The translations under genes were made by a program, and so were the position numbers. This document shows, piece after piece, positions 1 to 50,681 of a stretch of 50,681 bases of DNA. Numbering within the stretch: the stretch's first letter is position 1; each line of letters opens with the position of its first letter. Source of the stretch: Ruminococcus sp. GTDB lineage: Bacteria; Bacillota; Clostridia; Oscillospirales; Ruminococcaceae. The DNA is taken from contig JAFXCR010000019.1 in NCBI GenBank assembly GCA_017516465.1, positions 1 to 50,681 of the forward strand, written 5' to 3'. The notes below the pieces were generated by a model. That model worked only from the letters and a program-made list of their open reading frames with translations, was not told the origin of the DNA and did no database searches.

Positions 1-2
1 AT

Positions 3-2249
3 ATTCTTGAGCGTGAGATGATTAAAACAGAGAAAAATCTTGCAGAAGCTGGCAAGGCACTTGCAAATGTATTACCAGCTCACTGGAAATACAAGTTTCT
101 GATAGCATTGAGAGTTACATCTGTGCTTCTCTATTTTTACAATCTTGCAGGACTGATTCCAGATCAAATGTATGTAATTGAACCCAAAAGCGAATCTAAT
201 GCTCACACCACCTCGGCTATTCTCGATAACTCCAGAAGACCAATATGCCGCTTGACTGATTGTAAAACCGCTATCCAGCGTGAGCTTGCTCTTATAAATG
301 ATGGGATAGCTCAGCTTCGTGAATCATCGTATGTTGAAGAGAGAAAACAGCGTGATGCCGGACTTGATGTTTTGTTAAACGATCTTCATAGTCAAATGAG
401 AAGAGGTGGTCAAACCAGACATATTCCAGTTATAATCTCGGATAATCCCGGAGGTATATCCTCTGAATTTCCAGCCTACTTTATAAGCTTGAAGGATTGC
501 CCAACTGTTGATAATGATTCAGAAATACAGCAGGCCGTCGGGGAGTTTATTAGTGCATTAATAAAAAATCTTTCAAATGCGGAAGTCACGGATAATCTTG
601 TCACCAATGCGTTACATCGTACTGAATGGCTGAAAAAAACTTCTGAAAACTCAGAATATTATATGTTATTCAAAATGCTGAGTGCATCGATGGAGATTCT
701 CTCTATGTACAAGGTTTCATCTGTTGAAGAACAGAGAAAGGTACTCTTTTATCTTAGAGATCATAATAATGAGCCTTTAGATACTGATCAAGAAATTACT
801 AACGAAGTTCGCTGTGTTTTGTCAGATGGCGTTGATAACGATAGCATAGGTGTTTCAGTAAAGGGAAGTTCAAAACGCTTTGATCCTACAAAGCCAATGG
901 TATACATTGATGAAACACATGTAAATGCTTTAGCAGTGACTCTCGACACGAAGGTTCTGCCTTCTATGAAGACTACGCAGCGGAGGAATAAAATGCTTTC
1001 AGCGACAAGATCCTGTGGCAAGCTCTATGCAAATAACAATTTCAAGAGAAATATTGACATTGAGATTACACCGGGAGTGACTAAGACTTTTAGCGTTTAT
1101 TCCTTTACTAAGGATATCCTTGACGGGAAATGCCAAAACAAGCTCAAAGAGCTCGAATATGCTGACTATACATTTGACAAGGGACAGGAGCCTGTCGGTT
1201 TTATCCCCATAATAAAACTCAATAGCAGCAACAAAATGCTCGGTTGTGTAATCAACGAATCTACTGACGAGTGCGAAAGTATGTATGTGTCAGGAATGTC
1301 GCGTAGCGGAAAAACTCGCTTCCTTGTGGAGCAGGCAGTTATACGTTACAAGTCAGGCAAAAAGGTAATCGTTATAGACCAAACCGATGCATTTTCTCCT
1401 GATGAGCTTGAAAAGCATGGTGTTGATAAGAAGCAATTCAAACACTGGGATGTAGGAAAAGAGGGGACTCCTGTTGATTTACTGTCACTGGAGAACTGCT
1501 CAACACTTGCCGATAAGAAAAATCGCTTGTTTAGCATTTTTGCTGAGGCAGCGAGCATTACCGGTGAAGTGCAGAGCAAAATGCTGAGAAAAAAATGCTC
1601 AAGCATTGCTAAGGCTATTGAAAATGGAACGGTACACTCACTCCCAGATACGCTGAGATTCTTTGATGAAAATGATCCGGAGGAAGCTAAAATACACGAA
1701 CGTCTTGCAGAAGTATTTGACGATCTCGAAGGTCTCCCAACTGCTAATGGAAGATGGGACAAGCTCTTCGATTCCGAAAGCGGTATTGTTGTCATATCGA
1801 CTTCACGCGATGGAATACGCAAGAAAGCACCTTTGGTCAATATGCTGCTTGCTGATCTCTATGAGTTCAAACTGCATCACAGAGACTCGCGTGTTACAAT
1901 TGTCCTTGATGAGATAGAGGATCTCAATCTTGAGAAAGATGGACCTATCAACACAATACTCCGCAAGGGTGCGAAGCATCGTTTGTCGATGATGTTGGCC
2001 TCCCAAGAATATTCAGTTGAAAAAGATAAGCTCGGTAAACTTATCGGAAACTGCGCGTTCCATGTGTTCTTTCGCCCAAAGGATGCCAATATCGCTGATA
2101 TTGCCAAGCATATCGGCGTTGATAAATCTGTTCTTGCAAGTTTGGAGCAGGGACAATGTGTCGTTGATGGACCGTTGTTCAATAAGATTGCTGGCAAAAA
2201 CAAGCAGAAGACCGTAGTCGGCTGGACATATATGCATGATGATGAGTGA
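3..2249 (+). CDS. HerA/FtsK-like P-loop ATPase of an integrative element (5' partial)
   Basis: Large ATPase of the DNA-translocase/VirB4/HerA group. The Walker A motif GMSRSGKT lies about residues 430-437 counted from the ATG at 18, and a Walker B strand VTIVLDEIEDL lies near 630, followed by a sensor-like MMLASQE segment. The first roughly 400 residues are mostly polar and not recognised. The reading frame is open to the window edge (codons ILERE precede the ATG) and no convincing ribosome binding site precedes position 18, so the true start is probably upstream and the protein is longer. It sits directly before an excisionase-like gene and an integrase, so it is probably element cargo: either a conjugative coupling or pumping ATPase, or the motor of a defence system (DptH-like HerA proteins have this C-terminal layout). 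The ATPase call is firm; the role is not. Confidence 0.7.
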   Translation: MLEREMIKTEKNLAEAGKALANVLPAHWKYKFLIALRVTSVLLYFYNLAGLIPDQMYVIEPKSESNAHTTSAILDNSRRPICRLTDCKTAIQRELALINDGIAQLRESSYVEERKQRDAGLDVLLNDLHSQMRRGGQTRHIPVIISDNPGGISSEFPAYFISLKDCPTVDNDSEIQQAVGEFISALIKNLSNAEVTDNLVTNALHRTEWLKKTSENSEYYMLFKMLSASMEILSMYKVSSVEEQRKVLFYLRDHNNEPLDTDQEITNEVRCVLSDGVDNDSIGVSVKGSSKRFDPTKPMVYIDETHVNALAVTLDTKVLPSMKTTQRRNKMLSATRSCGKLYANNNFKRNIDIEITPGVTKTFSVYSFTKDILDGKCQNKLKELEYADYTFDKGQEPVGFIPIIKLNSSNKMLGCVINESTDECESMYVSGMSRSGKTRFLVEQAVIRYKSGKKVIVIDQTDAFSPDELEKHGVDKKQFKHWDVGKEGTPVDLLSLENCSTLADKKNRLFSIFAEAASITGEVQSKMLRKKCSSIAKAIENGTVHSLPDTLRFFDENDPEEAKIHERLAEVFDDLEGLPTANGRWDKLFDSESGIVVISTSRDGIRKKAPLVNMLLADLYEFKLHHRDSRVTIVLDEIEDLNLEKDGPINTILRKGAKHRLSMMLASQEYSVEKDKLGKLIGNCAFHVFFRPKDANIADIAKHIGVDKSVLASLEQGQCVVDGPLFNKIAGKNKQKTVVGWTYMHDDE

Positions 2250-2337
2250 TGGTGACTCCCTTCGGGGAGCCTCCTACACCTCCATTATATTACAAAACAC
2301 AGAGCAGGTCAAGTCCTTGCTCGGAAAGGAGAAAAAT

Positions 2338-2538
2338 ATGCTGACAACAGAAAATACCTTCAAGGACTATCCCGATATAGTTTCGTTCAAGCAGATGATG
2401 GAGATGCTTCACATCGGCAGAAACAAGGCATGTACGCTTCTGAGAAACGACATTCCGTCAATCAGAATAGGCTGCACCCACAAAATTCCGAAGGTCAACA
2501 TCATCGACTATATCAACAGAAAATCAATTGAGAAATAA
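2338..2538 (+). CDS. Small excisionase/MerR-like helix-turn-helix protein
   Basis: A 66-residue protein. The ATG at 2338 is chosen because GGAGAAAAAT precedes it; the frame opens further upstream at 2236, but that would overlap the ATPase stop and has no ribosome binding site. The middle (VSFKQMMEMLHIGRNKA, then a basic RIG..KIPK stretch) fits the winged-helix DNA-binding fold of helix_turn_helix_17 proteins, which often act as excisionases (Xis) beside tyrosine integrases. The integrase gene follows 63 bases later in the same direction, which supports a directionality-factor role. Function is inferred from size, fold and neighbour only. Confidence 0.7.
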   Translation: MLTTENTFKDYPDIVSFKQMMEMLHIGRNKACTLLRNDIPSIRIGCTHKIPKVNIIDYINRKSIEK

Positions 2539-2601
2539 GATTATGATTACCGCTGCCTGTTGTTTCTTGCGACAGGCAGCTTCAATAGGAGGGATAACAA
2601 T

Positions 2602-3825
2602 ATGAAGTATAGCCTTCAAATAAACAACCGAAAGTGGTGCGTGAGTTTCTATTTGCCTCAGAACAATGGTAAGTTCAAGCAGAAGCAGCTGTCTACTGGT
2701 ATCACTGCTCTTGACAACAAGGGCAACAAAATCAACAAGCGCAAGGCGGAAGAGAAGGCAAAAGAGATTATAGCCCGTTTCGATGGGCTTGTTGACAGCG
2801 AATTTGCTAACTGGACGCTTGATAAATGCGCTGAGTTCTGCCTCGAACAGAGGAAGACAAAGCTTTCGCCTACGACCTACTTCGACTACCAAAACGCTTT
2901 GAAAGTTCACATCAAGCCATACTTCCAGAACAGAAAGCCTATCAGAGACCTGAAAGCAAGAGATATTGAGGCTTTCTGTAATATGCTTGTGCGTGAGGGC
3001 AAAAGTGCAAAGACAGTACATAAGATGCTCGGTCTTATCGGACCGGCGTTCAGATACGCTGAGAAAAACGATTTTATCCTCAAGAATCCTATGAACGTAG
3101 TGGACAAGCCTTCCAAGACTCGCAGCGAGACTCACTACTATACTGCTGAGCAGCTTAATATTCTTGCCAAGGCAGCGAAAGGGTCCTATATAGAAACGCC
3201 TGTTATACTCGCTATGGTGCTTGGACTCAGAAGGTCTGAGATAGTCGGTATCACCTGGGACAACGTTGATTTTGAGAACAGGCTCATACATATCAGGCAG
3301 AGCGTAGTTACCGGCGATTCCAGTATACTCCCCAAGGGAACATACAAGGTTATCGGAGAAGTCGGAGGCAGACGCAAACGTGAGATAATCCTGAAAACTA
3401 TGCTCAAAACAGACAGTAGCGTCCGTAGTTTCACAATGAACGATGCTCTCTATAATTACCTCAAAATGCTGAAAGCGGAGCAGGAGGTTATGATAAGAGA
3501 GACTAACGCTTACAAGGATTTCCTTTGTGTGAATGCAGTCGGAACACTTATACTGCCGGATAGTATAACTCATTATTTTACTAAGCTGCTTGACAAAAAC
3601 GATCTTCCGCACATCAAGTTCCACGCTCTCAGGCACTCCTGTATCAGCCTTCTCGCTAATAACACGGCATTTACTATGAAGCAGATACAGGACTACGCGG
3701 GTCACGGAGACTTCCTCACGACATTTAATGTGTACAGCCATACCGACGATTCGGATAAAAAGACTGAAATGGACTATATCACCAGCTGCTTCACCGATCT
3801 GTTCGGCATCAGCGATGAAGAATAA
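2602..3825 (+). CDS. int: Tyrosine site-specific integrase (Tn916/phage type)
   Basis: A 407-residue tyrosine recombinase that would integrate and excise the element at an att site. The ATG at 2602 is preferred over one at 2560 because AGGAGG lies 7 bases before it. Domain order: an N-terminal arm-type DNA-binding part (about 1-60), a SAM-like core-binding domain (about 70-170), and a C-terminal catalytic domain. Catalytic residues are visible: Arg in LGLRRSE (about 210), HALRH (His and Arg about 341 and 344), a further His in GHGD, and the Tyr nucleophile in FNVYSH (about 378). Length and motifs are complete, so it is probably functional. It is the last gene before a strong terminator, a usual position near an element end, but no att repeat could be identified. 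Confidence 0.93.
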   Translation: MKYSLQINNRKWCVSFYLPQNNGKFKQKQLSTGITALDNKGNKINKRKAEEKAKEIIARFDGLVDSEFANWTLDKCAEFCLEQRKTKLSPTTYFDYQNALKVHIKPYFQNRKPIRDLKARDIEAFCNMLVREGKSAKTVHKMLGLIGPAFRYAEKNDFILKNPMNVVDKPSKTRSETHYYTAEQLNILAKAAKGSYIETPVILAMVLGLRRSEIVGITWDNVDFENRLIHIRQSVVTGDSSILPKGTYKVIGEVGGRRKREIILKTMLKTDSSVRSFTMNDALYNYLKMLKAEQEVMIRETNAYKDFLCVNAVGTLILPDSITHYFTKLLDKNDLPHIKFHALRHSCISLLANNTAFTMKQIQDYAGHGDFLTTFNVYSHTDDSDKKTEMDYITSCFTDLFGISDEE

Positions 3826-3832
3826 ACGAAGA

Positions 3833-3865
3833 GCAGGCGTTCCTAATTAGGGAGCGCCTGCTTTT
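3833..3865 (+). terminator. Intrinsic terminator after the integrase
   Basis: An 11 bp stem (GCAGGCGTTCC with GGAGCGCCTGC, one T-G wobble), a 7-base loop and a TTTT run, starting 8 bases after the integrase stop. The convergent AlbA_2 gene ends at 3867, so the hairpin separates the two transcripts and may work in both directions, although the T run is better on the plus strand. Confidence 0.85.
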
Positions 3866-3866
3866 G

Positions 3867-5309
3867 TTAATTACCCATAACCGGACCAGAATAGTATTTC
3901 TGATTCGGACTTGACGGAGTATTGGGGAAAGCCATTTTTATACGTCCACTGTCTATAAGCGGCTGGACGTATTTTTTCATTGCGTAAGTGACGGAGCTGA
4001 GCCCTAAATATTCAGCTATCTCCTGACGTGTCCTTGGCGTCTTGCAGAATGCTACTATATCAATATCGCCGTTCTGAGTTCCTTTTTCGTCGCCAAGCCT
4101 GAAGCAAACTGTAAACTCTCCACGCTCATTGCGGAATTCAGGAGCAGGCAGTCCGTGCTCTTTCAGTTCCCTGCGTATTGTAGGGATACCGGAATAGCGA
4201 TTTTCAGTAACGTCCAGAACTTCAAGAGCAGTTGCAAGAACCGGATTTCTTGTATCAGGTTGAACCTTTCCGAGCGTATCAAGCGTGAGTTTGCCGTATA
4301 GTCCGCCGGGATTTGTTATCTCAAGACGGTCGGCAAATATACTCAGCTGAACAGGCATCCCTTCAGTATGGATACTGTAGTCACGGTGTACAAGTGCGTT
4401 GAGAAGAGCCTCACGGACGGAGTTGATAGGATAATCAGTCTTATCCCTGCGCTTACCGGTATCGGGATCAACTATTGTTTTTTTGCGGGTATTTTTGCGG
4501 ACGAACTGCAAGGCTTCATCTACCATATCGGGGATAGTACCTTCGATACGCTGATTATCTATGAACCGTGAGCCGTCGATATCTGTATCACCTACCTCAG
4601 TACCGGGTACTGATACAGCAATAATTCCAAGCTGCGGAAAGAAAGCCTGCGGATAAAGTCCAAACAGAAACTCAGCTGCAAGTGTAGGCTTGCCCTCGCG
4701 CATTACGCTCATCAGTTCCAATATCTGACTGTCTTCAAGATTGCTGAGATTCGGCTTGTCTGTTTTCAGCAGCTTCAGATATTCCGCCAGTTTATCACTG
4801 CTCAGAGAGGAGACAGCCGCTCTTTCTACAGGGCGGATATCGTCCTGATACTTTTTTCGGTAAGCTTCAAAGCTGTATACTTCATATTCGCTCATGTGCT
4901 GGTCGGATTCGCCTACACGCACATACGAGCCTTTCAGTCGCCCTCTGCCTTTATAAAAGCATGGACGCTCTGATATATCTATAGGGGGGATTTCAGCAGA
5001 AACTACATTTTTACCGTCTATTTCAGCAACTGTAAATACTGCTCTGACTGGCGGTTCCATTTGCTCGCACTGATTCATCAAGCTTTTCTGAAGCTCCTGA
5101 ACATCATCGACACCTGTTACTGCAAAGCCTTCATTTTCATACAGCCCGAACACAATAACGCCGCCGTCATCCTGATTCGAGAAGCTGGATAGGGTGTCAA
5201 ACAGCCTTTCAGTTGCCTGAGTTTTGCTGCGCTTGACCTCAACTGTTTGAAATTCTGCCTGAGCATTTTGAATCTTTTTTACTATATTTTTTAAATCTAT
5301 CTCATTCAT
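3867..5309 (-). CDS. AlbA_2 (Schlafen-type) ATP-binding transcriptional regulator-like protein
   Basis: About 480 residues. The N-terminal part (about 10-140, with FQTVEVKR and SNQDDGGVIVFGL) matches the AlbA_2/Schlafen nucleic-acid-binding domain. The later region (about 300-400, with REALLNALVHRDY and ITNPGG) matches the ATPase-like C-terminal domain of RecG-like putative regulators, and the end carries a winged-helix segment (TRQEIAEYLGLSS). The ATG at 5309 is chosen because AAGGCGG lies 11 bases upstream; the in-frame GTG at 5321 overlaps that ribosome binding site. Such proteins are common in gut Firmicutes and in mobile elements; their targets are mostly unknown. It may be element cargo or a chromosomal neighbour. 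Its promoter carries an inverted repeat suggesting autoregulation. Confidence 0.8.
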   Translation of the reverse strand: MNEIDLKNIVKKIQNAQAEFQTVEVKRSKTQATERLFDTLSSFSNQDDGGVIVFGLYENEGFAVTGVDDVQELQKSLMNQCEQMEPPVRAVFTVAEIDGKNVVSAEIPPIDISERPCFYKGRGRLKGSYVRVGESDQHMSEYEVYSFEAYRKKYQDDIRPVERAAVSSLSSDKLAEYLKLLKTDKPNLSNLEDSQILELMSVMREGKPTLAAEFLFGLYPQAFFPQLGIIAVSVPGTEVGDTDIDGSRFIDNQRIEGTIPDMVDEALQFVRKNTRKKTIVDPDTGKRRDKTDYPINSVREALLNALVHRDYSIHTEGMPVQLSIFADRLEITNPGGLYGKLTLDTLGKVQPDTRNPVLATALEVLDVTENRYSGIPTIRRELKEHGLPAPEFRNERGEFTVCFRLGDEKGTQNGDIDIVAFCKTPRTRQEIAEYLGLSSVTYAMKKYVQPLIDSGRIKMAFPNTPSSPNQKYYSGPVMGN

Positions 5310-5330
5310 TTTAAATTTCACCGCCTTATA

Positions 5331-5377
5331 TTTAAAATCTTACCATATAATTTTAAATTTGTCAATAAGATTTTAAA
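5331..5377. repeat. 12 bp inverted repeat around the AlbA_2 promoter (possible operator)
   Basis: TTTAAAATCTTA at 5331-5342 and its exact reverse complement TAAGATTTTAAA at 5366-5377, separated by 23 bases. One arm covers the -10 box and the other lies just upstream of the -35 box, the arrangement expected for a repressor operator. Further AT-rich half-sites (ATTTTAAATTT near 5350-5360, GAAATTTAAATC at 5387-5398) sit nearby. Confidence 0.55.
5337..5365 (-). promoter_or_regulatory. Sigma-A promoter of the AlbA_2 gene
   Basis: On the minus strand, -35 TTGACA (5360-5365), a 17-base spacer and -10 TAAGAT (5337-5342), about 30 bases before the start codon. Confidence 0.75.
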
Positions 5378-5470
5378 CGTTATTGTGAAATTTAAATCGA
5401 ATTTTTAATTTTGGCGTCAGAATTGGAATATAGCTGAGTATTTATTTGAAGAATGACAATGACAGCAGCC

Positions 5471-5499
5471 TTGACTTTGGGCGATAGTCGGTGTATAAT
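5471..5499 (+). promoter_or_regulatory. Sigma-A promoter of the 5554 membrane protein gene
   Basis: TTGACT (5471-5476), a 17-base spacer and TATAAT (5494-5499), giving a leader of about 45 bases. Confidence 0.8.
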
Positions 5500-5553
5500 A
5501 TTGACAGTAAGCAGATCAATGCGATAAATCTGAATTTATATGAGAAAGAGTAA

Positions 5554-6168
5554 ATGAATTTGAACAATACAATAGCCAAAATCGGCTCGGGAATAGTAAC
5601 GGTGACAGTTTTTCTGTTTGCACTATTTCTGATAATCAACTACTCTATGGGAAGTTACTTTGTGTGCCTTATCCTGCCGCTCGGGTTTATTATGATGACG
5701 GCAGGCCTTCACAACGAATGCGAAAACGACCGCAAAGTCGCTGCAAATATTGGTTTGGTACTTGCGGCGGTGTACTGCACATTTATTATGCTGGTCTACT
5801 TTACACAGCTGACCACAGTAAACAACGAACAACTGACCGAACAGGCGGCAAATTTGTTAGAAATGGGCAAGTTCGGGCTTATCTTCAACTTCGACCTGCT
5901 CGGCTACGGCGTAATGGCACTATCCACTTTCTTCACAGGGCTCGCGATGAAGCCGAGGAACAAGGTAGACAAGTGGCTCAGGGCACTTATGATGATACAC
6001 GGATTGTTCTATTTCAGCTGTACATTTATGCCAATGACGGGAATGTTCTCAAAGATGTCGTCTGGCGGCAACGGCCTCGGCGGAAGGCTCGCTCTTGTTG
6101 CGTGGAGTGTGTATTTTCTTCCCATCGGAATACTATCTTTTCTTCATTTTAGAAAAAAGATAAAATAA
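5554..6168 (+). CDS. Hypothetical integral membrane protein
   Basis: A 204-residue protein with about six hydrophobic segments (near 9-30, 32-50, 63-84, 110-128, 140-160 and 178-196) and a basic C-terminus, so a polytopic membrane protein with the C-terminus probably cytoplasmic. I do not recognise the family; size and topology resemble the small DUF998-like membrane proteins, but no diagnostic motif is visible. It is monocistronic: its own consensus promoter lies upstream and a GC-rich hairpin follows. A purine-rich GAGAAAGAG before the ATG serves as a modest ribosome binding site. No functional hint comes from neighbours. Confidence 0.7.
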   Translation: MNLNNTIAKIGSGIVTVTVFLFALFLIINYSMGSYFVCLILPLGFIMMTAGLHNECENDRKVAANIGLVLAAVYCTFIMLVYFTQLTTVNNEQLTEQAANLLEMGKFGLIFNFDLLGYGVMALSTFFTGLAMKPRNKVDKWLRALMMIHGLFYFSCTFMPMTGMFSKMSSGGNGLGGRLALVAWSVYFLPIGILSFLHFRKKIK

Positions 6169-6246
6169 GATACCTATTATTTAGCAACAAATTCTGATTC
6201 AGCTTAGTACCAAGATAGATTAAAGCTTATGAAAATGATACAGGAA

Positions 6247-6270
6247 GTCCCCGCGATTGCGGGGACATTT
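6247..6270 (+). terminator. Hairpin after the membrane protein gene
   Basis: A perfect 8 bp stem GTCCCCGC/GCGGGGAC with a GATT loop, followed by ATTTATATT. The stem is strong but the T run is interrupted. Confidence 0.55.
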
Positions 6271-6299
6271 ATATTAGAAAAAATCTTAGAAAAATAACG

Positions 6300-6330
6300 A
6301 AAAAAGCACCTTCGATTTCTCGAAAGTGCC
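6300..6330 (-). terminator. Terminator of the tRNA operon
   Basis: Read on the minus strand, a 10 bp stem (GCACTTTCGA with TCGAAGGTGC, one G-U pair) with a GAAA loop is followed by six T. It begins just after the CCA end of tRNA-His. The wobble pair works only in the minus-strand RNA, so the terminator is directional. Confidence 0.85.
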
Positions 6331-6338
6331 TATTCTTC

Positions 6339-6416
6339 TGGGGTGGGAGATGGGATTCGAACCCACGATCTTCGGGACCACAATCCGACGCTTTAACCAG
6401 CTAAGCTACACCCACC
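6339..6416 (-). tRNA. tRNA-His (GTG)
   Basis: Minus-strand cloverleaf with anticodon loop TTGTGGT (anticodon GTG), the GTTCGAAT T-loop, an encoded CCA end, and the extra 5' G (position -1) opposite C73 typical of tRNA-His. One T-T mismatch is seen in the acceptor stem. It is the last of three tRNAs in one operon. Confidence 0.93.
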
Positions 6417-6422
6417 ATAAAT

Positions 6423-6499
6423 TGGCGCGCCTTGCTGGATTCGAACCAGCGGCTTACTGCTTAGAAGGCAGTTACTCTATCCAGCTGAGTTAAAGGCGC
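6423..6499 (-). tRNA. tRNA-Arg (TCT)
   Basis: Minus-strand cloverleaf: acceptor GCGCCTT/AAGGCGC, anticodon stem ACTGC/GCAGT around loop CTTCTAA (anticodon TCT), T-stem GCTGG/CCAGC, encoded CCA. It reads AGA/AGG codons. Confidence 0.95.
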
Positions 6500-6541
6500 A
6501 GATGTCATTAGATAAAATAAGCAGCCAAGGCTGCTGATAAA

Positions 6542-6615
<74 letters not shown>

Positions 6616-6636
6616 ATTGTCGTTTCAACGATAATT

Positions 6637-6665
6637 ATTATACCACACACAACTATCTATGTCAA
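6637..6665 (-). promoter_or_regulatory. Consensus sigma-A promoter of the tRNA operon
   Basis: On the minus strand, TTGACA (6660-6665), exactly 17 bases and TATAAT (6637-6642). Both boxes match consensus fully, as expected for a stable RNA operon. Confidence 0.92.
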
Positions 6666-6752
6666 TAGTTTTTTTAAAAAACGTCATTTTGCACAACATT
6701 ATCTACATCCATTTAAGATGTTTTATCCGAAAGAGTAAAACACGAAACTTTA

Positions 6753-6804
6753 TTGACAAATTTCAGTTGACATACGTTATATTATTAGGTGAGAAAAGTC
6801 TCAC
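6753..6804 (+). promoter_or_regulatory. Promoter and palindrome upstream of the first transporter operon
   Basis: TTGACA at 6753-6758 with TTATAT at 6777-6782 (18-base spacer) is the best promoter in the 309-base gap 6616-6924; a second TTGACA lies at 6767-6772. Immediately downstream, at the expected transcription start, is a 6 bp inverted repeat GTGAGA-AAAG-TCTCAC (6789-6804), a possible operator. A leader of about 120 A/T-rich bases follows, in which I see no riboswitch or small ORF. Confidence 0.5.
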
Positions 6805-6924
6805 TATTAGTTAAAATAAAAAAATATATAAAAACTTCGTCTTTTCGGGCTCTTAAAATCACTTATATATAGGAAACGAAAAACAGACTTTATCAGAGCA
6901 TTTTTACAGATTGGAAGTGACACG

Positions 6925-7815
6925 ATGAAAAACAGAAAATCCAGAAATCAATGCGGCAGGGGACGTGAAAAAATATTCAGCTGTGCCTGTCTTGTGCCGA
7001 GTATTGTGGGAGTACTTATATTTTTCCTGATTCCTTTCGGCATAGTTATTTATTACTCAATGATCAATAATCCTGTCAGCGGAGAATATGTCGGATTTGA
7101 AAATTACCGCAATCTCCTTGACAACCTTGCCTTTAAAAAGGCTGCTAAGAATACAGCAACCTTTTCGCTTATTGCCGTTCCGCTTTCGATTTTGCTGTCG
7201 CTCGGACTTGCGATACTGCTGGAACGAAATATCCCAGGAAAAAGTATATTCCGGACATTTTTTCTGAGTCCGCTTATGGTTCCGACGGCTTCTGTTGTGC
7301 TTGTATGGCAGGTACTCTTTCATAATCATGGAACGATCAATCAGATAATCGAGGCATTCGGAGGGCAGACCGTTGACTGGCTGAAATCTCCGAATGGTCA
7401 GGTAGTAATTATTCTGATGTTCCTGTGGAAGAATATCGGATATAATATGATATTATTCATGTCGGCACTTTGCAGTATCCCCCGTGATATAATAGAGGTG
7501 GCTGATCTTGAGGGGGCAGGCTCATTTTATAAGTTCATACATATCAAGCTGAGGTATCTGTCGCCCACTATAATTTTCGTGTTTATTCTTTCGCTGATAA
7601 ATTCGTTCAAGATCTTCCGTGAGGTGTATCTCCTGACGGGAAAATATCCGTTTGATAAGCTTTATATGCTCCAACACTTTATGAATAATACATTTGAAAA
7701 CCTTAATTATCAGAAGCTTTCAGCGGCGGCGGTACTCTTTGCACTTGTGATGATAGTCATAATCGCTGTGCTTCTTATCGCTGAGAATATCTTCGGAAAG
7801 GATGTGGAAAACTGA
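6925..7815 (+). CDS. Sugar-type ABC transporter permease (MalF/UgpA-like)
   Basis: A 296-residue inner-membrane permease of the MalF/UgpA type with six predicted membrane segments. The conserved EAA loop that docks the ATPase is readable near residues 190-210 (EVADLEGAGSFYKFIHIKL), so the protein is built to couple to an ATPase although none is encoded nearby. GGAAGTGA supplies the ribosome binding site. It overlaps the next permease by one base (TGATG), indicating translational coupling and a heteromeric pair. No solute-binding protein accompanies the pair here; instead an HlyD-like adaptor and a MacB-core-like protein follow, unlike a normal sugar importer. The substrate cannot be read from sequence. 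Confidence 0.9.
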   Translation: MKNRKSRNQCGRGREKIFSCACLVPSIVGVLIFFLIPFGIVIYYSMINNPVSGEYVGFENYRNLLDNLAFKKAAKNTATFSLIAVPLSILLSLGLAILLERNIPGKSIFRTFFLSPLMVPTASVVLVWQVLFHNHGTINQIIEAFGGQTVDWLKSPNGQVVIILMFLWKNIGYNMILFMSALCSIPRDIIEVADLEGAGSFYKFIHIKLRYLSPTIIFVFILSLINSFKIFREVYLLTGKYPFDKLYMLQHFMNNTFENLNYQKLSAAAVLFALVMIVIIAVLLIAENIFGKDVEN

Positions 7816-8753
7816 TGATCGTCAGAAAGCAGAATAAATTCCTTGATATCTCGGTAACGATATTTATTGCGGCTGCGGCGATACTTTTCTTGATGCCTAC
7901 CGTTCTGACAATTGCCAATTCATTTATGACTTCCAATGAGATTAACGCCAATTACGGTGTAATGTTCAGCAATATGTCCGGCGGCGAAAAGACGTTCATT
8001 TCTGAGGATATCAACCTGAAATTCATTCCCGATAAAGTGACGATTGACCAGTACAAATCCGTACTGATAAAAAATGCTGATTATCTGATGAAGTTCTGGA
8101 ATTCAGTTATACTTACCGTTCCGATAACATTTTTTCAGCTTCTTCTTGCGGTAGTGACTTCATACGGATTTTCGAGATATCCGGGAAAAATAAAGGGACT
8201 GATTTTCTTTGTATATATCATTCTCATGCTGATGCCGGCACAGGTAACGCTTGTTCCGAATTATCTTGTGCTTGATAAATTCGGCATGATAGAAACGCAG
8301 GAGCTTGGCGTCAGTCCGGAAACGGAACGCTTTGTATCACGTCTGGCAATAATACTTCCGGCTGTGTTTTCGCCGTTCAGTATATTCCTGCTGACAAAGG
8401 TAATGAAGCGTATTCCGAATTCGTACGTTGAGGCGGCAAAGCTTGACGGTGCAGGAGAAATTCAGATTATGACGAAAATATATCTGCCAATGTGCAAGAG
8501 TGCTCTTGTTTCAATAGGAATGCTGGTATTCATCGACTACTGGAACATGGTGGAACAGCCTCTTGTGCTGATGAAAGGCGATAATACATCTCTTCATCCT
8601 CTTTCGGTATTTCTTTCGCAGATAAGCGGAGCTGAGGCAGGACTTGCATTTGCAGTCGGAGCTGTATATATGATACCCACGATACTTATGTTCCTCTACG
8701 GTGAGGATTACCTCGTTGAGGGAATAACCTATTCCGGCGGAATTAAAGGATAA
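7815..8753 (+). CDS. Sugar-type ABC transporter permease (MalG/UgpE-like)
   Basis: A 312-residue MalG-type partner of the preceding permease. Hydrophobic segments fit six membrane spans with a long extracytoplasmic loop after the first (about 35-90). The EAA loop reads YVEAAKLDGAGEIQIMTKI, followed by LP, near residues 205-225, as in MalG/UgpE proteins. Its start codon overlaps the upstream stop. The HlyD-like gene begins 13 bases after its stop behind AAAGGAG, so the genes form one transcript. The MalG/UgpE family normally imports oligosaccharides or glycerol phosphates; here the accessory proteins leave both direction and substrate open. Confidence 0.9.
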   Translation: MIVRKQNKFLDISVTIFIAAAAILFLMPTVLTIANSFMTSNEINANYGVMFSNMSGGEKTFISEDINLKFIPDKVTIDQYKSVLIKNADYLMKFWNSVILTVPITFFQLLLAVVTSYGFSRYPGKIKGLIFFVYIILMLMPAQVTLVPNYLVLDKFGMIETQELGVSPETERFVSRLAIILPAVFSPFSIFLLTKVMKRIPNSYVEAAKLDGAGEIQIMTKIYLPMCKSALVSIGMLVFIDYWNMVEQPLVLMKGDNTSLHPLSVFLSQISGAEAGLAFAVGAVYMIPTILMFLYGEDYLVEGITYSGGIKG

Positions 8754-8766
8754 AGGAGACGATACT

Positions 8767-10506
8767 ATGAGTGAAAATATAAAAAACAATGACGAAAAAA
8801 TCATCGGATTAAAGGGAAACGAAGAAAAAAATCCTTTAAAAAAGCGTGAGCTGATAAAGACTCTGCTTATAATATTTCTTGCGGCAATGCTTTTGCTTAC
8901 GTTTTTCTCGAACACAATCATGAACCGTTCGCTGCCGGAGATCACTACGGAAACGGCTTCCTCCGGAAAGCTTACGGAGCGTGTCAGGGGAAGCGGCATG
9001 GTAGTTTCCAACCAGACGTATGAGGTTACTATCGATACAGTCAGGGTAATTAAAGAAATCAATATCAAGTCGGGACAGAAGGTGAAAAAGGATGATGTTC
9101 TCTTTACCGTAACCGAAGGCAGTACAACGGAGCTTCGTGATGCTGAGGACGCTCTTGACGCAATGATGCTCCAGTATCAGACGGCTCTGCTTTCGGAACC
9201 AGTTGACTATTCCTCTGAGAATCAGGCAATAAAAAACGCCCGTGAGGATCTCAATCAGGCTATTGCAAGACGTGATCAGGCATACAATAATCAGGCGAAT
9301 AACGAGCAGGCGAAAACTCAGTATCTCAATGACAAACAGGAGCTTTCCACGATGAGTGCAAAACAGGGAAAGCTTTCAGCGGCAATTGTAGCTATCGACA
9401 GCGATGATTATTCATCTGCTCCGCCTGAATACACCGGAAATCTTACCGTACTTTACGGAATATTCGCAGATGCGGAAAAAGAATACAATACAGCTTATGA
9501 GCTTTACAGCAAGGCTGTCGAAGAAGGCACTGACGAGGCTATCGTGAATTCCGCAAAGGCTGACGCAGACGTAAAAAAGCTTATCAGAGACGAAGCAAAA
9601 AGTTCATACGATGAAGAAAAAATTGCTGTCCGTACAGAGCTTGCCGGTCAGCTTTCAGATATTGAATATCAGATAACTGAAATTTCCGGCAGAATAAGCG
9701 AGTACGAAAGCAATAATCAGGGGGGCGGAATGTCCTATGAGGATTGTGTTGCCGATGTTCAGGCAAAGGAACGTACTCTTGAAGAACTGATGATTGCTCT
9801 CCAGAAGGCTCAGAAGGCTGATAACGTCAACAGCCAGATCAGTGATCTGAATCTTGATTCGCAGAAAAAGGCCATCGACAGGCAGAAAGAAAAAATCGAG
9901 GAGCTTAAAGCAAAAACTACCGCAACTGAAATAAAATCCAAGTATGATGGCGTTGTCAATGAGGTAAATGTCCAGCCGGATGACTCCACTACTCCGGGAG
10001 TTCCTCTTGCTCTTATTGATATCGCTGAGGAGGGATATACCGTTGAAATTACCGTGGATTCCGACAAGGTAAAGAAAATCAAGACAGGCGTAAAGGCTGA
10101 TCTGGTGAATAATTTCAGCGGAAATGCAGAAGCCGTTCTCCAGAAAATCAAGAATGATACCAGAGCCGGCTCACGAAGCAAGATACTTGAATTTTCCATT
10201 ACCGGCGATATTGAATCAGGAACCTTCGTAGAGCTTTCTATCCCCTGCGGAAGTGCTTCATACGATGCTATTGTACCTAAAAACGCTGTATATCAGGACA
10301 AGGACGGAAGCTTCGTGCTTAAGGTGAAATCGAAGAGTTCTCCGTTCGGAAACCGTTACTATGCAGAAAGAGTAATGGTTGAGGTTCTTGCCTCGGATGA
10401 GGCTTCATCTGCGGTACAGGGCGGTGTATCAAGAGGAGACAGCCTGATAACAGCGGCAAGCAAGCCCGTATCTGCCGGAGATCAGGTGCGTATGAAGGAT
10501 AAGTAA
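8767..10506 (+). CDS. HlyD/MacA-like membrane fusion (adaptor) protein
   Basis: A 579-residue periplasmic-adaptor-type protein. It has a charged cytoplasmic N-terminus, one membrane span about 34-52, and a first half-lipoyl/barrel-sandwich strand set about 60-115 (VIKEINIKSGQKVKKDDVLFTV). A long alpha-helical coiled coil rich in Ala, Gln, Glu and Lys follows, about 120-395. The second barrel-sandwich half (KSKYDGVVNEVNVQPDD) is near 400-415, with a beta-barrel and C-terminal domain to the end. Such adaptors normally bridge MacB- or ABC-type exporters to cell-envelope partners. Here it is cotranscribed with two importer-type permeases and precedes a MacB-core-like gene, an unusual mixture. In a Gram-positive cell it would stand in the wall space. 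Confidence 0.85.
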   Translation: MSENIKNNDEKIIGLKGNEEKNPLKKRELIKTLLIIFLAAMLLLTFFSNTIMNRSLPEITTETASSGKLTERVRGSGMVVSNQTYEVTIDTVRVIKEINIKSGQKVKKDDVLFTVTEGSTTELRDAEDALDAMMLQYQTALLSEPVDYSSENQAIKNAREDLNQAIARRDQAYNNQANNEQAKTQYLNDKQELSTMSAKQGKLSAAIVAIDSDDYSSAPPEYTGNLTVLYGIFADAEKEYNTAYELYSKAVEEGTDEAIVNSAKADADVKKLIRDEAKSSYDEEKIAVRTELAGQLSDIEYQITEISGRISEYESNNQGGGMSYEDCVADVQAKERTLEELMIALQKAQKADNVNSQISDLNLDSQKKAIDRQKEKIEELKAKTTATEIKSKYDGVVNEVNVQPDDSTTPGVPLALIDIAEEGYTVEITVDSDKVKKIKTGVKADLVNNFSGNAEAVLQKIKNDTRAGSRSKILEFSITGDIESGTFVELSIPCGSASYDAIVPKNAVYQDKDGSFVLKVKSKSSPFGNRYYAERVMVEVLASDEASSAVQGGVSRGDSLITAASKPVSAGDQVRMKDK

Positions 10507-10522
10507 GGCGGTGGTTCCCCTT

Positions 10523-11668
10523 ATGAAATTAAGAATTAAAATCAGGCATATAATCCTTGCTTCCGCAAATGCGGCGGCATTGATCTCTGCTGCAGTCATG
10601 ACAGCAGTCGGAAGTTCCATGGCAAAGTCTCAGAAATACAACTATACCGCTTTGGAATGGGGCGGGAAAAATGGAGATTACGCTCAGATGAGTTGTTTCT
10701 TCTCTGAAAGTGCCGGTTTTTCTGTTGATTCCCTCAACAGCGTACGGAGCATGATGCTGAGTGAGCTCCAGACGGTTGCGGTTGTTCCGGAGGAAGGGAA
10801 AACTCTCGTTCCGGACGCATACAGTACTTCTCTGGGGGGATTTCAGGTATCATCCGATATAAACAGGAATACATCAGCAGAGATAACAGTGGTAGGCGGA
10901 GATTTCTTCTATTTCCGTGACTTTGAGCTTCTTGATGGCTCGTTCTTCACAATGGACGATATTATGCAGGACGGTGCCGTGATTGACAGGACTCTTGCAT
11001 GGTCGCTTTACGGCTCTGAGAACATCGCCGGAATGGATATGTACATAAACGGTGTTAAATTCTACATTGCAGGAGTGATTGATCTTCCCGATACCAAGCC
11101 GGAAAAGCAGTGTGCCGGAAAAGAAATGCGTGCGTATATTTCCTATGATATGGCGGATGAGGTTTCGGGAGAAATGGAAACATCTACGTTTTCCAGCGGA
11201 AATATGACTCCCGATGAAGCTTCGGCGGCATTCACGGAAATTACCTGCTATGAATGTATACTTCCGAATCCTGTTGACAGCTTTGCAAAGAATACGATGG
11301 AAAAGATATTCGGTCAGCAGTATGACGGTAAGGTGGATATCGTCAGCAACAGCAATCGTTTTGAGCCAAAAAAGCGTGCAAAAGCTTATAAGAAGCTGAG
11401 CAGCTCTGTCGTACAGGATAATGGCGTCATATATCCCTACTGGGAAAATGCTTCGAGAATCGTAGAATACAAGCTGACGCGGCTTTACCACGGCAGAAAG
11501 CTGATTCTTCTGATTCCTTTTCTTACGCTGGCATGGATTCTTTTCCGGCTTATAATCCTATGGCGGCGAAAAAAGCCGAAGCTGAAAAGATATCTTAGCC
11601 TGAAGCTTGACAGACTACTCCATAGGATTCGTGGAATATTCCACCGGAAAAAGAATGAGCAGGAATAA
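10523..11668 (+). CDS. MacB periplasmic-core-like membrane protein
   Basis: A 381-residue protein. The ATG at 10523 is chosen because AAGGCGGTGG lies 8 bases upstream; the in-frame GTG at 10511 overlaps that site. One N-terminal membrane span (about 9-31) is followed by an extracytoplasmic region that resembles the MacB_PCD fold: VVGGDFFYFRDFELLDGSFF, then the AVIDRTLAWSLYGS and YINGVKFYIAGVI segments typical of FtsX/MacB periplasmic domains. A second span lies near 324-345, with a basic cytoplasmic tail. Full MacB/FtsX permeases carry four spans; only two are present, so it is probably a structural or sensing partner of the HlyD-like protein rather than a transporter. Last gene of the operon, followed by a terminator. 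Confidence 0.7.
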   Translation: MKLRIKIRHIILASANAAALISAAVMTAVGSSMAKSQKYNYTALEWGGKNGDYAQMSCFFSESAGFSVDSLNSVRSMMLSELQTVAVVPEEGKTLVPDAYSTSLGGFQVSSDINRNTSAEITVVGGDFFYFRDFELLDGSFFTMDDIMQDGAVIDRTLAWSLYGSENIAGMDMYINGVKFYIAGVIDLPDTKPEKQCAGKEMRAYISYDMADEVSGEMETSTFSSGNMTPDEASAAFTEITCYECILPNPVDSFAKNTMEKIFGQQYDGKVDIVSNSNRFEPKKRAKAYKKLSSSVVQDNGVIYPYWENASRIVEYKLTRLYHGRKLILLIPFLTLAWILFRLIILWRRKKPKLKRYLSLKLDRLLHRIRGIFHRKKNEQE

Positions 11669-11712
11669 AAAACTCCGGAAAATTCAGAGACATCGTAAAT
11701 CGGAATAAATAA

Positions 11713-11750
11713 AAGTGGACGCCTTGCAAGTGAAGGAGTCCACTTATTTT
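11713..11750. terminator. Bidirectional terminator between convergent operons
   Basis: AAGTGGAC (11713-11720) pairs with GTCCACTT (11738-11745), extended by an inner CCTT/AAGG stem, with T-rich runs on both strands. It closes the first transporter operon and the convergent pgsA/DtxR-like operon. Confidence 0.85.
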
Positions 11751-12129
11751 ATGCCTTCCGCACAGTATTCCTGACAATTTTCCTTAAACGTTCGCAGGTA
11801 TCCTTCGGGAATTCACTTATAAACCGCAGTGCCTGTTCGTGAGCTGCCTCGTGAGGAAGCTTCAGAAAGCTGTGGAAAAATGTATATATATCATTGAAGG
11901 GGGAAAAAATCTCCTCCACAGCTGCTTTTCCTTCCGGAGTAAGAACCACACTGTTGCAGTAATCCTCATAAACCAGACCGGAATTTGCAAGGCATCTCAG
12001 CATTTTGCTCACGCTGGGACGTGATACCCCCAGATGTCGGGCAATATGGACGCAGTGAAGGCTGTCGGTCGTTTCAGAAAGTTCTTTAATAGCGGCAAGA
12101 TATTTTATCTGTCCGGCACATATCTTCAT
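11749..12129 (-). CDS. DtxR/MntR-like winged-helix regulator, short form
   Basis: A 126-residue regulator. The ATG at 12129 has AAAGGGTGA upstream; the GTG at 12138 overlaps that site. Residues about 5-65 form a winged helix of the DtxR/MntR type (VHIARHLGVSRPSVSKMLRCL, then GLVYEDYCNSVVLTPEGKAA). The rest resembles a short dimerisation domain, and the C-terminal SH3-like domain is absent, as in MntR. By eye the MntR metal ligands (Asp8, Glu11, His77, Glu99, Glu102 and His103 in Bacillus) are not evident, so it may not respond to manganese or iron. It is the last gene of the long minus-strand run, 35 bases after pgsA. A MarR-type activity is possible. Confidence 0.75.
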   Translation of the reverse strand: MKICAGQIKYLAAIKELSETTDSLHCVHIARHLGVSRPSVSKMLRCLANSGLVYEDYCNSVVLTPEGKAAVEEIFSPFNDIYTFFHSFLKLPHEAAHEQALRFISEFPKDTCERLRKIVRNTVRKA

Positions 12130-12164
12130 TAGTATCACCCTTTCATCTTGAGCGTAATACGGAA

Positions 12165-12749
12165 TTACTTATCTGAGTCGATAAGATGCCAGTAACCTTT
12201 GAGATAGATAAGTCCTGAAATAATGGTGAGTGCTGTTGAAATCCAGATCAGTGCCGGAATAATGATATTATCCATAGCATCAATGAGATCAATACTCAGT
12301 CCGAGATCGAAATCAAAGCAGAGACAGAGCCACAGCAGTACGCCTACTATCGTAACCATTGTGAATGCTGTTTTCAGCTTGCCCCAGATTCCGGCAGCAA
12401 CGACAACTCCGCCGTCAGCGGCAAGAAGTCTCAGTCCTGATACCATGAATTCACGGGCAATTATGATTATAAGCGGAATTGCACCCATGTTCACGCTGTC
12501 AAGCTCTACGAAAACCGTAAGAGCTGAAATTACAAGTACCTTATCCGCAAGCGGATCGAGGAATTTTCCGAAATTAGTCACCAGATTGTGTTTTCTTGCG
12601 ATTTTTCCGTCAAGAGCGTCGGTAATGGATGCAGCAGCGAATATCACAAGTGCGAGTGTATAATGACCGGTGAAGTCAAGATACATGAAAAACAGAAAAA
12701 ATGGTATGAGAAATACTCTCAGAAGTGTAAGTTTATTTGGCAGATTCAT
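12165..12749 (-). CDS. pgsA: CDP-diacylglycerol--glycerol-3-phosphate 3-phosphatidyltransferase
   Basis: A 194-residue membrane enzyme making phosphatidylglycerol phosphate from CDP-diacylglycerol and glycerol-3-phosphate, the committed step of acidic phospholipid synthesis. The CDP-alcohol phosphotransferase signature DGx2ARx8Gx3Dx3D is complete: Asp47, Gly48, Ala51, Arg52, Gly61, Asp65 and Asp69. Several hydrophobic helices surround it, and the length is normal. Its ATG overlaps the rimO stop by one base (TAATG), so the two are translationally coupled. The rimO-pgsA linkage next to recA/recX is a common Firmicutes arrangement. Confidence 0.95.
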   Translation of the reverse strand: MNLPNKLTLLRVFLIPFFLFFMYLDFTGHYTLALVIFAAASITDALDGKIARKHNLVTNFGKFLDPLADKVLVISALTVFVELDSVNMGAIPLIIIIAREFMVSGLRLLAADGGVVVAAGIWGKLKTAFTMVTIVGVLLWLCLCFDFDLGLSIDLIDAMDNIIIPALIWISTALTIISGLIYLKGYWHLIDSDK

Positions 12750-14077
12750 TATTCAATCACCTCTCCGATAAGATCATAGTCAAGTGTGTCTGTTATGCGG
12801 ATTTTAACGTAATCTCCGATCTGAAGTCCCTTTTCAGATGTGAAGAAAACCTTTCCGTCAATGTCGGGAGCATCCAGAACTGTTCTTCCGAACCAGCATT
12901 CTCCGAAACGGTCAAAGCCTTCAACAACGGCTTCAAGTTCAGCGTCAAGGAGCTTTTCGTTGTTCTCGGCACTGATAAGAAGCTGCTGCTCCATGATGAT
13001 ATCAGCTCTGTGAGTGGCAGTTTCCTCGTCGATCTGGTCGGGGAAATTCGCTGCCTTTGTTCCGTCCTCCTGAGAATAGGGGAAGCATCCGAGACGATCA
13101 AAACGCACACGCTGAATAAATTCGGCAAGGCTGTTGAACTGCTCCTGAGTTTCTCCGGGGAATCCCGTAATAAGCGTTGTACGCAGAACAACTTCGGGAA
13201 TCTTTGCCCTGATATGAGCAAAGAGAGCTTCAAGCTTTTCCTCGTCGCCCCAGCGGTTCATGCGGCTGATAATGTCGCCGTCGCAGTGTTGTATCGGGAT
13301 TTCAAGATATTTTACAAGCTTCTCCTCTGATGCGATAGTATCTAGAAGTTCATCTGTGATTCTTTCGGGATAGCAGTAGAGCGTGCGTATCCATTTGAGT
13401 CCGTCTATGCGGCAGAGCTTTTTAAGAAGCTCCGGAAGCATTGATTTTCCGTAAATATCCTCGCCGTAGCGTGATGTATCCTGAGCGATAACAACAAGCT
13501 CTGTAACGCCCTTTGACGCAAGATCTTCGGCTTCCTTTATAACATCCTCCATGGGAACACTGCGGAATCCGCCACGAATCATGGGAATTGCACAGTATGT
13601 ACAGCAGTTGCTGCATCCCTCTGCTATTTTCAGATAAGAGAAAAACGGAAGCGTTGAGATGATTCGCTCGCCTGTGAGTTCTGCGTCAGACTTGGGAGCG
13701 AAATTGATGTATTTTTCACCGGCAAGAACGTGGTCGAGAATATCAACGATATCCTTGTTGTTTCCTATGCCGATAACAGCGTCAGCCTCCGGAAAAAGCT
13801 CAGCAGCTTCTTCACGGTAACGCTCCGTAAGACATCCGGTGATGATGATTTTTTTCAGTGTACCGTCTTCCTTGAGCTTTCCGAGTTCAAGGATAGTCTC
13901 GATAGCTTCTTCCTTAGCGGACTGGATAAATCCGCAGGTATTGACAACTGCGATATCCGCAAGACCGGGTTCTGTTACAAGCTGATAGCCTTTTTTTCTC
14001 AGTTTATAGAGCATTCTCTCAGAATCAACAAGATTCTTTGAGCAGCCTAAAGATACCATTCCGACTTTAATTGCCAT
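12749..14077 (-). CDS. rimO: Ribosomal protein S12 methylthiotransferase RimO
   Basis: A 442-residue radical-SAM enzyme that methylthiolates an aspartate of ribosomal protein S12. Domain order: the UPF0004 N-terminal domain opening with SLGCSKNLVDSE (the RimO-type rather than MiaB-type start), the radical SAM core with CSNCCTYC (CxxxCxxC) near 150-160, and a C-terminal TRAM domain (EAVVEGFDRFGECWFGRT onward). The three N-terminal cysteines for the second iron-sulfur cluster are present (GC near 11, NTCG near 47 and TGC near 81). It follows recX by 2 bases, overlaps pgsA by one, and has full length. Confidence 0.95.
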   Translation of the reverse strand: MAIKVGMVSLGCSKNLVDSERMLYKLRKKGYQLVTEPGLADIAVVNTCGFIQSAKEEAIETILELGKLKEDGTLKKIIITGCLTERYREEAAELFPEADAVIGIGNNKDIVDILDHVLAGEKYINFAPKSDAELTGERIISTLPFFSYLKIAEGCSNCCTYCAIPMIRGGFRSVPMEDVIKEAEDLASKGVTELVVIAQDTSRYGEDIYGKSMLPELLKKLCRIDGLKWIRTLYCYPERITDELLDTIASEEKLVKYLEIPIQHCDGDIISRMNRWGDEEKLEALFAHIRAKIPEVVLRTTLITGFPGETQEQFNSLAEFIQRVRFDRLGCFPYSQEDGTKAANFPDQIDEETATHRADIIMEQQLLISAENNEKLLDAELEAVVEGFDRFGECWFGRTVLDAPDIDGKVFFTSEKGLQIGDYVKIRITDTLDYDLIGEVIE

Positions 14078-14079
14078 TT

Positions 14080-14700
14080 TCAGACCTCCAAAAAATATTC
14101 CTTTATGCAGCGGTTGATCTCATCGAAGCTGTAGCCGTACCGCACAAGAGCCGCTTTTACCTTCTCGATTTCTCTGCGGTCGTCGGGATCAGTAAGTCTG
14201 CGTGCGTACTTTGTTTCCAGAAGTTGCATGAGATTTTCCTCAAATTCCTCCGAATGGGGTTCAAGAGCGTCAACAGCAGTATGCTGACCGATACCCTTCA
14301 TGCGTATTTCACGCAAAGCACGTCTGTAACCGAATTTTCTGCCGGAAACATATCTGACAGCAAGCTTTTCGGCATATCGTTCATCGTCGATAATACCGTT
14401 TTCCTCCAGTTTATCGGCAACAGCAGCACAGAGACTTTCGCTTTTGTAATTGTCAAGCAGCTTTTTGTACATTTCCTCACGAGAGTAATCCCGATAATCA
14501 AGGAGATAGAGGGCACGCTGATATGCACGCCGGAAATTCGATGCTCTGATTATCTCACGAAGTCTTTCACGGTCAATTTCATCGTCCTCTCTGAGTCCGA
14601 AATCAACGATTATATCTGCATGAAGATAAATTTTACGTTCATGGTCAAGCTCCGCTTCAAAAGTGGAGCCTTTGTATTTTTTCAGCGAAGTAACTTTCAT
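14080..14700 (-). CDS. recX: RecX, RecA modulator
   Basis: A 206-residue regulator that restrains RecA filaments. The three-helix RecX repeats are readable: RRAYQRALYLLDYRDYSREEM, followed by a KLEENGIIDDERYAEKLA segment and RRALREIRMKGIG, which is the family signature. The start codon overlaps the recA stop by one base, and the recA-recX pairing is itself strong evidence. The N-terminal 50 residues form a beta-rich extension common in Firmicutes RecX. Length is within the usual 150-270 range. Confidence 0.93.
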   Translation of the reverse strand: MKVTSLKKYKGSTFEAELDHERKIYLHADIIVDFGLREDDEIDRERLREIIRASNFRRAYQRALYLLDYRDYSREEMYKKLLDNYKSESLCAAVADKLEENGIIDDERYAEKLAVRYVSGRKFGYRRALREIRMKGIGQHTAVDALEPHSEEFEENLMQLLETKYARRLTDPDDRREIEKVKAALVRYGYSFDEINRCIKEYFLEV

Positions 14701-15887
14701 TATTCATCCACAGGAGTGAATTCCTCGAAGTCATCCTCTATATCGGCAAGGATATCATCACTGATTCTGTCGTCCATATAGTCATCAGAGTCCTGAGCAG
14801 CAGTGCCAGCATCTTTTTTGTCTTTTTTTGTCTTTTTAGACTGGTCTTCTTTTAGCTCATCCTTGCGTGCAATGATCTGCTCCTCGATTTCCTTCATGAG
14901 AGCCTCATCGTTCTTGAGGATTTCCTTTACATTGTCACGTCCCTGACCGAGCTTCTGGTCCTTATAGCTGAACCAAGAGCCGCCCTTCTTGATGATATCG
15001 AGCTGAACGGCAAGATCAAGAACTTCACCTGTACGGGAAATTCCTGTGCCATACATCATATCAAATGTACATTCCTTGAACGGAGGAGCAACCTTGTTCT
15101 TTACGACCTTACACTTAGTAGCCGCACCGATAATGTCGCTTCCGGACTTGATTACCTCGCCCTTTCTTACCTCAATACGGACGGATGAATAGAATTTCAG
15201 TGCACGTCCGCCGGGAGTTGTTTCGGGATTTCCGTACATAACGCCGATCTTTTCACGAACCTGATTGATGAAGATAGCAACGCAGTTCGATCTTGAAATA
15301 GCGGCAGTAAGCTTTCTCATAGCCTGAGACATAAGTCTTGCAAGTTGTCCTACATGAAGATCGCCCATTTCACCGTCGATTTCCGCACGGGTAGTCATAG
15401 CGGCGATAGAGTCGATTACGATAACATCAATAGCACCAGAACGGATGAGAGCTTCTGCAATTTCAAGAGCCTGTTCACCGCTGTCGGGTTGTGATACAAG
15501 AAGATTGTCTATATCAACACCGAGAGCCTTTGCATATACGGGATCAAGAGCGTGTTCAACATCAATGAAAGCAGCTTCGCCGTCAAGCTTCTGAGCCTGA
15601 GCAACAATGGAAAGAGCAACGGTTGTCTTACCTGAGCTTTCAGGACCGTATATCTCAACGATTCTTCCTCTCGGAACGCCGCCTACACCCAGAGCCATAT
15701 CAAGCGTCATAGAGCCGGTAGGAATAGTCTCGACGTTGAGTGTGGTGTTCTGACCGAGACGCATGATAGCACCCTCGCCGTATTTCTTGGATATTTGTTT
15801 CATAGCTCCTTCAAGAGCTGTTTTCTTATCCTCCTTGGTGGTAACACGGACCACTTCTGGTTTTTTTGCAAGTTCCTTCTTTGCCAT
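14700..15887 (-). CDS. recA: Recombinase RecA
   Basis: A 395-residue DNA recombinase for homologous repair and SOS induction. Walker A GPESSGKT lies at 81-88, Walker [11 protein letters not shown] near 155, and the L1/L2 regions include [13 protein letters not shown]. The C-terminus is an extended acidic/lysine-rich tail (about 340-395), longer than in Bacillus. AGGAGGA, located inside the last codons of prmC, serves as ribosome binding site. recA lies within a long operon, and I see no SOS box of the GAAC-N4-GTTC type just upstream, so any LexA control would act farther away or through an internal promoter I did not find. Confidence 0.98.
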
Positions 15888-15889
15888 TT

Positions 15890-16750
15890 TTATTCCTCCT
15901 CTTGATGTTTTCTTCCGGCGGCAGTACGGATTATCCTTCCGCCGTCAATTCTGAGTTCAATATCGGTAAATGAATTATTTTCAAGTATTTCTTTTACAGC
16001 GTTATGTTGTCCCATGCCGAATTCATAGGCAAGCCAGCCGCCCGTTTTCAGTGAATCCTTCCACAGAGCTGTCATTCTCCGGTAGAAGTCAAGACCATCT
16101 GTACCGCCATACAGAGCCTTTTCCGGCTCATAGGAAACCTCAGTCTGCAGCGACTGCATTTCCTCGCCTGTGAGATACGGCGGATTGCTCACAATGATAT
16201 CAAGACCGCTGAACCTTCTGCTGAAATTTTCGTCAAGCACATCGCCCGGAATTATCTCTATATCTGCGTTATTGACAGACACATTCTGCCGCAGATATAC
16301 AAGTGCTTCATCAGACAACTCAACGGCATATACCTTTGCATCGGGGATATGCTTTTTCAGAGCAATGGCGATACATCCGCTGCCGCTGCAAAGATCGGCT
16401 ATTGCAGGAGATTCAAAGTTATTTTTCCTGCATATATCAAGAATCTGCTCCACAAGAGTTTCCGTGTCGGGACGAGGAATAAGCACGCCCTCTCCGACCT
16501 TTATCGGATAGCCGAAGAATTCCCACTGACCGAGCAGATACTGGAGAGGATAGCCGGAGCAGCGTTTTACTGTAAGCTCACGGATCTTCTTTTCAGCGGA
16601 TTCTTCTACCAGTTTGGACGGCAGAAAAAGCGGATGCGTTTCGTTCAGCATATCCTGAAAAATACACAGAGCATCAAACCTTGCATCTGGATTTCCGCTG
16701 TTTTCAAGAGCTTTTATGCATTCCTCAAAGAGAACAGAGCGGCTTACCAC
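15890..16750 (-). CDS. prmC: Release factor glutamine methyltransferase PrmC
   Basis: A 286-residue SAM-dependent methyltransferase that modifies the GGQ glutamine of RF1/RF2. The helical N-terminal domain (about 1-80) is followed by SAM motif I ([15 protein letters not shown], near 118) and the catalytic NPPY in [14 protein letters not shown] (near 188). It overlaps the DUF1385 gene by 7 bases and is followed directly by recA. The DUF1385-prmC neighbourhood is conserved in many Firmicutes, usually with prfA; prfA is not in this window. Confidence 0.95.
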
Positions 16751-17673
16751 TTGTCCTCCTCCTTATCCTCGGGAATACACGGTTTAAGAGCCGCAATTGC
16801 AATTTCTATCATGCTGTCGTCGGGTTCACGGGTCGTAAGACGCTGCATTGCAAGTCCGGGAGCAGAAAGGATTCTTGTAAAAAGATTATCCCTGTTTCCT
16901 GCAAGACGTATGAATTCATAGGAAATTCCTACCACAAGCGGAAGAAGTACAAGGCTTATGAGCATTCTTATCCACTTGTTCATGGAGGGAACAAAACACA
17001 TTACGAGTATGCTTACGATAAGTACAATAAAAATAAAGCTTGTTCCGCATCGCTTGTGGAAGCGTGTCTGCTTGCGGACGTTTTCCACGGTCAGCGGAAG
17101 CTCGGCTTCATGGCAGGCTATCGTTTTATGTTCAGCGCCGTGATACATATACTGACGCTTTATATCCTTCATAAGACCGACAATTGCCATGTATGCTATG
17201 AAAATAGCTATTTTGAGGATTCCCTCAGCGACTGAACGGAGAATACGCTCATCTCTCACCACAGGAATGAAATCGGCAATCCATTTGGGAAGGAAAATAA
17301 AAAGTCCTACTGCAAGAGCAACTCCCAAAACCATGCCTATTCCCATGATTACGTTGATAACACCGGAAGAAAGATTTTCTTCTTCCTTTTCTTCGTCGGT
17401 AAGCTGTTTTTCTGCGGATTTCATCATATATTTATAGCCCTTGACAAGCGATGTCACGAAGCTTACGCAGCCCCTCACCAAAGGAGTTTTCTTGTACCAC
17501 GGAGCTTTTTTGCCGTTGTTTTCCTCCCATGTTTCAAGATCAATTGTGCCGTCCGGAAGTCTGCACGCCATGGCTCCCGTAGTGGGACCAAGCATCATGA
17601 TTCCTTCGATAAGTGCCTGACCGCCGATCTTTGATTTGAATTTTTCGCCGGATGGCTTGTTTTTGTTACTCAT
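16744..17673 (-). CDS. DUF1385 membrane protein (YqhQ family)
   Basis: A 309-residue membrane protein. The ATG at 17673 is chosen because AAGGTGAT lies 6 bases before it; the longer frame to 17709 has no ribosome binding site. The family core is clear: GGQALIEGIMMLGP at the N-terminus and YHGAEHKTIACHEA in the middle, with hydrophobic segments around 100-130, 145-170, 205-235 and 235-260. The family has no established biochemical function, but it is conserved next to prmC in Firmicutes. Position 54 bases after the histidine kinase stop suggests cotranscription with the two-component genes. Confidence 0.9.
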   Translation of the reverse strand: MSNKNKPSGEKFKSKIGGQALIEGIMMLGPTTGAMACRLPDGTIDLETWEENNGKKAPWYKKTPLVRGCVSFVTSLVKGYKYMMKSAEKQLTDEEKEEENLSSGVINVIMGIGMVLGVALAVGLFIFLPKWIADFIPVVRDERILRSVAEGILKIAIFIAYMAIVGLMKDIKRQYMYHGAEHKTIACHEAELPLTVENVRKQTRFHKRCGTSFIFIVLIVSILVMCFVPSMNKWIRMLISLVLLPLVVGISYEFIRLAGNRDNLFTRILSAPGLAMQRLTTREPDDSMIEIAIAALKPCIPEDKEEDKW

Positions 17674-17727
17674 AATTATCACCTTAAAGGCGGCAGATTC
17701 CTGCCGCATGATTTGTTATGTATATTC

Positions 17728-19134
17728 TTAAGATGTTTTTGCCGGAAGTACGATTGTAACGGTTGTTCCGAGACCTTCGCCGGCACTGGTGATATCCATA
17801 GTTCCCTTGTGCATAGCGATTATCTCATCTGCAACAGCAAGACCGATTCCGGAGCCTCTCCTTGTATGATTTGCCTTGAAGAATTTTGTTTTTACCTTTG
17901 CAAGATCAGCAGGTTTTATTCCGCATCCTGTATCGGTAACTGATACGACAACCTTTTTTTCTTTTTCGTCCTCATAGGCGTTTATTGTGACTGTTCCGCC
18001 GCTGGAGGAGTATTTGATTGCGTTGTCGATTATATTGATAAATACCTGACGTATTCTGTTCTTGTCGCCGAATACGAATGGAAGCATATCAGGCTCGTTG
18101 TAGATTATTCCGATTCCCTCACGCTTTGCTTTGTCACTGTAAATAAGAACAGCGTCGCCAAGCTCTGCGAGTATATCCATGTTTGCGTTCTGGAGCGTGA
18201 AGTGACCACTCTGCATTCTTGAGAAGTCAAGCAGTTCTTCAACCATCTGCGAAAGTCGTTCTGTTTCGTTGACTATAACGCTGACACCCTTTTTCATGGT
18301 ATCCGGACTGCCGCCGTCAATCATGAGTGTTTCTGCCCAGCCCTTTATGGCAGTCAGGGGAGTACGCAGCTCGTGCGAGACGGAAGAAATGAATTCATTC
18401 TTCATGTTTTCGGCATTTGAAAGCTCGTCAGCCATGTGGTTGATGGCAGTGCATAGCTCACCGATTTCGTCGCTGCTGTTGCTGCTGATACGCACCGAGA
18501 AGTCGCCCATCGCAAATTTTCTGGCAATTCCGCTTATCTGACGTATAGGCTTTACGATAGAGCCAGCGAAATAAAGTCCGGTAGAAATTACGATAGCGAT
18601 GATTACAAGCACGACAATTGCTACTGCAATAGTGTAATTCTTTATGGCATTGTCGATTTCCGTCAGTGATGTTACCATTCTCACGGAGCTGTATTCGCTG
18701 TTCATTGAAGAAATAGGAACTGATACTGCCAGTATCTTTTCACCGCCGGGCATTTTTCCTATGTATGTACCCTCGCCGGATTCCATAGCTTCTTCGTAAT
18801 CGGGCATAAGGAGATCTGCATCCGGAGAGAAGCCTGAGGATGTCAGAACTACTCGTCCTTTGGAGTTGATTGCCATAAGTTCAATCTTGTCCTTTTCGTT
18901 GAAGGTTTCCAGCATATTTCTCATTTCTGTCGAGAAATTTGCAGCACTGTCCTGCGAATGGATGCTCAGAACACTTGTAACGGCGTTGATCTTCGAGATC
19001 AGGTATTGCTTTGCTGAGCTGTAAAAATATGTCTGTATAGCGTAGATGATAGCCATAGCAATTACAAGCAGAGCAAGGATGATTACACCGAGATTGTTGA
19101 TAATCCAACGTTTTGTGATACTTTTTTTAGCCAT
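17728..19134 (-). CDS. Sensor histidine kinase (HAMP-HisKA-HATPase)
   Basis: A 468-residue membrane sensor kinase. Two membrane spans (about 12-34 and 167-190) enclose an extracellular sensor region of about 130 residues that looks like a PAS/Cache-type fold (AINSKGRVVLTSSGF). Then come a HAMP domain (about 191-243), a HisKA domain with the phosphoacceptor His254 in SSVSHELRTPL, and an HATPase domain with N box (INIIDNAIKYSS), G1 (DTGCGI) and G2 (GSGIGLAVADEI). Its start overlaps the response regulator stop by one base. The signal is unknown; the lipoprotein gene at the head of the run might contribute to sensing. Confidence 0.93.
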   Translation of the reverse strand: MAKKSITKRWIINNLGVIILALLVIAMAIIYAIQTYFYSSAKQYLISKINAVTSVLSIHSQDSAANFSTEMRNMLETFNEKDKIELMAINSKGRVVLTSSGFSPDADLLMPDYEEAMESGEGTYIGKMPGGEKILAVSVPISSMNSEYSSVRMVTSLTEIDNAIKNYTIAVAIVVLVIIAIVISTGLYFAGSIVKPIRQISGIARKFAMGDFSVRISSNSSDEIGELCTAINHMADELSNAENMKNEFISSVSHELRTPLTAIKGWAETLMIDGGSPDTMKKGVSVIVNETERLSQMVEELLDFSRMQSGHFTLQNANMDILAELGDAVLIYSDKAKREGIGIIYNEPDMLPFVFGDKNRIRQVFINIIDNAIKYSSSGGTVTINAYEDEKEKKVVVSVTDTGCGIKPADLAKVKTKFFKANHTRRGSGIGLAVADEIIAMHKGTMDITSAGEGLGTTVTIVLPAKTS

Positions 19135-19835
19135 TACTGCATATCATTCCACTTGTAGCCATAGCCCCATATAGTTATGATATACTGTGGATTTGAGGGT
19201 TCTTCTTCAATTTTCATGCGGATTCTTCTGATATTTACGTCAACAATCTTGTCATCGCCGTAATAGCTTTCACCCCATATATGGTTGAGTATGCTTGCAC
19301 GGTCGAGAGCTGTATTCTTGTTGTTCATGAAGAATTCGAGAATCTGGTATTCAACCTGAGTAAGTTCAATCGGTTTTCCGTTCTTGGTAACTGTACGGCT
19401 TTTGAGATTGAGTACGAAAGGTCCCGATTCTATAAGCGACTGCTTTTCATTTTTGATGAAGCTCATGCACACACGGCGGTAAATTGCGTCAACACGGGCA
19501 GTAAGCTCGGATGGAGAAAATGGCTTTGTGATGTAGTCGTCAGCACCTATCATAAGTCCGCTGACCTTATCCATTTCCTGTGTTCTTGCGGTAAGCATGA
19601 TGATACCGATTGTAGAACTTTTTTCACGGATCTTCTTGCAGACTGTGAAGCCGTCAATGCCGGGCATCATGATATCAAGAAGTACTATATCGAAATTGCC
19701 GTGTTCCTGTTCAAAGGTTCTGAGGGCAGCCTCGCCGCAGTCAACGTCAACGACGTCATAGCCGGCACGTTTTAGGTTTATGACAACAAATTCACGGATG
19801 GTAGCTTCATCCTCGCAGATCAGTATACGTTTCAT
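19134..19835 (-). CDS. OmpR/PhoB-family response regulator
   Basis: A 233-residue regulator with an intact receiver (acidic pair in CEDE at 8-10, phosphoacceptor Asp54 in VLLDIMMPG, conserved Lys near 105 in ITKPF) and a C-terminal winged-helix DNA-binding domain (about 135-230, ending IWGYGYKW). It pairs with the overlapping histidine kinase gene. The order regulator-kinase upstream of housekeeping genes means those genes may be influenced by autoregulation of this system; no operator repeat was recognised. Confidence 0.95.
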   Translation of the reverse strand: MKRILICEDEATIREFVVINLKRAGYDVVDVDCGEAALRTFEQEHGNFDIVLLDIMMPGIDGFTVCKKIREKSSTIGIIMLTARTQEMDKVSGLMIGADDYITKPFSPSELTARVDAIYRRVCMSFIKNEKQSLIESGPFVLNLKSRTVTKNGKPIELTQVEYQILEFFMNNKNTALDRASILNHIWGESYYGDDKIVDVNIRRIRMKIEEEPSNPQYIITIWGYGYKWNDMQ

Positions 19836-19858
19836 ATTTCAAGCCTCCTTCAAGGCAT

Positions 19859-21184
19859 TTATTTCATAATGAATCCGACAGCCACATCTCCTGCGGTAGG
19901 GGAAAGACCGTCGTCAGTGTTTGTCTGGTTGTAAGGGATATATGCAAGGTAGGCTGAATCGCCTTTTGTACCCATAAGCATATATCCGTTGGAAATTCTG
20001 TCCTCACGTGAGGCGGAATCCTCTGCACAGTAGATACGCAGAAGCTCACGTCCGACTTCGCCGTCCGAGTAGGCGCAGAAAACAATTTCGTCGTTTACAG
20101 CATCACGTCTTATAGTTACATTTTTTTCCCATTTTTCCGGAAAAACAAAAATATAACCGTCGCCCACGCTGTAATAGGAGGAATACTTCTGTTCAAGGCG
20201 GTTGTCACGGTTTATGAAGTCCCACTGGATTATGTTCATCTGCTCGCTGACAGGAAGCTCCTCGTAGCCTGGGGAGATAGTCTGGACAGGTATTTCAAGG
20301 ATACCGTCGCCGTCAATATCGAAGGAGCTGCATCCAGCAGGGCGGACGGTAGCAAGGGAATCTTTCGGATCAGAAAAGATCTTGTTGAGACCAGTGCTGT
20401 CCATGTAGATGATATCTGTCTGGATAGTTCCGGCACCGGAAACTGCGTCTATGTAGAGAGCTTTTCTGTCACTGCCCGATTGTCCATAGCTGAGACTGTC
20501 GAATTCCGTAAAGCTTCCGCTGAGTTCACAGCTGTACAGATGATATTTGCCTTCGCTGTCGAGCTTATAGCTTTTTGCAACGGCAGGAGAGCCTGTTGCA
20601 GATCCGGCAAGAAGAAGGAATTCCGTCTTGTCATCTCCATCGAGATCGGTCACGTCTATAAAGGAACAAGCCTCGGAGAATGTCTTTTCGATAGTACCGT
20701 TCTGCGAATCATAGCTGTAAATAGCCACATTCTTTTCCGAACGATTAATAAGACTGCTGCCGATGATAAGGTTTATGCGGTTGTTGTCTCCGAGCTTTGA
20801 TATAAGTACTTTTTCGATTTCCGCACCCTCTGCCGGAGTATCGCAGACAGACCGCCATTTTCCGCTGCTCTGGTCAAGAATATTGATTCTCAGGGTATTT
20901 TCCGGAGCTGCAAGGCTTGTTTTTTCATAGAAAACGATGGCTTCATTTCCACCGTCGCCGTCGATATCCTCAACGATGAAGGCGGACAGATATTTTCCGG
21001 ATTTCGGGTATTTAAGACTTATGGCTGTTCCTGCGGCATTGGTCAGAGCCTTATATATCTGCTCATGCTCAGAGCTCAGTGTCGGTGGAGTCATAAGATT
21101 ATCTATACTTGATCCGAAGGTACAGCTTGTAAGAGCCGCCATCATGACAGCGGCGGCGATCAGTATTTTTCTTTTCAAATTCAT
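19859..21184 (-). CDS. Lipoprotein with VCBS/FG-GAP-like repeats
   Basis: A 441-residue surface lipoprotein. The signal peptide ends in the lipobox LTSC (Cys about 21). The body contains repeated calcium-loop-like motifs of the FG-GAP/VCBS type (IVEDIDGDGGNEAIVF, FIDVTDLDGDDKTEFLL, SFDIDGDGILEIPV), suggesting a beta-propeller. No clear Shine-Dalgarno precedes the ATG. It is the first gene of the minus-strand run and lies 23 bases before the response regulator, so it might be an accessory sensor of that system, which is inference. Proteins of this type are frequent hypothetical lipoproteins in Oscillospiraceae. Confidence 0.8.
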   Translation of the reverse strand: MNLKRKILIAAAVMMAALTSCTFGSSIDNLMTPPTLSSEHEQIYKALTNAAGTAISLKYPKSGKYLSAFIVEDIDGDGGNEAIVFYEKTSLAAPENTLRINILDQSSGKWRSVCDTPAEGAEIEKVLISKLGDNNRINLIIGSSLINRSEKNVAIYSYDSQNGTIEKTFSEACSFIDVTDLDGDDKTEFLLLAGSATGSPAVAKSYKLDSEGKYHLYSCELSGSFTEFDSLSYGQSGSDRKALYIDAVSGAGTIQTDIIYMDSTGLNKIFSDPKDSLATVRPAGCSSFDIDGDGILEIPVQTISPGYEELPVSEQMNIIQWDFINRDNRLEQKYSSYYSVGDGYIFVFPEKWEKNVTIRRDAVNDEIVFCAYSDGEVGRELLRIYCAEDSASREDRISNGYMLMGTKGDSAYLAYIPYNQTNTDDGLSPTAGDVAVGFIMK

Positions 21185-21283
21185 TTTTCAGCAATATCAG
21201 CCGGAATGTCAAAGCAGCATTACACAAAGCTTGTGCAAAAGATGCGTAGACAGATTTTTGTCAGATTGTACAAAAAACTTGCA

Positions 21284-21301
21284 GACATACTGTCGTATGT
21301 C
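21284..21301. repeat. Perfect palindrome in the lipoprotein/citrate synthase gap
   Basis: GACATAC-TGTC-GTATGTC, 7 bp arms, in the 252-base gap between the citrate synthase stop and the lipoprotein start. On the minus strand it overlaps a TTGACA hexamer. No well-spaced -10 box was found, so the lipoprotein promoter is unresolved. Apart from an imperfect hairpin near 21340-21362, nothing else is seen in this gap. Confidence 0.5.
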
Positions 21302-21436
21302 AAGAGTTTTCTGTGCGGAATGACGGAAAATTTGTATCCCAAGGGCATTTCCTTCGGGCACAGCAGATTTTGTACAAAGCCGTATGGCGTGCTTTGTGTG
21401 ATGTTGCCTTTGATTCCGGTTTGTAGATGAGTTTTA

Positions 21437-22792
21437 TTATCTCTGGTCAATCGGAACGTACTCGTGTTCCTTGGCGATTGCCTTGTACGCTGGACGGATT
21501 ATCCTGCTGCTGGTAAGTACTTCTTCCATACGATGTGCTGCCCAGCCTGCCATTCTTGCAACGGCAAAGAGGGGCGTAAAGAGGTTTTCGGGGATGCCAA
21601 GCATTCTGTACACAAGACCTGAATACATATCAACATTGGCACACATTGACTTGGAGCTTCCTTTAACGGATCTGAATACTTCCGGAGTAAGTCTTTCAAC
21701 AGTTTCAAGGAGACGGAATTCAGCTTCGATTTCCTTGCCCTTTGCGAGCTCAAACGCCTTTTTCTTGAGGATTATAGCTCTTGGGTCGGAGATAGTGTAT
21801 ACAGCGTGGCCCATACCGTAGATAAGACCTGATTTATCGTTTGTTTCCTTAAGGATAGTACGGCGCATATAGTCAGCGACTTCACCTTCGTCCTCCCAGT
21901 TGCTGATATTTGCCTTGAAGTCGTCGAGCATATTGATAACCTGAAGGTTTGCACCGCCGTGACGAGGTCCCTTAAGGGAGCATATAGCAGAGGAATATGC
22001 AGAATAGGGATCAGTTCCTGATGAAGTAAGCACACGGCAGGTAAATGTTGAGTTGTTTCCGCCGCCATGCTCAGCCTGAAGCATAAGCAGGCAGTCGAGC
22101 ATCTGAGCTTCTTCAAGAGTATACTGTCTGTCAGGTCTCAGAAGAGAGAGGATACACTGTGCGGTATTTTCCTCGTAATTGATAGGGTGCATGATCATGC
22201 TCTGGTTATCAAAGACTCTTCTTTTTACCTGATATGCGTTTGCCATGATAACAGGCAGCTTTGCGATAAGGCTGATAGCCGTTCTCATTTCGTTTTCAAG
22301 TCCCTTGTTTTCGCACTCATCGTCGTAGGAGTAAAGGGCGAGAACTGAACGTGCCAGCTTATTCATGATATTCTGAGATGGTGCTTTTAGAATCATATCT
22401 TCTACAAAGCCATTGGGGAGATCTCTCTTGAGAGCGATATATGTATTGAAGTGCTGAAGTTCTTTCTTACTGGGCAGACGTCCGAAAAGCAGGAGGAATA
22501 CAGTTTCCTCAAAACCGAAACGGTTTTCCTTTTCCACGTTTCCTACAAGATCATTGATATTATAGCCTCTGTAAATAAGCTGTCCGGGGATAGCTTCTAC
22601 TTCGCCTTCGTTAAGTATATAGCCGTGAACGTTGCATATATTTGTAATTCCTGCGACTACACCTGTGCTGTCGCTGTTGCGGAGACCCCTTTTAACGTGA
22701 TATTTGTCGTAAAGCTTGGAGTCAATCACGGAATTATTATAAAGTTCCTCGCATAAACCTGTAATATTGGCACCTGAAATAAAAGACGGCAT
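21437..22792 (-). CDS. gltA: Citrate synthase
   Basis: A 451-residue citrate synthase condensing oxaloacetate and acetyl-CoA. Catalytic residues are all visible: His in GPRHGGAN, His in GMGHAVY and Asp in NVDMYSG. The N-terminal extension of about 45 residues makes it the long Clostridia type; 2-methylcitrate synthase activity cannot be excluded. The ATG at 22792 is preferred over the TTG at 22810, which overlaps the GAGGAG ribosome binding site. It stands alone with its own consensus promoter; no aconitase or isocitrate dehydrogenase gene is adjacent. A palindrome lies just upstream of its -35 box. Confidence 0.95.
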   Translation of the reverse strand: MPSFISGANITGLCEELYNNSVIDSKLYDKYHVKRGLRNSDSTGVVAGITNICNVHGYILNEGEVEAIPGQLIYRGYNINDLVGNVEKENRFGFEETVFLLLFGRLPSKKELQHFNTYIALKRDLPNGFVEDMILKAPSQNIMNKLARSVLALYSYDDECENKGLENEMRTAISLIAKLPVIMANAYQVKRRVFDNQSMIMHPINYEENTAQCILSLLRPDRQYTLEEAQMLDCLLMLQAEHGGGNNSTFTCRVLTSSGTDPYSAYSSAICSLKGPRHGGANLQVINMLDDFKANISNWEDEGEVADYMRRTILKETNDKSGLIYGMGHAVYTISDPRAIILKKKAFELAKGKEIEAEFRLLETVERLTPEVFRSVKGSSKSMCANVDMYSGLVYRMLGIPENLFTPLFAVARMAGWAAHRMEEVLTSSRIIRPAYKAIAKEHEYVPIDQR

Positions 22793-22827
22793 TACAATCA
22801 CACTCCTCAAAATTATTCATATTTAAA

Positions 22828-22856
22828 ATTATACACCATTTTAAGAAATCTGTCAA
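22828..22856 (-). promoter_or_regulatory. gltA: Consensus sigma-A promoter of gltA
   Basis: On the minus strand, TTGACA (22851-22856), 17 bases and TATAAT (22828-22833). Both boxes match consensus exactly. Confidence 0.92.
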
Positions 22857-22880
22857 CACATACATAATTATAGTATGTGT
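22856..22880. repeat. ACACATAC-N9-GTATGTGT palindrome (possible operator)
   Basis: Perfect 8 bp arms separated by ATAATTATA, abutting the -35 box of gltA on its upstream side. A third copy of the half-site lies at 23003-23010 in the promoter of the divergent SpoIID-like gene. Confidence 0.55.
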
Positions 22881-23010
22881 AAAATTTTCGTAGGCAAATA
22901 TACTCTTATTGGTTTATTTATTATGTAGGGCGGATGCCTGTATTCGCCCGTAATGAACGCGATTTCTCTGCGGTTCGGCTCTGCATTGACTATACTTATT
23001 TTACACATAC
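22873..23010. repeat. 138-base module with 13 bp terminal inverted repeats (MITE-like or shared regulatory region)
   Basis: GTATGTGTAAAAT (22873-22885) and its exact reverse complement ATTTTACACATAC (22998-23010) bound a segment that contains a GC-rich hairpin (GGGCGGAT-GCCTGT-ATTCGCCC, 22928-22949). It has no ORF. The layout fits a miniature inverted-repeat element or REP-like sequence; alternatively the arms are regulator half-sites. No clear target duplication is seen. Confidence 0.5.
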
Positions 23011-23013
23011 AAT
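22986..23013 (+). promoter_or_regulatory. Candidate promoter of the SpoIID-like gene
   Basis: TTGACT (22986-22991), a 16-base spacer and TACAAT (23008-23013). Transcription would start about 15 bases before the ATG, leaving almost no leader and no Shine-Dalgarno. Confidence 0.5.
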
Positions 23014-23034
23014 AAATATAAAAAAAATATTTTT

Positions 23035-24096
23035 ATGAAGAAGTACATATCGCAGCTGCTTGCTCTTTCTTTGTCGGTCATGGTGATTCCGGCGATACCA
23101 GTATATATATCCGGACGTGCCGGAAAAAGTGCGGAAAAGCCGGAGACATCGGTCACAGGTGATGTTCCGGAGAAATCAGAAGCTCCGGAAATTCCGGATT
23201 CAGGCTCAGAGGCTCCGGAGGAAGTTCCTGCCGCTGAGCTGACAGAGCCGTACAGGGTTCTTGATATGGCATCGGGAGAGATAATTGAAGTTACGGTGCG
23301 TGATTACGTTATCGGAGCAGTCTGTGCAGAAATGCCGGCTTCCTTTCATGAGGAGGCTCTAAAGGCTCAGGCGGTGGCGGCTCATACATATGCAGAGCGT
23401 CAGCGTATAAGGGAAAGTCGCAATCCTACTGCGGATCTTATGGGAGCAGATTTTTCCAATGATACGTCAAAATATCAGGGATATTTTACGCAGGATCAGG
23501 CAAGACAGTTTCTCGGTGAGGCATATGACGAGAGCTATGCGAAGATATCTGCCGCTGTTGACGAGGTTCTGCCGTATATCCTTACATATGAGGATGAACC
23601 GATAGTCGCTGCGTTTCATTCTATGTCTGCCGGAAAGACGGAAAGTGCTGAAAATGCGTGGGGAGCTTCAGCTCCGTATCTTATTCCGGTGGAGAGCAGC
23701 TACGACACGGCGGCTCCAGGGTACAGGGAGGAAATACGCCTTACAAAGGAGGTTCTCCGCCAGAAGCTTGAAACGGCTTTTGCAGGAATCGTTCTCGGCG
23801 AGGATTTTTCATCGTGGATAAGAACAGAGGAAAATTCGGATTCCGGCACGGTGCTGAAGGCGTGGGCGGGAGACAGAATTGTTTCCGGAAATGAACTCCG
23901 TCTGGCATTGTCGCTCCGTTCCGCCTGCTTCGATGTACGCTTTGAGGGAGAGGAGGCTGTATTCACGACAAGGGGTTATGGTCACGGCGTCGGAATGAGT
24001 CAGTATGGAGCTGATTCCATGGCTGATGAGGGCAGGAGCTGGAAGGAAATCCTCAGGCATTACTATTCCGGAGCAGAGGTGTTCCGGATGGGTTGA
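23035..24096 (+). CDS. SpoIID/LytB-domain protein
   Basis: A 353-residue exported protein. Signal peptide or anchor about 5-25, a Pro/Glu-rich linker about 30-75, then the SpoIID/LytB domain to the end. The conserved VCAEMPASFHEEALKAQAVA segment holds the Glu that acts in SpoIID lytic transglycosylases, and the terminal GYGHGVGMSQYGA motif is intact. SpoIID cleaves denuded glycan strands during forespore engulfment; LytB-type relatives act on vegetative walls. No ribosome binding site precedes the ATG (the upstream bases are A/T only), although the start fits the signal peptide. A Spo0A-like gene lies 2.3 kb downstream, but no other sporulation genes are present, so a vegetative wall role is equally possible. 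Confidence 0.88.
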   Translation: MKKYISQLLALSLSVMVIPAIPVYISGRAGKSAEKPETSVTGDVPEKSEAPEIPDSGSEAPEEVPAAELTEPYRVLDMASGEIIEVTVRDYVIGAVCAEMPASFHEEALKAQAVAAHTYAERQRIRESRNPTADLMGADFSNDTSKYQGYFTQDQARQFLGEAYDESYAKISAAVDEVLPYILTYEDEPIVAAFHSMSAGKTESAENAWGASAPYLIPVESSYDTAAPGYREEIRLTKEVLRQKLETAFAGIVLGEDFSSWIRTEENSDSGTVLKAWAGDRIVSGNELRLALSLRSACFDVRFEGEEAVFTTRGYGHGVGMSQYGADSMADEGRSWKEILRHYYSGAEVFRMG

Positions 24097-24098
24097 TA

Positions 24099-24140
24099 CC
24101 AGATTTACAGGGGTGCGGCTATTGACACAATCTGGTTTTT
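24099..24140 (+). terminator. Terminator of the SpoIID-like gene, overlapping the next promoter
   Basis: CCAGATT (24099-24105) pairs with AATCTGG (24129-24135), followed by TTTTT. The large loop contains the -35 box of the next promoter. Confidence 0.5.
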
Positions 24141-24150
24141 GTGGTATGAT
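24122..24150 (+). promoter_or_regulatory. Sigma-A promoter of the ABC-2 exporter operon
   Basis: TTGACA (24122-24127), 17 bases and TATGAT (24145-24150). Confidence 0.88.
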
Positions 24151-24158
24151 TATTCACG

Positions 24159-24177
24159 GACAATGCGTGACATTGTC
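24159..24177. repeat. Palindrome at the ABC-2 operon transcription start (possible operator)
   Basis: GACAATG-CGTGA-CATTGTC, perfect 7 bp arms, placed 9-27 bases after the -10 box, where a repressor would block transcription. Confidence 0.5.
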
Positions 24178-24213
24178 AGGAAAAATCAAATTAAATGGGG
24201 GTTAATTAAGAAC

Positions 24214-24954
24214 ATGGAAAAGGTTCTCGAAGTCAAGGGACTTACGAAACAGTACTCAAAGGTTCTTGCTGCCGACAATGTATCGTTCGATATAGGTGAA
24301 GGAGAAATATTCGCTCTTATCGGACCTAACGGCGCAGGAAAAACAACAACTATCCGCATGATATCCACCCTTCTCACTCCTACATCCGGAGACGCTCTGG
24401 TTATGGGGAACAGTATTATCAGTGCACCGGAAAAAGTAAGGGAAAATATCACATATCTTCCCGATGAGGCAGGTGCCTACAAGAACATGAAGGGTATAAA
24501 GTATCTTCAGTTCATGGCAGGACTTTTCAGCTCTGATCTGGAAGAAATCAAGAAATGTGTTGAGCGTGCCAAGGAAATCTGTCAGCTCGGAGATCGTCTT
24601 AACGACAAGATCGGCAGTTACAGCCGTGGAATGATAAGAAAGCTTCTGCTTGCCCGTGCCGTTATGACAAAGCCGAAGCTTGCAATCCTCGATGAGCCTA
24701 CCAGCGGTCTTGACGTTATCAATGCTATTGAAATCAGAAAGACTATCAAACGTCTTGCCAAGGAGGAGGGAATGTCCTTCCTGCTTTCATCGCATAATAT
24801 GCTGGAAATAGAATTCGTTTCCGACCGTGTGGGAATCATAACAAAGGGACACCTTATGGTGACAGGTGAGGCAGACGAGCTCAAGCAGCGGTACAATGCC
24901 GCTAATCTTGAGGAAGTATTTGAAAGGGTGGTGAAGCAGAATGAAGTTCATTAA
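24214..24954 (+). CDS. ABC-2 type exporter ATPase (NatA-like)
   Basis: A 246-residue ATP-binding subunit. Walker A GPNGAGKT (about 41-48), a divergent signature YSRGMIRKLLLA, Walker B LAILDEPTSGLD, and the switch His in SSHNML are all visible. The ATG at 24214 is chosen because the N-terminus MEKVLEVKGLTKQYSKV is the usual family start and GGGGGT lies upstream. It overlaps the permease gene by 14 bases. The CcmA/NatA class exports sodium, antibiotics or lipids; the substrate here is unknown. It is not a MalK/MsmK type, so it is an unlikely motor for the sugar-type permeases elsewhere in the window. Confidence 0.93.
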   Translation: MEKVLEVKGLTKQYSKVLAADNVSFDIGEGEIFALIGPNGAGKTTTIRMISTLLTPTSGDALVMGNSIISAPEKVRENITYLPDEAGAYKNMKGIKYLQFMAGLFSSDLEEIKKCVERAKEICQLGDRLNDKIGSYSRGMIRKLLLARAVMTKPKLAILDEPTSGLDVINAIEIRKTIKRLAKEEGMSFLLSSHNMLEIEFVSDRVGIITKGHLMVTGEADELKQRYNAANLEEVFERVVKQNEVH

Positions 24955-26314
24955 CCTGCTTAAAAAGGAACTTTCCGAGCTTGTGAACCTCCAGATGTTT
25001 ATCGGTCTTGTTGCAACAGTTGCGATATTTATGGTGCTCGGCGGAGTTATGAAGACAACTGTTGACGAGGCGGTTGACCAGAGCGAAAATGTTACGATAA
25101 ACATCTGCGACAGGGATAAGACGGAATTTACAGAGAATATCATGGCAGCCATAGAGGAACTGAACAGCGATCCTGATTCGGATGTCAAGACAAAAATCAA
25201 GGTCGTTGAGTGCGAGGGCGAGGATTACTCCGCTATCCTTGACAAGAATGATATATCCAGCCTCGTTATTATTCCAGAAGGCTTTACCGCATCTTATGAC
25301 AAGATGGAACAGCCGGAGCTTATCAGTGTTTCAAGAATGACATCAGCAGCTACAATGTCCAATATGGATATAGGTAAAGAAGCAGCAATCGAGGTTATTG
25401 AAGCTTGTATTTCAAGTACTATTGCCGAAGATACAGGCATGAATTCAGAACAGTACAAGCTTATGCAGAAGCCTGTCATCCTGACGGAGAATACTGTTGT
25501 TGACGATAAGGAAGCCCGTATTGCTCCTGGAAATATCATGAGTAATATAATGATGCAGAATATGATGCTTCCGATTATCGTATTTGTTCTCATCATGCTG
25601 ACATCACAGATGCTTATGACATCTATCTCAAACGAAAAGATAGACAAGACTCTTGAAACACTTCTTTCTGCACCGGTTTCAAGACTGTCGGTAATCAGTG
25701 CAAAGATGCTTGCAGCTGCTGTTGTTGCTCTTATCAATGCGGCTGTATATATGTTTGCCTTTTCAGTTTTTGTTTCCGGTGCTACGGAAGAGGTCACAGA
25801 AACAGTGGCTAACGCAGCCGGTGTAAGTCTTACAGTAGATCAGGCTCTTGAACAGCTCGGACTCAACCTTGTTCTGGGCGATTATCTGCTTATCGGTCTC
25901 CAGCTGTTCTTCACAATCATGATCTGTCTGTCAGTTTCAATCATACTCGGAGCACTCATCGACGACGCAAAGAACGTTCAGAATATGCTCATGCCTATCA
26001 TGATGTGTGCGATGGTTCCGTATATAATTTCAATGTTTGCAGATATCAACGAACTGCCTATGATATTCAGAGTGTTCGTTTATGCAATTCCCTTCACACA
26101 TACCTTTACAGCTGTTCCTAACCTCATGTTCGGTAACGATCTGCTGTTCTGGGGCGGTCTTGTATACCAGATAATCGTATTCTTTGTGTGTATCTTCTTC
26201 TCCCTCAGATTATTCATGTCAGATAAGCTGCTGACAGTTTCACTCAATATGGGACAGAAATCGAAATACAAGAAAAAGAACAGAAAAAACAAGAATCAGG
26301 ATGATGAAGAATAA
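24941..26314 (+). CDS. ABC-2 type exporter permease (NatB-like)
   Basis: A 457-residue membrane permease with the NatB/ABC-2 layout. One N-terminal span (about 20-40) is followed by a large extracytoplasmic domain (about 45-195) and five or so C-terminal spans (about 205-230, 250-280, 315-345, 350-370 and 395-425). The linker ISNEKIDKTLETLLSAPVS is characteristic of NatB-like permeases. The C-terminus is strongly basic. Overlap with the ATPase gene indicates a coupled pair forming one exporter. Confidence 0.92.
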   Translation: MKFINLLKKELSELVNLQMFIGLVATVAIFMVLGGVMKTTVDEAVDQSENVTINICDRDKTEFTENIMAAIEELNSDPDSDVKTKIKVVECEGEDYSAILDKNDISSLVIIPEGFTASYDKMEQPELISVSRMTSAATMSNMDIGKEAAIEVIEACISSTIAEDTGMNSEQYKLMQKPVILTENTVVDDKEARIAPGNIMSNIMMQNMMLPIIVFVLIMLTSQMLMTSISNEKIDKTLETLLSAPVSRLSVISAKMLAAAVVALINAAVYMFAFSVFVSGATEEVTETVANAAGVSLTVDQALEQLGLNLVLGDYLLIGLQLFFTIMICLSVSIILGALIDDAKNVQNMLMPIMMCAMVPYIISMFADINELPMIFRVFVYAIPFTHTFTAVPNLMFGNDLLFWGGLVYQIIVFFVCIFFSLRLFMSDKLLTVSLNMGQKSKYKKKNRKNKNQDDEE

Positions 26315-26348
26315 CCGGTATATTTCCGGATAAAAAGGATGTGCGTCT

Positions 26349-27056
26349 GTGAGAAAAAAACTGCTGATCTGCAATAAGACTCCTGGTGTGGGAATGGTGA
26401 TGAAGAGATTCTTCAACGCAACTGAATATACTGTCCTGAATTGTACCATGCACCCGACTGATGTGAGAAATCACCTTGCAAAGCGGGAATATGACGTTGT
26501 TGTATTCTTTGCAGCAGACAACAGGCACGATGTGATGTTTTTTAACCGGAAGCTCAAAGAGCTGCATCCTGATACGGAAGTTATCGTTGTAATGCTGCAC
26601 CGGTGGGAAAATTACGCTGAGGATTACTACGATGACGGAGCTTCTCTCTGCGTGTGGCTTCAGGAGATAACAATGAAGCTTCTTTCAAGCTTTATAAGAC
26701 TTCTCATTTTCCGGCGGGAGCATCCGGATGTGGATCCGTATATATCAACATTTCTTGCAGATCACGGATTTACAGGCTTCCACAAGGGCTTCTACTATCT
26801 CTGCACAGCACTTGAAATGTGTCTGCGTGAGCCTGAACGTCTTAAGCAGATAGTCCAGCAGGTCTACACGGAAACAGCACAGAAATGCGGAGCTTCCGAC
26901 TATACCGCAGTAGAAAGATCACTGAGGTATTACCTTGATACAATGCTTTCGTCTCCCGATATTGATCCGCTGCTGAAGATAAGATTTCCCCAAAGACCTA
27001 CGCTCAGGAAATTTATTTCCGGTCTGTGCGATTTGTACAGGGAATGCAATTATTAA
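26349..27056 (+). CDS. Degenerate Spo0A-like protein (pseudo-receiver plus Spo0A-type C-terminal domain)
   Basis: A 235-residue protein starting at GTG behind AAGGATG. Residues 1-115 have a receiver-like beta/alpha pattern, but the acidic pocket is replaced (LLICNKT where LIADD is usual), the phosphoacceptor position in YDVVVFFAAD is not the expected Asp, and the conserved Lys is not evident. Residues about 130-235 match the Spo0A C-terminal DNA-binding domain by eye: GFHKGFYYLCTALEMCL, TETAQKCGASDYTAVERSLR and a closing RPTLRKFISGLCDLYRE, with Spo0A-like spacing. I infer a phosphorylation-independent Spo0A paralogue. It follows the ABC-2 permease by 34 bases, possibly in the same transcript. 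It could also be read as an uncharacterised helical domain protein if the C-terminal resemblance is wrong. Confidence 0.6.
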   Translation: MRKKLLICNKTPGVGMVMKRFFNATEYTVLNCTMHPTDVRNHLAKREYDVVVFFAADNRHDVMFFNRKLKELHPDTEVIVVMLHRWENYAEDYYDDGASLCVWLQEITMKLLSSFIRLLIFRREHPDVDPYISTFLADHGFTGFHKGFYYLCTALEMCLREPERLKQIVQQVYTETAQKCGASDYTAVERSLRYYLDTMLSSPDIDPLLKIRFPQRPTLRKFISGLCDLYRECNY

Positions 27057-27083
27057 GGCGTCTTTGCTTTACTGAGGTTTAAT

Positions 27084-28022
27084 ATGACAGATACAAAAAA
27101 ATATATCGGTTTTGCCGATTTTGAGTTTACCTGCGGAAGTCCGAGATATCGCTTCCGCAGCGAAATGCTGTCCGTAGGCGTGATTATCTGCGACAGCAGT
27201 TATAATATTGCTGAAAAATTCTATGCTACGTCAAAGCCGAACCGCTACCCGAAGCTTTCAAAGCAGTGCCGTGAGCTGACGAATCTCAGTCAGGAGGAAA
27301 TCTCGGCTTCTCCGGACAGCAATGATGTTCTTCAGACTGTTTCGGAGCTTATGAATAGATACGGCGTCGGCGAGCTGTGGGTATGGGGAAACTTCGATAA
27401 GCAGGGACTTCAGAGCGACATAAAAATGCACAGACGTTTTGCAAAGGAATGCGGCAGTATATGCGGAATATGCAATGCAATCCGTGATATACAGGACGAT
27501 ATGGTGAACCTCATGAAGCTTCCGCAGGCGATTAATATAAAAGAGCTTGCTTCTTCCCTCGGATATGTTCCGGACAGCGGCAGCTTCCACAACGCCTTGA
27601 ATGACGCAATGGCACTATATACCATACATAAAGCTGTATTTACTACGGATTTCCGAAAACGTCCGGAATATGCGGCACTCGTTGAGGAAAGACTTGAAAG
27701 AATACGTCAGGCAAAAGCAATACAGGAAGAAAAACGTCGTGAAAAGGCTTTTTCTGTCGCACTTTCTGCGGAAGAACAGGAGTATTTAGACAGGCTTGAC
27801 GACAAAAGTAAAAGCCGATTCATCTACCTTCGTTACAGGATTGTTCTTGCAATGGAAAAAAGTCCGCAGACAGAGGTTTTCGCTTATATTATGTTTGAAA
27901 ATTCCAGAAAGGCGAAAATTCTTCCAGCGGATAAAATCGGCAGAAGACAGGCGGAAGAAGCAGTGGAATTCCGTACCTTTGAAAAAAAGGATTTCGGAAG
28001 GTTTCTTATGGATATGGTGTGA
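27084..28022 (+). CDS. DEDDh-family 3'-5' exonuclease
   Basis: A 312-residue protein. The N-terminal 190 residues carry the DEDDh exonuclease motifs: Exo I in GFADFEF (Asp12, Glu14), Exo II in LWVWGNFDKQGL, and Exo III in FHNALNDAMAL (HxAxxD). The C-terminal 110 residues are a charged helical extension (many Arg, Lys and Glu) that I do not recognise. Relatives include KapD/Eri1-like RNases and DNA polymerase proofreading domains; substrate cannot be decided. It is the last gene of a plus-strand run and is followed by a strong terminator. Confidence 0.85.
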   Translation: MTDTKKYIGFADFEFTCGSPRYRFRSEMLSVGVIICDSSYNIAEKFYATSKPNRYPKLSKQCRELTNLSQEEISASPDSNDVLQTVSELMNRYGVGELWVWGNFDKQGLQSDIKMHRRFAKECGSICGICNAIRDIQDDMVNLMKLPQAINIKELASSLGYVPDSGSFHNALNDAMALYTIHKAVFTTDFRKRPEYAALVEERLERIRQAKAIQEEKRREKAFSVALSAEEQEYLDRLDDKSKSRFIYLRYRIVLAMEKSPQTEVFAYIMFENSRKAKILPADKIGRRQAEEAVEFRTFEKKDFGRFLMDMV

Positions 28023-28048
28023 TATACCGTTTTTATGAATAATACAAA

Positions 28049-28084
28049 CAGCCGTACATCTGGAGATGTACGGCTGATTTTTTA
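28049..28084. terminator. Strong terminator between convergent genes
   Basis: AGCCGTACATCT pairs with AGATGTACGGCT, followed by ATTTTTTA. It ends the exonuclease transcript and abuts the stop of the convergent dockerin gene. Confidence 0.88.
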
Positions 28085-29266
28085 TGTTTCGGGGAGACTT
28101 GATATACTGTTAAGGATATACTTCTGAATTGCAAGAGCATCCTTGTTGGTTAAGCCGTCGCCGTTACCGCTTACATCAGCATTTGCCTTAGCTTCATCAG
28201 AAAGCGGATAAGCATCAGGATTTCCCAGATACTGAAGGATAAGAATAGCGTCGTTCAGGAGAACTTGTCCATCGCAGTTTGTATCACCGTATAAAATATC
28301 CTGAATAACGGGAGGTTCCTCAAAAATAAGTTTTGCATTATTGAGGAATTTATCATTTGCTGATTTTTCTACCTTGTCCCAGTCATCCTTTGTACCATAG
28401 AAGGTAATAGTTGCAGAATTTGTTATATCAGAGAAAGCGTAGCTGTCGATAGTTTTAAGCTTGTTCGAGAGCTTGAGACTGCTCAGCTTGTTGCAGTAAG
28501 CGAATGCCATGCTTTCGATGGCTGTTGCACCTACTGCCTCAACAGAGGTGAGATTGTCGCAGAAGAAAAATGTATTATCGCTTATTTTGTTGATTGTCGG
28601 CGGAAATACAACTGAGGTAATATTGCTGTTTCTTGCAAAAGCACTTGAAGAAACATATTTTACGTCAGAGGGAATAACGATATCGCCCTTTGCAGTTGTT
28701 CCATCAAGTAGAGTTCCGTTAATGATTACGAGTGGACCTTCCTTGCGTTTAGCGTCAAGCCACGGAGTTGAATCGAATGCCTTTGAGTGGATTTCAACGG
28801 TATGGTCAGGAAATTCTACTGTTTCAAGTTTAGGACACATTTCAAATGCATGAAGCTCGATAACTTCAAGATTTGCTGGAAGCTTGACAGACGTAAGTTC
28901 GCTTGACATTCCGAATGAATATCCACCGATTTTTGTTATGGAATCCGGCAGTGAGATACTTGTGAGAGAGCATAATTGGAATGCGTACATCTGGATAGCA
29001 GTTACAGGCAGGCCGTCTATTGTATCAGGAATTTCAAGTGACGTTGTTCCATTTGCACATCCTGTGATTTCAATATGGTCAGTATATTTTGCGTAATTGA
29101 TTGCTCCGAGTGTTCCGGGAGTATAGTTGAAATCAGTGTTAGCGTATGCCGTAAGCTGAGCCGGAGCATCTTCACTGTTTGGTGATCCGAGCGGCATTCC
29201 AGCAGTAAGTGTAATAGCTGCTGCAAGTGCAGCGATTTTCATAAATCTTTCCTTAGTCTTGTTCAT
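28082..29266 (-). CDS. Secreted leucine-rich-repeat protein with C-terminal type I dockerin
   Basis: A 394-residue secreted protein. The ATG at 29266 is chosen because GGAGGAATTGTC precedes it; the longer frame to 29323 lacks a site. Order: signal peptide about 1-25, BspA-type LRR_5 repeats about 60-310 (LEIPDTIDGLPVTAIQ, SISLPDSITKIGGYSF, SVKLPANLEVIELHAF and so on), then a dockerin about 325-390. The dockerin has two calcium-binding F-hand repeats, GDTNCDGQVLLNDAILILQYL and DVSGNGDGLTNKDALAIQKYI. Type I dockerins bind cohesins of cellulosome scaffoldins. There is no catalytic module, so it is probably an adhesion or structural cellulosome component. It is monocistronic with its own promoter. 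Confidence 0.92.
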   Translation of the reverse strand: MNKTKERFMKIAALAAAITLTAGMPLGSPNSEDAPAQLTAYANTDFNYTPGTLGAINYAKYTDHIEITGCANGTTSLEIPDTIDGLPVTAIQMYAFQLCSLTSISLPDSITKIGGYSFGMSSELTSVKLPANLEVIELHAFEMCPKLETVEFPDHTVEIHSKAFDSTPWLDAKRKEGPLVIINGTLLDGTTAKGDIVIPSDVKYVSSSAFARNSNITSVVFPPTINKISDNTFFFCDNLTSVEAVGATAIESMAFAYCNKLSSLKLSNKLKTIDSYAFSDITNSATITFYGTKDDWDKVEKSANDKFLNNAKLIFEEPPVIQDILYGDTNCDGQVLLNDAILILQYLGNPDAYPLSDEAKANADVSGNGDGLTNKDALAIQKYILNSISSLPET

Positions 29267-29306
29267 GACAATTCCTCCGTTCATAAAATATGATGGTATA
29301 AACTGA

Positions 29307-29347
29307 TCCGGAGTTATCTGCAATGGCGGCAGATATTTTCAATCCGG
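29307..29347 (-). promoter_or_regulatory. Stem-loop in the 5' leader of the dockerin gene
   Basis: A two-tier hairpin: outer CCGGA/TCCGG, inner perfect 7 bp TATCTGC/GCAGATA with a 7-base loop. It starts near the predicted transcript end, so it could stabilise the message; it has no T run. Confidence 0.45.
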
Positions 29348-29359
29348 TACTATATTATC

Positions 29360-29388
29360 ATTATATCATAAATATATGAATATTTCAA
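29360..29388 (-). promoter_or_regulatory. Sigma-A promoter of the dockerin gene
   Basis: On the minus strand, TTGAAA (29383-29388), 17 bases and TATAAT (29360-29365). Confidence 0.82.
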
Positions 29389-29422
29389 CAAGTTTTGTAA
29401 TTAATAGTTGATAAATCTGAAA

Positions 29423-29450
29423 AAGCTGTACAGCTAATGCCGTACAGCTT
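29423..29450 (-). terminator. Terminator of the M23 peptidase gene
   Basis: AAGCTGTAC pairs with GTACAGCTT (9 bp), 10-base loop, followed on the minus strand by a T run. Confidence 0.82.
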
Positions 29451-29467
29451 CAGTATGATTGATGTTA

Positions 29468-31207
29468 TTAATCCAGCTCGATATCTGTGCCGTCAACGGT
29501 ATTGAGGAACAATTCCGGATCAAGACATACACCCATATATCTGACTTCAAAGTGGAGATGTGAGCCGTATGAGTTTCCGGTATCACCCACAGCACCGATA
29601 AGCTGACCTTTGGTAACGGTCTGATTCTCAACGGCAAAAACGCTGCTCATGTGGCCATATACAGTCTGGTAGCCGTTAAGGTGGTCGATCTGTACCATAT
29701 AACCGTAACCGCCCGAATTCCAGCCGGCAGATATAACAACACCGTCAGCGGCGGCATAGATATCTGTACCCTCGTTTGCGGCAATATCAAGTCCCTTGTG
29801 GTTTCTGTCGCTGATGAACGTATCACTTATCCATCCACCGTCAAGCGGCCAGCCCATTTCGCCTGAGCCTGTAACGGGACGGCAATTTGGATCGGGACGA
29901 GCCGCATAAGTTCCGATGCCTATCTGTTCGATAACGGGTTCTTTTGTTACAACAGAGCGTACTGTTCTGCGTGATCTTTCAATGCCGTCAACGTAGGTAA
30001 CTTCGGTATTGCTGATTTTTTCACCGACAGCACCTTTTACAAGAACTGATCTCACACCGACATTCAGAGCACTTGTTTCGTATTCGACCGTTTCGTAGTC
30101 GAGGAAGGAAAGCGTTTCGAAATCCTTGACGTACTTGATGGGGAGAAAGCTCTCGGTTTCGATAACATTTATGACCTGCCCGTTTTTAAGGGAGGTGCTT
30201 GCGTTGTAGGGATTGAGTTTTGTGAAATCTTCAAGACTCATGTTGTACATCTGGCAGACGGAAACGCTTGTATCGCCGGCTTTAGCGATATATACACCTT
30301 TTTTTTCAGTAGATGAAGTCAGCATTTCAATTGCCGGTTTTTCTTCCATAACGCTGTCCTGAAGATAGATGCCCTGAGTATATTCAATCTTGTTTTTGTA
30401 TGATAGGTCGCGGACTTCTCCGTCAACTTTATAGTTCAGGAGTCTTTCCGACAAGGCCTTCTGAATTTTTTCGTTATCTTCGACGGCGGCAATGAATTTT
30501 CCGTCGATATAGATTCCCCATGCTTCTGTAAGTTTTTCGTCGGACGCTTCAAGCATTTCGTTTGCAAGCTGGTCATAGCTGAGAATCCTGTCGCTGTCAG
30601 AGATGATTTTCAGAGAAAAGTTGGCAGAAAGGTTGAGGGTTTTATCGTTTTCTGCATATGAAATTCTCTGCTGAACCTCACGTTCCGCCTTTTCAAAATC
30701 TGCTTCCGCACTGATGATGCCTATTTCCTTTCCGTTAAAGTCTACGGCGATTCCGTATTCAAGACCGGAGCCGTATTTCACTACGGCGACAAGGAAGGCG
30801 ATAGAGACAATCGGCATGATGTAGTTGAACATCGTGTAGAAAACGCCTTCTTCTCCGAAAAGGAAGGAACCGGCAAATCGTGTGACTGCCTTGGCGTGGG
30901 CAGATTTTCCTTCTTTTTTTGCTTTGATGACTTCGTTGTAAAGCTCCTTGTTGCGTTTGGTTCGGAACCTGATGGATTCCGTCATACCTCGCCAGAACCA
31001 TTTTGCTCCACGCAGTGCAAAGGAAAGGAATCCAAGAAGCTCAGAAAGTATAAGTCCAAAGCCCTTGATTATTCCGAGAGCAGCAATGGCAAGAATCTTT
31101 ACTGCACATAAGCCAAGCCGTGAAAACAGATTTATAGTATTTTCTGTGGTTTGCATGAAAAAGCTGTCCGGATGTTCCGGATAGTGTTCCTGCTCTTCTA
31201 TATCCAT
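29468..31207 (-). CDS. Membrane-anchored M23 peptidase with LysM and G5 domains
   Basis: A 579-residue cell-wall endopeptidase. The N-terminal 170 residues include hydrophobic segments (about 25-65 and 125-145), so it is membrane anchored. A LysM-like motif (YIAKAGDTSVSVCQMYNMSLE to VINVIE) lies about 305-355, a G5 domain (YETVEYETSALNVG through the TVRSVVTKEPVIEQ end) about 370-440, and the M23/LytM domain about 455-570. The zinc-site motifs HKGLD, YGHMS and HLHFE are present, so the catalytic site is intact. The expected activity is cleavage of peptidoglycan cross-bridges at the wall. It is monocistronic, with a promoter upstream and AAAGGAG before the ATG. Confidence 0.92.
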   Translation of the reverse strand: MDIEEQEHYPEHPDSFFMQTTENTINLFSRLGLCAVKILAIAALGIIKGFGLILSELLGFLSFALRGAKWFWRGMTESIRFRTKRNKELYNEVIKAKKEGKSAHAKAVTRFAGSFLFGEEGVFYTMFNYIMPIVSIAFLVAVVKYGSGLEYGIAVDFNGKEIGIISAEADFEKAEREVQQRISYAENDKTLNLSANFSLKIISDSDRILSYDQLANEMLEASDEKLTEAWGIYIDGKFIAAVEDNEKIQKALSERLLNYKVDGEVRDLSYKNKIEYTQGIYLQDSVMEEKPAIEMLTSSTEKKGVYIAKAGDTSVSVCQMYNMSLEDFTKLNPYNASTSLKNGQVINVIETESFLPIKYVKDFETLSFLDYETVEYETSALNVGVRSVLVKGAVGEKISNTEVTYVDGIERSRRTVRSVVTKEPVIEQIGIGTYAARPDPNCRPVTGSGEMGWPLDGGWISDTFISDRNHKGLDIAANEGTDIYAAADGVVISAGWNSGGYGYMVQIDHLNGYQTVYGHMSSVFAVENQTVTKGQLIGAVGDTGNSYGSHLHFEVRYMGVCLDPELFLNTVDGTDIELD

Positions 31208-31247
31208 TCAGACGGCTCCTTTCGTTACAAAGTGGTTACAATGTAAT

Positions 31248-31275
31248 ATTATAGCAATTTATCCGTAAAATACAA
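31248..31275 (-). promoter_or_regulatory. Promoter of the M23 peptidase gene
   Basis: On the minus strand, TTGTAT (31270-31275), 16 bases and TATAAT (31248-31253). Two TTGTAAC direct repeats follow in the leader (about 31225-31243). Confidence 0.65.
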
Positions 31276-31340
31276 CGAGAATTACCGTGTTTTTTCTGTA
31301 ATGCAGGATATTTTGTAGAACTTAACAAAACTTAAGCTGG

Positions 31341-31820
31341 TTATTTGCTATTGTTTGTGAAATGCCACGAATAATCAAGCATCGCAGGAGTGTAATTTTC
31401 CAGTACTCCGATAAGCGGAAGAACATCCTTCCGTGCTGATTCGGGATCATGTTCAAGATAATTTCCGCATTCAATCTCTGTACAGCCGGGGATATCGTCG
31501 GTATAGTCAGCAATGAAGCGGTAAGCATCCCTTACAAGAGAAATGGCATTCTCATGGGAGAGTCCTCTTGTCAGAAGGTAGAAGCCTGTACGGCATCCCA
31601 TAGGACCTACATATACAATATTTTTTCCGTATTCGGAATTTCTTGCGTATGTAGCGAAAAGGTGCTCAATTGTATGAAGCGACGGATTTGAAATATAAAC
31701 TCCGCCGTTTGGCTTTACCATGCGCACATCATATGTGACTATATCATCGTCAATGCGTGAGATGTACATTCCCACGCCGAATTTTGTGTGATCTACCTGA
31801 AAGCTTGCAATTTTTTCCAT
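31341..31820 (-). CDS. luxS: LuxS, alternative internal start within the fusion
   Basis: The segment from ATG 31820 encodes MEKIASFQVDH, the normal LuxS N-terminus, and has its own ribosome binding site (AAGGAG, 9-base spacing). It is listed separately because the cell may make free LuxS of 159 residues as well as, or instead of, the fused protein. Confidence 0.6.
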   Translation of the reverse strand: MEKIASFQVDHTKFGVGMYISRIDDDIVTYDVRMVKPNGGVYISNPSLHTIEHLFATYARNSEYGKNIVYVGPMGCRTGFYLLTRGLSHENAISLVRDAYRFIADYTDDIPGCTEIECGNYLEHDPESARKDVLPLIGVLENYTPAMLDYSWHFTNNSK

Positions 31821-32675
31821 GGTATTATTCTCCTTAAAAAGATTTTTCATATCATCCGGTATTGGCGAGTGTACGGTAAGCTCTTTTCCTGTGACCGGAT
31901 CGGTAAACGTCATTTCTCCGCAGTGGAGCCCCTGACGTGATATATATTTTCTCAAACCGCCGTAGAGATCATCTCCGGCAAGAGGATGTCCGATATGCGA
32001 AAAATGTACTCTGATCTGATGTGTTCTGCCGGTTTCAAGCTCTATCCGCAGAAGCGAGTGTTTTCCGTCAGTCTGAATTCTCCGGTAATGCGTGACAGCT
32101 CTCTGACCATCCTCACGGACGCACCGGAGAATTATTGATTCGCACTGACGTGCAATCGGAGCGTCAATCGTACCCTGTTCAGGAGTTACTCCCTGTGCGG
32201 CGGCATAGTAGACTTTTTTGCAGCTGTTCTGGAGAATCCTTGCGGAATATGCGTCCTTTGCGACAACGCACAGACCGGAAGTATCTCTGTCAAGACGGTT
32301 TACGGCACGGAAGGCAAGCTCCGGATACATAGCGGCAAAGCAGTTGCCGAGGGTATCGCCCTGATGACGTATCGACGGATGAACTGGCATTCCACCGGGC
32401 TTGTTGAAAACCACAACAGCATCGTTTTCAAAGGCTATGGGAACATTCAGTGACGGACTTGCTTCCAGCGGAGAGCCGGTATCGGGACGAAGGATAATTT
32501 CGTCGCCGTTTTCAACATAGTCAATACTGCGGATAGTTCTGCCGTTTCGTGTAATACCGCCTTCGAGACGTTTCAGTCGTGTAAGAAGCCGTCTTGATAC
32601 GCCCTGCTTTTCCATGAGGAATTTTTGCAGCGTCATTGGCTGGTTGCAGCTGACTTTCAGTTTTATTTCCTTCAT
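31341..32675 (-). CDS. luxS: In-frame fusion: RluD-family pseudouridine synthase + LuxS (S-ribosylhomocysteine lyase)
   Basis: One open frame of 444 codons encodes two enzymes. Residues 1-285 are a complete RluA/RluD-type pseudouridine synthase: an S4-like RNA-binding segment (about 15-60), FNKPGGMPVHP, and the catalytic motif NRLDRDTSG with Asp129. Residues 286-444 are a full-length 159-residue LuxS, with zinc ligands in HTIEH and ECGNY and catalytic Cys in GCRTG; LuxS converts S-ribosylhomocysteine to homocysteine and the AI-2 precursor. There is no stop between them, yet AAGGAG lies 9 bases before the LuxS ATG at 31820, so separate LuxS translation is also possible. The synthase starts at 32675 behind AGAGGA. 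No SAM-cycle partner gene (pfs, metK) is adjacent. Confidence 0.9.
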   Translation of the reverse strand: MKEIKLKVSCNQPMTLQKFLMEKQGVSRRLLTRLKRLEGGITRNGRTIRSIDYVENGDEIILRPDTGSPLEASPSLNVPIAFENDAVVVFNKPGGMPVHPSIRHQGDTLGNCFAAMYPELAFRAVNRLDRDTSGLCVVAKDAYSARILQNSCKKVYYAAAQGVTPEQGTIDAPIARQCESIILRCVREDGQRAVTHYRRIQTDGKHSLLRIELETGRTHQIRVHFSHIGHPLAGDDLYGGLRKYISRQGLHCGEMTFTDPVTGKELTVHSPIPDDMKNLFKENNTMEKIASFQVDHTKFGVGMYISRIDDDIVTYDVRMVKPNGGVYISNPSLHTIEHLFATYARNSEYGKNIVYVGPMGCRTGFYLLTRGLSHENAISLVRDAYRFIADYTDDIPGCTEIECGNYLEHDPESARKDVLPLIGVLENYTPAMLDYSWHFTNNSK

Positions 32676-33432
32676 ATTCGTCCTCTTTGATATAAATTGA
32701 AATGCACAGTGCTGCCGCTGTCATAAGGCGTGTACAGGCAACGGGAAGTCCGATTACCGACATGATTGGCAGAAGATATACAGCTGTCAATCCGGCAAGA
32801 GTTTTTTTTCTGCTTTTCATGAATCCTATTGTCATGAAAATTATGCGGAATGGGCTATGTTCCGGAAAATATGCCATAAGAAAAGGTGCTGCGGCAAGGC
32901 TTATTTTAAGCGACAGCCACATCAGAATTGAAACAGCTGTCAGCAGGAATGCGTGACAGGTGAGAAACAGCTCTTTTGCGTTCTGGGCGGTTGAAAACAG
33001 CGTCCATGCCGTAATTCCGAAGAAAGTCGCCGGTGCAAGAGCAAGAAGTGATACTGCCTTTGACATGATAGAAAGTCCGAGACTTTTCCGAAAATATTTC
33101 CGGCTCATAAGGATTCTTGAAACAGGCGTCAGATGCTTTCTGTTGCCGCATATTTCCATAAGACGGTATGCTGCTGCAAAGGTCAGCGGTGCAGCAGTTA
33201 TTACTCTGAGGATAGTGATTATCAGAGCTGCTGCAAGCTGGATTCTGCTTCTGCCGCTGAAAAGCTCGGCAGGCTGTATCTGTCCGAAATAGAGCAGTAG
33301 ACTGTATATTGCCGCTTCTGCAAAACGGAAGAAAAGTTCAGACACCAGAGGCAGCAGACAGATTGTCATTGTAACGGCTTTTCTGCCTTTCAGAAGTTTT
33401 CCTGAAAATGAAATAAGCTGACTGATTTTCAT
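32521..33432 (-). CDS. Hypothetical membrane protein with a tail overlapping the synthase gene
   Basis: A 303-residue protein. The ATG at 33432 has GGAGGA 8 bases upstream. Hydrophobic segments occur near 25-50, 70-90, 125-150, 160-190 and 205-235, so it is a polytopic membrane protein; I do not recognise the family. The last 50 or so residues are polar, basic and unlike the rest, and they lie in the 155 bases that overlap the start of the pseudouridine synthase gene in another frame. A natural stop may have been lost near the synthase start. The upstream histidine phosphatase gene ends 66 bases earlier. Confidence 0.65.
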   Translation of the reverse strand: MKISQLISFSGKLLKGRKAVTMTICLLPLVSELFFRFAEAAIYSLLLYFGQIQPAELFSGRSRIQLAAALIITILRVITAAPLTFAAAYRLMEICGNRKHLTPVSRILMSRKYFRKSLGLSIMSKAVSLLALAPATFFGITAWTLFSTAQNAKELFLTCHAFLLTAVSILMWLSLKISLAAAPFLMAYFPEHSPFRIIFMTIGFMKSRKKTLAGLTAVYLLPIMSVIGLPVACTRLMTAAALCISIYIKEDEYEGNKTESQLQPANDAAKIPHGKAGRIKTASYTTETSRRRYYTKRQNYPQY

Positions 33433-33498
33433 ATCACTATTCCTCCATATCACAGGGATGTTTTGGATAGTGTATGTTATTTATTGGATATTATTCAG

Positions 33499-34149
33499 TT
33501 ATGCAAAGAAATCCTCATCAACAGGATCAGGAATCTTGTCGTAGGGACAGTATCCGAGAATCTCAAATGCCTGAGAATTAAGCCACATCTGGGCGGTAAC
33601 GATTATATCGAAGCCCTCGCCGAAGTCAGCAGTAAGTGTTTTGGGATCGTATTTCGGAAGTCCGAAACAGCTGAGCATATTGGAAATAACGCCGCCGTGA
33701 GTTATCATGGCACAATGAGTAAGTCCGTCGTTCATCATATCCATAATGATCTCGTGGAGAGCCTTGAATGTACGGGCGGTCATTTCTTCAAGACTTTCTC
33801 CCTGAGGCGGACGTGCATCCATGCTGCCTCTGAGCCAGTCCTTGTAATCATCACGTTCAAGAAGTTCATCAACGCTTTTATTTTCAAATTCTCCGAGATT
33901 AAGTTCACGGAGATCGTCTACGGTACATAATTCAGTACAGGGAAAGAGTATTTCTGCTGTTTCAGTACAGCGTCTGAGGGGGGAGGAATATACTCTGTGG
34001 ACAGAAGGGTAGTCGAATTCGTCCATTTTTGCGGCAAGCTCTGCCGAGCCTTTTCCGGAGAGGGGAAGATCGGTCGAGCCGATATATATGCCGTTTTCGT
34101 TAGCCTTTGTCAGACCGTGACGGAGTACGCTTATGCGATATCCTTTCAT
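33499..34149 (-). CDS. Histidine phosphatase family protein (phosphoglycerate mutase-like)
   Basis: A 216-residue enzyme. The ATG at 34149 has GAGAGGA 8 bases upstream, and the longer frame to 34188 does not. The catalytic RHG motif (VLRHGLTKANE) sits about residue 9, SSPLRRCTETAEIL carries the conserved Arg, and the second catalytic His is in MITHGGVI. Length fits the CobC/GpmB-type broad-specificity phosphatases. True 2,3-bisphosphoglycerate mutase activity is unlikely at this length and divergence. The substrate is unknown, and neighbours give no clue. Confidence 0.9.
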   Translation of the reverse strand: MKGYRISVLRHGLTKANENGIYIGSTDLPLSGKGSAELAAKMDEFDYPSVHRVYSSPLRRCTETAEILFPCTELCTVDDLRELNLGEFENKSVDELLERDDYKDWLRGSMDARPPQGESLEEMTARTFKALHEIIMDMMNDGLTHCAMITHGGVISNMLSCFGLPKYDPKTLTADFGEGFDIIVTAQMWLNSQAFEILGYCPYDKIPDPVDEDFFA

Positions 34150-34170
34150 TTTATCAGTCCTCTCAATAAA

Positions 34171-34197
34171 AATAACCGCCCTCATCACAAGCCGGCG
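34171..34197 (-). promoter_or_regulatory. Hairpin in the histidine phosphatase leader
   Basis: On the minus strand ACCGCC pairs with GGCGGT around a 14-base loop and is followed by TATTTTTAT. It resembles a weak intrinsic terminator in the leader, so it may attenuate the gene. Confidence 0.35.
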
Positions 34198-34214
34198 GTG
34201 TTGTCCTTATACTT

Positions 34215-34243
34215 ATTATAACAGGAAACAGAATTTATGTCAA
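34215..34243 (-). promoter_or_regulatory. Consensus promoter of the histidine phosphatase gene
   Basis: On the minus strand, TTGACA (34238-34243), 17 bases and TATAAT (34215-34220). The rest of the 355-base divergent gap 34150-34504 is A/T-rich; apart from this and the opposing promoter I see nothing there. Confidence 0.9.
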
Positions 34244-34439
34244 TAGTAATTATCATAAAGCAATTCCGGAAAAGTTGCGTCCGTAGATCCGGTGTTGTAC
34301 TGTTTTTCTTCTGTGTATAGATGTATTTATTCATGATTTTTATGTCAATATGCACAAAAAAATGTAGAAAAAATTTATATCTTATAAAATCCTACAAAAA
34401 TCAGTGAAAAACTTTTCTATTCTTTCATGAATCAGAGTA

Positions 34440-34468
34440 TTTACAAATTATACATTTTGTATTATAAT
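34440..34468 (+). promoter_or_regulatory. Sigma-A promoter of the XRE regulator gene
   Basis: TTTACA (34440-34445), 17 bases and TATAAT (34463-34468), about 37 bases before the ATG. Confidence 0.82.
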
Positions 34469-34504
34469 AATAGTGTCGTAAAAAACTTTTCAGGAGGAAC
34501 ATCT

Positions 34505-35221
34505 ATGAATTCCGATTTTGCACGAATTATAACTTTACAGAGAAAGGAACGCCGCATCAGCCAGAAACAGGCTGCGACGGATCTCGGAATTTCTCAGGCT
34601 CTTCTTTCTCACTATGAAAAGGGAATCCGTGAATGTGGTCTTAATTTTCTCGTAAAAATAGCCGATTATTATAATGTGTCATGCGACTATCTCCTCGGAA
34701 GAACTCCCGATCCGGAAGGCAAGACAATTACTGTCGGGGATATTCCTGATGATGACGGAAATAACAGCCTCGAAATGCCCTCTCCCGAACTTATCAACTT
34801 CAATAGAAGAATCATCAATAACTCGATCAGTCTTCTTTTCAGCTTCGCCCAGAAAGCAAACAGTGTTACACTGATAAAGGAGGTTTCGTCCTATCTGATG
34901 CTTTCAGTATATAAGCTGTTCAGAATTATATATAATGCCAATCCGAACAACGACCAGAAGCTTTTCCGTATACCAAAAGTTATCGCAAACGACAGTGCAA
35001 ATGCTATTGTATCTATGAGTGAAGCGAATATCAAGGCTTCCTCCAGCGGTATGCCCCTTGACGGAAACGACTGCGTTGACAATTTTGATACGCTCTATGT
35101 AACTATGTCAACCCTTCAGAAGGATTACGCACAGTATTCATCATCACTGCTTAATCTCATAAAGAGATCTGAGGACAGCATTGCCCGTACCCGTGCAAAG
35201 TATCGTCCTGACGGCAAGTGA
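34505..35221 (+). CDS. XRE-family transcriptional regulator
   Basis: A 238-residue regulator. The ATG at 34505 is chosen because AGGAGG lies 9 bases upstream. Residues about 5-65 form a classic HTH_XRE domain (QKQAATDLGISQALLSHYEKG, then a DYYNVSCDYLLGRTPDPE end). The C-terminal 160 residues are a mostly helical domain I do not recognise, possibly ligand binding or oligomerisation. It stands directly upstream of the large transporter cluster in the same direction, with only a terminator-like hairpin between, so it is the best candidate for the cluster's regulator. Confidence 0.88.
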   Translation: MNSDFARIITLQRKERRISQKQAATDLGISQALLSHYEKGIRECGLNFLVKIADYYNVSCDYLLGRTPDPEGKTITVGDIPDDDGNNSLEMPSPELINFNRRIINNSISLLFSFAQKANSVTLIKEVSSYLMLSVYKLFRIIYNANPNNDQKLFRIPKVIANDSANAIVSMSEANIKASSSGMPLDGNDCVDNFDTLYVTMSTLQKDYAQYSSSLLNLIKRSEDSIARTRAKYRPDGK

Positions 35222-35266
35222 CCGCTGAAAAAGCGAAAACAGGGAATTTACAGAAAATAATCAAGG

Positions 35267-35299
35267 CAGGGTACAGGAAAGCTCCTGTCCCTGTTTTTT
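35267..35299 (+). terminator. Terminator/attenuator between the XRE gene and the transporter cluster
   Basis: CAGGGTACAGGA pairs with TCCTGTCCCTG (one bulge), with an AAGC loop and six T. It ends about 5 bases before the AGGAGG of the solute-binding protein gene. No separate promoter for the cluster fits between hairpin and start codon. Confidence 0.82.
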
Positions 35300-35316
35300 A
35301 TTAACAGGAGGGCTGA

Positions 35317-38223
35317 ATGAAAATAAGATCAGCGATGATATGCCTGATGACGGTGTGGCTTGCCCTATGGGGTACAGTTCCGGCTTTTGCTGAGGAAATA
35401 TACACACCATCGGAACAAACGCTTCAGGCTATGGAGGAAGATTATTACAGAATAGAACCGGTCGATCCGGAGCTTCTTTCGTACAGCAGCTACTATGATC
35501 TGTACTGCAATGAAGGACATCCGCAAACCGGAATAAAACTGGAAGCCGGAGATTTCTCTTCGCCGGACGGCTCGGCTGTTATCGTCAGCCATTCTGCGGA
35601 GAGCATCACGAAAAATACTCTTGTCTGGGAAGAAAGCGGAGGCAGAGCTTCTGCGGAAATTGATGTTCCGGAAACAGGAATATACTGTCTGAGATTTGAT
35701 TACTGCCCGCTTGCCCAGACAAGCCAGACTATTGAAATTTCTCTTGAAATAGACGGTAAACTGCCGTTTGAACAGGCTTCAAGGCTTACACTCGGCAGAG
35801 TCTGGGTTGATGAAAAGGGAATATATGATAATTTCAGAGGAAATCAGATACGCTCTCCGCAGGTACAGCAGGAAAGCTACAAAAGTGTGCTTGCGGGAGA
35901 TCCGGACGGTCTGTTCGGTGAGCCACTTATATTCTTCCTTGAAAAGGGAAAGCATGAGATATCTGTGTCCTCCGGTGCAGGGCAGCTTGCACTTGCGTCA
36001 CTGAGCTTTGAGACTTCTCCGGAAATCCCTTCATACGAGGAGTATAAAGCTTCGGTGAAATCTTCGGTTACTCCGGAGACAACTCCCTCACGTCTTTTCA
36101 GGATAGAGGGCGAAAGTGCTGCGGTAAAATCTGATGCAACGCTGTGTGCAAATTTCGATAACACAAATTACCTCGTTTCTCCGTCAGATCCCTCAAGAAT
36201 CGTTTACAATACCTTCGGAGGAAGCGGCTGGGGAAAGCCTCTCCAGACCGTTACATGGAACATCTCAAAAGAAGATGTGGGAAACGACGGCTGGTACAGA
36301 ATAGGAATAAAATACAGACAAAATTTCCAGCGTGGATTTGTCTCCAACAGGCGTATATATATCGACGGCAGAGTGATCTGTGGGGAAATGAATCAGGTGC
36401 GTTTCAGCTACGACAGCGACTGGTCGGTTGCTTCGCCGGATATCCTTGTTTACCTTGATTCAGGCTCGGCTCATACGCTGACTATGGAGGTCGTTCCGGG
36501 AGAAACCGGAGAATACCTGCGTCGTCTGGAGGAGGTTCTTGCGGAAATAAACGTGCAGTACCGGAAAATCCTCATGATTACCGGACCTGCCCCCGATAAA
36601 TATACCGATTATTATGTGCATGAAAAGATTCCTGATCTTACAGAACGTCTGAAGGAACTTTCCGCAGAGCTTAAGGATATTCAGGATGATATGGAAAAGC
36701 TTGGCGGTTCCTACGGTTCAGAGGCGGCTGTACTTGAAAATACAGCGGTAATACTTGATAAATGCGTGAAAAAGCCGATTGAGATACCTTCGTATCTTGC
36801 CAGAATAAAGGACAGTATAACTTCTCTTTCTGCATGGATGAGAGAATGTCGTGAACAGCCGCTTGAAATCGACTACATTGAATTTGCATCCGCTGACAGG
36901 AAGTTCACAAGCTGTGAAAAGAAAATAATAAAATCGGCAGAATTCAGCTTTAAGGCATTTATTTCGTCGTTCTTTCAGGATTATACCACACTTTCAGATA
37001 TTACTGGAGAGAGTGCAATTGAAGTCTGGGTTGCTCTCGGACGTGATCAGGCAGAAATTGTGCGTGAGATGACGGAAAGCCAGTTCATTCCGGAATATGG
37101 AATTCCTGTTTCCGTCAATCTTGTGAATGGCGGTATTGTAGAAGCTGCCCTTGCAGGAAAGGCTCCGGATGCGGCACTTTTTCTTGGCGGTGAATTTCCG
37201 GTGAATCTTGCGTCAAGAGGTCTGCTGACCGATTTTTCGCAGTACGATGATTTCAGTGATGTGTCGCAGAAATTTGGTGAAAGTGCTATGGTGCAGTATT
37301 CGTGGGATGGCGGATGCTATGGCATACCCATAAGCCGGTCATTCCCGATGATGTTCTACCGGACGGATATTCTTTCCGAGCTTGGATACGATCATCCGCC
37401 GGAAACATGGGACGAGCTCATGGAAATTCTTCCGGCGATACAGCGGAATTACATGAACGCAGGACTTGTGCTTCCGCCGAATAATATATCTCCGGCAACA
37501 GAAGCCGGTCATACCTTTGCAATGCTTATGCTTCAGAATGGTTGTGGCTACTATAACGATGATCTTACAGCTACGTCCTTTGATTCTGTTGAGGCATACA
37601 GGTGCTTTGAGCAGTGGACAGATTTTTACACAAAGTACAGCTTTGAGCAGTCATACGATGCGTTCAGCCGTTTCAGGACAGGCGAATATCCCATAGTTAT
37701 AGCAAATTACACATTCTTCAATCAGCTTGAAGCGGCTTCGCCTGAAATAAGGGGCTTATGGAACTTCTGTCAGGTGCCGGGAACGCTCAGGGCGGACGGA
37801 ACTATATCTCATGCCGTTAATTCAAGCGGTTCGGGAGCAGTTGTGTTCAGCAGTGCGGAAAATCAGGATGGTGCATGGGAATTTGTGAAATGGTTCACCA
37901 GCACTGAGGTCCAGACGGAACTCGGTATGCGTCTTGAAGGACTCAACGGCGTAATGGGACGTTTTGATACAGCTGATCCTCAGGCACTCCGTCAGCTTTC
38001 GTGGTCTGAGGAGGAGCTTTCACGACTTATGGATCAGTACGAGGAGCTTGAGGAAATACCTGTAACTCCGTCGTCTTATGCCGTTACAAGAAATATCATG
38101 AACGCCTTCCGTGAAGTTGTGAACGGCGGCGAAAATCCCCGTGATACGCTTTTGTGGTACAACAGGGATATCAATGACGAAATAGAACGAAAAAATGAAG
38201 TAATGAACAAGAGAGGTGGATAA
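35317..38223 (+). CDS. Large secreted solute-binding protein with N-terminal carbohydrate-binding-like and coiled-coil regions
   Basis: A 968-residue exported protein. The signal peptide ends in an AFA-type cleavage site near residue 25 and has no lipobox Cys, unlike typical Gram-positive binding proteins. About 75-240 and 255-405 look like two beta-sandwich, CBM6/35-like domains (GGRASAEIDVPETGIYCLRFDY-type strands). About 410-500 is a helical, coiled-coil-prone region. About 560-950 is a family 1 extracellular solute-binding domain (EVWVALGRDQAEIV, the FYRTDILSELGYDHPPETWDEL hallmark, and WEFVKWFTS). How it stays at the cell without a lipid anchor is unclear; the N-terminal domains may hold it to wall polysaccharide or a partner protein. 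First gene of the cluster, followed by two permeases. Confidence 0.85.
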   Translation: MKIRSAMICLMTVWLALWGTVPAFAEEIYTPSEQTLQAMEEDYYRIEPVDPELLSYSSYYDLYCNEGHPQTGIKLEAGDFSSPDGSAVIVSHSAESITKNTLVWEESGGRASAEIDVPETGIYCLRFDYCPLAQTSQTIEISLEIDGKLPFEQASRLTLGRVWVDEKGIYDNFRGNQIRSPQVQQESYKSVLAGDPDGLFGEPLIFFLEKGKHEISVSSGAGQLALASLSFETSPEIPSYEEYKASVKSSVTPETTPSRLFRIEGESAAVKSDATLCANFDNTNYLVSPSDPSRIVYNTFGGSGWGKPLQTVTWNISKEDVGNDGWYRIGIKYRQNFQRGFVSNRRIYIDGRVICGEMNQVRFSYDSDWSVASPDILVYLDSGSAHTLTMEVVPGETGEYLRRLEEVLAEINVQYRKILMITGPAPDKYTDYYVHEKIPDLTERLKELSAELKDIQDDMEKLGGSYGSEAAVLENTAVILDKCVKKPIEIPSYLARIKDSITSLSAWMRECREQPLEIDYIEFASADRKFTSCEKKIIKSAEFSFKAFISSFFQDYTTLSDITGESAIEVWVALGRDQAEIVREMTESQFIPEYGIPVSVNLVNGGIVEAALAGKAPDAALFLGGEFPVNLASRGLLTDFSQYDDFSDVSQKFGESAMVQYSWDGGCYGIPISRSFPMMFYRTDILSELGYDHPPETWDELMEILPAIQRNYMNAGLVLPPNNISPATEAGHTFAMLMLQNGCGYYNDDLTATSFDSVEAYRCFEQWTDFYTKYSFEQSYDAFSRFRTGEYPIVIANYTFFNQLEAASPEIRGLWNFCQVPGTLRADGTISHAVNSSGSGAVVFSSAENQDGAWEFVKWFTSTEVQTELGMRLEGLNGVMGRFDTADPQALRQLSWSEEELSRLMDQYEELEEIPVTPSSYAVTRNIMNAFREVVNGGENPRDTLLWYNRDINDEIERKNEVMNKRGG

Positions 38224-38226
38224 GCT

Positions 38227-39138
38227 ATGAAAAAGAAGGCAGGATTGAAACGGACCTTCCGTGAGATACGGAAAAATAAAGCCTGCTATGCCATGCTTGC
38301 CCCCTTTATGATTCTGTTTATACTGTTTACGGTGATTCCGGTAGTGATGTCGCTGCCGATAGGCTTCACTGATTTCGACATGGTGCAGAAGCCGGAATTC
38401 GTGGGACTTTCCAACTTCCGGACGCTGTTTCTTTCCGATAAAGTATTCATCAGCTCGATAAGGGTAACAATAGTATTTGCACTTCTGACAGGTCCGGTGA
38501 GTTATGTGCTGTGCTTTCTTCTTGCATGGTTTATCGACGGAATGCCAAAACGTCTGAAAACCTTTTTCACGCTGATATTCTACATTCCTTCGCTTGCGTC
38601 AGTGTATACTGTGTGGCAGCTTATATTCAGCGGCGATATGAACGGTTATCTTAATGCCTTTCTCATTGACCTCGGAATAATCAACTCGCCTGTTCAGTGG
38701 CTTACGGATGGCAGATATGTGCTTGCTGTAACGATAATCGTACAGCTGTGGATATCTCTCGGAGCCGGTTTTCTTGCGATAAGAGCCGGATTTCAGAATA
38801 TTGATCCGGCACTTTACGAGGCGGGAGCTATCGAGGGAATACGCAGCAGGTGGCAGGAGCTTATCTACATCGTGATACCATCAATGGTACCGCAGCTGCT
38901 GTTTGCGGCAGTAATGCAGATAGTAGGATCATTTACAGCCGGAACTGTCGCACAGAATCTTGTAGGATTCCCAAGTACGGAAAACAAGGCACATACGATA
39001 ATGACTCACGCTTACGATTACGGCTGGGTGAGATTTGAAATGGGATATGCTTCTGCGATATGTATGATACTTTTCGTTGTGATGTTTGTACTCAACAGAC
39101 TTATTTCAAAGGGATTAAGAAAAATACAGGGTGACTGA
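38227..39138 (+). CDS. Sugar-type ABC transporter permease (MalF/UgpA-like), first pair
   Basis: A 303-residue permease with six predicted spans. The EAA loop reads LYEAGAIEGIRSRWQELIYIVIP near residues 197-219. It starts 3 bases after the binding-protein stop, behind AGAGGTGG, which indicates coupling to it. With the next gene it forms a heteromeric importer-type pair. The substrate is unknown; no ATPase gene is present in the cluster. Confidence 0.92.
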   Translation: MKKKAGLKRTFREIRKNKACYAMLAPFMILFILFTVIPVVMSLPIGFTDFDMVQKPEFVGLSNFRTLFLSDKVFISSIRVTIVFALLTGPVSYVLCFLLAWFIDGMPKRLKTFFTLIFYIPSLASVYTVWQLIFSGDMNGYLNAFLIDLGIINSPVQWLTDGRYVLAVTIIVQLWISLGAGFLAIRAGFQNIDPALYEAGAIEGIRSRWQELIYIVIPSMVPQLLFAAVMQIVGSFTAGTVAQNLVGFPSTENKAHTIMTHAYDYGWVRFEMGYASAICMILFVVMFVLNRLISKGLRKIQGD

Positions 39139-39165
39139 TATCCCTGAAGAACGGAGGTGCGGCAG

Positions 39166-40041
39166 ATGGCTGCGGATATAAAGAAGCTCAGGGCGTCAAG
39201 CGGTCCGGCTGGAAGAAAATACGGCGGAACAGCAGCTTCATTTTTGCTTCTGACCGCACTTGGTCTTTTCATGGTGTTTCCGATATATCTGACCGTTGTA
39301 ATGGCGATAAAGCCGGTGGAGGAGCTTTTTGTCTTTCCGCCGAAACTCTATGCTGTACGACCGACGCTTGATAACTTCCGTGATATGTTTGCTGCCGTGA
39401 GACAGAACAGAGTTCCGTTTTCAAGATATGTGTTCAACAGCGTATTCGTGACGGTATCTGTAACGGCTGCTCAGTGCGTATTTGCATCAATGGCGGCATT
39501 TGTTCTTGCGAAATGCCGCTTTCCCGGATGCCGCATTATCAACGGCGTTATCGTGACATCGCTCCTTTACCAGAGCAGCGTAATATACATCATGCAGTAT
39601 ATGGTAATGACAAAGCTCAATATAATAGACAGTCCTCTGGCACTTATTCTTCCGGCGGCGGCGTCGCCTATGGGAGTATTCCTCATGCGGCAGTCTATTA
39701 GTCAGATTCCAGACGCTATGCTTGACGCCGCAAAGGTGGACGGTGCAGGATTATTCCGTATATGCTGGCAGATAGTTATTCCCAATCAGAAATCGGCACT
39801 CATGACGCTGATGATATTTGCTTTTCAGGCGGCATGGAATATTCAGGGCGGAGGAGTTATTTTCCGTGAGCAGTTTAAAACACTTCCGGCGGCAGTAGCA
39901 CAGGTTTCATCGTCGGGAATGGCAAGAGCCGGAGTTGCTATGGCGGCATCTGTTTTCATGCTTGTTCCGCCGGTGATAGTATTTATCCTTGCACAGAAAT
40001 ACGTTATCCAGACCATGGCTCACTCAGGAATAAAAGAATAG
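39166..40041 (+). CDS. Sugar-type ABC transporter permease (MalG/UgpE-like), first pair
   Basis: A 291-residue MalG-type permease. The ATG at 39166 has GGAGG 8 bases upstream; the GTG at 39157 overlaps that site. The N-terminal first span is about 20-45, and the EAA loop reads MLDAAKVDGAGLFRICWQIVIP near residues 185-206. It pairs with the preceding permease. The next gene starts 28 bases later. Confidence 0.92.
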   Translation: MAADIKKLRASSGPAGRKYGGTAASFLLLTALGLFMVFPIYLTVVMAIKPVEELFVFPPKLYAVRPTLDNFRDMFAAVRQNRVPFSRYVFNSVFVTVSVTAAQCVFASMAAFVLAKCRFPGCRIINGVIVTSLLYQSSVIYIMQYMVMTKLNIIDSPLALILPAAASPMGVFLMRQSISQIPDAMLDAAKVDGAGLFRICWQIVIPNQKSALMTLMIFAFQAAWNIQGGGVIFREQFKTLPAAVAQVSSSGMARAGVAMAASVFMLVPPVIVFILAQKYVIQTMAHSGIKE

Positions 40042-40069
40042 GATTCATAGATAGAACGTTGGTGAATGA

Positions 40070-42145
40070 ATGAAAAAAGCGATTATTTCCGTAATGATGA
40101 TATGGCTGATTCTTGCTGGTGCGGTATGTCCTGTTTCTGCATGGGCAGCCGAAGCTTATGAATCATACAGCTACGACAGCCGCGGAAATGCTGTTCCGTC
40201 GCAGGCTGGATATACTGCTGTAAAAAGCGTTTCAGGCAGTGATATCGGTACAGAAAGTTTTGATTCCCCGTCGGATATCTTTTTATCCGGAGACGGGATG
40301 TTCTATATCGCTGATACCGGAAATGACCGTGTAATCGTTGTTGACAGCAATTTTGAAGGCGTCTGCGGAATCTATGAAAGCTTCATTCTTTCCGATGGAA
40401 GCAAAACAAATCTCAGCGAACCGACCGGCATATTTGTCTCCGCAGAGAGGGATATGATGTATATTGCTGACAGCGGAAATTCGAGAGTTCTGGTGTGCAG
40501 TACGGACGGACAGGTGAAAATGGAAATAACAAAGCCGGATTCTCCTGTATACGACAGCAATAAAACATTCATCCCACGAAAGGTTATCGCAGACAAGGCT
40601 GGAAATATCTACGTTCAGCTTGGAAATTTCACTACCGGAGCCGCAATGTTTTCTCCGGACGGCGAGTTTATGGGATTCTACGGCGCAAACCGTACTGAAC
40701 CGACAGCAGAGGTGGTTCTGAAATATATCAGAAATCTTTTTTCCTCTGAGGAAAAGCGTTCGCAGCGTACAAGAACAGTTCCCGCCGGAATCACAGGCTT
40801 TGACATTGACGGCGATTTTATTTTCACCTGTACATCTTCATCAACCCAGAAGCTTGATACGGTAAAGAAGCTCAACGCTGCCGGAAAGAATATCTTTGCC
40901 AACAAGGAAATGATTTTCGGAGATCTTACGCCGGTTTACAATGCCGTGCGAAATGAATTCCTTGCTCCGTCGATAATTGATATCGACGTTTCGGAGGAGG
41001 GCTTCATTAATTGTCTTGACCTTACAACAGGACGTGTATTTCAGTACGACGAGGATTGTGAGCTTATTTTCATTGCCGGAACAAAGGCGAGTCAGCTTGG
41101 CGGCTTCAAGGAGCCGGCGGCTGTGGAATCGGCTGAGGGAAAGCTTTATGTTCTTGATTCCGGTAAGAATACAATAACTGTTTTTGAGGAAACAGAATTC
41201 GGCAGAACGGTTCACAGTGCAGTAACTCTCTATAATGACGGCTATTATGAGGAGGCTCTTGAGCCGTGGTATGAGGTTCTGCGCCGTGACGGAAATTACC
41301 GCCGTGCATACGTCGGAGTGGCATCTGCACTTCTCAACAAGGGCGATTACAGCGGAGCAATGAAATATGCACGTCTCGGATACGCAACAGATATCTATAA
41401 TAAAGCTTTTGAAGGTTGGCGAGAGATATTTATCAGAGAGCATTTTGTGCATATCTGCGTGATAATAGCACTTCTGGTGATAGCATATATCTTCCGGCAA
41501 AGGCTTCTTTCAGCGGCAGGAAGAATAAAAGTTCGTATTTTCCGGACGGTGGGAAGGCTCCGGAAAAAATATGTCAGACGTAATTCCAGAACAAAAATAA
41601 CAAAGTATAAAGGGACAATCCTTATACTAATCATGATGTTTTTCGGACAGATAGCCGAAGGCAGATTATACGGATTTCAGTTTGGATATCCCGATGACAG
41701 GACGTTCAGTATTGTTCCGTATATCGTCAGAAGCTTCGTGATATTCGCTGCATGGGTGATAGGAAGCAGAGCTGTCAGCACCTTCCTTGACGGAAGCGGT
41801 ACAGCCGGAAGAATATGCGTCTCCAGTGCCCGTGCACTTGTACCGTATATAGTTCAGCTTTTTGTCTGTACGGGACTTTCACATATCCTCATTCAGGATG
41901 AGGTGGTATTCATCCAGATAATACGCATTGCCGGAATAGCAGTTACAGCGGTTATGCTGTTTATTGCCGTTAAGAATGTACATTGCTATTCAGTAGGAAG
42001 AACGGCATTTTCCGTTGTGCTGACGATAGCTGCAATGCTTATAATGCTGTTTCTGCTGGTTCTGTTTATGTCGCTTATACAGCAAATATGGCTGTTCATT
42101 TGCACGATCTGGACTGAGATAACATACCGCATAAGAATGGGATAA
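40070..42145 (+). CDS. NHL-repeat/TPR membrane protein with Yip1-like C-terminus
   Basis: A 691-residue protein. A signal peptide (about 1-27) is followed by about five NHL-type beta-propeller blades (GMFYIADTGNDRVIVVD, MMYIADSGNSRVLVC, GNIYVQLGNF and others), about 60-375. A TPR-like helical pair follows (YNDGYYEEALEPWYEVL, GDYSGAMKYARLGY), about 385-440. A membrane span lies about 459-477, then a basic linker, then a five-span region about 520-685 resembling Yip1-domain proteins. Thus a sensor-like extracellular propeller is tied to a membrane module. NHL propellers bind proteins or sugars. I infer an accessory or scaffold role for the adjacent transporter. Confidence 0.78.
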   Translation: MKKAIISVMMIWLILAGAVCPVSAWAAEAYESYSYDSRGNAVPSQAGYTAVKSVSGSDIGTESFDSPSDIFLSGDGMFYIADTGNDRVIVVDSNFEGVCGIYESFILSDGSKTNLSEPTGIFVSAERDMMYIADSGNSRVLVCSTDGQVKMEITKPDSPVYDSNKTFIPRKVIADKAGNIYVQLGNFTTGAAMFSPDGEFMGFYGANRTEPTAEVVLKYIRNLFSSEEKRSQRTRTVPAGITGFDIDGDFIFTCTSSSTQKLDTVKKLNAAGKNIFANKEMIFGDLTPVYNAVRNEFLAPSIIDIDVSEEGFINCLDLTTGRVFQYDEDCELIFIAGTKASQLGGFKEPAAVESAEGKLYVLDSGKNTITVFEETEFGRTVHSAVTLYNDGYYEEALEPWYEVLRRDGNYRRAYVGVASALLNKGDYSGAMKYARLGYATDIYNKAFEGWREIFIREHFVHICVIIALLVIAYIFRQRLLSAAGRIKVRIFRTVGRLRKKYVRRNSRTKITKYKGTILILIMMFFGQIAEGRLYGFQFGYPDDRTFSIVPYIVRSFVIFAAWVIGSRAVSTFLDGSGTAGRICVSSARALVPYIVQLFVCTGLSHILIQDEVVFIQIIRIAGIAVTAVMLFIAVKNVHCYSVGRTAFSVVLTIAAMLIMLFLLVLFMSLIQQIWLFICTIWTEITYRIRMG

Positions 42146-42170
42146 GCTATTACTTTTTCGGAGGGATTCT

Positions 42171-44894
42171 GTGATAATTGGAAAAATTCGGGCAGTTGTT
42201 TTGGGGTTAGTTACGGCATCCTCGCTGTGTATAGGAGGAAATATCTATGCCGGAGGACCGGTTATTCCAGCTGACGGGATTGAGTCGGGTGCTGATCAGG
42301 AGGAACGTGCAAAGCGTCGTGAGACAGTAGAAAAGCCTGATTTCGACAGTGTCCGCATGAAGGAGCTTTTTTCCTTTGCAGGAAGCTCTGGCGGACTTGA
42401 TATATACATCCGCAGCGATGATTCTCTCACGGAGGATGAACTTCGTGAAGCAAAGAAAATAGGCGGTGCTGCCGCTGTTTATTCTGATTCCGGAGAGCCT
42501 GCTGCTGTATTTGACGAGCTATCCGACAAGGACGGAACAATTACCTATATCAGCGAAAAGAAAAGGTATATTGCTGTTGTTTTGCCGGAGGGAGTCAACG
42601 TGAAATCGGTGATTTCCACTCTGGACGATGAGAATGTGTATCTTTCCGGCAATGGTGATACGCTTGAGCTGATGTCTGATGACAAAAAGAAAACCGAGGC
42701 AGTTTTTTATCGTGGAAGTGAAAAGAACGGTATGGTTACATACTCTGAGGAAGGCGGAGAACGCTTTGCGTGGGTATCTGCGGATATGAAGCAGTTTTAT
42801 GGTATTTACCGTTATGGTGCGGAAAACGAGCATTTCCGTATGCTTGTGGACGACCGCAATGCAGTTTTCGGTCTTGAAAACAAGGAGACAGGATATATCT
42901 GGTGGTCGTCGCCGCTCGGAGCAACGCATGACGATTCTGCGACAGATATTCTTGCGGAGGGACTGCGTTCATCGGTAATCCTGAATTACGGAATTCCCCA
43001 TAAGCGGAGTGATGGAAATACTCTGCGTTCCAATTCCAAAGACTGCCGCATGACTCTTACGGATACAGAAAACGGCGTGAGGGTGGTGTATGATTTTGAA
43101 TCAGCAGGATTTGAGTTCCCCGTTGAGTATACGCTGGAGGAGGATTATCTCCATGCAGTTCTGAGGGTATCGGACATTGAAGAAAGAAATTCTGAAAATA
43201 TAATAACTGAGGTAACTCTCATGGAGACCTTCGGGGCGGCATCCTCAGCGGAGGAGGGATATTTTGTTATTCCTGACGGAAGCGGTGCGCTTGTCCGCTT
43301 CAATAACGGCAGAACTTCGGAGCTTACTGCCTACAAACAGCCTGTATACGGCAGAGATATCACGGCTGTTCCGCAAGTAAGGGGAGCTTACACACAGCAG
43401 ATATATCTTCCAGTTTACGGCATTGTCAAGGGCGATAACGCTCTGCTTGCGGTGGCTGAGAAGGGCGATTCAAACGCATCAATATCAGCGAAGATATCGG
43501 GACAGTCCAATACAGATTATAATATGTGTTCATTCAGCTTTACGCTGAGGGAGACGGATACATATTATATGTCCGGAAGTGGAAGCAAGCAGCTTACTGT
43601 CTTTGAAAGCGGAAAAATAAAATCGGACGATATAGAAGTTCGGTATTATCCTGTATCGGCTGAAAATGCAGGATATGCCGATATAGCTTCACGTTACAGG
43701 GAATATCTCGTGGAAGAAAAGGGCGTGACTACAAAAGCAAAGGAAAATAGTGCACCGCTTTATATCGACTTTTACGGCGGAGTTCAGAAGAAACGCTCGA
43801 TACTTGGTATACCGATTACGATGAAGACAGCAGTGACTTCATACGAACAGGGCGAGGATATCCTCCGCAGCCTCGAAAGCGGCGGAGTCGATGAAATGGT
43901 GGTATCCTACAAAAACTGGACTAACGACGGCATAAAGAACAAGGTTGATACTGACGCAAAGCCTTCCGGAACACTGGGCGGCAAAAAGGATTTCAACAGT
44001 CTGACGGCTTACATGGAGGAAAGAGGAATTCTGTTCTATCCTGTTTCCGATAATGTAAATTTCATGAATGGCAATGGATATTATTCTTTCACGGATACGG
44101 CTGTGAGAGTTTCCGGCAGCTATTCGAGGATAGTAAGCTACGACCGTGCCTATGGTGTTCCCGACGGCAGACAGAAGAATATGTCGCTGCTTTCTCCGGG
44201 AAGCTACAAGGGACTTTTCAGCGAGCTTTCAGAGGGATATGATAAGGCTGGTCTGGAGGGAGTATCTCCGGGTGCTCTTACAACGGCACTGTACGGCGAC
44301 TACGGTAAAAACGGAGCTTCACGCTATGAGGCTATGAAGCAGCTTGTGAGTGGTTATGAAAAAATCTGCGGAACAATGAAAAACGGCATTATGGCAAACG
44401 GTGCAAATGCCTATGCTCTGCCTTATGTCAGCCATATAAAGAATGTTCCTGTGACATCAAGCCGTTTTGATATATTCGATGAGGATATCCCGTTCTATCA
44501 GATGGTAATACACGGATTGATCCCATATACGACCGAAGCTGTGAATGGTAGTCCTGATACGTCGGATATGCTTCTGTATGCGGCTGAAACGGGTAGCTGT
44601 CTCAGGTATGATATGATACACGAACAGCCGGGAATGCTTGAAGATACGGAATTCGATATTTATTACTACGCAGACAGCAGTGGCTGGACTGACGAAGCGG
44701 CAGAAGCGTTTGTGCTTCTGAAACCTGTTCTTGCAAAGGTCAGCGGAGAATTCATGACCGGAAGATCATCGGAAAAAAACGGCAGCAGAGTTTCGGTTGA
44801 GTACTCTGACGGTTCTGAGATAACAGTCGATTATAACGAACGCTGGATTGAATACGGCGGACGGAGAATATACATCGGCGGCGGGGAGGAATAA
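42171..44894 (+). CDS. Secreted DUF5696-type protein
   Basis: A 907-residue exported protein starting at GTG behind CGGAGGG; the signal peptide is about 1-28 (IGGNIYAGG). Residues about 200-530 are beta-rich (NAVFGLENKETGYIWWSSPLG, and YFVIPDGSGALVRFNNG, which I associate with DUF5696), and about 540-840 have alternating strands and helices that could be a glycosidase-like TIM barrel (PLYIDFYGGVQKKRSILGIP, then DEMVVSYKNWTNDGI). I cannot point to catalytic acids with confidence. I recall DUF5696 proteins beside sugar-type permeases, which fits here. It has no membrane span or wall anchor. Function is unknown; cleavage or binding of an extracellular polysaccharide is a reasonable guess. Confidence 0.7.
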   Translation: MIIGKIRAVVLGLVTASSLCIGGNIYAGGPVIPADGIESGADQEERAKRRETVEKPDFDSVRMKELFSFAGSSGGLDIYIRSDDSLTEDELREAKKIGGAAAVYSDSGEPAAVFDELSDKDGTITYISEKKRYIAVVLPEGVNVKSVISTLDDENVYLSGNGDTLELMSDDKKKTEAVFYRGSEKNGMVTYSEEGGERFAWVSADMKQFYGIYRYGAENEHFRMLVDDRNAVFGLENKETGYIWWSSPLGATHDDSATDILAEGLRSSVILNYGIPHKRSDGNTLRSNSKDCRMTLTDTENGVRVVYDFESAGFEFPVEYTLEEDYLHAVLRVSDIEERNSENIITEVTLMETFGAASSAEEGYFVIPDGSGALVRFNNGRTSELTAYKQPVYGRDITAVPQVRGAYTQQIYLPVYGIVKGDNALLAVAEKGDSNASISAKISGQSNTDYNMCSFSFTLRETDTYYMSGSGSKQLTVFESGKIKSDDIEVRYYPVSAENAGYADIASRYREYLVEEKGVTTKAKENSAPLYIDFYGGVQKKRSILGIPITMKTAVTSYEQGEDILRSLESGGVDEMVVSYKNWTNDGIKNKVDTDAKPSGTLGGKKDFNSLTAYMEERGILFYPVSDNVNFMNGNGYYSFTDTAVRVSGSYSRIVSYDRAYGVPDGRQKNMSLLSPGSYKGLFSELSEGYDKAGLEGVSPGALTTALYGDYGKNGASRYEAMKQLVSGYEKICGTMKNGIMANGANAYALPYVSHIKNVPVTSSRFDIFDEDIPFYQMVIHGLIPYTTEAVNGSPDTSDMLLYAAETGSCLRYDMIHEQPGMLEDTEFDIYYYADSSGWTDEAAEAFVLLKPVLAKVSGEFMTGRSSEKNGSRVSVEYSDGSEITVDYNERWIEYGGRRIYIGGGEE

Positions 44895-44900
44895 AACAGT

Positions 44901-45812
44901 ATGGACGGCAGTAAAAAAAGACGTCTGCTGACTTACGGCAGACGCAGACAGCTTTACGGTTGGGGCTTTATATCGCTATGGCTCATGGGAACTGTGATGT
45001 TTTTTCTGATTCCGCTTATTAAATCGCTGTGGTATTCGTTCCATACGGTGACTATCGAGCCGGGAAGAATCAAAACAGAGTGGAAGGGACTTGCAAAATA
45101 CACCTATGTTCTTGATGACGCAAAATTCACGGAAGCTCTTGGCAGCACAATCGCAGAGACTCTCTGGAAAACGCCGCTGATACTGATATTTTCTATGTTT
45201 ATTGCGGTTATACTCAATCAGAAATTCAGAGGCAGAGCACTGGCGAGAGCAGTATTCTTTCTGCCGGTAATAATCGTTACGGGACCGGTATTCAAGATAA
45301 TCAGCGGCGACATTGATTCGACCGGAAGCCGTACAGCAGAGCAGTTCTCCACGATGATGTCCACTGATCTTGTAGACGAACTGATGCAGTTCCTTGGAAT
45401 ATACGGTCTGAGCGACAAAATGAGCGTTATCATCGGCACTGTTGCGGATAATATTTTCGGTATCGTATGGAGCTCCGGTATACAGATAGTACTGTTTCTG
45501 GCAGCGATCCAGAATATCCCTCCGTCCGCAAGAGAAGCGGCAATGCTGGAGGGTGCGTCGGCATGGGAGTATTTCTGGAAAATTACATTCCCGTATCTCA
45601 GCCCGTTTATTCTGGCTAATCTGATATTCACGGTAATTGATTCCTTTACAAGTCCGATGAATGCAGTCATGGCGAGAATACTCCGCATGAAATCGGAGTT
45701 TCTTTACGGCGAAGCTTCAGCGATGGCATGGATATACTTTGCGATAATCCTTGCTATGATAGGAATTGTCTCGTGGATAGTGAATAAATTCATCTACTAT
45801 GAAAACGACTGA
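44901..45812 (+). CDS. Sugar-type ABC transporter permease (MalF/UgpA-like), second pair
   Basis: A 303-residue permease, 6 bases after the DUF5696 gene, with six predicted spans and EAA loop AREAAMLEGASAWEYFWKITFP near residues 212-233. Its periplasmic loop about 130-175 (DIDSTGSRTAEQFSTMMS) is longer than in the first pair. It forms a second heteromeric pair with the following gene. No second binding protein accompanies it, so both pairs may share the 968-residue protein or act on different steps. Confidence 0.92.
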   Translation: MDGSKKRRLLTYGRRRQLYGWGFISLWLMGTVMFFLIPLIKSLWYSFHTVTIEPGRIKTEWKGLAKYTYVLDDAKFTEALGSTIAETLWKTPLILIFSMFIAVILNQKFRGRALARAVFFLPVIIVTGPVFKIISGDIDSTGSRTAEQFSTMMSTDLVDELMQFLGIYGLSDKMSVIIGTVADNIFGIVWSSGIQIVLFLAAIQNIPPSAREAAMLEGASAWEYFWKITFPYLSPFILANLIFTVIDSFTSPMNAVMARILRMKSEFLYGEASAMAWIYFAIILAMIGIVSWIVNKFIYYEND

Positions 45813-45829
45813 TGAAAGAGAGGTGTATG

Positions 45830-46735
45830 ATGGCTAAAGGCAAAGAAAGAGTATGGAGCTTCTTACGGTTTGTGATACTTGCAGGAGTGGGATTTATTGT
45901 GATGTATCCTCTTATATATATGGTAAGCTGTGCTTTCAGAGAGCGTGCTGATATGAACGATCCGACAGTAATGTGGATCCCCCGTCATTACACCCTCGAT
46001 ATCATCAAGGAAACGTGGCGTGCAATGGAAATGGGAAAAACGCTGCGGACAACGCTGTTTCTTAATGTCGGATGCTCGTTTGTTCAGGTGATTTCCTGTG
46101 CCGTGACAGGATATGGCTTTGCAAGATTCAGTTTCAGAGGAAAGAAGCTTCTTTTCGGAATAGTTATCATGATGATACTTGTACCGCCGCAGCTGATATC
46201 GCTTCCTCTGTACACGCAGTTCAGATTTTTCGGAATAAAGGGCGTATTCTCGGTGAATCTCATTGACAGTATGCTCACGATGTATCTTCCGGCGATGACA
46301 GCTAACGGAATTCGTTCCGGACTGATGATACTCATTTTCCGTCAGTTTTTCAAGGGGCTTCCGAGAGAACTCGAAGATGCCGCCTGTATTGACGGATGCG
46401 GACCTCTCATGACTTTCATAAGGGTAATGGTACCGAATGCGGCGTCGGCGTTTCTGACGGTATTCCTGTTTTCAGTCGTGTGGTACTGGAATGATTATTA
46501 CGTCAGCACATCATTTTTCAAGAATACTCAGACTGTTTCGACGATGCTGTATGATCTTGACACGATACTCAGCCGTGCATTGTACGGCAGTGCGAATATC
46601 AAGGCGAGTGCAAGAGAACTTATCGTCTGGAGGGAAGCAGGCTGCCTGATGTCGATACTCCCTATATTAATAATGTATATATTCCTTCAGAAGCACTTCA
46701 CGGAAGGAATCGAGAGGTCAGGACTTGCGACATAA
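45830..46735 (+). CDS. Sugar-type ABC transporter permease (MalG/UgpE-like), second pair
   Basis: A 301-residue MalG-type permease. The frame opens at 45812, overlapping the upstream stop, but GAGAGG lies 6 bases before the ATG at 45830, which is preferred. The EAA loop reads LEDAACIDGCGPLMTFIRVMVP, about residues 184-205. Last gene of the cluster. No terminator is visible in the following 70 A/T-rich bases, so some transcripts may run into the S10 leader. Confidence 0.9.
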   Translation: MAKGKERVWSFLRFVILAGVGFIVMYPLIYMVSCAFRERADMNDPTVMWIPRHYTLDIIKETWRAMEMGKTLRTTLFLNVGCSFVQVISCAVTGYGFARFSFRGKKLLFGIVIMMILVPPQLISLPLYTQFRFFGIKGVFSVNLIDSMLTMYLPAMTANGIRSGLMILIFRQFFKGLPRELEDAACIDGCGPLMTFIRVMVPNAASAFLTVFLFSVVWYWNDYYVSTSFFKNTQTVSTMLYDLDTILSRALYGSANIKASARELIVWREAGCLMSILPILIMYIFLQKHFTEGIERSGLAT

Positions 46736-46806
46736 ATTTAAATAAAACATATAATATATTCAATAAAAATTTACAATTATTTTTATCCCGAATTGTCCGG
46801 AAAATA

Positions 46807-46835
46807 TTGCATTTGTAATGAGAGTGTGGTATAAT
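46807..46835 (+). promoter_or_regulatory. Sigma-A promoter of the S10 operon leader
   Basis: TTGCAT (46807-46812), 17 bases and TATAAT (46830-46835). Transcription would start near 46842, about 318 bases before rpsJ. Confidence 0.8.
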
Positions 46836-46841
46836 TACATC

Positions 46842-47159
46842 TGTTGAGTGCGCTGAATGCGTACTGACTGCAGAAGATATGCGTCGAAGCAGAAGGTTGC
46901 TGCCGGTATGGCAGGTAATTTCTGTGGAGTATGTCCGATTTTAAACCGGGCGATTGGGATAACGAACACAGTTTGTGGTAATTGATCTGCACAGCTTGCG
47001 TGTGTGCGGAACTATGCCCTTTTTGTGCTTAAAATGCTCTGTCACCTGGAAAACATAACAGTTTTTCGGGTTTTTTTATCAGATATAGCATGAAACACAC
47101 GGGAACGTGTGAATCCCAGATTTGCGTCCCCATCATAATACCTTAAGGAGGCGAAAATA
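46842..47159 (+). promoter_or_regulatory. Structured S10 operon leader with internal terminator (attenuator or small RNA)
   Basis: The 424-base gap before rpsJ contains a promoter, then a leader with several hairpin candidates: CTGCC/GGCAG near 46903-46918, GCACA/TGTGC near 46989-47007, an intrinsic terminator at 47045-47077, and a GNRA-looped CACACG-GGAA-CGTGTG stem near 47096-47111. No promoter is seen between the terminator and rpsJ, so rpsJ expression seems to need readthrough. No T-box, 6S or SRP signature was recognised. Confidence 0.6.
47045..47077 (+). terminator. Intrinsic terminator inside the S10 leader
   Basis: CCTGGAAAAC (47045-47054) pairs at all ten positions with GTTTTTCGGG (47061-47070), allowing two G-U pairs, with a 6-base loop and a run of seven T. 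Confidence 0.75.
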
Positions 47160-47474
47160 ATGGCAGTCAACGAAAAAATCAGATTCAAGATCAAGGGCTA
47201 CGATCACGCTACTGTTGATATTGCAGCAGCTAAGATCGTTGAGGCAGCTAAGAGAAGCGGTTCAAGAGTTTCAGGACCTATCCCGCTCCCTACTGACAAG
47301 GAAGTTGTTACAATTCTCCGTGCGGTTCACAAGTATAAGGACAGCCGTGAGCAGTTCGAAATGAGAACTCACAAGAGACTTGTAGACGTAATCCGTCCTA
47401 CTGAAAAGACAACAGCAGCTCTTGAAAAGCTTGAAATCCCCGCAGGCGTAGACGTTGTTATGGAGGTTAAGTAA
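47160..47474 (+). CDS. rpsJ: Ribosomal protein S10
   Basis: A 104-residue 30S protein, also known as NusE in transcription antitermination. The sequence ([39 protein letters not shown], ending GVDVVMEV) is typical and of full length. AAGGAGG lies 8 bases before the ATG. First gene of the S10 operon, whose order here (rpsJ-rplC-rplD-rplW-rplB-rpsS-rplV) is the universal one. Confidence 0.98.
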
Positions 47475-47582
47475 TTAACCCTGTTACGCTGAAAATACCG
47501 CAGTGGGATGCGGAATGGCGGTAGTCCGCCGGTCATGTTGGTGAAAACTCATCAACCAATAACCTATAAGGAGGAAAACGAT

Positions 47583-48218
47583 ATGCAGAAAGGTATTATC
47601 GGCAAGAAGATCGGTATGACACAGATCTTCGATCAGGCAACAGGAAAAGTAGTTCCTGTAACTGTTGTTGAAGCCGGCCCGTGCGTTGTTGTACAGAAGA
47701 AAACTGTTGAGAACGACGGCTATGCAGCTCTTCAGCTCGGCTTCGGCGATGTAAAGGTTCAGAGAATGAACAAGCCCATGAAGGGTCACTTCGACAAGGC
47801 AGACGTTGGTTATAAGGCAGAGCTCAAGGAATTCAGACTTGATGACTGCGATTCACTCAACGTTGGCGATCTGGTAAAGGCTGACACATTTGCAGTAGGC
47901 GACTCAATCGACGTCGTTGGTACAAGCAAGGGTAAGGGCTTCCAGGGTGCAATCAAGCGTCACAACCAGCACAGACTTAAGGAAACTCACGGTTCAGGAC
48001 CGGTTCACAGACAGGCTGGATCAATGGGTGCATGTTCCTCACCTTCAAGAATTTACAAGGGCAAGGGCATGGCTGGTCACATGTGCGCAGAACAGGTTAC
48101 TGTTCAGAATCTCGAAGTAGTTAAAATAGACGCAGAGAACAATCTCATCGCTATCAAGGGTGCTGTTCCCGGTCCTAAGGGCGGCATCGTATATATCGTT
48201 GACAGCGTTAAGGCTTAA
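47583..48218 (+). CDS. rplC: Ribosomal protein L3
   Basis: A 211-residue 50S protein. The ATG at 47583 is chosen from the canonical N-terminus [16 protein letters not shown] and the AAGGAGGAAAACGAT site upstream; the frame opens earlier at 47508 but lacks support. The family core [22 protein letters not shown] and the [13 protein letters not shown]-like loop (here GHMC) that reaches toward the peptidyl transferase centre are present. Confidence 0.98.
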
Positions 48219-48235
48219 GGAAGGAGGAAACGTAT

Positions 48236-48859
48236 ATGTCTACAATTTCAGTATTCGATATGGCTGGTAAGCAGGTTTCCGAAACAGAGCTTTCAGACGC
48301 AGTTTTCGGAATTACTCCCAACGAGGCAGTAATGCACGCAATGGTAGTAAATTATCTCGCAAATCAGAGACAGGGTACACAGTCCACACTTACAAGAACA
48401 GAAGTAAGCGGCGGCGGAAGAAAGCCCTGGAGACAGAAGGGAACAGGTCACGCAAGACAGGGTTCTACACGTGCTCCTCAGTGGGTTCACGGCGGAATCG
48501 CTCTTGGTCCGAAACCCAGAGATTACAGATATGCACTTAACAAGAAGGTAAGAAGACTTGCAATGAAGTCTGCACTTTCTACTAAGGTTCTCGATAACAA
48601 TATGATCGTTCTTGATGATCTCGCACTTGAGACATACAAGACAAAGACAATTGTTGAGATGCTCAAGGCTCTCGGCGTAGACGGTAAGGCTCTTATCGTA
48701 ACAGCAGAGGCTGATGCAAAGGTAATCAAGAGCGCAGCTAACATCCCTGGTGTTAAGACTGCTGCTGTAAACACTCTTAATGTTTACGACATCCTCAACT
48801 ACGATAAGTTCATCGTTGTTAAGAATGCCGTTGGAAAGATTGAGGAGGTGTACGCATAA
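48236..48859 (+). CDS. rplD: Ribosomal protein L4
   Basis: A 207-residue 50S protein with the extended loop ([19 protein letters not shown]) that lines the exit tunnel and affects macrolide access. Starts behind AAGGAGG. In E. coli L4 represses its own S10 operon through the leader; whether it does so with the leader terminator here is unknown. Its stop overlaps the rplW start by one base. Confidence 0.98.
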
Positions 48860-49152
48860 TGAAAGCACCACAGGATATCATTCTTAAGCCCGTTATCACT
48901 GAAAAGTCAATGGACGAGTTACAGAAGGGCAAGTACACCTTTAAGGTAGCTACTGACGCAAACAAGTCTGAAATCAAGAAGGCAGTAGAAGCTCTCTTCA
49001 ACGTAAAGGTAGCTAAGGTAAATACTCTCAACTGCAATGGCAAGGAAAAGAGAATGGGAAGATTCGTTGGCAAGACATCCGATTGGAAAAAGGCAATCGT
49101 AACTCTTACAGAAGATTCCAAGACAATCGAATTCTTTGAGGGTATGGTATAA
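48859..49152 (+). CDS. rplW: Ribosomal protein L23
   Basis: A 97-residue 50S protein at the tunnel exit, where trigger factor and SRP dock. Family motifs [32 protein letters not shown] and [12 protein letters not shown] are intact. Coupled to rplD by a one-base overlap, with GAGGTG upstream. Confidence 0.97.
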
Positions 49153-49222
49153 TTAACCGGATAGTCCGGTAAGTATGGGAGTAATGCTCCCGCAAAAGAC
49201 GCATTTTTAAGGAGTGAAATAA

Positions 49223-50056
49223 ATGGCTATTAAAAGCTACAAGCCTACGACACCTTCGAGACGTCAGATGACTGTAACTGACTACTCGGTTCTGTCCAAG
49301 GTAGAGCCGGAGAAGAGCCTTCTCGAACCTATGAAGAAAAAGTCGGGAAGAAACAGCTACGGCAGAATCACAGTTCGCCACAGAGGCGGCGGTAACAGAA
49401 GAAAGTACCGTATTATCGACTTCAAGCGTGATAAGGACAACATGACAGCAACAGTTCTTACACTTGAATATGATCCTAACAGAAGTGCATTTATCGCTCT
49501 CGTTCAGTACGAGGACGGAGAGAAGAGATACATTCTCGCTCCCAACGGTCTGAAGGTTGGCGATAAGATTGAGTCCGGCCCTGAGGCTGATATCAAGCCC
49601 GGCAACGCACTCAAGCTTGCAGATATCCCCGTTGGTACATTCATCCACGCTATTGAGCTTTATCCTGGCAAGGGTGCACAGCTCGTAAGAAGCGCAGGAA
49701 ATCAGGCTCAGCTTATGGGTAAGGAAGGTGCATACGCACTTATCAGACTTCCCTCAGGCGAAATGAGAAAGGTTCCGATCGGATGTAAGGCTGCTATCGG
49801 TCAGGTTTCAAACATTGATCACGAGAACGTAAACTATGGTAAGGCTGGTAGAGTCCGCAATATGGGCTGGAGACCTACTGTTCGCGGTTCAGTAATGAAC
49901 CCCTGCGATCACCCCCACGGTGGTGGTGAAGGTAAGTCACCTGTTGGACGTCCCGGACCTGTTACACCATGGGGCAAGCCTGCACTTGGTTACAAGACTC
50001 GTAAGACTCACAACAGAACCGATAAGTTTATCGTAAAGCGCCGCAACGGCAAGTAA
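49223..50056 (+). CDS. rplB: Ribosomal protein L2
   Basis: A 277-residue 50S protein needed for subunit association and peptidyl transfer. The conserved [12 protein letters not shown] region and the C-terminal [19 protein letters not shown] loop with the functionally important His are present. It follows rplW by 70 bases, preceded by AAGGAG. Confidence 0.98.
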
Positions 50057-50077
50057 TCTGAAAGGAGGAACTTATTA

Positions 50078-50362
50078 ATGAGTAGAAGCATTAAAAAGGG
50101 ACCTTATGTCCAGGAGGTTCTTCTGAAGAGAGTTGTGGCTATGAACGAGGCAGGAGAAAAGAAGGTTCTCAAGACATGGAGCCGTTCTTCAACAATTTTC
50201 CCTGATTTCGTAGGTCACACATTTGCTGTTCATGACGGACGCAAGCACGTTCCGGTATATGTTACAGAGGATATGGTAGGACACAAGCTCGGTGAGTTTG
50301 CACCTACAAGAACTTACAAGGGCCACGCAGGTTCCAAGACATCAAACAACGGTAAGAGATAA
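50078..50362 (+). CDS. rpsS: Ribosomal protein S19
   Basis: A 94-residue 30S head protein. [39 protein letters not shown] and the [15 protein letters not shown] end are the family hallmarks. AAAGGAGG lies upstream. Confidence 0.98.
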
Positions 50363-50380
50363 GCGGAAGGAGGAGTTCAG

Positions 50381-50681
50381 ATGGAAGCAAGAGCTTATTT
50401 AAGAAATGCTCGTATATCACCCAGAAAGGTGCAGATCGTTCTTGACCTTATCAGGAACAAGCCTGTTGACATCGCTTTAGCTACTTTAGATCTTACTCCG
50501 AAGGCTGCAAGTCCTATCGTTGCAAAGCTTGTAAAGTCCGCTATGGCTAACGCTGAAAACAACTTCAGCATGAACAAGGATGACCTTTATGTTGCAGAGT
50601 GCTTCGTAACACCCGGTCCTATCATGAAGAGAATCATGCCAAGAGCACAGGGCAGAGCATTCAGAATATTAAAGAGAACAT
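50381..50681 (+). CDS. rplV: Ribosomal protein L22 (3' partial)
   Basis: The first 100 codons of the 50S tunnel protein L22, starting at ATG 50381 behind [29 protein letters not shown], then [12 protein letters not shown] and [14 protein letters not shown], all family-typical. It is cut by the window end; only about the last 10-15 residues are missing. Confidence 0.97.

Follow-up and report, generated by a model that had tools for sequence, protein, structure and literature searches.

A conserved seven-gene cassette in Ruminococcus with two CUT1-type permease pairs and a DUF5696 protein, probably serving plant-cell-wall oligosaccharide import

Gene content of the locus

The window is the whole stretch of DNA analysed here, 50,681 nt of the forward strand of contig JAFXCR010000019.1 from Ruminococcus sp., a rumen bacterium (assembly GCA_017516465.1). 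Seven ORFs were found at positions 35317-46735, all on the plus strand and separated by intergenic gaps of 3, 18, 28, 25, 6 and -1 bp (Table 1). A previous sequence-only reading had described this tight run, and the gene lengths and order that it gave were confirmed from the ORFs and by Pfam matches. The neighbours are an HTH gene and ribosomal-protein genes, and no glycosidase gene adjoining the cassette was recognised in the window. The ribosomal-protein genes, identified by their sequence, lie 3' of permease G2, and there are no xylanase or xylosidase genes there. A promoter and terminator reading of the region was dropped, as counts were at the level of shuffled sequence, and so was a XynR-like site in the window, since the loose-pattern scan matched at chance level.

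Table 1. Genes of the seven-gene cassette in the window
Feature	Position	Strand	Evidence
SBP1 (XloE-like), 968 aa	35317..38223	+	SBP_bac_8 match and SBP1 family profiles
Permease F1 (MalF/UgpA-like)	38227..39138	+	BPD_transp_1; EAA-like loop at residue 198
Permease G1 (MalG/UgpE-like)	39157..40041	+	BPD_transp_1; EAA-like loop at residue 190
NHL/TPR/Yip1-like protein	40070..42145	+	NHL repeats, weak TPR-like stretch, transmembrane Yip1-like domain
DUF5696 protein, 907 aa	42171..44894	+	DUF5696 match; distantly related to GH129 and GH129-like enzymes
Permease F2 (AxoF-like)	44901..45812	+	BPD_transp_1; EAA-like loop at residue 212
Permease G2 (AxoG-like)	45812..46735	+	BPD_transp_1; EAA-like loop at residue 189

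The four permeases match BPD_transp_1 in Pfam (F1 1e-9, G1 7.3e-8, F2 3.2e-4 and G2 1.4e-12), F2 being under the curated cut-off (20.9 vs 26.4 bits). Each window copy fits a loose EAA-loop pattern, in agreement with the loop that had been read in all four; among tree members the pattern occurs in 25/25 F1, 20/25 G1, 17/24 F2 and 21/24 G2 sequences. A permease tree of 104 rows, built from 24 loci plus the window (ORFs below 100 bits or outside 250-420 aa excluded), resolves four separate supported clades, F1 (100/100), F2 (100/100), G1 (100/99) and G2 (100/98). Another permease from the same genome, Y_C53, is sister of the G2 clade; outside permeases form long branches and their placement was flagged as unsure by the tree tool. 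The system is probably of the CUT1/MalFG type: there are MalF/MalG-like BPD_transp_1 pairs with an EAA loop, a sugar-type solute-binding protein (SBP) and a MalK-type ATPase gene in the genome.

SBP1 comprises a signal peptide, an N-terminal part, a coiled-coil-like stretch and a C-terminal solute-binding domain at about residues 570-890, with SBP_bac_8 matching residues 609-869 (Pfam, 5.6e-24). Against the one lipoprotein binder that the sequence-only reading took as the norm, SBP1 has the signal peptide but no lipobox detectable by eye. At E<=0.5, the N-terminal part of the SBP1 family matches CBM_35 in 9/15 members (best 1.4e-7), Golvesin_C in 12 and CBM_6 in 3; the window SBP1 itself matches none of the three at this threshold. 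A profile of the family's N-terminal part also matches residues 434-520 of a PDB glucanotransferase (1.1e-9), which we take to be a CBM35. Alignment A6, judged by eye, suggests that SBP1 probably carries two CBM35/6-like domains, at about residues 75-235 and 265-410. Such domains in the SBP1 family are a new finding.

The NHL/TPR/Yip1 protein of the window matches NHL (Pfam, 1.1e-7) and Yip1 (2.4e-4, under its cut-off), and its homologue in Caldicellulosiruptor bescii matches Yip1 at 1.4e-21. In many relatives this protein is encoded by two separate ORFs.

Conservation of the cassette

Neighbourhoods were compared in a phylum-wide set (52 loci fetched out of 56 strong DUF5696 places) and in a Ruminococcus-type set. 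The complete seven-part set is present in 96/132 fetched loci, of which 32/52 are phylum-wide and 64/80 Ruminococcus-type (best 80 of >562 loci, several of them short), and some of the loci without all seven parts are interrupted by contig ends. The arrangement is therefore not due to chance. The NHL/TPR/Yip1 protein was found in 51/52 phylum-wide loci and, among the same best 80 of >562 Ruminococcus-type loci, in 76/80, with F2 in 77/80 and G2 in 75/80. By a count made by hand, the gene order is shared by loci from 15 families. Thus the co-occurrence for which the sequence-only reading had suggested a search is borne out, and its composite cassette is a conserved one. At least one of SBP1, F1 and G1 was not found nearby in 19/52 phylum-wide loci, partly because of contig ends, yet SBP1 is present in 9/9 genomes from such lineages, which indicates that the two halves are separable.

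Correspondence with the xylan locus of Caldicellulosiruptor bescii

The xylan degradation locus of the thermophile C. bescii begins with the operon xloEFG-X-GH129-axoFGE, which is upregulated on xylan according to PMC8579813, and XynR binding at the operon is described for Caldicellulosiruptor (Anaerocellum) bescii in PMC12285236. In one of our loci (L071) the published XynR operator of the xylan degradation locus is matched exactly, 150 bp upstream of SBP1, and the downstream genes encode a GH43-CBM6, two GH10, two GH39 and an esterase. From the identical operator and the succession of enzyme genes we identify this genome as C. bescii and its cassette as xloEFG-X-GH129-axoFGE. The seven genes of the window recur in the C. 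bescii operon without a change of order, and no ATPase gene is listed there; judged by position and family match, X corresponds to the NHL/TPR/Yip1 protein and 'GH129' to the DUF5696 protein. The claim of an undescribed system thus falls, as this gene order had already been published. Unlike the window, the C. bescii operon continues with axoE and xylanase and xylosidase genes; in the window the axoE counterpart (SBP2) is absent 3' of G2, and an SBP2-family gene of this genome lies on a different contig. Athe_0181 is reported in a review to assist the degradation of mannan-rich biomass without being catalytic itself, and gene counting suggests that it may be AxoE, although the tag count fits imperfectly.

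The DUF5696 protein and GH129

The window protein matches the DUF5696 domain at 1.8e-168 (Pfam). Its profile shares similarity with the GH129 enzyme NagBb (PDB 5wzn, E 3.9e-9) and the GH129-like DagB (PDB 5opq, 3.8e-10), but the residues at the NagBb positions Asp435 and Glu478 are not kept. For this comparison 11 ORFs taken as GH129 relatives gave 9 alignment rows, of which only 2 span both catalytic positions. At the nucleophile equivalent, Asp435, the window has Gly, and Asp or Glu occurs in 18/133 DUF5696 sequences. At Glu478, presumably the acid/base residue of NagBb, the window has Asn, with Glu in 18/133 and Asp in 78/133. The column following Asp435 holds Ala in the window and Asp or Glu in 50/133.

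DUF5696 may alternatively be an active glycosidase that uses other catalytic residues and trims side chains before uptake, the operon then being two ordinary importers plus a hydrolase, which is what the annotation in C. bescii suggests. A GH129 gene is listed in the C. bescii operon and seven CAZymes are assigned to the locus by Rodionov et al., DagB is active although it keeps just one residue of the NagBb pair (PMC5698469), and DUF5696 has conserved acidic positions at D369, D396, E806 and D710. The Gly and Asn of the window and the low retention of both residues argue against an active enzyme, a comparison that depends on 2 of the 9 GH129 rows, and we regard this alternative as unlikely. 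DUF5696 probably descends from a GH129-like enzyme and serves as a non-catalytic part that binds glycans. What is new here, at the level of the alignment, is that the 'GH129' protein of these loci is without the GH129 catalytic pair at the aligned positions. The 'GH129' label at these loci is thus a likely over-annotation, and alpha-N-acetylgalactosaminidase activity should not be assumed. The name DUF5696 was not found in the literature searched, where related text appears only under GH129. DUF5696 may be used as a marker for this uptake route.

A detached second binding protein

An SBP2-cluster gene occurs near the cassette in 40/52 phylum-wide loci versus 0/80 Ruminococcus-type loci (best 80 of >562, some short), 'near' being inside the fetched stretch of about 9 kb on each side and clusters being formed by single linkage. 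In Ruminococcus-type genomes SBP2 is found as orphan lipoproteins at other loci. The description of two pairs with one binder therefore holds at this locus but not beyond it: the second binder is usually nearby in other lineages and at other loci in this family. Within the family, SBP2 (E<=1e-20) was detected in 62/78 DUF5696-bearing genomes (E<1e-50) versus 8/169 others, with up to 6 candidates scored per genome; 16/78 DUF5696 genomes are without SBP2 at this threshold, and in 8 genomes SBP2 was detected but DUF5696 was not. SBP2 copy numbers and distances, tallied by hand, refer to the matches listed.

An SBP tree with midpoint root was built from 42/57 clustered SBPs, each longer than 380 aa and in most cases the only one taken from its locus, together with orphans of >420 aa and >150 bits, at most two of them from L211. 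All 23/23 orphans placed nest within the SBP2 clade, and 4/42 clustered SBPs fall outside it. In 20 orphan SBP2 regions no homologue of the four permeases was found among the chosen ORFs, a selection that could have missed a permease and that included SBP2 itself in 18/20 regions and left it out in two. Glycosidase genes beside orphan SBP2 were dropped as a substrate clue, as contexts judged by eye from ORF starts gave nothing consistent.

In the Ruminococcus variant one of the operon's two binding proteins seems to have relocated to another part of the genome. New here is that SBP2 is detached from the cassette in Ruminococcus-type loci yet co-occurs with it genome-wide. From ancestry and co-occurrence, the latter inflated by shared descent, we infer that orphan SBP2 pairs with F2-G2. 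AliA and AliB are encoded away from their permease genes, and several binding proteins serve one permease, as may be the case here, but that system takes peptides and belongs to another importer class.

Another reading is that F2-G2 of Ruminococcaceae, having lost its binder, either decays or relies on SBP1, and that orphan SBP2 serves other permeases or acts as a sensor. The lack of SBP2 at the cassette in the Ruminococcus-type loci, the orphan regions without permease homologues and the less regular EAA pattern of F2 agree with it. However, F2 and G2 are retained in nearly all of these loci, the window copies fit the EAA pattern, and SBP2 and DUF5696 co-occur, so that this reading seems very doubtful.

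A probably shared ATPase

ABC_tran is unmatched within the cassette, in agreement with the earlier statement that it encodes no ATPase; its sole match in the window is at 24274-24705. A lone msmK/ugpC-type ATPase had been suggested as a thing to look for, and the only OB_MalK gene of the genome was found standing alone on a different contig (C13:23588-24430). Counted by hand, OB_MalK is present in 74/78 cassette genomes of the family and 126/169 other family genomes; two of the 4/78 cassette genomes without a detected OB_MalK are 93-99% complete. The CUT1 systems of C. bescii are without their own ATPases and presumably rely on MsmK, and its msmK deletion mutant grew more poorly on every di-, oligo- or polysaccharide that was tried (PMC8579813). 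Given the single OB_MalK gene and this precedent, the proposed borrowing of an MsmK-like ATPase is likely, and by analogy both permease pairs probably share it. That an importer without an ATPase is special was dropped as an idea, since a shared ATPase is already described for the C. bescii systems. CUT1 importers that draw on a common ATPase (MsmK in C. bescii, MsmX in Bacillus subtilis) likewise have EAA-loop permease pairs, an SBP and a lone MalK-type ATPase gene; the cassette differs from them in that two permease pairs and two accessory proteins are kept together.

Proposed function

We consider it fairly likely, from comparative sequence evidence, that the cassette works as a paired ABC importer of the CUT1 type which takes up oligosaccharides from plant cell walls, with detached binders, an MsmK-like ATPase and a non-catalytic DUF5696. 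SBP1 would hold glycan chains via its CBM35/6-like domains and feed F1-G1, while SBP2, the separately encoded lipoprotein, would feed F2-G2. Both pairs would draw their energy from the genome's single MsmK-like ATPase, and the NHL/TPR/Yip1 protein would probably anchor or couple the modules at the membrane. The handling of an extracellular polymer, proposed previously, is supported as far as polymer-derived substrates are probable. The Ruminococcus substrate, the docking of the ATPase and SBP2, the roles of DUF5696 and NHL/Yip1, and any physical complex are inferred.

A bolder version, which we find quite unlikely, makes the cassette of Ruminococcaceae a docking hub: the CUT1 permeases would form one membrane assembly held by NHL/TPR/Yip1 and the pseudo-glycosidase DUF5696, SBP1 would serve the first permease, varied orphan SBP2 lipoproteins, with genes single or in tandem at scattered places in the genome, would bring different plant glycans to the second, and one ATPase would drive both. 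That the cassette is mainly a surface-attachment, sensing or export machine made from importer parts is highly improbable, for although the CBM-like domains in the SBP1 family and the near-constant NHL/TPR/Yip1 protein would suit it, the CUT1 parts come with binding proteins and in one lineage lie in a xylan utilisation operon.

To our knowledge, oligosaccharide uptake by fibre-degrading Gram-positive gut bacteria is poorly worked out. The cassette is widespread, and its Ruminococcus variant predicts that context-orphan lipoproteins feed one conserved permease.

The cassette and its conservation

The genome containing the window (its contig C43) has 2.0 Mb and is 95% complete. The sequence-only reading had described a seven-gene cluster without an ATPase, and this is what was found: none of the seven cassette ORFs encodes an ATPase. 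The nearest named locus among the matches listed comes from a sheep-rectum MAG of Ruminococcus sp., whose DUF5696 protein is 91% identical.

Features of the cassette and of a further permease group in the window
Feature	Coordinates	Length	Description
Seven-ORF cassette	35317-46735 (+)		Intergenic gaps 3, 18, 28, 25, 6 and -1 bp
SBP1		968 aa	Solute-binding protein, cassette ORF 1
F1, G1			Permeases, cassette ORFs 2-3
NHL/TPR/Yip1-like membrane protein		691 aa	Cassette ORF 4
DUF5696 protein		907 aa	Cassette ORF 5
F2, G2			Permeases, cassette ORFs 6-7
Further permease group	6925-11668		MalF/MalG-like permease pair, then directly HlyD-like (579 aa) and MacB_PCD (385 aa) proteins

Of 398 genomes of the phylum, 39 carry a DUF5696 match above the Pfam cut-off, as do 95 of 247 in the family, some of these matches being weak and partial. 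Two sets of loci were compared, one phylum-wide (52 of the 56 strong DUF5696 places; 15 families, counted by hand) and one Ruminococcus-type (the best 80 of more than 562 loci, from Ruminococcus and close relatives). The supposed co-occurrence of the cassette genes holds in both, with all seven parts together in 32/52 and 64/80 loci, respectively, and NHL-DUF5696-F2-G2 together in 48/52 and 72/80. Many relatives encode NHL/TPR and Yip1 as separate ORFs, the window as a single one. Nineteen of the phylum-wide loci showed no match for one or more of SBP1, F1 and G1, contig ends being partly responsible. SBP1 was present in all nine genomes examined from lineages where the SBP1-F1-G1 half is incomplete; thus, the halves of the cassette are separable, yet found in the same genomes.

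Correspondence with a Caldicellulosiruptor bescii operon

PMC8579813 gives the order xloEFG-X-GH129-axoFGE-xynF-xynE-xynD-xyn10A-xynX-xynB for a C. bescii operon, which it assigns to xylan and reports as upregulated on xylan. The XynR operator of the xylan locus, as printed in PMC12285236, occurs exactly once in the cassette locus L071, 150 bp upstream of SBP1. Downstream of the cassette, L071 encodes SBP2 (a second binding protein, counterpart of AxoE), GH43-CBM6, GH10, GH39, GH10, an esterase and GH39. The operator match and this gene order indicate that X is the NHL/TPR/Yip1 protein and that "GH129" is DUF5696. The locus was thus already described in the C. bescii lineage, and the earlier idea of an undescribed system is abandoned. 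No transport or ligand-binding assay of cassette proteins appears in the literature found on this locus, and PMC12838199 states that only the maltodextrin system had previously been validated in C. bescii. Athe_0181, which a review describes as a non-catalytic helper in biomass breakdown, is possibly AxoE, from gene counting.

Proposed mechanism

Most likely, the cassette encodes two CUT1 importers that take up oligosaccharides derived from plant cell walls. SBP1 would tether glycans, SBP2 lipoproteins encoded elsewhere in the genome would supply the second permease pair, and one ATPase would be common to both pairs. DUF5696 may be a non-catalytic glycan-binding part and the NHL/TPR/Yip1 protein a membrane adaptor. 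The Paenibacillus O199 proteome, with GH129 and CBM35 proteins detected only on crystalline cellulose (PMC4867992), is compatible with this mechanism, these proteins being likened to the cassette by family name. Within the literature found, the putative new elements are that the second binder is dispersed in the window's family, that DUF5696 apparently lacks the GH129 catalytic pair, that SBP1 has a CBM-like front and that the cassette is so broadly conserved.

Permeases and ATPase

In a tree of 104 permeases, each position formed its own clade (supports: F1 100/100, F2 100/100, G1 100/99, G2 100/98). Six other permeases of the window's genome fell outside all four clades, with Y_C53 as sister of G2, these six having long branches and a placement flagged as unsure by the tree tool. 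The EAA loop ascribed to the four window permeases was recovered with a loose pattern, matched in F1 25/25, G1 20/25, F2 17/24 and G2 21/24, the window's four included. In the permease group at 6925-11668, importer and exporter parts are oddly mixed, and no SBP was found beside the pair among the ORFs scanned there.

A single gene of the genome, on contig C13, matches the MalK-type OB domain (OB_MalK), and no permease homologue was found in a 10-kb stretch around it, in agreement with the shared MsmK-like ATPase that the sequence-only reading had inferred. Among the 247 family genomes, OB_MalK matched in 74/78 with DUF5696 versus 126/169 without it; the four DUF5696 genomes lacking a match are G431 (70% complete), G446 (75%), G590 (93%) and G633 (99%). 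An ATPase common to several CUT1 systems is a described arrangement in C. bescii, where msmK deletion led to poorer growth on the tested di-, oligo- and polysaccharides; MsmK use by each CUT1 system is inferred there, without one-by-one demonstration (PMC8579813).

Dispersal of the second binding protein

SBP2, a separate SBP forming one sequence cluster, lies within the fetched stretch in 40/52 phylum-wide loci, among them L038 and L043 with several tandem ORFs. At the 80 Ruminococcus-type loci, the SBP2 profile (E<=1e-5) matched SBP1 only. On contig C18, the window's genome encodes a lipoprotein of the SBP2 family (156.6 bits; runner-up among the SBPs examined, 62.1). Across the 247 genomes, SBP2 (E<=1e-20) was found in 62/78 with DUF5696 versus 8/169 others (Fisher p 5e-34, inflated by relatedness). 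Among the matches listed, 55 of the 70 SBP2-bearing genomes have two or more, and no listed SBP2 shares a contig with a DUF5696 gene at a distance below about 39 kb, the genomes being in many contigs. No homologue of the four cassette permeases was found among the chosen ORFs of 20 fetched regions around orphan SBP2s, i.e. those encoded away from the cassette.

In a midpoint-rooted tree of 73 SBPs, 23 orphans form one clade (100/99), which joins the C. bescii-type SBP2s and that of locus L061 (100/97) within a clade (100/98) holding 38 of the 42 cassette-flanking SBP2s. SBP1, two added SBPs of the window's genome (contigs C53 and C52) and the remaining four flanking SBPs fall outside. Most simply, an ancestor of the window's family would have lost SBP2 from the operon to another place in its genome, where the gene multiplied.

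Tandem SBP2-like ORFs, some of them fragments, number eight in L211 (genome G407, 4947-17983) and, downstream of G2, six in L038 and five in L043. The orphan at L201 (6759-8177) has the same neighbours at matching places in L202, L203 and L204 (four genomes of the genus, one locus per genome), metF-like upstream and NAD-epimerase-like downstream, as named by eye from sequence; in G416, another orphan lies at a separate place (L205). Three ORFs of ~740-760 aa in the window's genome (L177, L178 and L179, contigs C15 and C6), which begin like lipoproteins and match SBP_bac_1, are possible further orphan binders.

SBP1 and DUF5696

No relevant Pfam family matches the window's own SBP1 over its N-terminal half. 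Among 15 members of its family, Golvesin_C matched 12, CBM_35 nine (best 1.4e-7) and CBM_6 three at E<=0.5, and the N-terminal profile matched part of a glucanotransferase (1.1e-9) and also designed coiled coils in the PDB.

The DUF5696 profile matched DagB (3.8e-10) and NagBb (3.9e-9), and its alignment to GH129 was bridged by a NagBb relative from L231 (8.5e-256). At the column of Glu478, which we take to be the second of the two NagBb residues, the window has Asn; of the 133 DUF5696 proteins, 18 have Glu there and 78 have Asp. At that of Asp435, one of the two residues according to PMC5698469, the window has Gly and 18/133 have Asp or Glu. Both catalytic positions are spanned by 2/9 GH129 rows, so the alignment may be shifted by one or two residues; directly after Asp435, Asp or Glu stands in 50/133 and Ala in the window. 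The bridging protein (L231:1173-3062, minus strand), a close NagBb relative from a genome of the same family, is distinct from DUF5696.
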